From Romanomermis culicivorax (taxonomy: Eukaryota; Nematoda; Enoplea; Mermithida; Mermithidae): 64,000 nt of DNA. The stretch is taken from NCBI GenBank assembly GCA_963922205.1, contig CAWUHX010000007.1, positions 310,001 through 374,000 on the forward strand, in the 5' to 3' direction. Shown piece after piece: positions 1-64,000 of the stretch; position 1 is the stretch's first letter; each line of letters opens with the position of its first letter. The notes below the pieces were generated by a model, which did not search any database, was not told where the DNA came from, and saw only the letters and a program-made list of their open reading frames with translations. The translations under genes and the position numbers were made by a program.

Positions 1-11
1 ACAATTCATTG

Positions 12-2093
12 ATTACCAGTAGGGTCCAACTGAAGGTTTTGAAATTACCTTGGGCCGAAGGTTGAAGGTTGAACAGCCTATGCCAAAGCTTCAGTGCAAT
101 ACATGTGTTAGATATACAGAAAGGTGAATTTAATTTAGGCTGTCAGGTTAAAAAGATAAAGTGAGAGATTCAGTATGATAAACATACATTTTTCTTATCT
201 TCAGAAAAACAATAAGCAAATTTAAGATTTATTCTGAAATGTACAAATTTATCAATGATCAAACAAAACTTTAACACATTTCAGCAATCACATTTGTTGC
301 TGTCAGTTTCGTCATTAGCACTATTATAGCTGTTAGATGATAAATCATCATTTTCTTGAGCAACGAAATCTTTGAGCAATATAGTGTTGTAACCTATGGC
401 TCTCAAATTTTGCTTCGAAAATAATAGTTTTTGAAGATTTTTGGCAAAAGATCCATTCTTCTACCATTCTCTAAATCACGCGCACCTTTAAATTCCTTTT
501 GCTCCCAACCAAAAAAAGTGGGCGGCCAAAAATTGCCTTGCTATCTGAAAAATTTTTAGCATAAACTTTAAATTTTATACCAAATCTATTGGTTTATTCT
601 ATTAAAAGTTTTTTAAATTACTTGAGAAAGTTTTGGTTTATCATATCTGAGTTTAGCCCAATATTGTAGTGGGGAAGTGTGGGCAGGCAATTTCTTTTCT
701 GATATGTAGTTAACAACTGCCACCCTAGCCTTTAATTAATTAATTTACAACTGCCGCCTTAGTCTTTAATTAGTGTATGTACTATTACATATGTATGAAT
801 TTCGATTTTGGCTGATCAACATTTACAAAGATAGATCAAAAAGTTTTTGGGTATTTTATACATACGAAAAAACTGATTTTTTCACTGAAAAAATGCATTT
901 TGACACGTTTTTTTGCATTTTCAGAAATCTTGATATGCAGAATGATCATAAATGACATTATGAATGTTTTTTCAAAATATCTAGTTTAGTTCATGTATTC
1001 CACGAAAAGATCTTCATGTATGTACAAGGATGGCTGGAAAGTCTTTGTACTGACTGAAAAATCTTTGTAAATTTCTGAAAATAATCATGTTTACCATTGT
1101 ATTTTATTGTGGTTTTAAATATATTGTCAATTTTCGACTGTTCCTCATTTGCATCTTTTAAGTTGTAAATACCTTCAGCTTGCTGCAAATTCAAGATATA
1201 TTATATACATTGATGAGAAAGTTATACAACTGAATTAATTAACTTTAGCAGTTTATATACTTGTTTTTTATCACTCAGTGCTAATGCTTCTTCTGCTTTC
1301 TTCTCTTCAATGCCATTATATTCCATGATATGTTTACATTTTAGATGATCGAGCAACCTAGTTGTGGACCTCAACTTGGCTTTTATAGATCCTCTACTGT
1401 AAATTTTGTTACATAATAGGTATTCAGCCATACTATCGTATTCTGTGCAAATTTCAAAGTAATCTCACATTTTCTGCATGTTAAATAAAAAAATTCCTGA
1501 AGATACAAAAGAAATTTTCTGATGGATGCACACAAATAAACATAGTTTGTTTTACAAATATGTTCTAAGGGGGAAATAATTTTGTTGTATAAATGTAAGA
1601 ATCTTATTTGCCACGATTTAGCTTGGATAGCTAACTATCTAAATAAAAAATGACAATGAATGAGATTCATTTTTGTTGTTGTACAGCAAATCTATGTAGG
1701 TAAAGAGCATAATTTTGCTTAACACAACAAAAAATGTAACACTGAATTAGTCAATTTTGTTTACTACATTATACATAATGGAGGAGTGCACTATTCATAG
1801 TCTAAACATTTTGAAAAACTAATAGCAAGATAAAACAAGTCGTCTGTCATCACAGTCATTTATGAGTGTAGCTGGATGGAAATGAACCATTATTCATAGT
1901 CTACACAGTTTAAAAAAAATAATAGCAGGACTAAACAAGTCCGTCTGTCCTTATAGCCATTTATGAGTGCACATGTTTTGAAAACTTGAAAAACCCTAAG
2001 CCTTTGGTGTAAATTTTAAAAACCTTCGGCCGGAGGCTGAAGGTAAAAAAAAGTGACCTTCAGCTGAAGCTTTGGGCGACCCCTAATTACCAG
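12..2093. mobile_element. hAT transposon with 8-bp target duplication (body 20-2085)
   Basis: The 8-mer attaccag stands at 12-19 and again at 2086-2093. Between them the left end reads TAGGGTCC and the right end, reverse-complemented, reads TAGGGGTCGCCC. Both ends then run into CTGAAGGT-rich sequence. Short TAGGG-type termini with an 8-bp duplication are the hallmark of the hAT superfamily. The only coding trace is a minus-strand BED-finger fragment, so this copy cannot move on its own. It sits inside the gag part of a Gypsy element: with one copy of the duplication removed, the gag frame runs through the junction without a stop. Confidence 0.8.
1222..1480 (-). pseudogene. hAT transposase BED zinc-finger fragment
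   Basis: A minus-strand reading frame gives a DYFE-like stretch, then CNKIYSRGS, then STTRLLDHLKCKHIMEY. This matches the second half of a BED-type zinc finger: the C..C pair around CNKIYS, a HLK..H tail and the following EY. The first cysteine of the pair appears lost (YLLC in place of CxxC). BED fingers are DNA-binding domains at the N-terminus of many hAT transposases, which fits the surrounding hAT termini. The catalytic RNase H-like domain is not visible. More than 700 bp of AT-rich non-coding sequence on either side complete the element. Confidence 0.6.
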
Positions 2094-2120
2094 AATAGAT
2101 TATGGAATGAGCAACTCTAT

Positions 2121-3314
2121 ATGGCACCTCAACTGCCAGCACCTACCCAACAGCTGATGATCACAGCTCCCCCTCAAGGTCAAGATCAAATCAGTAACCC
2201 TAGCCCAAGTGTTCAAGCCGCTTCCAGTAGTCAACCAACCATGTTGAGTCAAATAGAGTTGGGATCTACTGGAAGCATAAATAGCACTGCCACTATGGGC
2301 CAAGGTGTTAATGAGATGAAATGGCCTGGAGTATTGAAGTGTGCCATGATGAAAGAAGATTATTCAAAGGTTACAAAAGCATTCAAGCATGGGATAATTC
2401 TGAATCAAGAGGAAAGATTAAGACTTTTTAAGTTTCCTCGAACTCTCCCTTTTCACATTAATGTGACAGTATGTAATACTAACACCAAGGCTTTAGTGGA
2501 TACTGGTGCTCAGTATTCAGTGATGTCATCAAATTTTCCTAAGGAAGCTTTTGGTGAAGAATATACTGGATACCCTGAGATATTAAAAGTCACTGTTGCT
2601 GATAGTGCAGTAGTACATGTACATGGTTACATTCAGTTCAAAATCCATTATGAATTTGGATTTTTTTTGGCGAAGGCCATAATAATTCCAAATGTGGAGG
2701 AAAATATTATAATTGTGAGGGATTTTTTAGCACATCGAGATGTTGGAGCAATGATAGATTTTGGTAAAGGTATCATGAAGCTTAATGGAGTTGAGAAAGC
2801 TATAAGTGTTGTACCTAAAGATCATGTGAGTCATATACAAGCTATTGATTGTATAGGGGAAGCACCTACAGTACATTCAATTCCTGAAGATGATCAATAT
2901 CCCAGGATATGCCAATTAGGTATAGTGGTTCCAGTGGTATCATGTACGAAAGTATACATACCACACAGAACTGATATGCTTATTAAGCCAAGATTATGGG
3001 AATGGTCTTCTAAAATAGATCTGAACTGTTTAGTCATAGAAGGGAATAAAGATGAAACAAAATTTAGAATGGATAGCACATTGATTGATGGTAAATGGGA
3101 AGATTTTGTCCTGATGATTTTGAATAATATTGGTTCAGGATGCCAATTGCAACCTTATCGGGTTGTAGGCTACTGTGACTCAATATTACAAGAAAGTTCA
3201 GGAGTATCAGGTGCACAAAGTACAAGTTGTGGGATGTTTAGCATTGAGGATAATTTTGAGGCTGAATATCTGTGCATGATGCATTGGCATTTAGGGAAGC
3301 GCTACATAAAATGA
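2121..3314 (+). pseudogene. Gypsy gag remnant plus aspartic protease
   Basis: This is an open frame of 397 codons. Residues 1-80 are Pro/Gln/Ser-rich, as in a gag C-terminus. Near residue 125 stands ALVDTGAQYSVMS, the DTG(A) catalytic motif of retropepsin-like aspartic proteases. Further on, the sequence ENIIIVRDFL resembles the flap and second half of the fold, with IIVRDFL in place of the usual ILGxDFL. The frame is open upstream too, across the hAT target site, so the ATG at 2121 is internal and not the true start. The frame ends where the linker to reverse transcriptase begins. Confidence 0.65.
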
Positions 3315-4295
3315 TCTCCAAAGCTGATATCACTGAAGATCTAAAGGAGAAATCTGTTGCAAATTTGTCTAAATACAGAGATGTTTTCAGAGTACCCAAT
3401 GATCGTCTAACTACAACACCGTATGTTATGTGCAAAATTGATACTGGTAATGCAATGCCAGTGGCAAAGCATTATTACAGAGCTCCCATAAACCAAAGAT
3501 CAGGGATTAGAGCTCAAGTCCAGGACATGTTAGATAAAGGAGTTATTGAACCCAGCTGGTCACCATGGGCTGCTCCACTTTTCCTAGTTAGGAAAAAGGA
3601 TGGTACCACGAGACCAGTTGTGGATTTCAGAGGTATAAACGAAGTTACTAAAGATGACAGGTATCATATACTTAGAATGGATGATTATTTGGATTGTCCA
3701 GGTAATGCCAAATTTTATACCACCTTGGATCTAAAGTCTGGATATTGGCAAGTCCCACTTGAATAGGGTAGCAAGGAGAAAACTGCATTTATATGTCAGG
3801 AAGGCTTATATCAGTTTAAGGTCATGCCTTTCAGACTTAAAACTGCACCTACAGAGTTTCAAAGAACGATGGAAAGAGTTTCGCATGGTCCAGTGTGGAA
3901 AATTTGTTTGGTGTATATTGAATAATATGATTATGTTCTCGAAAACTTTTGATGAACATTTGGAGAATTTAGAGTTGGTCTTGCAAGCTCTTCAGAAAGC
4001 TAAGTTAACACTTAAACCCAAGAAGTGCAAATTTCTTCCAAAAAGTGTTCATTTTTTTGGACACATACTGGACGAAAATGGAATTTCACCAGATACAAAA
4101 AAAGTGAAAGCTATTATGGAATTCGAATTTCCCAATAGTGTGAAGCAAATGCAAAGGTTTTTGGGTATATTGCAAGGGGTAGGAAATTTATCCCAAACCT
4201 TGCACAGCTTGCTGAACCCTTGTACAAGCTTATTGCTACCCGAAAAAGGAAATTCCGAGCTACAGCAGAACATCACAGAGTATTTTAGGAACTGA
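3272..4295 (+). pseudogene. Gypsy reverse transcriptase, inactivated
   Basis: The 3272-3766 frame contains VIEPSWSPWAAPLFLVRKKDGTTRPVVDFR and LDLKSGYWQVPLE, which are motifs of Ty3/Gypsy RTs. A stop at 3764-3766 is followed by a frame change. The downstream part keeps KTFDEHLENLELVLQALQKA and the FFGHILDENGI thumb region. The YxDD catalytic box near 3912-3925 reads Y-I-E-stop, so the catalytic aspartate pair is destroyed. It is clearly a dead copy. Confidence 0.8.
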
Positions 4296-5251
4296 AAAAA
4301 ACACTCACCTCAGTGCCATTTCTACAGTATCCTGTTTTAGATGGAACTGCAGAGTTCATTCTCCAAACAGATGCCAGTGGAGCTGCACTGGGAGCAGTAC
4401 TTTATTAGAAGACTAAAGATGACAAATGGCTAATAGCCTATAGCAGCAGACTCCTTAAGGAAGACGAGAGGAAGTGGTGTGCTACAGAGGGAGAACGCCT
4501 AGCGGTTGTCTATGGTCTTAAAGTTTATAGGCACTCGTATTGATCAAGACTGATTACAAACCTCTTTTATCAATGAAAGTCAATACTCAAACCAAGGATA
4601 AATTGAAAAGATGGTATTCCATTATAAATCAACTTAATCATAGATTGAAGTTTATGCCTGGTCGACAGAATGTGATGGCTGATTTCCTCTCAAGAATAGA
4701 TGAACCCGAAGAAGCTAAGGACAGGAACCCACAAAAATGGGAATATGTCTCCAAAATTCAATTTTGTAATTTTGGAACTCAAACCAATGAGATTGAAAGC
4801 CAAGAATTTGTACAACAATTCCAAAGGATGAGGGATGAAGAAGTTTAAAGTAGAGACGAAGAAATTGTTCCTGAGCAGACCAAGGAACTGAGGGATATCC
4901 AGGAATTGACGGCAAAACAGGAAAATATTGCACCAACTACCAAAGATACATTGCAGTTTAAAAATGAAATGCAGAAGCTTACAGTAGTTGATTCAGGATC
5001 AGAGAGCAGCAAATCAAGAACCAGGTATATCTGTCCCAATTGATCCTGAAAATATTGCTTAGTTGTTCCCCCATAGAGAGAAAGAGTTTGAAGAGGTGAA
5101 AGGAGGAGATGAAAAGAATGATGATGATAAGGTCAAATATCTGATAGATTTGAAAGTTATACCTCAATTGCAAAAAGAAGACACTAATCTAACCTCTACA
5201 ACAAATTACAGGTTTAAAAGGAATGCAAAAAACGAGGATAGAGTCTATTAG
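4296..5251 (+). pseudogene. Gypsy RNase H region and C-terminal tail
   Basis: The frame at about 4300-4530 reads LQTDASGAALGAVL, a stop codon, then YSSRLLKEDERKW and TEGERLAVVYGL. These are the RNase H core motifs of Ty3/Gypsy elements. It continues at 4540 in another frame with TDYKPLLSM and LKFMPGRQNVMADFLSR, the usual end of the RNase H domain. The rest is Lys/Glu-rich tail, with stops at 4846-4848 and 5249-5251. An integrase HHCC finger and catalytic core do not follow. Confidence 0.7.
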
Positions 5252-6060
5252 TCGGGTCTATTAGCTTCGTCTATGAGTGACAATGAAACAAATGATTGTG
5301 TCACAACTTGGGGGCCATCTTACTTTGGCACCTACTATATCTTTATAAGAAATTTTTCGTGCAGTTTACATTACCATACAGAATACCAATATAAAAAATG
5401 ATTACAGTATCAAGTATCAATATCAAACTGCCCAAAAATCAAAAATCATTTTTTTTATGCTTTGTTATCAAACTAATTTTTTTGAATTCATTACGATGTA
5501 CTTTTATTCATTTCATTTCATATTCATTTTTCATATCATCCATTCAACATACTTGCAAATGCCCTCACATAACAGCTATATTTTCACTGATTTTTAAAGT
5601 TGATTTGTGAACACGCCCCAAAAATTTTCGGCTGGGGGAGTTGTATTTCACATTCACAAGAATTTTTGTATTTTTCGAAACTTATGTTTTTTTCTTCTGC
5701 TTTCTTAACGAATTTAACTTCATTTTGAATTTTATGTGTTATTTGTCTGTTTCCTATAGTTGTTTCATTCTCTATCTGTTTTTTCTTTTCTTGTGTCTGT
5801 TTCTTCTTATCATGCTTCTTTTCTTATTCATTTTTTCATCTAGTTCTTATTTTATGTCTATTTCAATCTCTAAAAAATTTTATTTTCACCGGGATAGAAA
5901 AATAGATCATGCATGCAATAAAACAAAAAAGGAAGAGCGAAATAATATAAACAGAAAGAAATAAGGATATTTCAATAAACGTTGAGGGAACTAAAAGTAT
6001 TTTTTTCGAAAATGGGCAACTAGCTTATTGCACTGTATGGAGGATGAAATCAACAGCACA
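5252..6060. other. AT-rich stretch without recognised gene
   Basis: The sequence is T-rich, especially 5640-5880. The long open frames here code for Phe/Leu/Ser runs and follow from base composition. I see no domain, repeat boundary or RNA structure. Confidence 0.5.
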
Positions 6061-6170
6061 AGATGGAAAAGGATGTGTCAAAACTTTTTTCCACCATGAT
6101 AATGCTCCGGCATCTACCAATCAGTAGTCATCACCTGATACCACAAAGAGGCAGTTTGGGAAATACATGT
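6060..6170 (+). pseudogene. possible mariner transposase scrap
   Basis: One frame reads FFHHDNAPASTNQ followed by a stop. It resembles the HHDNARPH box that holds the second catalytic aspartate in mariner transposases. Nothing else of the enzyme is clear, because a 407-bp insertion follows at once. The call rests on one short motif. Confidence 0.35.
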
Positions 6171-6586
6171 AATGGAGCCCCAAGGTCTGGGGGAGTCAGG
6201 CCTCATTTTTCGGGCTGGAGGTCAGTAATTCCCAACATTTTTGCAGGAGGGGTCTCCTGAAAGAAAAAAAAATTGATTTTTCCATAAAAAAAGTCCAGGA
6301 AATAATTCAAAAAATTGTAGTTTTTTCTAAAAAGACCGAAAAAATGTATTCAAGGTGTGAAGCACCTAGAAAACTGACATTTTGACCATTTTTTGTTCAA
6401 AAATTGACATTTTTCATAAAAAAATTGACATTTTTCAGTATTTTTCTGACCAAAAGTATAGTGGTTCCTAGGGCTATCATTTGGCTAGCTATAAGATTAG
6501 AAAATTCTGGGGGTTCACCCAATGGCTAGCCCTATGGCCCACAATTTCTGGGGGGTTCCCATAGCACGTCCCCCCAATTACATGTA
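6164..6586. mobile_element. probable small insertion with 8-bp duplication TACATGTA
   Basis: The palindromic 8-mer tacatgta occurs at 6164-6171 and 6579-6586 and brackets 407 bp of non-coding sequence rich in TTTTTC and GGGGG. The ends are only weakly inverted (GGAGCCCC at the left, GTCCCCCC at the right). Because the duplication is itself a palindrome, chance is a real alternative. Confidence 0.4.
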
Positions 6587-7690
6587 TGGTTTGGGAGACA
6601 ATGCCCTGTAAATACATGTAGCGGAAACTGGAATCACTTCATTTGATGCCATTGCGCTCAGACCCTCAAAAAGCATTACAAGTGTAGAAGAGGATAGCAC
6701 CAAAAAGTCAAACAAGATGTAAAATGCTCCCAGCAATGAAGAAGCAGTCTCAATTGAGAAAATGATGTGATGAAAGGGATTCATCTTAAACAAATGTTTG
6801 ATGATGAAATGATATCCACACTGATGTGCAAAAATGGACGGTTTTCAAAAGATGAATGCTTAGCAGTGCGACAAGTTGCAAATTGTGATCATGGTAAGTG
6901 AGTCAGGTCACCTCCGTGAAGACCAAGGAACCTACTACTATCCTGCTGAAACAGACAATTTATGCGAGAAAGATGAAACAGAAGCTAGGCTTGACCCAAC
7001 ACTATATGATCCAAATTTGCAGATGGAAAATTAATTTATTTCAAACTGATTTGCTCAAAAAGCTTGTAATTGTTTTTCTATTTATGTCCACTCCAAATGC
7101 TTCACTATCCTCCAATCTGAAACACAAAATTCGAAATATTTATCAACAATAGCCTATTCATTTTCATTTTCAAATGAGCTCAGAAAGCAAAATGGTTCAT
7201 GGAAATTGATGAGCAGATGATTAAGCTGCATCATAGGCTGAAACATTTTTCTCGATTTGTTCGCTTAAACTGTTACAGTCAACTCAAGAAAACAAGCCAA
7301 CATACATATTTATTATTTATTATTATTTGCATGAACGTATCTCTCTCTCTGAGCTGAGCCGAGGCTTATTTTGAAAAAAAATAGACTATAGAACAGATTT
7401 AACGAAGAGGTATACGAAGTTTTGTCATTTTTTGTATGCAACTAGGAGACGTCGTGGACTATGTATTACATAGGAAATTTTTCGGTCCTTCAGCTTTATC
7501 AGTAGGTATGGTTTTGGTGGAAATAACTAGAGTGTCAAGTTTGAGAATTATCATGAAACTTGTCCAAATTTCTCATTTTTGAAATTTATCAAGCTTTGAT
7601 AGTTCCACAATGGAGGTTATTAGAAAATGTGATTGTAAGAAGGTGTATTCCAAGTTGTGGTATCACAACCCCCTATACTACTTTCATTTT
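6587..7690. other. non-coding stretch, nothing recognised
   Basis: Short open frames on both strands show no known motif. There is a (TTATTA)n patch near 7306-7330. Otherwise the sequence is unremarkable. Confidence 0.4.
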
Positions 7691-7691
7691 T

Positions 7692-7990
7692 TAGACAGGA
7701 TTTCTCAGAGGTTTTACTTTGATAAGTTCAAAATTAATCACATCTCAAGAGGAGATATTTTGCGTAGTTTTGTGCACTGAGTTTCGTGGTATCATTGGTT
7801 CTGCTTGGCCACGAAAATTCATGCTGCTACAATATGCCAAAGTTTGAGAATTTTTCTATTTTTGGCATTTTTCAGTGCTCTTGCTAGCCAAGCGATATTT
7901 CAGGACTGCGTTGATCTTATTTGATGAATAAATATTCATTTTACAGAGGAGAGAATAAGCTCTCTTCTGATGCAACATTTACAGTTGTAA
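7692..7990 (+). repeat. left half of dispersed repeat R1
   Basis: The sequence from TTTCTCAGAGGTT through GGAGAGAATAAGCTCTCTTC to ACATTTACAG matches 41,640-41,930 closely. There the repeat goes straight on into TAAATAATTG. Here it stops at 7990, and the continuation is found at 31,604. The two halves were therefore separated by the large nested insertion between them. Confidence 0.7.
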
Positions 7991-8606
7991 CCTGAGGGTG
8001 GGGGTGTGAGAGATGCAATAGGGGAAGTAGCAGTACCGCAAGAATGAAAGCAAAAGGGCTGCTACGGGAGTTATAGGCACTGGGGTACAGTACGTAGGAA
8101 ATGCTACTTGTTACCTCCACCTTGCACGTCATAGAGCCTATATCACATCGAGTGACTGCCCATGGATGATGAGAGCCAGAGAGAGAGACGTCAGCAATCC
8201 TAGTCCTAGAAAGGGCCTTGTGAAAAGCTGGAACCTTAATTTTAACAGTGAGTTCATGATAATTCCCAAAGACTGAAGGGGTAAATTGACAGTGGAGTAG
8301 AAGAGAGAATGTTGGGGCCCAATCCCACTTATGTAGCTTATGGAAAAGACTCACCAAACAACAATCAAATTTGATTCTTTTATTAATATAAAAAGATGTT
8401 GACATAATTGGGTGCTTCCGAACAATTCTCCTTTCCGTAGTATCGAAATACGAGTTTGGTGGAACAAACTTGGTATTTATGCTAGCCGGAGTAGAAGTGT
8501 CATTCACTGTGGAGTACCGTAGGAGGAGGCGACTACAGTAGTAATCATTGATGCTTGCTTCTTGCAGGAGGAGAAGGTCAAGTTGAAGGCCAAAAATAGT
8601 TGGCAC
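7941..8606 (-). CDS. uncharacterised 221-aa open frame
   Basis: This is a minus-strand frame of 221 codons just outside the CAAACA repeat. The C-terminal part has a hydrophobic run FAFILAVLLLPLLHL, which could be membrane-spanning. I recognise no family. Part of the frame (7941-7990) lies in the dispersed repeat R1, so the C-terminus is repeat-derived, and it may not be a gene at all. Confidence 0.2.
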   Translation of the reverse strand: MPTIFGLQLDLLLLQEASINDYYCSRLLLRYSTVNDTSTPASINTKFVPPNSYFDTTERRIVRKHPIMSTSFYINKRIKFDCCLVSLFHKLHKWDWAPTFSLLLHCQFTPSVFGNYHELTVKIKVPAFHKALSRTRIADVSLSGSHHPWAVTRCDIGSMTCKVEVTSSISYVLYPSAYNSRSSPFAFILAVLLLPLLHLSHPHPQVTTVNVASEESLFSPL

Positions 8607-8651
8607 TGGCCTTTCTTAGTTGAGAAGAGGTCAAAGTGCATGCATTCCTGT

Positions 8652-9021
8652 ACAGTCCGGTGCACAAACAATGCCGCATTTGTGTTTGAGATTCAAACAC
8701 TTTTCAAACAATTGGACAAACTTTGCTCAAACAATTCTCAAACAGCACAAACAGTGTTTGAAGCAATTTTGTTTGTCCCGCGTTTGAAAAGTGTTTGAAA
8801 AAGGTTTGTGACCCTTCCTCGAAGTGTTTATGGATCATTTGTGGTGTCAGTAATAAAAGAAGAACAGCTGGTGGCCCGTGTCAGCAGTTGACAAAGTTAG
8901 TGAATCTGTGAGCCTCTTATGCCAAATGTTATGCGACTTTGTGCGAAAATTATTGAAATTATCATACTGGAAAATTATTGTTATATACGCAATATGAGCG
9001 ACCCAATTGTGGGTAACTGTA
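8652..9021. repeat. CAAACA-rich element, left part
   Basis: From ACAGTCCGGTGCACAAAC onward, the segment to about 8810 is packed with CAAACA and TGTTTG words in both orientations. The right part of the same element lies at 30,655-31,506 and ends, read in reverse, with ACAGTCCTACGCACAGAC. The giant MULE is inserted inside this element. Its size before the insertion would have been about 1.2 kb. Confidence 0.55.
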
Positions 9022-9030
9022 GCTTTATGT

Positions 9031-10420
9031 GGGTAGTACTAAAACCCGAATCGGGTCCACGGATCCGGATCCGGATCGGGTGTCTAAAACACGGATCACC
9101 ACGGATTGGCGGATTGGCGGATCCGTGGTTTGGCTCGCCAAACCATGGTTTTTGGTGTCTAAAACCCGGATCATCACGGATCACAGTGGATCAGTCCGGT
9201 GATCCGGATCCGTGGAAAATTCGTCTAAAACCCGGATTTTCATCACTGATCACCCCCCGCGGATCGGGTTTCTATGTATTAATTTTTGATCGGGAACCCG
9301 AATATTTGATCCAGATCATAATTTTTTGATCCGGATCAAAATTTTTGATCTAGTTCAAAATTTTTCGAATTTTTTCGGCGTGATGAGTATTTTCACGTTA
9401 CATAATCAGAATTTGATCCGGATCACTATTGTTAATCCGGATCAAATTTTTTTTTTTTCAAATTTTCACCTAGTGTAAAATTTTTCGTATTTTACCATCG
9501 TGATGAGTAAATTAACATCAAATAATCAGATTTTGATCCGGATCACTATTTTTTATCCGGATCAAAAATTTTTTTTTCAAATTTTCACCTAGAGTAAAAT
9601 TTTTCGTATTTTACCGTCGTGATGAGTAAATTAACGTCAAATAATCAGATTTTGATCCTGATCACGATTTTTGATCCGGATCAAATTTTTTTTCCAAATT
9701 TTCACTTAGAGTAAATTTTTTCGTATTTTCCTCTCGTGATGAGTAAATTAACGTCAGATTATCAGATTTTGATCTGGAACACGATTTTTTCTCAAATTTT
9801 TCACCTAGAGTAAAATTTTTCGGAAAAGAAAATTGTAAAACGATTGAACAACAACTGTGACATGATCCCGAATAACATCTAGAAGATGTTGAACATCTGA
9901 TAGAACAGTAGTTAAGCCGTTGATGTTGCTTTCTTTTTTCGTTATGGGATCAAAATCGGATCCGTACCAGATCTTTAGTCGGTTGGTTCAATTACATAAT
10001 GAAGTCTCTTTTGCAGGTGTATATAAAGAAGAGAAAAGCATTGAAATATCACATCGACGGGATGATATAGAATAAATGCATGTGTATTAGGATTTTTTTT
10101 ATTGCAATTATGTGTACGGATCTGGATCCATGTATAATGTTAGTTGACCAAACATTAACCTCTTTTATTGCAAATAACCGTGTTTACCCAGCCATATATG
10201 TTTACCCAGCCTTATATGTTTAGGCAGAAAATTTTTTTACAAATCTGGATCCGTGGAGTGGTTTATTTAAATTTTGTGTACGGATCTGTATCTTTATATG
10301 TGAATACGTAAAGTATTTTTATTGCACTTTTGTGTACTGATCTGGATCTGTGTATAACGGGTTTTATTGCAAATAACTCTATATGAAAAATTGTCGCATA
10401 GTTTTTCGTATTTTTCCTTC
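9031..10420 (+). repeat. left terminal inverted repeat of the MULE
   Basis: The first 300 bp (CGGATCC-rich, with the words GTCTAAAACCCGGATC and AAACCATGGTTTTTGG) pair with 30,340-30,645 in reverse orientation at high identity. The pairing goes on with indels through the GATCCGGATC units and the sequence around TTTACCCAGCC and ATATGTTTAGGC, down to about 10,400, opposite 28,900. The inner boundary is my estimate. Confidence 0.8.
9410..9830 (+). repeat. subterminal tandem units of about 119 bp (left)
   Basis: The unit contains GATCCGGATC, a T tract, CAAATTTTCACCTAGAGTAA and CGTGATGAGTAAATTAAC. Copies start near 9415, 9535, 9655 and 9770. The last is decayed. The right arm has the mirror array at 30,060-30,450, with GATCCGGATC at 30,185, 30,204, 30,303 and 30,322. 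Such arrays are plausible transposase-binding sites, but no binding evidence is visible. Confidence 0.75.
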
Positions 10421-10499
10421 GTGATGAGTAAGTAAATTTTTCATAGTTTTATTGAGAAAAAATTCAAAAACAGTAGTCCAACATTTTTCGTCATTGAGA

Positions 10500-12900
10500 T
10501 GTGGTCTAACTACAGATTAATAAACCTAGTGTCCTACTGTTTGACAACATAATTCATTTTTGCTATATGTATCTCCTGCAATTCATTGAAACATTATTTG
10601 TACGGGTTAGAAATGTTTATTTGGAAAGTTTGAAAAATAATTTTGAAAAGGAATATTCTGTAAAACGATTGAACAACAACTGTGACATCATCCCAAATAA
10701 CATCTATAAGCTGTTGAACATCTGATAGAACAGTAGTTAAGCCATTTCCTGCTTTGTTGTGGGATCAAAATGGGATTCATACGGAATCATTGTTCAGTAT
10801 GTTCAATTACATAATGTAGTCTCGTTTGCAGGTGTATATAAAGAAGAGAAAAGCATTGAAACATCATGCCGACGGGTCGATAGAGAATAAATGTATGTCA
10901 TCTGGATCCATATAATTGTCGTGATCTGGATTTCACCTCACTGATGTAGTAGTTTGGATCAAATCAAAATACAGTTTTAACAAAACAGTAGTCAACGGAA
11001 GGAAGAGCATTTGGTTGCTCAATAAATTGTGGTCTAACATCAGATCAATACGGCTGTTCTACTGTCTTGCCATTATTTCCGATGAGGACTATATGTATCC
11101 ACTGGACTTGAGTGAAACATTATATCTACAGGTTGGAACAAAAATGTAGCATGTGTTTTTGGTTTGTAGTATGATGGGTCTGATCCGACATTGTAGTGTG
11201 ATCAGTATGATCCGGCATTCACATAACACAATGGTTTGAAATGGAAAAAAATTTTAAAAGAAGAAAAAAGAGAAAAGAAAGGTAATTTGGACCAGTGAAC
11301 TTGCCTTTGGCTGTTGGGCCTTACAAGCCGCTTACAGTTTTTCATTCAGAGTGGTCTAATGGCAGATAAATAGAATGGTCTGATTACCTTTTTAGCATTC
11401 GTGTTGACAACATAATATATCCACTTGATTTAAGTGAAACATTATTTCTACGGGTTGGAATCAAAGGTTAGCATGAGTATTTTGTTTGTAGTGTGATCCG
11501 TCTTATCCGACATTGTAGTGTGATCCGTCTTATTCGGAATATGGTTTGAAATGGAAAAAAATTACATATACAACATAACACAATTGTTAGAAATGGAAAA
11601 AAAGTTTCAAAAGAGAAAAGAAGAAAAGATATTTACGGGTTGGAATATATTTACGGGTTGGAATAAAAGTTTAGCATGAGTATTTGGTTTGTAGTGTGAT
11701 CCGTCTTATCACAATAGGTTGCAATGCAAAGAATAGGTTGCAATGCAAAAAATAGGTTGCAATGCAACAAATTTTAAAAAACAGTAGTCGGACCTGCTTT
11801 TCGTTTTTTGCCCTTAGCATTTGAAACCTGCTTTCCACTTTTCGATGAGGAATAGTGGTTTAACGACAGATTAACAGAGCCCGACCTACTGTTGGTTGTA
11901 TTATTCACATTTGTTACATGAATCTGCTTCATTTGAATGGAACATTATTTCTACGGGTTGAAAAAACTATTTAGCCTGTGTTTATAGTTTGTAGTGTGTA
12001 GATAGCTGTCAATGTTAAAAAAAGCTTTAAATGATGAAAAAATCAAAAATAGTAGTCCAGCCCTGTAACTTCATAATTTGCCACTTGATAATTGGCGTGG
12101 TTTAACTGCAGAATAACAGAATTCATAATTTCTTATTTGATAATAGGCGTGGTTTAACTGCAGATTAACAAGTCCAGGGTTGTCCTACTGTTCGACAACA
12201 ATATTCGTTTTCGGTATATCTATTTGCTGCATTTGAATGGAACATTATTTCCACGGGTTACAAAAACTGTTTAGCATGTCTTTTTAGTTTGTAGTGTGTA
12301 GATGGTTGTGAATGTTGTATAAAAAAAGGTTTAAAGGAATTTTAAAGAAAACAGTAGTCCACCCAAACTCGAAAATCTGTGCTTTGATAATAGGTGTGGT
12401 TTAACTGCAGAATAATAGAATTCATTATTTCTGATTTGATAATTGGTGTGGTTTAACTGCAGATTGACAGAATCGAGGGTTGTCCTACTGTTTGACAACA
12501 ATATTCGTGTTCGGTATATCTATTTGCTGCATTCGAATGGAACATTATTTCTACGGGTTGGAAGAATTATTTATCATGTGCCTCTCAGTTATAGTGTGAT
12601 CTGCATGATCTGATCATGGGCAAATACAAACATAAAGGCATACACGTTGTTGTATAAAACATTTCTACAGTTGAAAAAACTATTTAGCATCTGATTCGGT
12701 GTGTTCGTCGTACATTATTAGTTAGAATATCATGAATCACTGAAATACTAACATCTTCCAGTTTTATTATTTAGAAGAAATTGAAAAAATCCAATCAAGT
12801 AGACTGTGAATTATATTTGCATGTTATTATTTATATATGTAGTTTGCGTATTCCAGTTACCCCATCAACCCTACAGTTTCCCTCAGTAAATAAGAATGTG
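10500..12900 (+). repeat. left-arm repeat field, non-coding
   Basis: Degenerate units of roughly 250-310 bp share GTGGTTTAACTGCAGATTAACAG, split here only by small changes, and GGAACATTATTTCTACGGGTT (for instance near 11,940, 12,240 and 12,540). No open frame of note exists. The words CAGTAGTCC and CTACTGTT recur. It looks like amplified subterminal sequence of the MULE. Confidence 0.6.
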
Positions 12901-13049
12901 AAACTTAATTTACTTGAAAGAAAAATTGCGTTGGACTAGTATGTACAAAAACTAATACAAAAAGTCGAATACAAACAAAAACGGCACCCGGAACACCGGT
13001 AGACTAGTAACAAAAACAATAACAAAAAAAATACGGAAAAATACAAAAA

Positions 13050-16000
13050 CTAATAGAATACGTCCATTGGGACCTGTATACCCCTTTGACGGGCTTTATT
13101 GGCCAATTCATCGGCCTCCTTCCTCGCCTGTTGATTTTTACTCATTCTGGCCCATTTGACCAATAGGTCCCTCAAGCAGTGGACGAAATAATTGTAAGCC
13201 GTTTCGAGGCTCCACTGTTCTTTCGGCTTGTAACCTCATGTCGTCGTCAAATATCCGCACATAAATTCGTACACAGTGGCGATTTGTCCGTCTTCGGTTA
13301 TCAATGGAATATTTTGTTTCTTATATTCTTCATAAATTGAATAGGGCCCTTTGGTGAATTGCCCCACCATCAATCGGAAAATATCGTGGCGTAAATGTAT
13401 ATGCCACACAACAATGTGTCGCGAAAGAACTGAAATAATTGATTATGAGTTTTTGGAATACCCGGATCATATTCTTACGGATCACCTAAATTTCAGACTC
13501 AAAAATGTCGAAAAAAGTTGGCCAACTTGTTCGACATACTCAACAGGGTCAGGGGAACACGTTAAAATCAAAATTTTGAAATTTTAAAATTTTTTAAATT
13601 TTTTAAAATTTTAAAAAAAATTTTAAAATTTTTTAAAATCATCATAGAAATGTCCGCCGAAAGTGTTTCAGGACTCAGAAAGGTTAACTTTGATTTTGAA
13701 GGACCTAATAAAAAGTATCTAACAGAAAACATATCCATAAAAAGGCAAATAAATACCTTTTATGCCGTGCGATACGGCGGTAGCTGTAAATCGTTCTTGA
13801 AAATTTGTGATTTCCAAGTTCGACAAGCGATGCCCTGATTAGCATCGGACGGGTTTATGAAACAATTTCTTGTTGCTGTTAAAATTGTAAGTGCAATTTA
13901 AATCGTATAACATGTCCCAATTAATACTACTTACAGAGTCGCATTTCGTCATAATTTTTCAAATTGTTCCTAATTAAGTTGACAACATGGTCATGGAGTG
14001 TCTGTTGTACATCTGACACCACAATTTCAGCCCAACCAGCAACATAGGTGGAAATGGGAGCCATGTACACGTGGCAATGATTTTGGACCAAAATAGGCAT
14101 AATGACGTGACGAAATTCGTTTACTAGATGTTCGCGTATGCCCACGGTCAGTGCATATGGTGTAGACATCATTTCTAAACCCAGAGATATAAATGCAACT
14201 TTGAAATTAGTATATGCTTAAAATAACTCAATCTGTCCTACTTCTAACCAACACCATTTCATGTTGGTCGCCTATGCAAGGCCAAGTGGCTTCAAATGGG
14301 AGCGAAATTTCATGGCCAATGGCATCGAGTATGCAGCGATCTTTAATACACCTAAACATCAAAATTTAGTGGAATAACTGCTCTAAAATGCACTACTAAA
14401 ATACTAAAATAGTATTAAGTTTATAAACGATCAATTTTTGCCTACCATTCTACCAATTTACGCCAATGTTGTAGGCCCTCCGTGTTGATTTGATCTTTGT
14501 TAACGATGAAACACTTTCCTGCTTCCAACGATGGAAACATAGTAGCCTTGCCAACAACAATAAGCAAGCATCGAGCACGGCTGATTGCAATGTTTAAACG
14601 TTTAAAGTTTTCCAAGAATCCGATGGTCAGATATTGATTTGATCGCACGATGTCGTAGATGACAATGTCGGATTCTTGCCCCTGTGAAAAACCCTAAAGT
14701 AATGTATTGTGAGTTAAGTACTAATCATAATTTACCACCTGAAACCCGTCTACTGTTCCAATTCGAATTTTACATAGATCTTCAACGAATAATTCGCTAC
14801 GTGAGTAGCTGTGATTCGGCAAATATGTGCCATTTAAAATGGCTTTGCATGCTTCCACTACTTTTGCTCGTAGTTGTTTAACCTGTGTGCTGTACGACGT
14901 TATAATAACTATGTTGTCGCAGCGCATTTTGTGTTGTCCAATTAAGGAAGCTGCCAGATTGATACAAGCAATTGCTTCGCCTATATTTTGCAGAGATCTT
15001 GAATTATCATTGGCGGATTCTTCTTTCGCTATATGAATGCAAGCTATGGGATGGCCAGTCATCATTGTCGGAAATGATTTCGGAAGTTGCAGCATGCATT
15101 GTTCTATAAGCACAAATGTTGAAATGATAAAATTTACTAGCACTCAAATCATTTTAAACATTGTCCCTATACTGAGTCACATTGTTACCTTTCGTGGTAC
15201 AATTTTGTACCCGATTTTCGTACGTCAAACTACTGACTATGCTTCCAATTGTCGGGTGCATTCGATATTGTTGGTTCAATAGTTTGTACGGCATTTTCAT
15301 GTTGAATAACCATTCAAACAGGGTATGACTGAATCCTTTTCGTTCTGCTCCTTTGGAAGTCACACACGGCCCTAATTGGCAAGGATCGCCTAAAGGGTGA
15401 CCTGAAAGAGCGAAAATGAAAGGAAAACATAGTATTTGGAAGGAAAATATTTAACAGTTCATTACTCTTCCACTTATGTGAAGTCTTGTAACTGGAATCA
15501 AGGTGGTTGGTTCAGTATCCTGGGCTGCTTCGTCGATCAATACCAGTTTGAAAAAGCATGGTTTTAAGCAGGCATCGGCTGCTCCATTGCAAGTCGTAAA
15601 GATTATATGATATTTGCACCTGAGTAGCTGTTTTTCGTATTTGAATAGGCACGCATCTGCTTTTTTGTCTTCGTCTTTTGTGAGTGGTGTCTGGTGTCGA
15701 ACACCATACTTCATTTCGATGCATTGCCTCCAGTTTGTTTTGCTGAAGTTAAAAAGATAGAAACAAGTACAATGTTAAACAGACGGAAACAAATTATGTA
15801 TTATAAAGTTTAGAAATCTTTACCAAAATGCCAAATTTTCCGGCTGCATTGCTACGGCTCGCATTGTGTAGGGTCGAATATCATCATCCGGCTGGTAGTA
15901 CTTAGCTCGGCTGGTAAGGCACATGATGTTATTTTGAACTCGTTCTTTTTCATTGCCTGCATTTTCAACACTTTTCAAAAGTGCTCATATGATATTGTCT

Positions 16001-17882
16001 ACGGCAGTGTTTGAAGGCGCCGTTATCAAAATTTTTTGACCCTGATCAAGGGCAAATGCTCGTCTGATAATACAAGTAGCTGTGGATGTTTTTCCCCTTC
16101 CAGGCGGGCCCTGTACAAACAAGTTAAGCGTAAGGGTTGAAAGATATAAATATGTTGATATTATTACCTGTATTATCGAAATAAAATTCATTTCTGAAAG
16201 GCGAACGGCCTCTTGTTGACTCCCCTTCAGACGGCAAGAGTCAAACAGGTCGTTGCGATTTGTGCCAATATCGTAATATTGACAAGTAGCTGTTGGATCA
16301 CGATGTTTTCCACGAATCAATAGATTGCGAATTGGTTCGCTAATCTGTGGTGCCGTTTCATTGAGAGGTCGGAGCCGCATTCTGGAGGCTTTGTCAATAT
16401 GCTTATTGCCCGTCTCTTTTTCTTTTAACTTTAACCGCCACATTGCGGTGTTGGAGTCCACCATGCTCAAGTGCTTTATGGTGTTGAGGCAGTTTAGTGT
16501 TCTAAATAAACGATGATGCTCAACCAAAAAAAAAATAGAAGGTCTAGGAACCCAAAAAATGAACATGAATGCTTTATACACATATACCTTTGCATCGCCG
16601 TATCATCTCCTTTCCAAAGGATGTTGCACATTTTGCGGCCCGGTTGGCAACTTAATTCGACAAATTTTCCTAGGGCATTGGCGGCATCTTGGTCCCATTC
16701 CAGGTCTTCATCTGCATCGTCTTGATCTTCAGCATCAGTATCAAATGGTGCATGTTTCGATGCCATCCACTTTTGCAACTTGTTTATGCGAAACTTGAGG
16801 ATGTTGACGCATAAATTGGCGCTTTTGTCTAAAAACAATTGCAAGTAATAAATTTTATTAAAATTTATTCTGCTCAATTACCCACTATCGGGTACATTGA
16901 GTAGCGTTGCGTCACAATACGCATCAGTTTCGTACCACTTGCCATCACCTCCAAGCTCCAAAATTGTCAATTGAATCTTTTGATTCGGACGAATGACTAA
17001 AGATATGTGTTGGATTTGAATTGCAATTAGGTCAAAATAACATATCAACTCACAATTGGGTAGCTGTCCGCTGAAGTTTAATTTTACTGTGGGGTATGAA
17101 GGCGGATCTAGCAAGTACTCGATTGACTGAAAGTGTTTGCTGAACGCCAACAACATTTTATCATTATCGTCGGCTTGTTGATTTATCCAGTGTAAAAAAG
17201 TATCGTGATATTTGTTCGGCGAATGATACCTAAAAGCAGTTGTAAATAATCTACAACAAAAAAGGGTTTTTTTTGGTGTATTTTGCGGAAAAAACTATGT
17301 GGAACTGTAGACTGACAAGATGCGTTTTGGTTGACTTAAAAAGGTAAAATTCTCAAAATTTTCTGCCACTTCGGGCCAGATTAGGGAACAAATTACACTT
17401 CATCACTCTGATTTCAATTTATTTCCAAACATTATGTATTCGTAGCCGTATTATAAGCTTTTTTAAAATTTTGGGGAATTTTTGGGAAATTAAGAAAAGG
17501 AGTTTGGGTCTCGTTCTCAAATGGAAAAAAAATAACGGAGGACTTACGCAGCTTTCTGACATGGTTTTTCAAATTCGTCTGATTCAACTGTCCGATCCTC
17601 AAAAGCGCCGAATCCAGTTTCGTAATCAAAACTGCATTTCACATTATTATGGTTGTATGACGAAGTATTCGGCGCAATTTCTTTTATTGGTTCTCGCGGT
17701 TCATGGAATTTTTCGTAGTGTACTTCTACGGCGTCTAATTCATCGAACTCGTCCTCAACTTCGGCGTTGATCGGAGGCTACAAATAATAATACAAGTTAG
17801 AATTATTACAAATGTGTGATATTGAAAGACCACTAACTTCAAACGGCGCAGGCTCATCAATATGTGAGTGCGAATAGGACAT
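13050..17882 (-). pseudogene. UPF1-like superfamily 1 helicase, MULE cargo, carrying two in-frame TGA
   Basis: This is a multi-exon minus-strand gene. It starts with ATG at 17882 (exon 17838-17882, MSYSHSHIDEPAPFE), followed by an acidic exon (17548-17777) and an exon from 17229. Helicase motifs follow in order: a SQQEAV Q-like motif near 16,220; Walker A GPPGRGKT near 16,105; DEAA (motif II) near 15,525; QQYRMHP near 15,265; GTVDGFQ near 14,750, then GQESDIVI in the next exon; and RLNIAISRAR near 14,580. These are UPF1/SMG-2 family signatures of ATP-driven RNA/DNA helicases. A C-terminal extension (14,172-13,935 and about 13,430-13,050) has no family I know. TGA codons break the frame at 15,985-15,987 and 13,236-13,238. 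Other introns are short, and no other stop interrupts the exons I traced. It may be dead, or read through at TGA. Confidence 0.75.
13440..13655 (+). repeat. single copy of the 311-bp array unit, inverted
   Basis: The segment with ATTTCAGACTCAAAAATGTC, TTGGCCAACTTGTTCGACAT and GGGTCAGGGGAACACG is the reverse complement of the units tandemly repeated at 25,224-26,440. It ends in a TTTTAAAATT run. It sits between helicase exons, so the same repeat invaded or was amplified in both gene sets. Confidence 0.75.
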
Positions 17883-18099
17883 AGTAGTTGTCGTGAAACA
17901 GGAAACATGAATGCTTGTTCAACAATAAATAAATAAAATGAGGCCTCACGTTTATCGTTGTAAACGTGAGTAGCTGTACAACAAGTTGCACAGAGCAGTA
18001 ATTCGCTTCTTCAACAATCAACGAAAGAAATAAATCGTAAAGCTTATCCTTGTAAACGTGACTATGTGAGTAGCTGTAACACGTTTTCACAACGTAGTC

Positions 18100-19280
18100 T
18101 AAAAAAAAGTTACGTAAATCCCCATATCCCCCTCCCCGTCATAATTAATGGTTACCTATTGTTCTGACAGTTACGATAAGCTATGACACTAGCTCTCGGC
18201 TTCCCGTTTTGCACAAGCGAAGCGATGATGATGGGCTGGGCGGGCGGCGTGAGACGGCGGGGCGGAGACGGTGTTTTTAAAACACTTTTTGCGAGTAAAT
18301 CGATATACAGTAAACTATTCATCCTATTCTTTAATTTTCAGGAATCCGATACAACTTGTTTGTCATAACACAAAATGCATATGATAGTTTTATGCAGTTT
18401 CGCGTTACCATGAACCAACAATGAAAAGTTTTAGTCACTTATAATGAATGTTGGTAAAATATTTCAAAACCGAGCAGTATTTTACTACTCAACTCCTCCA
18501 TTTGCCACTATTGCAAATTTAATTGCAACAGTGCCCAGCCGTGGGGACGTGGACCCTGAGGTTATGCACGGCCATGTGCAAAACTTAAAGAACTTAAAAA
18601 AACCGTGCAAAACATGAAACAAATATATAAAGAAAAATGTACACAACCATGACTAGAAAACATAGATGGATAGAGACAGAATTAGGAAATTAAAGAATTT
18701 TTTTGGGGTTTTTTAATTTTAAATTTTTTTTTGGGTTTTTTAAATTTTTTTTTTTTTAATTTTTGTTGGTTTTAGATTTTTTTTAATGAATGTGCGTAAT
18801 ATAAACCTAACAAAATTAAAAAAGCAATAAACAAAACATTAACAAATTGGGAAAAAAGTAAAACTTAATTTGACAAAAATTAACATAAAACAAAATATAA
18901 ACATAAAGAAATAAAATAAATGTTAACAAAACTTAAAATTGAAATTAACGTGCACCAATTAAAACATTGTAACATTACATATATACAAAGCGTGGTTTCT
19001 TCCAAAACAAGTGTTAATCTTAAATGTATCGATAAATTGAAATTGTTAAAACATTCTATTTTCTATGTTACGTTTCAAATTATAAAATTATTCACTTATG
19101 TTTTGGGTTAAATTTGTACAACAGCAGTAAACTTTTGAGCATACTAACCTAAGTAGCATTTGGGAAAAACCACATCAAATACATAGTGACTAGAAGTAAA
19201 CAATGAACACATGCACACACAATCACAATAAAATGAAAAACTCACAGTACTTACGGAACACAATAACAAACATTACTCTT
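18100..19280. other. AT-rich spacer between the minus-strand MULE genes
   Basis: No coding region is convincing here. T-tracts dominate 18,690-18,790 and A-rich sequence dominates 18,800-18,920. It probably contains the helicase promoter, upstream of 17,882, where two exact GTGAGTAGCTGT motifs lie (17,966 and 18,066). Confidence 0.4.
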
Positions 19281-19288
19281 CATTAAAA

Positions 19289-20098
19289 TTAAAAATTTAA
19301 ACTAGTATTGAAGGAGGACCTACGCGGGCAAGGAACCCAACCATTAGAATTCCACCAATGTACTCTGTTATATAAACTTACCCCAATTCCTCGAATTTGG
19401 CCAATGTTTATGTCCGCATCAACATCCATGTTTTCGAATATAGGTGGCGGATCTTCTATTTCTGCAAAGCCTTGGCCGATTCCATTCATAATTACATCGT
19501 TGAACTGATCAACATTAACATGATTAAGTTCATTGATCAGTAGATTATCTGGATTTTCTTCGGGGCGTGGAGGATTTGCACCACATCTCATGTTCCGACG
19601 CCTAACCCCAATTTGTCTATTGTTGCGTCGCCAACGTTGTTGTCCTCGTCGCGCTGCACATTCATTGGAAAAAAAATTAACGTAGAGTGCATTAACTTTC
19701 AATGTATCTGCTTTATACAGCATAATTATCTTTCTGTTTACATAATTATCTTTCTTTTTAATATTTTTCAAATGATTATGATTAAAATGTGGAATCTATT
19801 TACCTCTTCGGGGTGCTCTTATTAGAATCAATGGCAAATCATCATCGTTAATTTCTGGAATCAGATTAGCCATATCAATGACACGATCTTCATTGCGGTT
19901 GAGTAGCTGTTCTCCTTGCGGGGGTGTATATTCGCATTGGTTAATTTCCGGAATCAGATTAGCCATATCAATGACACGATCTTCATTGCCGTTGAGTAGC
20001 TGTCTGGCCCGTCTACGCAAAGGACGTGGATGACGCCGGGCATTGTCCACTCTTCTTCGATGTCTTCCAATGCTTATTGATACATGAATGCGAGGCAT
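19289..20098 (-). CDS. Arg-rich MULE protein with internal duplication
   Basis: The ATG at 20098 opens an exon (19804-20098) coding for MPRIHVSISIGRHRRR and an Arg-rich stretch, then two near-identical 31-residue units around NEDRVIDMANLIPEIN. A GT donor at 19803-19802 and an AG acceptor next to 19651 join it in phase to a second exon (19382-19651), which continues RRGQQRWRRNNRQ and then becomes acidic. The end is uncertain: either the frame runs to a stop at about 19,289 or there is another splice at 19,381. Basic N-terminal and acidic C-terminal halves suggest a nucleic-acid or chromatin partner, but I recognise no family. It is transcribed divergently from the transposase. Confidence 0.5.
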
Positions 20099-20970
20099 TT
20101 CGAGTGAAAAAATGTTTGTTGAGTAATTCTTCTTTCAAGCAAGAATGATACACTATTCTATTAAGGTGCATCTTAGGGGCAAAGTCCATGTTTGTGCATA
20201 AGGGTAAACAGTCATTTCCTACTGTAATGTTTACTGGTCACTCATTCCATGTGGACAATGGACAGGAAGCAAAAATTGATTATGTGTTGCGCAATGAGGA
20301 ATGTTACGAATCTTGGGTTGGATTGATAGGTTACGTATAGAATTGTACATAGGAAAACAATTTTGCAAGCTTGTGTTGTACCAGGAGAAAAATCTGGGCC
20401 TGAAAACATAAAGAAGATAAAATGTGCATATATTGTTTATGTGAATTAAATATTGTGACTGTTAGATACAATTGTGTTCATGTTTGTACACATATTACAT
20501 TTCAAATTGCAGGTAGCTGTTTACTGTAACATTGTTATTCGTGCCTCATTTCTTTATCGCGCAACGCAACGCAGATAAATATTTTTGCCTGAGTCTTGCG
20601 TTTCAAAGAAACAATGAATGACGCCTAAAAGTAAGATTGACAACTAATATTACTTTTTGTGTTAGCCTAACGTATTGAGTAATTTTAGTTATTTATTTTT
20701 CGTATTTTTTGCTTTAGCAAACGACGAATGAAATTGTATTTTTTCGCAATTACCTAATTGGATCCACAGCTACTCACCGTCTACGGTAGAAAATAAAAAT
20801 TCAATGATTTACCACTTTTACATCAGCTACTCACACGTCACCAAATAATTCTTTGCCGATATAGACCACGACGTAGCATTTCGATTCGAATTTTTAGTAA
20901 ATTCGCCGTCAGCTACTCACAAAGTCAAAAATAATTGACATTCACAAAGTCGCTTACAGCTACTCAACTA
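20099..20970. promoter_or_regulatory. divergent intergenic region and motif switch point
   Basis: This 872-bp stretch lies between the ATGs of the minus-strand Arg-rich gene (20098) and the plus-strand transposase gene (20971), so both promoters should be here. The ACAGCTAC-type motif points left at 20,511-20,520. It points right at 20,766, 20,823, 20,909 and 20,956, four copies within 202 bp in the presumed 5' leader of the transposase. No TATA box is convincing. Confidence 0.55.
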
Positions 20971-23937
20971 ATGTATTCGGACGACAACCAATACGACTCC
21001 GACGATGACTTCAAGCAAACTCCTGGTCTACCGTCGCAAGTTGATCAACCTAAAGATGATCTGCCGAAGATCGAATCAAATGCAAATGCAACATCTGCTG
21101 AAACGGAAGATACGCCAGTTACTTCAGGATGTTCCATTCCCGTTACGACCAACAGACAATGCAGATTAGAACCTAAGGATTTGGATAAGTTAATCGGTAA
21201 GCGAATTGTTTATTTTTGTGAAACTTACATCCAAAATTAATTACCAGTTGTTTGTATGTTTTCCAACTGTAACTAATATTTCAGCTTCAGCTAATGCAGA
21301 ACGATTAATCGACAAACCCCCACCATATCCAAAAGGAGGAGACGTTTACTTGTTTCCATACTCCAGCAAAGAAGATAGTAATATACAGGTCACATTATTT
21401 ATGTTAACCTTATATAATATTTGTACTTCCTCATAGAATCCTTTCTCTGCGATTGTTATAATTGGATAAACGATGGAGTTCAAAAACTTCTGAGGTCTAA
21501 TCCAAAGTATTCAGCTACTCACTACGCGGTCGCCTGCGATCGAAATTCCGAATCAAAGAAGAAATTAAGAAGACTAGAATATCCGCAGATAAATCCACCG
21601 GCGGACAAACATCTATACGTCCGAGTAGTCCACTACTTTGGTGATGAAAAATATGGCGTCAAGCGAAAGCATTATAATTCCAACAGTGACAAAGTCTTTA
21701 TTCGAAATGCTCCAGTAATCAAGAAACTGGTAGAAGTTGAACTTAAACGAGACCTGAACCTTACCGCTTCTCAATTGTACGAAAAAATTAGAATAGACAA
21801 TCCTGCTCCACCGGGCCTTGAAGCTGTCGTACATGGCAGAGATCGAAAACAAGTAAATATAATTAAATAGATATCTCAAGTAGTACAATTTTTATAACAG
21901 TCATATTTTTAAATTATAAATATGCTACAAACTAAAATTACTCTTTTAGATATCCAACTTCAAATACAGCATTCAAAATAAATTTCGGCCGTCAAAGGAC
22001 GCCATATACAATTTAAACACATTCATTCATGAGAATGAACACCAATTTATAATGAGCATAGAACAAACGGCTCACGACTTTTTGGTTTCATGTATGTTGC
22101 CGGACATGCCCGAAATAATTAACGAATTAATAACGGAATATCCAAACAAGCCATTTGTCGTTCTTTACGACACGACGTTTGAATTGGGCGATTTTTATGC
22201 GTCAGCAGCACTTTATCGCCAAAAAAGCCTTATTGGCCAACTGGTTTTCCCACTCGGCGTACTTATACACGAGAAAAAATTCAAAGAAAACCATTGTGGC
22301 TCTATACAAAGAATTTTTCGACAGCTACCCATTCGTATAACGAATGGGAACATCAAAACCGTTATAATTACCGATCGCGAATTTGATTTCCGAAATTTGA
22401 CGCCAAACACGGTGCACGTTTATTGCTGGTGACATTTAGTCGAAAACGTTACCCAGAAAATTACCGAATTATGTCCCAAAAAAAACGACTTGCGTGTTGC
22501 CATAGTGAACAATTTATATTCGATTCTAAAATCTGACTCCGAGAATCTGGCAGCATTAAAAGCTGAAGAACTAAGAGAAAAATGGCCCGAAAAATTCAAA
22601 CAATATTACTTTTCGTCCATTGTGCCAGCTGTTCGAACCAGTGGAAAATGGGTGTTGGAACCAATCGGGTTGTACTCCAGCTTCTCAGGTATGTTAATTT
22701 AAACACACCTACATATCAAGGTTTTTTGATATTATTTCAAATATTAACAAATGAAATGTTTCCATACGTCAAAAGCCTATAGTTTTAATTAATTAAAGTT
22801 AATAATATATAATTTTAATTATTTAATTTAAAAATATATTTTTTAAATAATTAATTAAAATATATATTTTTTAATTAATAATTTATAGTTTTAATTAATT
22901 AATTTAAATACATATTATTTTAGGTGTAACGACCAACGCCAGCGAAAGTTTCAACAAAGTCCTGAAGACCTGGACTTCTTGGAGAGAAATGCCCATCGAC
23001 GTGGCCGTTCTCGCTTTCTACACCCTATTTCGTTATTACAACATCAATTATGACCATGCCAAATATGGAGTTGGGGATTTCAAACTCAACACCGACATTC
23101 CAATGAGGCCTGCCAACAAAATGCCAAAAAGAGATATAATCAAACCGGGAAAGGTTTTACAATACTGTCGATTCAGCCAAGTATGCGTACAACTACCGCA
23201 GATGGAAGAGCCAAAATCAGATCGCCGTGGAGATGCTGATTCAAATTTCCGAAATTGGTCAATTTTTGGTCGAAAATGAAAAGGTGGTCCACGACACCCT
23301 ATCAAGAGTAATAATTCATAATGTAGTTATTGACTCTGTTGTCTATATTTTTTAATTAATTTGCAAATTTTTTTTAGTGCTTCAACGTAACTGAAAACGG
23401 CAAGGTGTATCTAGTTCGATTCAACCCTACCAGCTGCGGTTGCGGCGACAAGGCATGCACCCACTTGATAGCCGCTCGTTTGTCCTGCAATTTACCAGTT
23501 ACCGTAAAGGCCAACAGAAACATCACTACTTTGCGATGTGCAGACAAACGAAAAATAAGCAAATCAAAGTTAGGACGCAAACGTCCTTGCAAGGACGACT
23601 TTACGAACATAAAGCCGAAAGTTACCAATATTGAATTTGACGACGAGGATTCCGAAACTCAAGTAGAAACAGCTACTTGTTATAACGATGTCCAAATCAG
23701 GAAGCCTGCAAACAAACAAGTAGAAACAGCTACTTGTGTTGACGACATCAAAATTTGGAAGCCTGCGACAAAAGATTTGGATTTCGACACTCAAGTAGAT
23801 ACAGCTACTTGTGACTACGATTCCCAAAGTGATGCCGTTGAAAAAAATAACAGGGATTTTACAAATTGCCGCGAGCATCCAATGGAAACAACTAATTGTG
23901 CCTATGATGCCGGTCGATTATATGTAAAACATCTCGA
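20971..23937 (+). pseudogene. MULE transposase with DDE triad and SWIM finger (one TGA, one frameshift)
   Basis: Exons with matching GT/AG phases are 20971-21196, 21285-21377, 21437-21852, 21950-22688, 22924-23307 and 23378-23937. The N-terminal part has GGDVYLFPYSS and FLCDCYNWINDG, a zinc-finger-like region. The MULE core shows VVLYDTTFELGDFYAS (first catalytic D), VIITDREFDF (second D) and GVTTNASESFNKVL (E). The last exon holds a SWIM finger, SCGCGDKACTHLIAAR (CxC..CxH), then a tail with three VETATC-like repeats. An in-frame TGA lies at 22430-22432, and a one-base frameshift occurs near 23,150-23,170. Small exons at about 24,005-24,133 and 24,226-24,320 may continue the transcript. It would cut and join the element ends. 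This copy looks recently disabled. Confidence 0.82.
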
Positions 23938-24375
23938 GTAAGTGGTTAAAATATATTTGTTATCATTGTGGTTGAAATTCAAATATACATATTATTCAAT
24001 TCAGAGGCATAGAAGAAGAATGTGAATCATTATTCGATAACATTGGTAATGCGTCTCCGCCCAATTTCAACTCACAGGCTACAGTTTTGGTTGATTCACA
24101 ATCGCAAACCACTGAAGCTCTAAATACAAAAAGGTGAACATTTAACAAGTACGATCTGCACTTATATCTTTTAATAAACTTACATATTCCGATCAATTTT
24201 ATTCACATTAACATTTTCTATTTAAGAGAGGCTACAATTATAATTGATTCGCAAATTCCAACCTGCGATCAAATTGAAGACACGGATTTAATACCCGAAA
24301 TGCGACCAAAACCAGTAATATTTAAAAAAAATTTGAATTATTTTTTAGTTGAACTAATTCAATTTATGCATTCAG

Positions 24376-27002
24376 ATGGACTTATCAACGCTAATTAGTA
24401 ACAACCTCTCGAATTTAGAACCCGAAGAGGATGAGGAAATAATCGCCCGCCTTAGCGATGTCGACGACGATGCTTCATTGAACGTATCATTAAAATCGAA
24501 AGATGCGAAGCCGACATTCTGTGAATGTCAAGTGGATAAAACTGTTAATTGCATGCTTGAATGCGATGCCCAAGTTGACGAAAATTGCCGAATGTGGTAC
24601 CATCCGGACTGCGAAAATATTTCCAATATTTATTTTTCGCTTAAAAACAATCGAAGAAAACCTGAAAACAAATTTTATTGGGAATGCGCGCACTGCTTCG
24701 TTCTTCAATACTTCCGAAATTCGCCGGCTGTGCAAAAATATCAACTACAGAATACTTGTACGATCGATCCAGGCCTTACAACTTTCTATATTAAGGCAAA
24801 GTTTTGCCCAAAATTCCTGCGACAGGTAATTTAAATGCTGTATTACATAACATTCATGAATTAATTTCAAACATTACAGCTACCCATCGAATTGTCAATG
24901 TTAAAAAAATCATTGACATTGGCACTTAAACACCAATTCGGGGAAGCTGCATTGGAGTGGGTGAATTACATACGCTTCCAGAAGAATGCGGCAGAAGAAA
25001 AAAATATAACCAAAGACGGCTCGGGCACAAAGATCGATTTATTTGGTGCCGCTGACGAGTTCTTCTTGAGCCATATCAGCACCATGTACACTCTCCAACG
25101 ATGCAGCGAGTGTTCCGTAGCCAAATGCCAAATGCGGATTAACACCCAAGAAATAACCGGCTATGCACTGTAAGTCATTTGTTAATTAATCCCTTGAGGT
25201 TTTTGAGATACTTGTTAAAAGTTCTACAATTTTTTTTTAAAATGTGTTTCCATACCCAATTCGAAGTGAAAAACTTGTTTTCCTACGTTTCTGAGTACGC
25301 CCGACATTCCTATGACGATTTTAAAAAAATTTAAAAATTTTTTTAAAATTTTAAAAAATTTAGAAAAATTTTTTAATTTCAAAATTTTGATTTTAACGTG
25401 TTCCCCTGACCCTGTTGAGTATGTCGAACAAGTTGGCCAACTTTTTTCGACATTTTTGAGTCTGAAATTTAGGTGATCCATGAGAATATGATCCGGGTTT
25501 TAGACGTGCATGTCTAAAACCCAGATCACTCGGCCACAGCCGGATCACTCAATTTTTGAAGTGAAAAATTGTGTTCTGGGTTCGGGAAACTTGTTTTCCT
25601 ACGTTTCTGAATACGGCGGACATTCCTAGGACGATTTTAAAAAAATTTAAAAGTTTTTTAAAAATTTTAAAAAATTTAAAAAAATTTTAAATTTCAAAAT
25701 TTTGATTTTAACGTGTTCCCCTGACCCTGTTGCCTATGTCGAACAAGTTGGCCAACTTTTTTCGACATTTTTGAGTCTGAAATTTAGGTGATCCGTCAGA
25801 ATATGATCCGGGTTTTAGACGTGCAGTCTAAAACCCGGATCACTCGGCCACGGATCACTCGATTTTTGAAGTGAAAAATTGTGTTCTGGGTTCGGGAAAC
25901 TTGTTTTCCTACGTTTCTGAATACGGCGGACATTCCTATGACGATTTTAAAGAAATTTAAAAATTTTTTAAAAATTTTAAAAAATTTTAAAAAATTTTAA
26001 AATTTCAAAATTTTGATTTTAACGTGTTCCCCTGACCCTGTTGAGTATGTCGAACAAGTTGGCCAACTTTTTTCGACATTTTTGAGTCTGAAATTTAGGT
26101 GATCCGTGAGAATATGATCCCGGTTTTAGACGTGCACGTCTAAAACCCGGATCACTCGGCCACGGATCACTCAATTTTTGAAGTGAAAAATTGTGTTCTG
26201 GGTTCGGGAAACTTGTTTTCCTACGTTTCTGAGTACGCCGGACATTTCTATGACAAAATAAAAAAAATTTAAAATTTTTTTAAAAATTTTAAAAAATTTG
26301 AAAAAATTTTAAAATTTCAAAATTTTGATTTTAACGTGTTCCCCTGACCCTGTTGAGTATGTTGAACAAGTCGGCCAACTTTTTTCGACAATTTTGAGTC
26401 TGAAATTTAGGTGATCCGTAGCGAGCCGATATGGATCACTCTGTTTTAAAGTAAAAAGTTGCATTTGAGGTTTGCGAAAACTGTTTTTCCTCTCACGTTA
26501 GGGTGTAAAGGACTTTACCGTTTATGTTATAGTACCAAAAAAGATAAAACGATCGAAAATTTGGCGAATAAACATCTTCGCAAAATTAAGCAAATTTGTG
26601 GACAAAGACATGAGAACGGGTCAACAAAATGTCCGTGTATTCGAACTTTTTTTGCGCCTACCTTTACGATGCAACAGCTACTCATGTTGCCCCGAATTTA
26701 TTTGTGCAACGCACCATTCAATGACGTTTTTGCATTGCCGACGGAGTTGACGTTTAATCGACGACGGTAAAAACAAACTGGAGCTGTGTTTTGTTTTTTT
26801 TAACTCTACATTTTTCAGATATCATCTGTTGTCGGTTATCGTTTATAACTCCAACCACTTTGCATGCATCCTCCTTCGACCGGGGACTTCATCAAAAGAA
26901 TATTTCCTTTGCGACGATTTGCAGGAAAGAATGGTACGAGTAGCAGAAGGTAGTGGAAACGGGCATCTTTTACAATATGCCTTGTATTTTCTAGATTGTT
27001 AA
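24376..27002 (+). CDS. PHD-finger protein with USP-like C-terminal half, MULE cargo
   Basis: Directly after an AG acceptor, ATG at 24376 opens MDLSTLISNNLSN. A PHD finger follows at about 24,518-24,700 (CECQ..., MLECD, MWYHPDC, FYWECAHC: C4HC3 spacing). The exon from 24880 continues into LFGAADEFFLSHI and CSECSVAKC, which recall the finger region of ubiquitin-specific proteases. After the 311-bp array, an exon at about 26,500-26,768 and a last exon to the stop at 27000-27002 give YHLLSVIVYNSNHFACIL and YFLCDDLQ, like the USP His box and DD motif. A catalytic Cys box is not clear. Phases do not match across the array (2 before, 1 after), so an exon may be missing. PHD fingers read histone tails, so a chromatin role is an inference. 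Confidence 0.6.
25224..26440 (-). repeat. tandem array, four units of about 311 bp with palindromic junctions
   Basis: Each unit has GTGTTCTGGGTTCGGGAAAC, CTACGTTTCTGA, a TTTTAAAAATTT run, AACGTGTTCCCCTGACCC and TTGGCCAACTTTTTTCGACA. At the junctions near 25,491-25,528, 25,805-25,841 and 26,116-26,153, GATCCGGGTTTTAGAC meets its own reverse complement around GTGCAC. This is the same GTCTAAAACCCGGATC word that fills the MULE ends. The array lies in an intron of, or interrupts, the PHD/USP-like gene. Confidence 0.8.
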
Positions 27003-27640
27003 ATATTTTTAATTTTGTTTTGTTAATTTTTCTCTCTTTTTGTTGTGTTTTATTTACCGGTTTTACCTCGTGCAATTTTTTAAAATTTTATCTCGCTTGT
27101 TATTGCTGGTTTAGATTTTATCGCTTTATAAATTTTATCTCATCTGTTACTGATTGTTAGAATTCTATCGTTATTGTTCGTTTCAATTTTAGCGCCTTAA
27201 ATTTTATCTCATCCGTTATTGATTGTTAAAATTTTATTGCTTTATAAATTTTATGCATACTGTAAATAATTGTTAAATTGTTATTGTATTTGTGATTGTA
27301 TTTGTATAGTATCTCCGTATACATTTTTCCGTTTTTTATTTTTTTATTATTTTTATCGTTTTTCTTTTTTTTAGTTTTTTTTTGTTTTTTTTAATTACTT
27401 GTTTTTATTTTTTTATGGTTTTTTTATTACTTTTTTTGGTTATTTTATTACCTTTTTTGTTTATTGGTTATTCTTTTTTTTGTTGTTTTCTTTTTTTCTG
27501 TTACTGTACATAGTAGTTTGCTTAAATGTAAATAAAATTTGGTACATAATTGGTACAAAATAGGAATCTTGTGATTGATTGAAAAATGGATAATCCGTCT
27601 CTATTCGAACTCGTTTTATGAGGTTTCTGACTATATGCAT
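27003..27640. other. T-rich non-coding stretch after the PHD/USP-like gene
   Basis: TTTTATC(T/G)C words recur from 27,080 to 27,260, and long T tracts interrupted by single bases fill 27,320-27,500. Nothing coding is visible. It marks the start of the right arm of the MULE. Confidence 0.5.
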
Positions 27641-27699
27641 TGATTCTCTTCCAACCCGTAGTTTTTATGTTTCATACAAAAACACCGATATATAAATAA

Positions 27700-28720
27700 A
27701 TTCGAATTAAGTACGAATGTGTGGTCTAACGGCAGATTAACAGATTTAAACTGCCGCTAGAGCGCATTTTTATACTTTTTTTCAAACTGAATTATTGAAA
27801 AATTTTTTTGGTTTTTTTACATTTGAATTACCATTTTATTAAAAAAAACAAAAATAGAGCAGGCTAAACATTATATCAAAGATTTAACAACTGTTCTATC
27901 ATACCAGTTGGAAAGCAATCATGTATATATTTTCAACTTTCCTGTTAAAACATAAAAGTAACGGGTTGCAAATGTATTCCAGCATTGACAACAGAATGTA
28001 TCGATCTGGTGACTGCACTTGCCTACTTTTGATGTGGTTTTAGACACACGTTAAAAATTCGCGCCAACCCGTCAATTTGATGTTCCTACAGTTTCCTCAT
28101 GTTTATATACATATGCCAATATTGGCTCATTAGGATTTGAACAAACCAAAAAGGACTAAATCGATGACTTAACAACTGTTCTATCAAAGTTTATTTCCTC
28201 GATTATGGAATTATAGAACCTTGAGGTTATTCAATCCTTTTGCAGTTCAAGTTGCACATCCTCAAAGCCCATTCATGATTGCTCATAAAAACTATTTACA
28301 TGGTGCCAGATCAAAATGTACTGATCTGGTGACTCCACTTGCCTACTTTTGATGTGGTTTTAGACACACGTTAAAAATTCGCGCCAACCCGTCAATTTTA
28401 TGTTTCTACAGTTTCATCAAATTTATAAACGTGTGCCAATATGGGCTCATCAGGATTTGAACAAACCAAAAAGGTAAAAACTTAATTGATGAATTAACCA
28501 CTGTTCTATCAAAATTTATTTCGTCGACTACGGCAATATCGAACCTTGAGGTTGTTCAATCCTTTTGCAGTTTAAGTTAAACATGGACATATAGAAAGTA
28601 TATACACAGATCCAGATCTGTAAACTTTTTTTTATTCAAACCTAGGTGCAGTTTAACATAATACAAATTCAAATATTCTATTTACAGGAATAAAAATCAT
28701 TGACTAAACTACTGTTGTAT
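27700..28720 (-). repeat. right-arm subterminal repeats of about 316 bp
   Basis: Two near-identical units start around 28,002 and 28,318 with CTGATCTGGTGACT(G/C)CACTTG, and share CGCGCCAACCCGTCAATTTT and CCTTGAGGTT(A/G)TTCAATCC. The phrase CAACTGTTCTATCA recurs at about 27,888, 28,168, 28,500 and 29,470. It is the inverted form of TGATAGAACAGTAGTT in the left arm (9,898 and 10,723). Confidence 0.65.
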
Positions 28721-28879
28721 CAATTTTCCCATTTCTGAATTAGCCTTTTACATTTCCTCCTAAATTTTTTATACACAAATATATGTAAAGTCATGGAATC
28801 AATAACTAACCTGTTACCTTCCTTAATGCACTCAGCCAGAAAACTATGCCGACTCTTGATTGCATAATAAAGCACAATA

Positions 28880-30645
28880 AATGGCAAACATTTTATTTGC
28901 ACAACATTATAGACAGATCCAGTTGCGCAATAAAAATACTTTACGTATTCACATATAAAGATACAGATCCGTACACAAAATTTAAATAAACCACTCCACG
29001 GATGCAGATTCGTAAAAAAATTTGCTGCCTAAACATATAAGGCTGGGTAAACATATATAGCTGGGAAAACATATATGGCTGGGTAAACACGGTTAATTGC
29101 AATAAAAGTGATTAATGTTTGCTCAACTAGCATTATACAGGGATACAGATAAGTACACAAAATTGCAATAAAAAGACTACTAATACAATTTATTCTCTGT
29201 CAAACCGGTTATACATGGATACAGATCTGTACAAACACTACTAATACACATGCATTTATTATAAAAAACCCTTCTAAAGTAATAAAAACGCTACTAATAC
29301 ACATGCATTTATTCTCTGTCATCCCGTCGACGTGATGTTTCAATGCTTTTCTCTTCTTTATATACACCTGCAAAATTGACTTTGTTATGTAATTGAACCA
29401 ACCGAATAATAATCCCATAGGGATCCAATTGTGCCCGACCTACGGAACAACAGCATAAATGGTTTAACAACTGTTCTATCAGATGCTGAATGGAATCGGA
29501 AATTCACTTCACGGTTGTTCAATCGTTTTACAAAATTTCAAAATGTTTTTTATTTTTTTCCATGTAACGGGAAAATACGAAAAATTTAAATTCGACAAAG
29601 ATCGAAAATCGTGATCCGGAACAAAATCTTTAACCCTAGGTGGAAATTTGAAATAAATTTTGATGCGGATCAAATATAGTGATCCAGATCAAAATCTGTT
29701 TGTGATGTTAATTTACTCATCATGACGAAAAAATATGAAACATTTTACTCCAGGTTGGAATTTCTGATTATGTTTTTTTTTCATATACACGGATACAGAT
29801 CTGTACACATAATTGCAATAAAAAATATACTAATACACATGCATGTTTCAATGCTTTTCTCTTCTTTATATACACCTGCAAAAGAGACCTCATTATGTAA
29901 TTGAATCAACCGACTAAAGATCCCGTAGGGATCCAATTTTAATCCCATTACTAAGCGAGAGGTCAATATTAATGGCTTAACTACCGTTCTATCAGATGTT
30001 CAACATCTTATAGATGTTGTTCAGGATGATTCATGGTTGTGGTTCACTCGTTTTACAATTTACGTTTTACACGGGTCAAAAATTTTGATATGGATCGAAA
30101 TCTGATTATGTGACGTTAATTTACTCATCACGACGGTAAAATACGAACAATTTTACTCTAAGTGAAAATTTGAAAAAAAATTTTGATCCGGATCAAAAAT
30201 AGTGATCCGGATCAAAATCTGATTATTTGACGTTAATTTACTCATCACGACGGTAAAATACGAAAAATTTTACTCTAGGTGAAAATTTGAAAAAAAAATT
30301 TTGATCCGGATCAAAAATAGTGATCCGGATCAAATTCTGATTATGTAACGTGAAAATACTCATCACGACGAAAAAATTCGAAAAATTTTGAACTAGATCA
30401 AAAATTTTGATCCGGATCAAAATATCATGATCCGGATCAAATATTCGGGTTCCCGATCAAAAATTAATACATAGAAACCCGATCCGTATGGGGGTGATCC
30501 GTGATGATCCGGGTTTTAGACACCAAAAACCATGGTTTAGCGAGCCAAACCCCCTATCCGCCGATCCGTGGTGATCTGGGTTTTAGACACCCGATCCGGA
30601 TCCGGATCCGGATCCGTGGACCCGATCCGGGTTTTAGTACTACCC
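28880..30645 (-). repeat. right terminal inverted repeat of the MULE
   Basis: This is the reverse-complement partner of the left arm, read from 30,645 inward. It differs by indels and has an extra stretch of the TATACAC/ATGCATTTATT type near 29,200-29,900. Long open frames across the extreme ends are translations of the inverted repeat and are not genes. Confidence 0.8.
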
Positions 30646-30654
30646 GCTTTATGT

Positions 30655-31506
30655 GAAGGTTGTATATCTGTTGTACGTGTGTACCTGCAGAAAAACATCC
30701 TGGATATCTGACGATTTGAAATGACAAATTTGCAAGAAAGTTTCATAGTGTAATTAACAATTTTGCAGATCAAAAATTTATAGAAAAATTTACTTAATGA
30801 TCTTGGAATGATTGGAAAGAGTTATCATCAAGGGGTCAGTACCATGAAGGAAAAATTTATCAAATAGAGCCAACGAGCATTCCATAATTCTGGATGGTAG
30901 TTTGGCTGCGACCCTGCTGCATCGATGATTTCAAAATAAATGGTGTATAATTCAAGCATTCAGTTAAAGTTGATTCACTAATTTCCAGTAAAGTTGCATT
31001 TGTCAAAATTCTGAGCACTGCATAGATCATTTTGAAATGAATGGAGCATAGTGCAAATAAACTTTTTTGCAGTATCAACGAACATTATGCCTGAAATCAA
31101 CTTGTGCCAGTAAATTTTTTCAAAAAGTTATGCATTCATACCGTACTTCTTTTATCTTATCAACCAGACAAATTACTTTTCGTCTGATTGATAAGATAAA
31201 AGAAGTACAGTATGAACTATACTTCGTTTAGTGGAAAACTGGTAAATATAAGCTGTTCCCATGATTTATGACACACAGATGACATTTATATGTTTTTCGG
31301 CTAGACTATAAAAAATAAACAGTGTTTGAGAAATGTTTGTGAATTGTTTGAGCCATGCCTGGTGAGTGTTTGAGAAATGTTTGTGCTCTGTTTGTGAAGT
31401 GTTTGAGAGTATTTTTTCATCCTCAAACCTTTCTCAAACAAAGCTCAAACAATCCACAAACTGTTTGTGTTTAAAGTTTGTAGGCGTTGTCTGTGCGTAG
31501 GACTGT
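30655..31506. repeat. CAAACA-rich element, right part
   Basis: This is the continuation of the element started at 8652. TGTTTG words crowd 31,320-31,400 and CAAACA words 31,420-31,470. The segment 30,780-31,080 also matches 44,230-44,480 in reverse, so it contains a dispersed sequence found in an RPS11 intron. Confidence 0.55.
31137..31214 (-). ncRNA. long near-perfect hairpin, miRNA- or hpRNA-like
   Basis: The arms 31137-31169 and 31182-31214 are 33 nt each with a 12-nt loop. They differ at only two positions. In a plus-strand RNA these would be C/A mismatches. In a minus-strand RNA both become G-U pairs, giving a fully paired stem, so the minus strand is the better candidate transcript. 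It lies within the CAAACA element. No promoter is visible. A chance MITE-like palindrome is the alternative. Confidence 0.4.
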
Positions 31507-31603
31507 GTAAAGATGCTCTGTTTGCTAGAGTCATTTGTCAAGTACGTAAATAGCTACAAAAAGGTGCAAACATGAAAGTTATACTGTAATATGTGACACA
31601 GTA

Positions 31604-32600
31604 AATAATTGTGTATTACACTTTTTCATGGTTTGAAGTGCTGAAAATGCTCTGTCAAGATTGAAAAAATTTTATTTATGGACACTCTCAAGCACCTTTC
31701 GATCGGATGTTGCAGAATTTTATTTTATAGCTCATGCATTTTTATTGTATTGGTCAAATTTTCATCAAAATTTGTGTACCATTTTGGGAGCTGCACAGCT
31801 CTGAAGAAGGCACACATAAAAATTTATCAGAAATAGTCAAGTCAAAAATGCCAATTTTACAGTAAATTAAGTGAAAAAATGTGTGCCGAAAAAATTCCTG
31901 GCTACAGGCCTGCTTGGTATACCATCCTTCTAGATCAGTGACTCAATGGAACTGAACAAAATTTATCAAGTAGATAAAAATGCAGTTAAAATCATAAATT
32001 ACCATTTTGCTACAACGTGTCCTAAAAGTTGTGGCCCTTTTAATGTATTTCCCGGTTCCAGTATTGAAATAATGAACCGACTACACGAAAACACAATAAT
32101 ACCAAAAAAATTTATTAATTTTTGAGAAATTTTCAGGATTTTGCCTTCTTTGAACCTGTGTAGCTCATCAAGAGGTATTCGAATCGCGAGGCTGCTTCCA
32201 CGTCTACTGTAGGAATGTGTGAACGAAAAAATAAAATAAAATACTGAGGCATCGTAGGTGAAGCTGCTCGGGAGTGCCCATTAACAGGATTTTTCTTTTT
32301 TTGCTCATCATTTTCGACTATTTAACTTTCTTGCAGAGTGTAAAATGTTTGTTTGTGGAACAATTGGTACATCAAACTCTGTTAATTATTTGATAATAAG
32401 TCTATAACAAAGGGTAGACAAGGGCCACTGGGAAATGCAATGAATTCTGAGAAATTTTCATGAGTATGCTTTCTTCAGGGCTTTGTCGCTCCCAAAACGC
32501 TACAAGAATTTGGCCAATACAGTAAAAATTCATGTGAGCTGTAAAATAAGAAAATGAAATTCTGCAGCATCCGATGGGAAGGTGCATAGAAGTACAAACA
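31604..32600 (+). repeat. right half of R1, a fold-back repeat
   Basis: TAAATAATTGTGTATTACAC continues the R1 repeat broken at 7990. The segment 31,600-31,830 returns in reverse at 32,390-32,600 (GGAGCTGCACAGC / GCTTTCTTCAGGGC and CATGCATTTTTATTG / CAGTAAAAATTCATG), so the repeat is itself a hairpin of about 1 kb. The copy at 41,580-42,720 carries related arms with the loop inverted. Confidence 0.65.
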
Positions 32601-32656
32601 CTTTTTTTTATAAATTCTAACGGCCCATTTTAGACACTTTGAAAGGTGTAACGTGC

Positions 32657-33492
32657 TGTAACGTACCTGCTAAAGCAGTACTGTAAATATGTAGCATACT
32701 GTATGTGATATTCGTTTATTTTCATATATTCTCATTTATTAATCTATCGTCTCAAGGGTGTCTGGAATTCACACCCAAACATTCTTATAAATTTATGTGA
32801 AGCACTTTATTTTGATCTTCCCATACCCCATCGACCCAATTAAAGACACACATAATTATTTCCACATTGGCACCTGGCCCCCGTAATGCACATGAAGATA
32901 CACATTCTGTAGGTACAATAATCCCCTCCAAAACGCGTAAACACACCTGCCTATGTAGAAAGTACAGAAATTCCGACCCAGACAAACGATTTAGGAGGAA
33001 TGCATGGAAAACCGAAAAACACATGAAAAACTAAAAATCATAGGCGGCAAAGCATACTGTAGGTTAAAAGGCATGTGAGCGCGGAAATTAAGAATAAAGT
33101 AAAGCAAGAGGCGTGGCGAAAGAAGCATACAGAAGGCGGAAACAGGTAAGCGAAGCAGCGATTGGTGGAAGAAAATCGACGGAAACACGACCTCCCGTGA
33201 CGCCCAGGGAGTGGCCAAAACGTTGTATAAAAGAGAAGAAAAGCGTGATTTTTATGATTATTTTTGGTCGCGATTATTATTCGTGGTTTATTTTAAATTC
33301 GTGGTTTGCGTTCCTATTTTTATTTGCAAGCACCCGTGCCGCCCCCGTTTTATTCTTGTCGACGTTCAAGCGACCGTCGATTACCCGTTGTTGTGTTGTA
33401 ACCGTTCGCCCTCGCCCCGTCCCGTTATTCCGTCCCCGCCGTATTGACCTATTGGTCCAAGTAAAGTACCTCACAGAAATCTGGTCGTTACA
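32657..33492 (+). repeat. 5' LTR (836 bp)
   Basis: TG...CA ends, exact partner of 35789-36624. It should hold the promoter: a TTGTATAAAAGAG stretch near 33,222 looks like a TATA box, and the transcript start would follow shortly after. Open frames within the LTR on both strands are not genes. Confidence 0.9.
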
Positions 33493-33498
33493 TATTTT

Positions 33499-33516
33499 TG
33501 GTGACCGTACTGTACC
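33499..33516 (+). other. primer-binding site
   Basis: Six bases after the 5' LTR comes TGGTGACCGTACTGTACC, which starts with the TGG expected to pair with a tRNA CCA end. I cannot name the tRNA from memory. Confidence 0.6.
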
Positions 33517-33643
33517 GTTAACCACTGGAACTCCCTGCCCCATTAAGGTGCATCCTATATCCGGGCATCCCTAAGCAGTAATCGCATACAGTCGTAATCG
33601 TTTCCTACAGTAGGACAGACATTCGTAAAAGCACAAACTGAAA

Positions 33644-35818
33644 ATGACCCTCCATACAAGAGACCACTTAGGAGAAATTGTAAGAGAGCAAATCAACGAA
33701 CTTTTTGCAGAAAATTTTCGAACTTTGCACACACAATTGAGCAAAAACACTATGAATCCCACCCTGATAGACGATTTGAGAACGGCCAACATCCGTAACA
33801 GTATGACAAACAATTTTTATGCAAAACCTACAGTATTTACGGGAGGAGTAACCCAACATTTCGGCCAATGGAGCAAGCGACTAGAACAGTTCATGATACT
33901 ACAAGGCATGAAAGATACTGACGAGCAACTCAAATTAGCATGTTTTGAAATTCATTTGGGTGGTGCAGCATTAGCAAAATTCAAAAGTTTAGAAAATTCT
34001 GAAAACCCACCCCAAACGTATGAACAGTATAAAACTGCATTACAAGCATGTTTCCCCGACCACAGAGACACAGATTTACACCAACATTTTTTGCATGAAC
34101 GGAAACAAAAAAGTTCGGAAACTGTCATTGAATTTTTGTTTGACCTCGAGCATCTAGCGACCCTCGCCTACCCCAATTTCAATTCAGAGGCACGAGAAAT
34201 GATAATCAAACCCCTTTTCATGGAAGGCATGCAGACCGAAATTAGAGAGGCACTCAAGTACAAACGATTCACCTCCCTAGCAGACATGTCTGATGAAGCA
34301 GCTTATGTTGAACAACAAATTTTCAGAAACAGATTGAAATCTAGCCCCATACCCCTCATATCCCCTGAATCGGAACCCATTCTTTCATTAGGCAATTACA
34401 CTGAACAGCAAGGAATCCTACATAAATTAGAACAAGTCATGGAGTTGCAATTGCAAATACTGCGAAATTCTCAAACCCAACCCCAGCATGATAACAGTAA
34501 TTTGAGACAGATCACATGTTTTCAATGCAATCAAGTCGGGCATTTCGCCAGAAATTGTAATTCACCAGGTACTCAAAAGTCATGCCAAATTTGCTTTAGG
34601 AGTAATCACATGACTCGAGACTGTAAAAGCAGATGCATTCACTGTTCTCAGACTGGTCACAGATCCAGCCATTGCATATCACAAAGCTACTCAAATGTAG
34701 AATGTTTTCTTTGTAAGCAAAAAGGTCACACGAGTAGATATTGCCCCAACCAAATGACCCCTAACATCCAAAATCACATTGAAGAGAGACTACCCCCACC
34801 ACAAATGAACATTGATGTCCCAGTCATGTACTCCACATTGCCCACTGTCCAGCATCAACCTCAACATGCTTTAAATACAGTTCTGCCCAGCAGTCATAAG
34901 CAGTTTGACCCCCAGTATGTCCTTGACATACCCCTTCATGATACAAGCAGCACTTCAAAAATTGCATCACCAAAAAGCAGTGACATGTTGAAATCCAAAC
35001 TCCCCCAGCCAAAAATTGCACAGAAACATAAACATCCTGAAACCAGTGAGACGTCCAAAACTGAACCAGCATACAAAAAGGAACGCCCAATGTTTTCACA
35101 ATTGCAGGGCCTTCCCACAGACCCCAACACATTCCCCAGGCGAAAAACTTCTCTTCCTACCCCCAAAGCACAAGAAAATCTTAAAATTCGTTTTGCAGCT
35201 AGCATTCCCCAGAGTAAAAGTAGTGGTATCTGTAGTTCTAGCTCAAACGACGTCAGCAAGCCCCAAATCTCCCATCCTGATACATGCATCGCCCCTGTTT
35301 CTTGTCCCCTCCCAGCGAAAAATTCAACCGCCCAATCTCATTTTCCCACCCAAAACAAACAGAAACGTCTTCATACATTCCCATGGGTAAAAGGCAAAGT
35401 AGAATCGACCAAAACTGACAGGATTGAAACGGAAAAAGCTGAGTTAATCAATTTCTTATCCAAATATCAGCCCCTTCACACTGAGTCAAAAACACATGTG
35501 AGTCACAGGCCACTTGTCTCCCACAGCATTGGTACAAGTAATTATAAACACAGACACAGACCCCTTTTTCGAAAACCACCAAAAGCAAAACAAAGCATCA
35601 AACACAAAGTTGAGCAATTTAAGAAAGCTGATGTTATCAATCAAAGCACTTCCCCTTCATGTAAAACTGGCGGGTCAATCGTTCAGACAAATTCCCCAAT
35701 TCCCCCTATCCCTCCAAGTCTTCGACCCCAAAACCCTCTCTCCCTCGACCCCCTTGAACGAGGACGTTCAACTCTGGAAGGAGGGAAATGTAACGTACCT
35801 GCTAAAGCAGTACTGTAA
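33644..35818 (+). CDS. Gag polyprotein with four CCHC zinc knuckles
   Basis: An intact frame of 724 aa runs from a true ATG. Residues of about 60-235 form a retrotransposon gag domain (for example FGQWSKRLEQFM, LGGAALAKF and EAREMIIKPLFMEGM). Four CCHC knuckles follow: CFQCNQVGHFARNC, CQICFRSNHMTRDC, CIHCSQTGHRSSHC and CFLCKQKGHTSRYC. The long C-terminal third is Pro/Ser/Lys-rich. Gag builds the particle and binds the RNA. The stop codon lies 30 bp inside the 3' LTR, so the last nine residues are encoded by U3. No pol frame overlaps or follows. Confidence 0.93.
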   Translation: MTLHTRDHLGEIVREQINELFAENFRTLHTQLSKNTMNPTLIDDLRTANIRNSMTNNFYAKPTVFTGGVTQHFGQWSKRLEQFMILQGMKDTDEQLKLACFEIHLGGAALAKFKSLENSENPPQTYEQYKTALQACFPDHRDTDLHQHFLHERKQKSSETVIEFLFDLEHLATLAYPNFNSEAREMIIKPLFMEGMQTEIREALKYKRFTSLADMSDEAAYVEQQIFRNRLKSSPIPLISPESEPILSLGNYTEQQGILHKLEQVMELQLQILRNSQTQPQHDNSNLRQITCFQCNQVGHFARNCNSPGTQKSCQICFRSNHMTRDCKSRCIHCSQTGHRSSHCISQSYSNVECFLCKQKGHTSRYCPNQMTPNIQNHIEERLPPPQMNIDVPVMYSTLPTVQHQPQHALNTVLPSSHKQFDPQYVLDIPLHDTSSTSKIASPKSSDMLKSKLPQPKIAQKHKHPETSETSKTEPAYKKERPMFSQLQGLPTDPNTFPRRKTSLPTPKAQENLKIRFAASIPQSKSSGICSSSSNDVSKPQISHPDTCIAPVSCPLPAKNSTAQSHFPTQNKQKRLHTFPWVKGKVESTKTDRIETEKAELINFLSKYQPLHTESKTHVSHRPLVSHSIGTSNYKHRHRPLFRKPPKAKQSIKHKVEQFKKADVINQSTSPSCKTGGSIVQTNSPIPPIPPSLRPQNPLSLDPLERGRSTLEGGKCNVPAKAVL
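35776..35788 (+). other. polypurine tract
   Basis: GGAAGGAGGGAAA ends directly at the first base of the 3' LTR, the normal primer site for plus-strand synthesis. It is translated as part of gag. Confidence 0.85.
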
Positions 35819-36624
35819 ATATGTAGCATACTGTATGTGATATTCGTTTATTTTCATATATTCTCATTTATTAATCTATCGTCTCAAGGGTGTCTGGAAT
35901 TCACACCCAAACATTCTTATAAATTTATGTGAAGCACTTTATTTTGATCTTCCCATACCCCATCGACCCAATTAAAGACACACATAATTATTTCCACATT
36001 GGCACCTGGCCCCCGTAATGCACATGAAGATACACATTCTGTAGGTACAATAATCCCCTCCAAAACGCGTAAACACACCTGCCTATGTAGAAAGTACAGA
36101 AATTCCGACCCAGACAAACGATTTAGGAGGAATGCATGGAAAACCGAAAAACACATGAAAAACTAAAAATCATAGGCGGCAAAGCATACTGTAGGTTAAA
36201 AGGCATGTGAGCGCGGAAATTAAGAATAAAGTAAAGCAAGAGGCGTGGCGAAAGAAGCATACAGAAGGCGGAAACAGGTAAGCGAAGCAGCGATTGGTGG
36301 AAGAAAATCGACGGAAACACGACCTCCCGTGACGCCCAGGGAGTGGCCAAAACGTTGTATAAAAGAGAAGAAAAGCGTGATTTTTATGATTATTTTTGGT
36401 CGCGATTATTATTCGTGGTTTATTTTAAATTCGTGGTTTGCGTTCCTATTTTTATTTGCAAGCACCCGTGCCGCCCCCGTTTTATTCTTGTCGACGTTCA
36501 AGCGACCGTCGATTACCCGTTGTTGTGTTGTAACCGTTCGCCCTCGCCCCGTCCCGTTATTCCGTCCCCGCCGTATTGACCTATTGGTCCAAGTAAAGTA
36601 CCTCACAGAAATCTGGTCGTTACA
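35789..36624 (+). repeat. 3' LTR (836 bp)
   Basis: Same length and, in every stretch I compared, the same sequence as the 5' LTR. Gag ends inside it. The host sequence resumes with the duplicated gtgc. Confidence 0.9.
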
Positions 36625-37007
36625 GTGCTGAATGGAGTATCAGCAGGTAGAAAACATGATAAACTACCAATTTTTTGCTGGAAAAATCTCTAAGGGTTAG
36701 GTTATTATGCTTACTAACTTCTACTTCAATGATGTTATTTATCAACAAGGCGTGAAAATGTGAAATACAACTTGCTTTCCACTTTTATTACTCAGAAGCA
36801 TTTCAAGAGAAACAAACTAGTTATTCTCCCTCATCACAACCCTGTGAGGAAATCCACATTTTTGCAGACATCGTCTCCTGAAGCTTATTTGGAGAACGTG
36901 ATCAGAAGCAGAAGTTGTGTCCGAGGCTATACTCCAATTCTCGTTCTTCAGATACGGGTTCCTTACGGCGTTTACACTACCTGCACGAAGCGTTATTCAT
37001 TCTATTT

Positions 37008-37013
37008 TTTTAT
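37008..37013 (-). terminator. AATAAA poly(A) signal of RPS11
   Basis: Read on the minus strand, AATAAA lies about 47 nt after the RPS11 stop codon (37060-37062), a normal distance for a short 3' UTR. Confidence 0.7.
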
Positions 37014-37059
37014 TTTAAACAATGCGTAAATTTCAACGGAACAGCTCGATGTTTCATAC

Positions 37060-40000
37060 TCAAAACTTTTCGAACGACTTTTTGCTTCCTGGAGCGCGAG
37101 AAACTTTTAAAACGTTGAAACGAACCGTCTTGCTCAAAGGTCGACATTCGCCAATAATAACAACGTCACCGACTTTGACGTCTCTGAAAAATACATGGTG
37201 CAAATGACAGTTTTCTATTCTAATAGTTGTAATGCATGAATTTGAAAATAATCGAATTTAGCGCGAAATAACTTCGGAACTAAAATCCAACTAGTCTCAT
37301 TCAGAAGCGAAAATAGGCAGCAATAAATCGACATCATGCATGCGCATATGGGTGGGTAAATCCTCCTACCTGAGACCCTGGACATCCTCCCCGGCAAACA
37401 TACCCCTAACTTTTTTCCAAGATGGCTTTTTTGGTGATTCTGATGCATATTCCGAACGAAAAACATGCTTCCGTAACTTGTTTTGTTTTTTTGCTCGCCC
37501 ATTCTCCAGCCCCTCGATGAAAAGTCCCTTGAAAATTCTAGTCGTGCATATCTGATCGATATGCAGACGGAAAACACAGTTTGACATACCAACAAATTTG
37601 TAGACAACTAGTGAACGACGGGCATGAATCGGGCCTGAGAATATCGAGTCGGTTCAGAGACCTCTGACACAATTTATGAAATAGGCTGGTACACCTGCGG
37701 ATTGGGGGAAGGGTATGGCAGGAATATCACCCCTACCAAGTCTAGCGAATATTTATTCACTATCCGTGGATAAGCATTTACTGCCTGGGTTCTTTGAACC
37801 ACGTGTGAACAGCTATTCTTTAGTATTTTTAACCCAGAAGCCGCATAACTTGCACTTTTTTGACAGGAGCCAAGGCTTTCTTAGACAATCAGTTGACATG
37901 TATTTACTACCTTGACAGTAGCTGACTGACTATGGACAGGTATGCACAGGGTCGAAAAAACTCGCTTAGTTCACACACAGAATGGAACACAATGAATACT
38001 TGTTCAGTGCCATGCGCGATTATTACTCAATTGTTTAATGTGAATATACGAGTACATTGGGAATGACTCACCTTTTTGATTTTAAATATTAACTACTGTT
38101 TTTCAGAATCATTCAGTTGTTTTTGTTCCGATGGATTGAAATCCAAATTTATATCTTCATAGTGTAAAAACTTCTTTTCATTCAGGGCTTGTAACTATTT
38201 CGCATATTGGCCTGTCTAACTATAAGTTTGATTTGGGATTATTTCGATTGTGAAGATGTGAACCGTGCGATGCAGTTATCGCCAGAAAATTGTAGAAGCA
38301 CAAGCTCCTTACGAAGTCATTTAGCCCGAAGGCGTACACAAGTTTTCAAAGTGCATGAGAAGACACAATGAAACTGAAGTTGAGAAATCGAGTAGGCATT
38401 CGAATTAGTTATACGTCATTTATATTGAGTCGGTGAATGTTTTTTCTTTCAACAAATGTGCATTGATCAACTCAATTCTTCGACCTGTGACACGAATACA
38501 CAGAGGTACACTGAATAACGGATAGAGTAAAGAGTCTTTTTCTATTTTCGGGTCGGGTCAAAACGCCGCATACAATCAACAAAACATTTGAATTCTTCAA
38601 GCAGCAAGGATTCCTGTTATCGACCTGGACTGCCTCAACCCGTTCCGTAGGAAAGAGAAAGAACTTGACGAGCCCAGAGAAACGTCGTTGTCATACATGC
38701 GCATAGGGGGAGGGGTTATCCCTGGGCTGGGCCTTGGGTCAGGGACTTACTGTCGTCAATTTTTGCCAACCAGTCTTCAGCTGCACAATCAGTGGTTGCA
38801 TACATGCACACGGTCAGTTGTCCCAGGGTATAGGAAGTGACCGAAATTGGTCCTTAAGTAATTATTTCGAGAAATCGGGAATATAGTAATTTTTTGACTT
38901 TAAAATGAAATTTTATTGCCTTTTGTATGAAAATTACTCAACAAAGTTGTTTGCTGACATTAATCATAAACTAAACTGATCTTTTTTTGTAATCTTATCT
39001 TTTCAAAATAGTTGTTGCATTTCACTTTGCCAAATTTTCGGCCTATAGCAAACTTCTGCCAAATTTTTTAGGGTAGGTTAAATCCATACCTCGCTCATAC
39101 CCTGTGTGCATGTATGAGAAGTTTCCTTGCAACAACATTCTTTTGCTCCATTATTGAGAAATCGGTATTCACACTGAACATTAAAAGTGCAAGTCAGTAG
39201 AAACAACTGAACATCATGTCGGTATCGTAAATAAACTGTGCTTCTAAAAAAATTGGGAAAAAATTTGCTACTCAACGATTTTGGGATTCATCCCCGGCCT
39301 CAAACTGGTACCATGCACATGCATGGTCGTTGTTCTAACCAGCGTAATCGGAAACTCGATTGATGTTTGTCGGTGGCTAATGTAGACATATTAATTAGAG
39401 TATCGTTCAAGTAGTGTCAGAGTAAGGAATGAGTGGCTTGCGTTTCGAAACACAGATCAGTAAGATAAACATAAATTTGAGCTTAATTAGCTAATATAAT
39501 CTCAAAGTAGCGAAAATAGATTTATTCCGTCTATTTTCGTTTGAGAGTACTTCAAATTAATTTTTGTGTTTTGTTCTCAACAGACCAAAGATAAGTTATG
39601 AAAAGCGGCATTTGATAGGAGCTGAGTTCACACGGGAACATACCTGTAATTGGGGGGGGGAGAGGTTGGGGGGATCAACCCAACTCGGTCAACCCTATAC
39701 CTAACCCCCCCCCCCCCCCCAACTCGGAAAAAATGAGGTTGGCCTTTTTCAACCCCCCTCCCCAAAATTTTGGAAATGTTGGGACCCCCACACCCAAAAT
39801 TTTAGGTTTACCCTCCCCCCAACTGGTCGGACATCTTACAGGTATGCACGAGAAGAACCAAACAAGATTACTTTCAATCAGTGCGGTGCAAAATTTTCGC
39901 ACAAAACGCTTATCGGCTTTAAGTAATACACATACCTGAAGCATGGGCTGCAATGAACGGAAACATTTTTATGACGCTTTTCAAATCGATTGTATTTTTT

Positions 40001-43000
40001 AACGAAATGTAAATAATCGCGGCGTACAACGATCGTCCTTTGCATTTTCATTTTCATAACAACGCCGCTCAAAATCCTACCGCGGATGCTTACGTTTCCA
40101 GTGAAGGGACATTTCTTGTCAATATAAGTTCCTTCGGTGGCCTAAATGGAACGTAGCATAAAAATGCACTTTTAGTACGTCGCTGGATATGACGCAAGCA
40201 GCTTGTACTCGAACTACCGAATGATAGTCGACAGGCATCGGGTACCCGGACCGGAAGCAAGACCCGAAATCACCTGACCATTTGGTTAGACCCGGACCCG
40301 ATATTCTTAAAATTTAAACTCAGAACCGGACCCGATTTGTTCAAAATATGCTACTCGGGGTTTTTTCCGCACGCTTTCATGTGCACCGGGCGGAAATCAC
40401 TTAAAATTTTTCCCGCACACGAAAATTTTTTTTCCGTTCGAAGTTGGAATCGTTTGAAAAATGTGTAAAATGAGCCAAATTGAATATTTCCAGGAAAATC
40501 TCAAGTATCTGTTTTTCTAGCTAAGCAAAATTAATAGCTGCTGCTGCTGTCATTTCTGTTATCAGAATTGAAGATTCATAGATTGCAACTGATTTTTCAA
40601 CATTTTTTGATATTCTAGAACGCTGGAAAATGAGTCTTTTCTAACCTTATCTCTAAACTGAAAGCTTTACATTTTCAGCCGAAAATCGTTTATTCAGGGT
40701 TCATACAAAGTTGGAGAAAAAAAATCCCTGTGTTTTCCAGGTTGACAAATGAAATTTTTCCAGGTTTTTATGATGATGAAATACACCATCCTGAAGAAAA
40801 ATACTGAATAATCGAAACATGTATGAGCTAAAGTATCATCAAAAATAGAGTAACTAAATCAAAAAATTTATTTCAAATTATTGCGCAACCTAGCGCCGAA
40901 AAATTTTTATTCCAAGACCTCTAAAACGTTGGAAAAATAATTTTTCAGCACTTTCTTATGCAGCTACCGATGATCAATCATTTGATTAGCAGAAGCGTTA
41001 AACATTTTTCTAACCTTTTCGCGTAAGCCAGTAATTTACCAATTATAATTATTTGTGATTGTTTTCAAACGTTTAAACTATAAAAAAGTGTGATAGATAT
41101 TTTACTTCGGATTCGGATATCGGTAATTAATGCCAGTGCTGAGCATCGGAAAAAAGTTTGGATTTTGATATTCTATAGTGTTGGAAAATGAATATTTTCA
41201 ATATATATTTCCTGCCTGAAAAGTCTAATTTTTTAGTGAATTCAACATGTTCTCAACTAAAATTCAAAAATTAGACAAGCAGCAATGAATTGAATGACTT
41301 TTTCAGACAGAAGAACCTCTGCTATTGTCCCACGCTCAATGATTTTCCGAGAGCAAAAAGTTATCTTCACGAAAGTCGAAAATTCTAAAGGACCACAAAA
41401 CGATTTTGTGATAATAACCTAGAAAAATCTAGGTTTTAGTCAAATATGTGAAAAAACAATACAAGGTCAAACATTCATCGATAACATGCTGATGTTTAAA
41501 AGCTATAAGCCAGCGTGGGCTAGGCCAACATTTTCCAACCGCATAATAGAAATGATAAAAAGAATCATAAGTGATTAGAAATCCGGCGCAAAGCGCCGGG
41601 AAATTTCCGATATGTTTTCTTAAAAACGCTCAAGACACGATTTCTTAGAGGTTCTACTTTGCCTAAGATGAGTTGAAAATTAATTATACCTCAAAATCAG
41701 ATATTTTGGGTAGTTTCGTGCGCTGAGTTCCATGGTACCATTCGTTTTGCTTATAAACGAAAATTCGCGCCGCTACAGTATGCCAAAATTTGAAAATTGT
41801 TGATTTTTTTGCATTTCTCAGTGGTCTTGCTAGCCAAGCGATATTTCAAGATAGGATTGATCTTACTTGATGAATGAATATTCATTTTATAAAGGAGAGA
41901 ATAAGCTCTCTTCTGATGTAACATTTACAGTAAATAATTGCATATTACAATTTTTAATAGAGTTTAAAGTGTCAAAAACGAGCCGTCAAAATGAGAAAAA
42001 ATTTGTTTATGGACACTCCCGAGCACCTTCATATTCACCTTCAATTTTATTTTCTTATATTGTAGCTCATACATTTTTACTGCATTGGTTAAATTTTCAT
42101 CGAAATTTTTGTACCGTTTTGGGAGCTGCACTGCCCTGAAGAAGGCATACTCATGAAAATTTCATAGAAATCAGTGTATTTGCCAAGTGGCCCTCGTCTA
42201 CCCCTTGTGATATATTAATTACCTATACTGTAGAATTATCAAATAACTAACAGACTATAGTTTGATGTATTATTTGTTTCGCAAGCAAACATTTTAAACT
42301 CTGCAAGAAAGTTTGAACAGTCAAAAATTAAAAGCAAAAATTAAGAAAAATCCTGCTTAAAGGCATCCCGAGCACTTTTACCCACCATGCTGCAGAATTT
42401 TATCTTTTTATTCTTTTGTTCACCCATTCCTACACTAGATGTTGAAGCAGCATCGCGATTCGAATACACCTTCAGGAGCTACATAGATACAAAGAAAGCT
42501 AAATCCTGAAAATTGTTCAAAAATCAATTAATTGTTTCCAGCATTTTCGTGTTTTCATTGAGTTGGTTCATTATTCCAATACTGGAACCAGAAAATACAT
42601 TAAAAAGGCCACAACCTTTTGGACACGTTGTAACAAAGCAGTGATTCATGATTTTAACTGCATTATCATCTACTTGATAAATTTTGTTCAATTTCTTTGA
42701 GTAACTGATCTAAACGGATGATACAAGCCACCCGCCTAATTAAACCTCACAAAGTCTGTGTCATTTCCCTGAAGAAGATTAATCATAATGCTCGCTGTGT
42801 GAATTGTTGCAGTAAACTCCAGATCAGAATTAAGCCGAATTCATTTTGTGTCTGTGTCTGATGATCTGAACCTATTAGAGTGAAATGATAAAAAGACGTG
42901 CGCCAACCATAGATGTACGGCCATCATATAAGGAATTTGTCTTTTAATCTTACAGCAATGTGCACTGTACCAAAGATGTAGCATACCCTGAAAGGAGCAA

Positions 43001-46000
43001 CATAAGTATAGGAACCCCAGCCTTGAAATCAACAGGGTCTCTGTAAATTCGGAAAAACATGAAAAAATAGGCAAAAACCCTCCTGGAATCTCAAAAACTG
43101 TTGGGTCCAAAATTTAGATATTTTGTATGTGCGATTGAGGCCGAGTTTCATCAGTAAATTTATAAGGAAATTTTGAACAGGTTACTCCGCATGAGAAAGT
43201 AGTAACTCGAACTTTGAGTAAAAACTGCACTTGTAATTAGTCTAATCTAAAAATGAAGTATACAAAATATTGTTGACCATGGGTGCTACCCATATGCTGA
43301 AAAGATGTTGCAGAATCCACGAACCAGAAGTACAGCACCTTCAAACAGACAAAATTTTCTCTACCACTCGAGTCCAGATTCAAGTTATCCGAACCATTTG
43401 TTGTGCGACTGCGACTAATAACCCAATGTTGTCAAAATTTTGCAATAACATCAATATTATATCAGTGAAATGGTGTATATTCTTTTTGATGCCGATCGAG
43501 TGGCAATTGCTTGGTTTTCAAAATCCTAGGGCAAAGGTTTTATGCAATGACATCCAGACATGCACGGCAACAATTCTTCAGGGGGGAGGGTCCATGGGCT
43601 TTTTTCCCAGGTTTGTATGGGGGTGGGTAAGCAAAAAAACAAAAAAGTTCTGCAAGCCTGTGTTTCATACAAAGTATGCACAAAAATCATCGAAAAAGCT
43701 GTCTTGGAAAAAGTTCGAGGGGGTGTCTGACGATTTTTTTGGCCAGTGGGTTGGCCAGGGTGTCAGATATAGGGGTTTACCCCCCTAGCCCCCTATTTGC
43801 ATGTATGATGACATCCTCATATCATTGAAAGTTCACTGATGAAGCTCGGCCCCATGCACACCTACATAAATTCGAGATTTTAGGCTCAACAGTCCTCAAG
43901 ATTCAGGGGGATGTCGCTGCCTATTTTTACATGTTTTTTTTAAATTCGCAGAAATTCTGTTGACTCTAAGGCCCGGATTTCTATACTTATATTGCTTGTT
44001 TCAGGGTACCCTACATCTTTTATATAGTGCAGCTTATCGTGGGATCATAGTTAATTTTTCTTAAATGATGGCACCCCTATATATTCGTATGATGCCAACG
44101 TGCTGCTAACAATCAACTGAAAGTCCATGAAGTTGAGAAATGGTCTCCTACAGTTTATATTGCAGTAAATTTTAGATCAGAATTGAGCCGAATACATCTC
44201 TCAAGTTTGTCTGATGGAAAAATATCAATGACAAAAAATGAAAAGAACGTATCCAGCAAAGTGTCAGTGTACTGCATTCTTTTTGAAATGATCGGAGCAG
44301 GGTTGGCGCCAAAATTTTGTTCGGAATTATGGAAGACACTTAAGTCTATTCAATAAATTTTTCCTTCATGATACGGACTCCTTGACGATCACTCCTTCTA
44401 TTCTAACTATTTCAAAATTTTTAAATGTATTCCATGGTCTCTAGTAAGGTGCTGTTTGCCTGAACTGTGACTACCGCTTCGATCCCTCCTAACTAAATGG
44501 AGTGCAATAGTGGACCAGGTAACAGGAAACTATTGCCCGATCATGATCCGATCTTTCATGACATGTCAACTTTACCAACTATTTTTTACTTTATATTCAG
44601 ATAGATGTCAATTGATTGTGTCAGCAAATACAGCGAATCCCTAAACATAAAGAAAATAAAAACTTGTTACATCAAATTCATTTGCGTCGATTCTTGTATG
44701 CATGTATGACTGACTAGAAGGAAATTACCAACTGGAATAAGAAAATATTTTAGTTTTCAGTGAACAATTTGCTGCTTATGTTAGCTGTGCAATGCTATTG
44801 GTAACTACAATATTTCCATCTCCAAAGTTTTACTCATAAGCCTTCTAACAAAAAATTTTCCAAGATTTGCTGTATGAGTAGAAAAAAATCACGTTCAAAA
44901 TTTTTTTGCACCACCAAGAAACAGTGCAGTGTGCATAAAAAAGCTTGGTTCGTGTATGCTGAAACCGATTGGCTGCAAAAAATGTATAAACAAGCCTGCG
45001 ACGAATATAGTAAGATTCACAATGATGTGCCCATCTGCTTTTTTTCTACAAATCAACTTCTATTCTGATCAGAAGTAAGTTTTGATACAAATTTCTGCAC
45101 CTAAGCTCCATTTTTCTCCTACTTTGCTTCGTGAATGCTCGAACCTACACACTTGCCCCAGCTTCGGGAAAAATCTCCCTTCAAATTTGTTGCCGTTTCA
45201 CAAAGCTGAGATATTAACGAAGAGAGTAAAGTCTAGGAACAAACGATTGTTCCTGCATTTACTCCTACTTCGATCCTGAATTGCACTTACTCTGTTCTAC
45301 CTTCTGTGATTCCGCTCTAATACACTCATTGAAATTTTCAAATAAAATAATCCTTACTGCACGAGGGGTTTTGAAGCCCAAACCAACATTACGGACCAAA
45401 CGCAACGGTTTTTTGGACTTCTTCTTGCCGGTACCCAGAACGCGTTTACGGTTCAAGAATACGTGAGGTTGCTTTTGAAAAGCACGTTCGATCTGGAATG
45501 TATAAAAAAAGATAACTAAATCGCCAGCATAAAGGACATACATCGAAATAAGACTCTCGGAAGATTAGGGTGGAATTTTAGGTACGAGAATGGAAATTTT
45601 TACGGCGGGCTTCTAATTGTTGCAACTAACCGATTTATTTTTAGCGTTTTAGAATGTAAAACACCGTTTCAGATCTGAACAAAAGTGTCTCAGACATAGT
45701 GTCTTTGGGACTGCGCCGGAATACGAAATTAACAAAAATCCATATGTCTGAAGAGAATCACAGAAATACCAGTAGCAGCTAAATAGCCGAAAAATCTATG
45801 TTATAACTGTCGTTGCGTCGTTTATCGGCACACCGTGCTTGACCTGACTAGAATTTTCCGTTTTTTTTGTCATTTTTATAGGTTATGTACTGAATCTTAG
45901 AACATGTAAGCTCCTCATGTTCGGGTAAGTTCCTTGAAAATTAATAATGTATCCGTGGTGACGGACAAACGTGATTAAAATGTGGAAATTTTGAGAAACC

Positions 46001-47648
46001 GTGGAAGACAGATTTTAGTGTGGCGTGTGAACATTTCCAACTAAAATGATGATGCTGGTTACCAATATGTCAATCGTTTGTCATAAATTTTGACTGGAAA
46101 CATGATGTCTTTTGACAAACTTTTTCTTCTGAATTTGCATATCGGTAAACTAATAGTGCTGACAGGAATATGCCATTAGTTTACCGTGCTATCAAATATA
46201 TTGGCCAGAAAACATTTGCTTGAGCTTTGCATTTCCATCAACCTATAGTTTGTTGTTTAAACAACATCAGTTTACATTTTATATAATTACAATAGTCAAT
46301 AATTCACTTCGAGTGAGTAAGTGTGTATTGCAGTGTGTATTGATTGGTCGCTTTTGTTGTCCTATTGTGTGACATCATTTTGGTTTCATCGACGTACCAA
46401 ATTTCAACGAAAAAAATCGATTTTGTGAAAATTCGTAAAAAATGCAAATTTCGAGAGATATGCAACACCTACACTATAAACTGATAAAAATGCAAATTAC
46501 ATGGTCAATATAATCATTGGATGGAAACCTACTGGCATATTCATGACCAGCATGCATCATCGATTAACCATATGTAAATTTGGAAAAGAATTCGGACCCC
46601 CCGTTTCCAGTCAAAATATTTGAGTTTATGGAAAACTATTGACATATTCGTAATCAGCATTATTATTTTAGTCGGAGATATGCAAATCTGGGAAAACTTT
46701 GAAACCCCCCCCCTAAACTACGCAAGTGCCCAAATATACCATTAGAATAGAATTCACTCGAGTTCGAGGCATACCTGTAAGACCTCCGACCAGTTGGGGG
46801 GGGGGGGGAGTAAATCCGAAATTTTGGGGGGGAGGGTAGAAAACAGTCGAAATTTTTCCCAAAAAACCCTTTTTTGCTAATTTTTTCCAAACTGGGGGGG
46901 GGGTTGGACGATTTTGGGTACAGGGTTAGCCAAGTTGGGGGGGGGGGCGCCCCCAACCCCCCCCCCAAGTACAGGTATGGTTCGAGGCAAATAAAAGTTT
47001 AATAATATATTCACTGATGGCGCAAAGCGCCGAAAAAAATTTAGTCTTCGACCATTTCAAAAGTTTATGCCAAGTGGCACACACCTTTTGATTCTGAGCC
47101 ATCACGAATTTTTAAGTGCCAAAAACCACGTCTTGGCACAGCCGAAGAACAAACACTGTTTTTTCAACCAGAAAAAGGACAAAACATGCCTGTTATAAAG
47201 GAATTTTTGCTTCAAAAGTAAAACTGAACCTCATTTTGCCGCCAAAAGCCGAAAAGTTTTCACTCTCTGACCGATCTTCACTCCATATAATCGCTTGCAA
47301 CCAAAAATTTGTATTTCTTCCGGCCGACCCGACTAGAGTTTAAAGAGTCAATTATACTTGCTCTTTTCGACGGAACGGACCGCCAACAGCTTAAAACTTT
47401 CGGCCTCAAAATTCACTCTCGATCTGCAATTTCCCAGAAAATGACTGATGGTAACCCCAACCGAACGGAACGAAAATTTCCTTTTCGTTCGGCTACGTTG
47501 TATCCATTGCATTCCGTTCCGTCGGAAACGGCAAGCATAAATGACCCTTAATTGTAGCCAGAGTGAAAGTTGAGCGGAGAGAGCCGTCAAAAAAATTTTG
47601 GGGGATCGTTCCTCCCATCTACATATACGCGCTTACTTGAATATCCAT
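37060..47648 (-). CDS. RPS11: 40S ribosomal protein S11 (uS17), 4 exons, 158 aa
   Basis: Exons on the minus strand are 47637-47648 (MDIQ), 45358-45492, 39936-40141 and 37060-37183. All junctions have GT/AG and matching phases (0, 0, 2). Together they code for 158 aa, the usual length of animal RPS11. Diagnostic stretches are [48 protein letters not shown] and [18 protein letters not shown]. The protein is a core part of the small ribosomal subunit in the cytosol. The four-codon first exon is inferred from its donor, phase and fit to the family. An untranslated exon further up is possible. Introns of 2.1, 5.2 and 2.8 kb are filled with MITEs and older repeats. No frame damage is visible. Confidence 0.95.
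37327..37562 (-). mobile_element. family B hAT-type MITE, copy 1 (37335-37554)
   Basis: Reverse copy, 220 bp. Target duplications are atcgacat (37327) and atcgatat (37555), 7 of 8 identical. Its ends, read forward, are CAGATATGCACGAC and ...CATGCATG. It lies in RPS11 intron 3. Confidence 0.7.
38692..38812 (-). mobile_element. family B MITE, short copy
   Basis: CATACATGCGCATAGGGGG at the left and TACATGCACACG at the right match family B termini. The flanks gtcgttgt and gtcagttgt differ by one base insertion. At 121 bp it is about half the length of the others, so internal deletion is likely. Confidence 0.45.
39270..39360 (-). repeat. tRNA-derived SINE-like segment
   Basis: Read in reverse, ACGCTGGTTAGAACAACG resembles a pol III A box, and GGGGATGAATCCC, 40 bp on, resembles the B box with its T-arm stem. 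It is degenerate and not a functional tRNA. Confidence 0.4.
39631..39854 (+). mobile_element. family A hAT-type MITE, copy 1 (39639-39846)
   Basis: Ends are CATACCTGTA and TACAGGTATG. Duplications are cacgggaa and cacgagaa (7 of 8). It has long G and C runs and the phrase AACTGGTCGG near the right end. It lies in RPS11 intron 3, 89 bp from exon 3. Confidence 0.8.
40480..41460 (-). repeat. old inverted copy of the hAT element at 60,540
   Basis: The reverse complement of about 40,930-41,450 matches 60,850-61,380 over many words, such as CACAAAATCGTTTTGTG and GGTAAATTACTGGCT, with clear divergence. The target duplication could not be found. Confidence 0.55.
41580..42720 (+). repeat. R1 dispersed repeat, uninterrupted copy
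   Basis: ACATTTACAG runs directly into TAAATAATTGCATATTAC at about 41,933. This is the junction that is broken at 7990/31,604. It therefore serves as an empty-site reference. It lies in RPS11 intron 2. Confidence 0.65.
42721..43546. other. intronic sequence of RPS11, nothing recognised
   Basis: The short frames at 42,841-43,110 (minus) and 43,270 onward (plus) show no known motif. Confidence 0.4.
43547..43815 (+). mobile_element. family B hAT-type MITE, copy 2 (43555-43807)
   Basis: Ends are CAGACATGCACGGC and GCATGTATG. The duplication atgacatc is perfect at 43547-43554 and 43808-43815. It is 253 bp long, with internal GGGGTTTACCCCC and CAAAAAAACAAAAAAGTT shared by the 48,996 copy. Confidence 0.85.
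43816..45357. other. rest of RPS11 intron 2
   Basis: 44,230-44,480 matches 30,780-31,080 in reverse (GAAATGATCGGAGCAGGG and TTTTTCCTTCATGATACGG). A related fragment lies at 48,600-48,650. No gene is visible. Confidence 0.5.
46762..46987 (-). mobile_element. family A hAT-type MITE, copy 2 (46770-46979)
   Basis: Ends are CATACCTGTA and TACAGGTATG. The duplication gttcgagg is perfect at 46762-46769 and 46980-46987. It is 210 bp with several runs of 7 to 14 G, and lies in RPS11 intron 1. Confidence 0.88.
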
Positions 47649-48192
47649 GATCAAGAATTCTTCGGATGCGAAACTATGCTCAGATGATTTTCCTACTCTG
47701 CACCAGCAACCTACAGTTAATGTGACCATTTTTGTTATTTTATCGTACATGTGGTTATAACCTGACGATCGTTTTCTCGTACTAACATAAGACACAACTT
47801 GTAAAAATTGGTTCCAATCGATGCAAACTTTACTCGGCGAGAATTAAGCTAAACAGATGAGTCGAAAAATCTTTGCGAAAAATGAATATACAGGAACGAA
47901 AGATCATACACGGACAAAAAGAAAACATTCAATTTTCTTAGAATTTTTTGACTTGAACGAAATCAACCAGAAAATTTCGCGCGTAATCGAATTACAAAAA
48001 TCCACGCTCTAAACCGACGGGGTACTCTGCAACTAGTTATTATGATCGATTTTACGTTTCGACACATCAGGACAAATATTTTCGACGCGTCGCAACCGCA
48101 CTTTTCCCTCAGTTTTCTCACAAATATAAAACGCGCGAAATTTTACAAACGAAATTTATATTATACTTTCATTGTTATTTTCGGCTTATGTT

Positions 48193-55161
<6,969 letters not shown>

Positions 55162-57300
55162 TATGAATCGTGCAAAATGACGCGTAAAGAATAGTCTATA
55201 TCACAGAAACAAATGACCGAAAAAACAAATCTCGAACTTTGGGTCAATAACTCGCCGGTGCCTAGAGAACAGAAATATACGTTCAAATAATCAACTTGTT
55301 CTAAATTCTACAAATCGGCAGACGATTGTCGAAAAGCTAAAATAACTACTGTATTGAACTAGACGCAGAAAGACGTCTTGAGCATAGAATCGAAAGAGAG
55401 GAAAACAAAGCTGTCCGGAACCAGGAGAAATATCGAAAAAAGAGAATGACATAGCCACCAGGTCTGAAGCCAGGAACTTTTTAAGGGGGGCGGGGCACAC
55501 ATTGTTTGGCTCCATTTATTAGAATTGGCATTTCTGACTTGACTTTTTCTTGAAGAAAAAAACAAAGGTCTTGCCTCTTTCAACACTTGAAACATTTGGG
55601 GGGGGCATAGCCACAAGTCCAACAATTGTGGAAATCATGACATTGTTGGCACTATTTTTCGATCAAAAATTGCGTAACTTTGACTTAGTTTCCTACAGAA
55701 GTAGGCAATTATAGACATCTTAAATTCAATTTTTACATTTTTGTTGGGAAGAATTACATAACTGAAAACGAAAGGAAAACGTAAACTTCTCAATCAATTC
55801 AATAGAGATATTTGAATTTTCACATTCCAATCATTTTTGAATCATGAACCATTTTCTCGGACTTTTTTCTCATCTCAATGGAGTGAATAGATCAAAAATA
55901 GGTAAGGTGGATACTATTTTTACACGTATATTCAATGCGGTAAATCTAGCTTTTATTGCATTTCCATGAAATTTTTAGTCAAAATCCATTTTGCAGTTGC
56001 GAGCAGAGTTTTTTTGCACACAACGACAAAATTTCGAGCTGCGTAACCAAATTTTTACGACCGAGTTGCAAAATGCGAACAAGAGCCTGACGGCCCTATT
56101 TATTACAAGGTTATGAGGTGTCCTCTCTGGAGATGTATTTTTATGCGTTCTAAAATGGCGACTAAAATTTTTTCGCCGGATTTCAAACAATTTATAATTC
56201 TTGGCATATGTAATTGAGGGGGAAGCCGGATTCTTTTGGTTTGAAAACCGGGAGCCAAATCGTAGCTAGCACGTTAGTGCTAGACTACAATATGTTTCGT
56301 TTTGGGCACGCCGATTTTCACGTTTAAGGCAAGATTTCTAAAAAACTATAAGACATCCAAAGCTGAAATTTGGCAACAATATAGAACTCGATGCGGGCTA
56401 CAATATGGTTCCACTTAGAAAAGTGTAGACATACTGTAGCTAAAGTTATGAGACAAACTGGAGTACTAGTTTGCCAACTTTTCATAACTAACGATTATTC
56501 TAACCGATTAGCTCGATTGTGGTATTAATATCTTCAGTAGGGTCGTATCTCGGGACCACCACGAAATTTTTTCGAAATATGCAAATATTTCAGTGTACAG
56601 AAAAATCTCAAAACTCCGACCAGTAATAACTTTGCGAATATTTAGTCTATCTAGACGATTGTTGTTCCGTTGGATGCGGCTCCTCGAGTTGTACAAGATA
56701 CTGACTGGCGGTTTGAAAATTTGCAGTATAAACTTAATTATCATAGAAAATATGCAAATTTGACCAAGTTGGGGTAGATGACCGCACAAATAATCTCGAG
56801 TTGTAAAAGTCGTTTTTTTTTTGTTTGATAGCTGAGCAAAATGCCCAGAGTAAACCACCTTAACATCTAGTATGTGCAGTGTAAAGAAAGCGTAAACAAA
56901 GCGAAAATGTCCATTTAAAAAACTTTTTTTGCGGTTTTCAGATCTGTTGATGCACCATTGAAACAAGCTTCTTTTTCTACCTCCCCCCCCAGTTTTGATA
57001 TTCGTTTTTGTAAGAATGTATAGTACGTTAGAAATTTGCATAAATGTTGTTTACAGAAATTTTTTTCGATTTATCGATTTTAAGTAGCGTCGTTGCAAAG
57101 AGCATATTTTGTTGTCCCTGATGCATATTTTTGTTTTTCGAAATATCTCAACGTACGGTAAAAATTTGCATAAATGATATAGGCCAAAAAATGTAAAATT
57201 CGCCACATTTTAGTGGCGTTTGTACTACACTTTGAAAATACACTTTTTCAGTAAAAAATTTTTTACACCTTCCTTGCAGGAGCTTGAAAGTACGATATTC
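55162..57300. other. region upstream of UBE2D, no gene recognised
   Basis: The UBE2D promoter should start here. 56,090-56,220 resembles 60,650-60,780 inside a hAT element (GTATTTTTATGCGTT and GCCGGATTTCAAA). The 177-codon minus-strand frame at 56,508-57,041 shows no known motif. Confidence 0.4.
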
Positions 57301-58408
57301 TCCTGAAAATGCCAGGAAATGGCAAAAAGGAGAATATGTTGTTCCTTTTCGCTTGTTTCGCTGGCTTAAAAGTTCGCTATTAGCCCTCCCCCTATCATTT
57401 CATTTCAGCAAGATTCTAAATGAAAAAAACTTTTCGTTTTCTAAGAAACATATACGCGCCCAGTTTTTTAAAAGACAAAACGTTTTTAAGCCTATGCGTA
57501 TGAAATTCACTTGTCTTGTAGCAATTTTTACAATCTACATGATTATTGTATGTACAATACATACTTCGTTTTCATGATAGAACACACGTGATGCCTCTAA
57601 CTGCATGTATAAAATTCATTACAGGCTTGTACAAAAAGTGCTATAATTGACAAAAACTATACAGAACAATAACCATTCTCTAAGACTAGGAAGCGGCAAA
57701 AGATGAATATGTTTCTCCTTGTCCAATATTTCACTGAGCATAATACTATACTTCGTTTCCGAGAGCCTGGTTGTAAACTCACCGTATTATTGATTCACAC
57801 GTATTGTTTTTTTCCGAGTTTAAAACGCGGGAATTTAAATTTCTAATACGATTAATGCTAGTTTATACTTATTTGAAACTATGCTTTAGCTAATTTTACT
57901 CAAATAATGTTCGCCAGTCTCCCAAAAATCGCCGTCAATAAAAATTTTGCTGTTTACTAGCAATTAATTTTTCGTATTTGTTTCGAATTGTGTAAATTCG
58001 TTGTCTTGCGAATCAGGAATACTGTGGGTTTACCACCTACTTTCGGAAACAAAGTATAGGCCACTGCATTGTTTACAGTAATGAAAAATTCTAACAAAGA
58101 ATGACACTAAGTAATTACAAAGATTTCGGGTTTTTCATTAAACCAAAGTTTTTTCTTCTGTAAAAATCAACTTTAATAACTGATACTGAAATTTTTCAAA
58201 GATTTATCAATTTTTGCGCAGAGGCATTTCCAGAAATGACTAAAAAACTGGGCGTGTATATGTTTCTCAGAAAATGGAAAGTTTTTTTTGGTTAGAATTT
58301 TGCTGAAATGAAATAATGGAGAGGCCTAATATCGAATTCTTAAACCAGTGAAACAAGCAAAGAGGAAAAAACATATTCTCCTTTTTTCCATTTCCTGGCA
58401 TTTTCAGA
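57301..58408. mobile_element. element with inverted repeats of about 180 bp
   Basis: The left end CTGAAAATGCCAGGAAATGG (57,301 on) returns in reverse at 58,389-58,408. The similarity continues inward for about 180 bp (GGAGAATATGTT, TCATTTCATTTCAGCAA and GAAACATATACRCGCCCAGTTTTTT). The 0.7-kb middle has no coding frame. No target duplication is clear, so the superfamily is unknown. Confidence 0.75.
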
Positions 58409-58415
58409 TAAATGG

Positions 58416-59450
58416 CTCCTGGGCAGAGGTCCCCAAGGTCGAAAATTTAGGTAGGGGTAAAATCGAAAACTTTAAGGGTAGTACCTGAAAAATGCCGTGA
58501 CCTTTTTTTTTTTTTGCTCTCAACTTTTTGCTAAGGAGGGGGGATGTAGTTTCTCGAACTTACAAAAATGATTAATGCCCCTACTTTATGCTTTTTACTG
58601 TCAAAAAACATTTACTATTTTAACTCCATTTTCCAGCTCCCAATCATGCAACTTTAATGCACTAATTATAACGTACAGAATAGCCACACTTTGAAGACTG
58701 TTGTGCAAACTGATTCCTGCACATTTCAAGAATCGGGCACAACATACGTTTGGAAACATTGTTTCAACCAGCATCTTCAGCAGTATGGGCTTATCCCATC
58801 GCTGATTAGGCTTGGAACAGTGCTTCTAATTGAAAGTCCTGATGCTAAATGTGACTTTAGTATTATTAATCCCATTAGACTATGAACTACGAGTTTGAAA
58901 CCAAGTACCACTCCTGATCCACGTCAACAGACCTCACATGTCTCAACTCATAGCAGGAAAGTATGCCACAGCTTGGGTAACCATATGCGCACAGAACACT
59001 CAACGCAGAAGCGGGGAAAAGGAAAGGAGAGCATGAAGAGACAGAATTTTAAGAACATAATGTTTTTCTTCCCAAGGGGCGATTTTTTGATTAATCACAT
59101 ACACATAAGTCATTATTTCATCTCCCAATTATATTTATGACTTCCTACAAGTAGTATATATTTATGTGCTGATATCCTTTCCTAAAAATCGCTATATGGC
59201 ACAGAAGTTGCATACTTTCCCATTATCATTTGCTCAGTAAATGTGTCAAAAACAGCAGTGAGTAATTCCTCAGAATCTAACATTCTGCAATTTTTCTCGA
59301 ATTAGTATAACCTACTGGGGAGAGGATGAAGTCTACCAAAATTCTTTGCTATAGTGAGCTGTTTGTATGGGGGTAGTAAATGAATTTCCACATCTAAGAC
59401 GGGGGTAATACCCCCCATACCCCCCCCCCATGGGGTGCTCTGCTCCTGGG
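58416..59450. mobile_element. non-autonomous hAT element (58424-59442)
   Basis: Ends are CAGAGGTCCCCA and, in reverse, CAGAGCACCCCA. The duplication ctcctggg is perfect at 58416-58423 and 59443-59450. The CAGAG..CCCCA start and the 8-bp duplication are classic hAT features. It is 1,019 bp. The short frames inside show no transposase motif. Confidence 0.88.
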
Positions 59451-60531
59451 CCTAAAATTAGGGGCCAAATTGAAATTCTGGGAGATAATTTTTAATTGAA
59501 GAATATCGAAAAACGGGCTTGTAACACACTGTAGAACGTACTATATAATTAAATTATAGATATTCAATCCGTTGATAGGTATAAAAAAAATTACTGTTCA
59601 AAATTTCATTTCCAACTAGCGTTTTTGGTTAAAGGCTTCCTTACAAACCCAACCCTTAGCAGTGTTGGGTTTTTTCGGACAATATTATAAACCATATTAA
59701 GATCAAAACAAAGCCGTCGTAGGTCTAATAAGTCTAAACCCATGTGGTTCAAACGTTCATCATAAGATAGCCTAGTATTCTCTTAGTGAATCTCTGCTGA
59801 ACTTTTGCAACCCTTTGATATCTTGCTTGAGACTGGGATTCTAAACTACTGTGGCATATTCTAATATAGGTCTAACATAAGTAATGAAAGCCTTCGTATG
59901 TACATGTTTATTTCTACTAGAGAAACTACTCAGGTATCAAATTTGCAGTGAGAGCCTTTCTGGAAAATATGGGTACAGTCAGCAGAATTCGATAATGTAC
60001 CAGTAATTATAACACCTATAGATCTGTAACTTGAGTTGTACTTGAACTTGGTATATTACTGTCATCAAGATAGTAATTTATACACGCATTGTTTTTACAA
60101 GATGCAGAACATTACATTTATTGAATGCTATACTCAATCTATTTTCTTTGGACCAAAGGTCAATTTTGTTTAGGTCAAATTGTAAATAACTGAGTTGACT
60201 GATTGATTAAAAATTTTGAGATCATCTGCAAAAAGAACCAATTCACTATAAAGATTCAGTTTACACAAATCATTTATATATATATATCAAAAATAGACTA
60301 GGTCCCAGGACACTACCCTGGGGCACTCCACTAGTTACTGGCAATGACTTTGAGATGGCACACTTATCTCTAACTTTTTGGGTACGGTTGTTTAAGAAAG
60401 AAGAAATCCAATTAAAACAGATTCTGGGGATACCAATCTTTATAAACTTCTGAATGAGAATGTCATGAAGTACAGTATCAAAAGCTTTACAAAAATCAAT
60501 ATATATAACATCCATTGGTACTTTCTAATCA

Positions 60532-61943
60532 AGTGAATGCAAGGTTTTTTGGGCCAACTAGGAGCCATGGCTCCTAAAAATTCTGATTGGCTCCTAAAAA
60601 TTTAGGGACACAAGCTAAATTGGCTTGTAAAAATTAGAGCCTAACGACCCTTTTGATTATGTGAGTCTCCTGTCCGGAAATGTATTTTTATGCGTTTCAA
60701 AACAAGATACTGAAAAATTGCCGGATTTCAAATCGGCGTTTCATGCCGGATTTAAAATCTTTCATGATTCTTGGTATCATTTCTGTAGTGCAGTTGGAAA
60801 ATGTCGGCCTCCTAGCTAATGCCTATAGCTTTTAAATATCAGCATTAATTTTTCACGTATTTTATGAAAACCTAGATTTTTCTAGATAATTTTCACAAAA
60901 TCGTTTTGTGATCCTTTAGAATTTTCGACTTTTGTGACCATAACTTTTTCTTTTGGAAAATTTTGAAGACATCAACAGTATGGGATTATTGCAGAGGTTC
61001 TCCCATCGGTAGAAGCCATCCAAATTGTTTGTTGCTTGCCTAATTTTTGAATTTGAGTTTGCCTGACTGAAAACACATCGAATTCACTGAAAAATTAAGA
61101 CTCTTTATGTGAGAGAGAATATTTAAAACATTCATATTCTAATGCCATAGAATATCAGAATCTAAAATTTTCTTCCAGTGCTAAGTGCCGGAGATATTCA
61201 AGTCCGAAGTAAAATACCTATCGCATTTTTATGCTTTATACATTTGAAAACAATCATAAATAACTATGATAGGTAAATTACTGGCTCGTTAGTAAAATAA
61301 CTGAATTCTTTCGCCAACCAAATGGTGAGAACATCATGATCGATCATCAGTAACTGCATGGGATGTGCTGAAATAATTAATTTTCTGATGTTTTAAAGGC
61401 CTCGAAATCAAAATTTTCCGTGCTAGGCGCAGAACCAGTTACTTTAGCTAGCCTTTTGATTTTCTCTCCAAGCCTCCAGAAATTCAGTTTCAAAATTCTG
61501 AAACCAACGCAAAGTAAATGAGATACAAGGGAAGTAACTTTTAATATTTTTTTGATGAAACTAAGCAAATTTATCAATTTTAGAGTGAGTAACTAAAAAT
61601 GTATCTGTGCAGCCAAATTTTTTCCTCAAGTTGCACATGGCAACCTTGCTTTTGCAAAAAATAACCTTAATCATTGATTTGAATAATGACTGATCTAGTA
61701 TGTGAGCCTTTTTATTCTGTTTGATTGAGAATGTATCCAAAATGATCTCATGTGTGGGCTTCTACCGTGATTTTGAAGAGTGTTTTCGAATACATTTGTT
61801 GAATAAAAGCACTGCTTTTGTACACCACATTCATTTACAAAGTTTTTAGTTTTGGCTTGTTGAAATTCGGATTGGCCTGTAAAATTTTAACCCTAGGAGC
61901 CAGTTGTCCTGTGGAAAAAAAACTAAAAAAAACCTGAGTGAAT
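60532..61943. mobile_element. hAT-type element inserted in the LINE (60540-61935)
   Basis: Ends are CAAGGTTTTTT and, in reverse, CAGGTTTTTT. The duplication agtgaatg is perfect at 60532-60539 and 61936-61943. Near both ends stands GGAGCC(A/-)...GGCTCC, a short inner inverted repeat. It is 1,396 bp, non-coding. An old copy lies at 40,480-41,460. Confidence 0.85.
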
Positions 61944-62012
61944 GTGACCATATATTTCTACAATGCAACAATTGCAGTGCACAAGGCTTAGATTTCCTAA
62001 AACCATAAAACC

Positions 62013-62262
62013 AAGGTAAACATACCTGTACTTGGGGGGGGGGTTGGGGGGTACCCCCCCCCAACTCGGCCAACCCTGTACCCAAAATCATCCCCCACCC
62101 CCCCCCCCCAGTTTGGAAAAAATTAAAAAAATTTTCAAAAAAGTGTATGTTTTTTGGCTTTTTTTGGGAAAAATTTCGACTTTTTCCTACCCCCCCCCCC
62201 CCAAAATTTCGGATTTACCCCCCCCCCCAACTGGTCGGAGGTCTTACAGGTATGAAGGTAAA
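62013..62262 (+). mobile_element. family A hAT-type MITE, copy 3 (62021-62254)
   Basis: Ends are CATACCTGTA and TACAGGTATG. The duplication aaggtaaa is perfect at 62013-62020 and 62255-62262. It is 234 bp with long C and G runs and interrupts the LINE reverse transcriptase. Confidence 0.9.
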
Positions 62263-62757
62263 ATGCAGATTTTCAATCGACTTCATCATATTCAAATTAA
62301 TAATTGATTCCATGACCTTGCATGAAATACAGCACAAAGAAATTGGTCGGTTATCTTCAACCAATGTGGAATCACCTTTTTTGAAAATTGAAACAATAAT
62401 TGCTTGAAGCTAAAAGTCGAGTATTTCTCCAGTCCTGTAGAAGACTTCAAAGATGGTTGGTGATGGTTCATAGAGAACAAGGTAAAGTTTCCTATAAAAG
62501 AATGCACATAAATTTTCTGGACTCAGTGATAAGGTTATTTTGAGATTTATGAGCACTGAAAGGACAGTGAGGAAATCAAAACTACAAGAGAATTTGTCAA
62601 ATTTTTCCATCGGAAGTAAGGTTAGGGTCAGTAATATTTTCAGGTTTGGTAAGTGCGATTGAAATCCAGCCCAAAGCACCAAAAAATTTCTAACTATCAT
62701 TTGTATCAGTGTTTTTTGTGCCAAGACATGGTTTTTGGCACAAAAAAGTTTGGAATG

Positions 62758-63704
62758 GCACAAAAAATATTGAGCGTTTGTGCCAATTGACACAAATTTT
62801 TTGACTGGTCCATGGCGAAATTTTGTTGATTTTCAATCATTTCAAAGGCTGAGAACGCAAAATTTACTTGGCGCTCATAGGACAAAATGTTGGTAAAACA
62901 TAATCGACCATCAGACACTACACCCGCTCTTCGCGCCGAGTCAATGAGTTCAATATTACAGTACGGGACAAATGGATCCCAACACTCCCTTCAAAAAGCG
63001 ATGGCCACTTTTTTGTTTTAGGGGGGAAATGGGGGAGCAACATTTTTTGACGAGCGACGATTAGCGACAGGTTGAGGTCATACAACAAAAGATTTATGAT
63101 GTTCAACAGGCCCGTGTGATGAAAAGAAGAACAAAGGGACACAACATGATATTGTGGATGAAAAGAAGAACAAAGGGACACAACATGATATTGTGGGCCT
63201 AGGACGAAAACCAAGGTAAGATACAGTAGGAATGTACAATAGAACAACTTGTTGTCTGTAGTAGATTGTAGGAAGTCTTAAAGATGATTTAAAAATTTAA
63301 ATTAAAAATTGTTGAATGATAAACAGAAAAATGTTTTTTAATTGGTTTTATTTTTACGTTTTTTCTGGACAGAAAAACTGAAATCTCTGCCACATTTTTT
63401 GACTAGAAGTTTACATGACTTCAAACTTGAAAATTTAAATTTTATTTCCAATTTTCACGAATTAAGGGGTGTAAAAACACGGAAAGAATTTGAAGAAGCT
63501 CAAAAACACTCGAATAAAGCATCTATGAGCAATTTTAATCGAAAAAACAACTTGAGGAAAATGTGGAAAAATTTTCGACCCCTTTCTCTATTTGGGGAAA
63601 AGGCCGGCAGGGTAACAGTGACTTCAAGTTTTTTGCATCATATCATAAATGACTTTTTCACAGAAATTTGTTGATTGCCAGAAACGCTCAAATTTTTTTG
63701 TGCC
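62758..63704. mobile_element. possible element bounded by GGCACAAAAAA ends
   Basis: GGCACAAAAAATATTGAGCG at 62,758 is mirrored by the reverse complement of 63,684-63,704. GTGCCAA words cluster at both ends. No target duplication was found. Internal frames (62,918-63,247 minus and 63,342-63,674 plus) have no known motif. Confidence 0.35.
63119..63197 (+). repeat. tandem duplication, 39 bp x 2
   Basis: TGAAAAGAAGAACAAAGGGA and the following CACAACATGATATTGTGG occur twice in a row with a 39-bp period and no visible difference. Confidence 0.85.
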
Positions 63705-64000
63705 AAAACAAGACACCAAGCTTCTCTGGAAATATAAAACAGCATGTAGTAAAAACAGTAAATATGGGTAATTTAAGGACAAGTAAATACATGATAGCTT
63801 TTATTCCTTTTGACAATGGAAAATTTTGATCTTTTTCATTTAGAAAGTAGGTTTTATTAAACTTTGAAACAATTTTGAAAATAATTTCAATTTTACATGT
63901 TGAAAAGCAAGGTTTTGGGCGATTATGTGCATGCATATTGTTTGTAAGCTTCTCTATGTGTTTCTCCCCCAGTTCAGAGATTTTCTCAAAGAAACAATAT

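Follow-up and report, generated by a model that had tools for sequence, protein, structure and literature searches.

Why does a DNA transposon in the nematode Romanomermis culicivorax carry one short word again and again within its own genes, and always in the sense orientation? The window, i.e. the whole stretch of 64 kb that was analyzed, contains a MULE-like transposon of 21.6 kb (9031-30645; Table 1). It shows both the duplication of about 9 bp and the terminal inverted repeats by which MULEs are recognized, with GCTTTATGT on either side and GGGTAGTACTAAAACC at the start of both inverted ends, and it shares the 9-bp duplication and inverted ends with the metazoan MULE groups Rehavkus, Phantom, Ghost and Spectre. 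In the tables of the respective study, a PHD finger and a minisatellite are listed for Rehavkus and SWIM for Ghost; the word helicase does not occur in its main text (PMC6446971). Helicases are also absent from the accessible text of a 2026 arthropod survey, where full-length MULEs measure 1.4-10.0 kb (PMC13359780), so that the present element differs from the metazoan MULEs surveyed in these texts by its length as well as by its helicase. The inverted repeats continue inward past 9395.

Table 1. Features of the transposon in the 64-kb window; exons, leaders and coding status follow the inferred gene models
Feature	Position	Strand	Remarks
Target site duplication, left	9022..9030	.	9 bp, GCTTTATGT
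Left terminal inverted repeat	9031..9395	+	starts GGGTAGTACTAAAACCCG; minimum extent, alignment ended here
Helicase gene, UPF1/IGHMBP2-like SF1	13050..18170	-	14 inferred exons; leader start assumed
Motif	13776..13787	-	inferred coding exon, helicase gene; phase uncertain in present copy
Motif	14801..14812	-	inferred coding exon
Motif	15620..15631	-	inferred coding exon
Motif	16072..16083	-	inferred coding exon
Motif	16282..16293	-	inferred coding exon
Motif	17056..17067	-	inferred coding exon
Motif	17966..17977	-	inferred helicase leader
Motif	18066..18077	-	inferred helicase leader
Small gene, arginine-rich protein	19382..20560	-	2 inferred exons; first ATG ~20,098; leader start assumed
Motif	19899..19910	-	small gene, inferred coding
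Motif	19992..20003	-	small gene, inferred coding
Motif	20509..20520	-	small gene, inferred leader
Transposase gene	20600..27002	+	12 inferred exons; ATG 20,971; leader start assumed
Motif	20766..20777	+	inferred transposase leader
Motif	20823..20834	+	inferred transposase leader
Motif	20909..20920	+	inferred transposase leader
Motif	20956..20967	+	inferred transposase leader, immediately 5' of ATG
Motif	21511..21522	+	inferred coding
Motif	22321..22332	+	inferred coding
Degenerate site ACAACTAC	23189..23196	+	homologous place: ACAGCTACCC in L045, ACAGATACCTC in lineage 2
Motif	23669..23680	+	inferred coding
Motif	23726..23737	+	inferred coding
Motif	23801..23812	+	inferred coding
Motif spanning splice acceptor	24876..24887	+	ACAG = intron end, then CTACCCAT
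Motif	26674..26685	+	inferred coding; lineage 2 homologous place = ACAGATACCTC
Right terminal inverted repeat	30351..30645	-	minimum extent
Target site duplication, right	30646..30654	.	9 bp, GCTTTATGT

The gene models rest on open frames together with GT-AG sites, with assumed starts for the leaders, which hold 7 of the 22 motif copies. In the encoded helicase, Pfam recognized AAA_11 (1.3e-11 and 1.4e-11) and AAA_12 (2.3e-11 and 2.5e-9) on four exon stretches, the combination found in UPF1/IGHMBP2-like SF1 helicases; SMUBP-2 was the most similar protein (1.2e-5), followed by NAM7 and UPF1. The present copy of this gene has an in-frame stop in the sixth exon, and that of the transposase gene has in-frame stops as well. 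The small gene contains a 93-bp tandem duplication with the motif twice inside. Judged by eye, the transposase product contains MULE-like transposase and SWIM-like stretches, together with a sub-threshold PHD match, and Pfam matched no family on the transposase exons that were scanned. The stretches LYDTTF, ITDREFD and CW-HL are common to most of six transposase sequences from two lineages and seem, by eye only, to resemble MULE transposase. Two other suspicions raised by eye were dropped, as a CG-1-like domain at the N-terminus found nothing in Pfam or PDB sequences and a USP-like C-terminus had no match in Pfam. No RNA-binding domain was identified among the element products, and an Rfam scan of the window gave nothing at gathering scores.

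The core CAGCTAC occurs 25 times in the window, compared to a mean of 2.26 in shuffled sequences, and none of 100 shuffles reached this number. All but three of these occurrences fall within 13,776-26,685, where the preceding base is A in 19 and T in 3; these 22 are the motif copies. Eleven are on the minus strand, all at or below 20,520, and eleven on the plus strand, all at or above 20,766, and neither half contains a reversed copy. On the sense strands of 13,000-27,000 about 0.4 would be expected (0.39 by an order-2 Markov model), and the three most over-represented 7-mers in this region are CAGCTAC, AGCTACT and ACAGCTA. The 12-mer form is strict over the first eight letters and ends in YYRN. 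TCAGCTA also occurs a fourth time, at 21,287, but there it continues as TCAGCTAA and does not count as a motif copy. If one mismatch to ACAGCTAC is allowed, the window contains 53 sites where shuffled sequences have 24.7 on average, a smaller excess than for the exact word; besides three TCAGCTAC, the extra one-mismatch sites in the gene-bearing part comprise 6 sense and 3 antisense ones. The reading ACAACTAC occurs at three sense sites (14,870; 17,884; 23,189). Three motif copies share one transposase exon and look duplicated, as does the pair in the small gene.

All 22 copies are located in inferred exons or leaders (15 coding, 7 leader), one of them crossing an acceptor, and none lies wholly within introns, element ends or the intergenic stretch (P 0.0004 within gene spans; P = 0.005 once an inserted minisatellite of ~1.35 kb is excluded). 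At 24,876, where the word spans the acceptor, it is complete in the spliced form as well, the preceding exon ending in GACAG. The coding copies occupy three codon phases. No common distance to splice sites was found in the inferred models, and the predicted unpairedness of the RNA at the motif sites did not differ (0.484 vs 0.482). An earlier note on this DNA had described 22 polar copies flipping at a divergent promoter, far above chance and placed in exons, leaders and at an acceptor, and the number, the polarity, the excess and, in the inferred gene models, the placement of the copies are confirmed. Since transcription runs away from the centre in both halves, polarity alone is equally compatible with an orientation in RNA and one in DNA.

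Sibling copies of the element carry the motif as well, and its polarity is retained across the 38 sibling loci obtained with the searches. In all 14 rows, which represent the 13 of 22 sites covered by sibling loci, conservation was higher across the 12 bp than in the flanks; the other nine sites are eight in the helicase gene and that at 26,674. Third codon positions were conserved at 0.990 inside the motif (18 positions) and at 0.865 outside (829), with a resampling P of 0.008, which is only indicative because the 29 sibling rows include many near-identical ones; in another set the values were 0.972 (8) and 0.912 (476). Motifs in inferred leaders were conserved equally. Individual flank positions reach values as high as 0.99. 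The higher third-position conservation, i.e. 99% against 86.5%, the three codon phases and the agreement with transcription in the inferred models bear out the suggestion of the earlier note that the word is a polar signal at the nucleotide level.

The same genome contains a diverged second lineage (L041-L044, L046, L047, L049-L051 among the retrieved distant loci, L045, L048 and L052 being older members of lineage 1), and both lineages have the helicase and the transposase. Lineage 2 uses a different word, ACAGATACCTC, which is equally polar: allowing at most one mismatch, its nine loci contain 46 right-half and 11 left-half sites without a single discordant one. The two words stand in partly matching places, and at three homologous sites, where each lineage bears its own version, the word has switched in concert. 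At one junction the upstream exon ends in ACAG in 7 of 7 copies of lineage 2, followed by an exact ATACCTC in 5 of 7, while in the genomic sequence across the acceptor a T replaces the A of ACAG, so that the full word would occur only in spliced RNA; as CAG exon ends are common, this argument is of moderate weight. Antisense ACAGCTAC, which is not lineage 2's own word, is shared by 4 of the 9 loci, and isolated others occur. Among the 12 more distant loci retrieved, a subset of the places listed, there was no third lineage using yet another word.

Genome-wide, ACAGCTACTCAC was found 445 times, compared to 36 for the reversed word, and ACAGATACCTC at 361 places. With 100 of the 445 and 100 of the 361 places listed, 19 clusters of at least three exact matches were seen, of which 16 flip once, outward, two are one-sided and one represents two adjacent elements. 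Singletons account for 51 of the first 100 listed places of the 445. Sixteen singletons were retrieved, and 12 of them belong to one repeat family with a retroelement integrase, each with the word once; L062 is a copy of the MULE-like element, L054 lies near a zinc-knuckle ORF and two are unassigned. The single word of the retroelement family is a chance acquisition which then spread with the family. A general abundance in the host is unsupported, given that a single retroelement family makes up 12 of the 16. A deletion derivative of the element retains four motifs because part of the helicase gene was kept. No relatives were confirmed in viral contigs.

What might such a word be for? The proteins of a transposon are synthesized in the cytoplasm and have no easy means of distinguishing the copy that encoded them from relatives or defective copies. 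The explanation that we tentatively favor, with nearly as much belief as doubt, is that the 12-mer serves as a lineage-specific self tag on transcripts of the element and that a co-evolving, probably element-encoded factor reads it. The transcripts would carry the 12-mer in sense orientation, this trans-acting factor would bind it along the RNA, and the transcripts so bound would be singled out, e.g. to be protected, exported or translated. Changes in the tag would go along with changes in its reader, giving two lineages in one genome with the tags ACAGCTACYYRN and ACAGATACCTC; the tag resembles a password with which a lineage recognizes its own transcripts. We infer RNA as the form that is read, the element as source of the reader and the effect of binding from the sequences.

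Among the roles considered in the earlier note, a binding site for an element-linked factor fits best, given the concerted change of the word in the second lineage. A polar nucleotide signal in a MULE-like element stands; nothing here favors replication polarity, and a plain splicing enhancer fits poorly.

Short repeated words inside DNA transposons are known from the En/Spm type of plants, where the transposase binds subterminal repeats. As there, the word is mirrored between the halves; unlike there, none of the 22 copies adjoins the element ends (9031 and 30645), all being in the gene-bearing interior (13,776-26,685). In retroelements, an encoded protein may act on its own structured RNA, e.g. 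Rev on the RRE. In the proposed model an element-encoded protein would similarly act on element RNA, but here the word is linear, recurs along each transcript and has no unusual predicted structure.

The main rival, which we regard as unlikely on balance, places recognition in the DNA: an element protein would bind the double-stranded 12-mer and keep its own copies open and active, motif and protein co-evolving. Such a system is formed in Arabidopsis VANDAL MULEs by VANC, the targets of which are described, in the accessible text of two studies, as short family-specific motifs in one orientation that spread by tandem duplication, differ between related families, sit chiefly in tandem repeats of non-coding sequence and function at the DNA level (PMC5735166, PMC10398659). 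Likewise, in the present MULE-like element a short family-specific word is repeated many times, keeps one orientation per half and has partly spread by local duplication (the 93-bp repeat of the small gene and the transposase exon with three copies). Just as related VANDAL families differ both in the motif and in the factor that they encode, the word differs between our lineages. In contrast to VANC, it is situated in the inferred exons and leaders of three genes of an invertebrate, always in sense and in three phases, with 15 of 22 copies inferred as coding, none wholly intronic, intergenic or terminal, and only two duplicated-looking groups. Most copies stand in unrelated sequence, so tandem duplication does not explain the one-way orientation, and Pfam found no VANC-like domain on the main open stretches. 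A comparable exonic tag was not found in the literature covered, in which subscription journals are mostly absent, VANC being the nearest case.

Distinctly less probable is the exploitation by the element of a site for a host RNA-binding protein, acting in splicing enhancement, stability or translation control. The motif is short, sense-only and exonic in the models, and its TACTCA portion seems to resemble the STAR/GLD-1 site. However, neither ACAGATACCTC nor the TTGT and CCAT variants contain this part, and a fixed host factor would not predict different words at homologous sites of two lineages in one host. The splicing enhancer proposed earlier is a poor fit, as inferred leaders hold 7 of the 22 copies and the models show no shared spacing from splice sites. 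That the word pairs with a guide RNA appears very improbable: copies in the window vary at positions 9-11 only within Y, Y and R, the degeneracy that G-U wobble permits, and the three ACAACTAC sense sites are wobble-compatible too, but position 12 varies freely and exact antisense copies are lacking in the gene-bearing part. Chance, shared ancestry or protein-level constraint alone, though local duplication produced some copies and the retroelement family acquired its word by chance, can be rejected in view of the counts against expectation and shuffles, the three codon phases, the conserved third positions, the equally conserved inferred leaders and the switch at homologous sites.

Returning to the self tag on transcripts, it is possible, though we hold this with more doubt than the reading of the present element, that MULE-type DNA transposons can label their mRNAs with a linear password dispersed over the exons, and that a factor which the element encodes, and which co-evolves with the password, reads it in the RNA. 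Related lineages in one genome would switch the password site by site, with the word preserved even where an exon junction divides it, and each would serve only its own transcripts and so resist parasitism or host control. If this is true, the lineage tags, which lie within coding sequence and have switched in concert, would represent a rare trace of transcript-level self-recognition, and the two natural specificities in one genome allow a comparison. If instead the DNA-level explanation is true, systems like VANC would be extended to an animal and to exons.

The heptamer CAGCTAC occurs 25 times in the window, 22 of these within 13,776–26,685, and is the top over-represented 7-mer of 13,000–27,000 (0.39 copies expected under an order-2 Markov model of the sense strands). 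The eleven copies of the left half are all on the minus strand and the eleven of the right half all on the plus strand, none being reversed. The strict part of the motif is ACAGCTAC, with T as the first letter in three copies, and the following letters are variable (YYRN). Sites with one mismatch add few, six in sense and three in antisense; an additional TCAGCTA at 21,287 was rejected as a motif copy.

Exons were modelled from open frames and GT-AG sites, and leader starts were assumed. These models place every one of the 22 copies in an exon or a leader (15 coding, 7 leader), spaced 47 to 1,043 bases apart after splicing, and none wholly within the introns (3.75 kb), the intergenic stretch 18,171–19,381 or the arms. 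If copies were placed uniformly within the gene spans, this outcome would have P = 0.0004, or P = 0.005 without an inserted minisatellite of ~1.35 kb. All three codon phases are represented among the coding copies, the phase of the copy at 13,787 being uncertain in the window copy. The copy at 24,876 straddles an acceptor, the intron ending with its fourth letter. The earlier note's description was borne out: 22 polar copies which flip between the left and right halves, and their position, in the models, in exons in three frames, in leaders and at an acceptor. Predicted RNA accessibility at the motif sites gave no signal.

The host element has inverted termini starting with GGGTAGTACTAAAACCCG and a surrounding 9-bp duplication, GCTTTATGT; this copy is a decayed one, its helicase and transposase genes containing in-frame stops. 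A further copy in the 359-Mb genome (L070, G000:C303:227051-233750), ~11.9 kb end to end, lacks the stretch matching window 15,944–27,511 and retains four motifs in the helicase part.

Features of the element and its surroundings (window positions) and sites homologous between the two lineages
Feature	Position	Direction	Remarks
Element	9031–30645		21,615 bp; ends from gapped comparison of both sides; arms rich in repeats
Helicase gene		leftward	SF1, UPF1/IGHMBP2 kind
Helicase-gene intron	13457–13659		~200 bp single inverted copy of the 312-bp unit
Small gene		leftward	product an arginine-rich protein
Duplication in small gene	19796–20098		93-bp tandem duplication, motif duplicated with it
Transposase gene		rightward	stretches judged by eye to be MULE-transposase-like and SWIM-like; PHD hit sub-threshold
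Part of one transposase exon	23655–23815		three motif copies, CAAGTAG ahead of each, forming inverted repeats CAAGTAG-N6-CTACTTG; open-frame length varies among siblings; two copies in L045
Transposase-gene intron	25271–26419		312-bp unit, 3.7 copies
Retroelement ORF	33629–35818		zinc knuckle and gag, 729 aa
Retroelement ORF	2013–3314		weak aspartic protease, 433 aa
Homologous site 1			exon start
Homologous site 2			VQLP/SQIP; window ACAACTAC, L045 ACAGCTACCC
Homologous site 3			QQLLMLP/QQIPLMLP

Thirteen of the 22 sites are covered by sibling loci and were aligned in two sets, one with 9 and one with 29 distinct siblings. Each of the 12 motif positions has a mean identity between 0.968 and 0.997, compared with 0.83 immediately before the motif, 0.92 and 0.82 at the first and second positions after it, and a range of 0.75 to 0.99 over flank positions; in all 14 rows the motif is more conserved than the 57 bases that flank it (one site is common to both alignments). 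The comparison with neighbouring synonymous sites, proposed in the earlier note, came out in favour of conservation: third codon positions of the larger set show 0.990 inside motifs (18 positions) versus 0.865 outside (829), with a resampling P = 0.008 that is indicative only, since there are many near-identical rows among the 29, and those of the smaller set show 0.972 (8) versus 0.912 (476). Copies in inferred leaders are conserved to the same degree.

Nine of the relatives fetched by their SWIM-like exon (33–43% identity) or transposase exon form a second lineage with another word, ACAGATACCTC. Words from it top the over-represented 8-mers in L041, L042 and L043; L044 has one exact copy and seven sites at ≤1 mismatch, and L046, L047 and L049–L051 are decayed members. 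Over these nine loci ACAGATACCTC at ≤1 mismatch is found in sense 46 times in right halves and 11 times in left halves, with no discordant site. Regular CAGCTAC was not found in them; an antisense CAGCTAC is common to L043, L046, L050 and L051, and single others occur in L044, L049 and L050. The shared antisense ACAGCTAC lies in the transposase stretch and is followed by varying letters and TATA. An older relative of the first lineage (L045, 64%) has the CAGCTAC form with first-lineage polarity. Three sites are homologous between the lineages, each carrying its own lineage's word. There are four copies at the start of the transposase gene in the window and three in L041, where the third may lie in coding sequence. 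As the outermost left and right motifs of L041 are only ~0.8 kb apart, the small gene appears to be absent there.

At the acceptor, the first-lineage word is whole both at the genomic level (TTACAG|CTACCC) and after splicing, the preceding exon ending in ACAG in 28 of 30 rows (the other two are an unrelated sequence and a gap). In the second lineage the genome has T at the position of the word's initial A and the preceding exon ends in GAACAG in 7 of 7 copies, so that splicing would yield ACAG|ATACCTC. Five of the seven (L042, L043, L044, L047 and L051, of which L051 has a damaged acceptor) have an exact ATACCTC, and L041 and L050 have one change in it. The support that this junction would lend to a reading in mature RNA is moderate, since many exons end in CAG.

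Genome-wide, ACAGCTACTCAC occurs 445 times versus 36 for the reversed word, and ACAGATACCTC 361 versus 69. Among the first 100 matches listed per word at least 19 clusters contain three or more hits; in 16 of these the orientation flips a single time, outward, two are one-sided and one comprises two adjacent elements. Of 51 ACAGCTACTCAC singletons among the matches listed, 16 were fetched: 12 belong to one integrase-domain repeat family, one is a copy of the window's element, one lies near a zinc-knuckle ORF and two are unassigned. The members of this retroelement family (L053, L055–L061, L063, L065, L067 and L068; domain scanned in L056) have one exact ACAGCTACTCAC each. The same word lies at almost identical coordinates in G000:C21:576769 and G000:C23:576770, perhaps duplicate haplotypes in the assembly. 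Another locus (L069, G000:C117) contains a COX1-like gene, whose 519-codon frame has 11 TGA codons and is open under the TGA=Trp codes 4, 5, 9, 13 and 14, with 23 stops under the vertebrate code; together with the animal character of the protein, this would agree with an invertebrate host.

A nucleotide-level word, in sense and in modelled exons, which switches in concert between lineages calls for a specific, co-evolving trans-acting reader, and a reader encoded by the element would account for the switch more readily than one supplied by the host. The nearest known system that we found is VANC of the Arabidopsis VANDAL MULEs, whose motifs are reported to be family-specific, of one orientation, mainly non-coding and evolve through tandem repeat formation (PMC5735166, PMC10398659). 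The system described here is similar in some respects, and a comparable reading at the DNA level is the main rival. However, non-coding tandem arrays, a defining feature of VANC, are not seen in the window's element. The direction of transcription is everywhere also the outward direction, but the sense-only and exon-only placement would favour RNA rather than DNA as the form that is read. The word may be a lineage-specific tag on the element's own transcripts.
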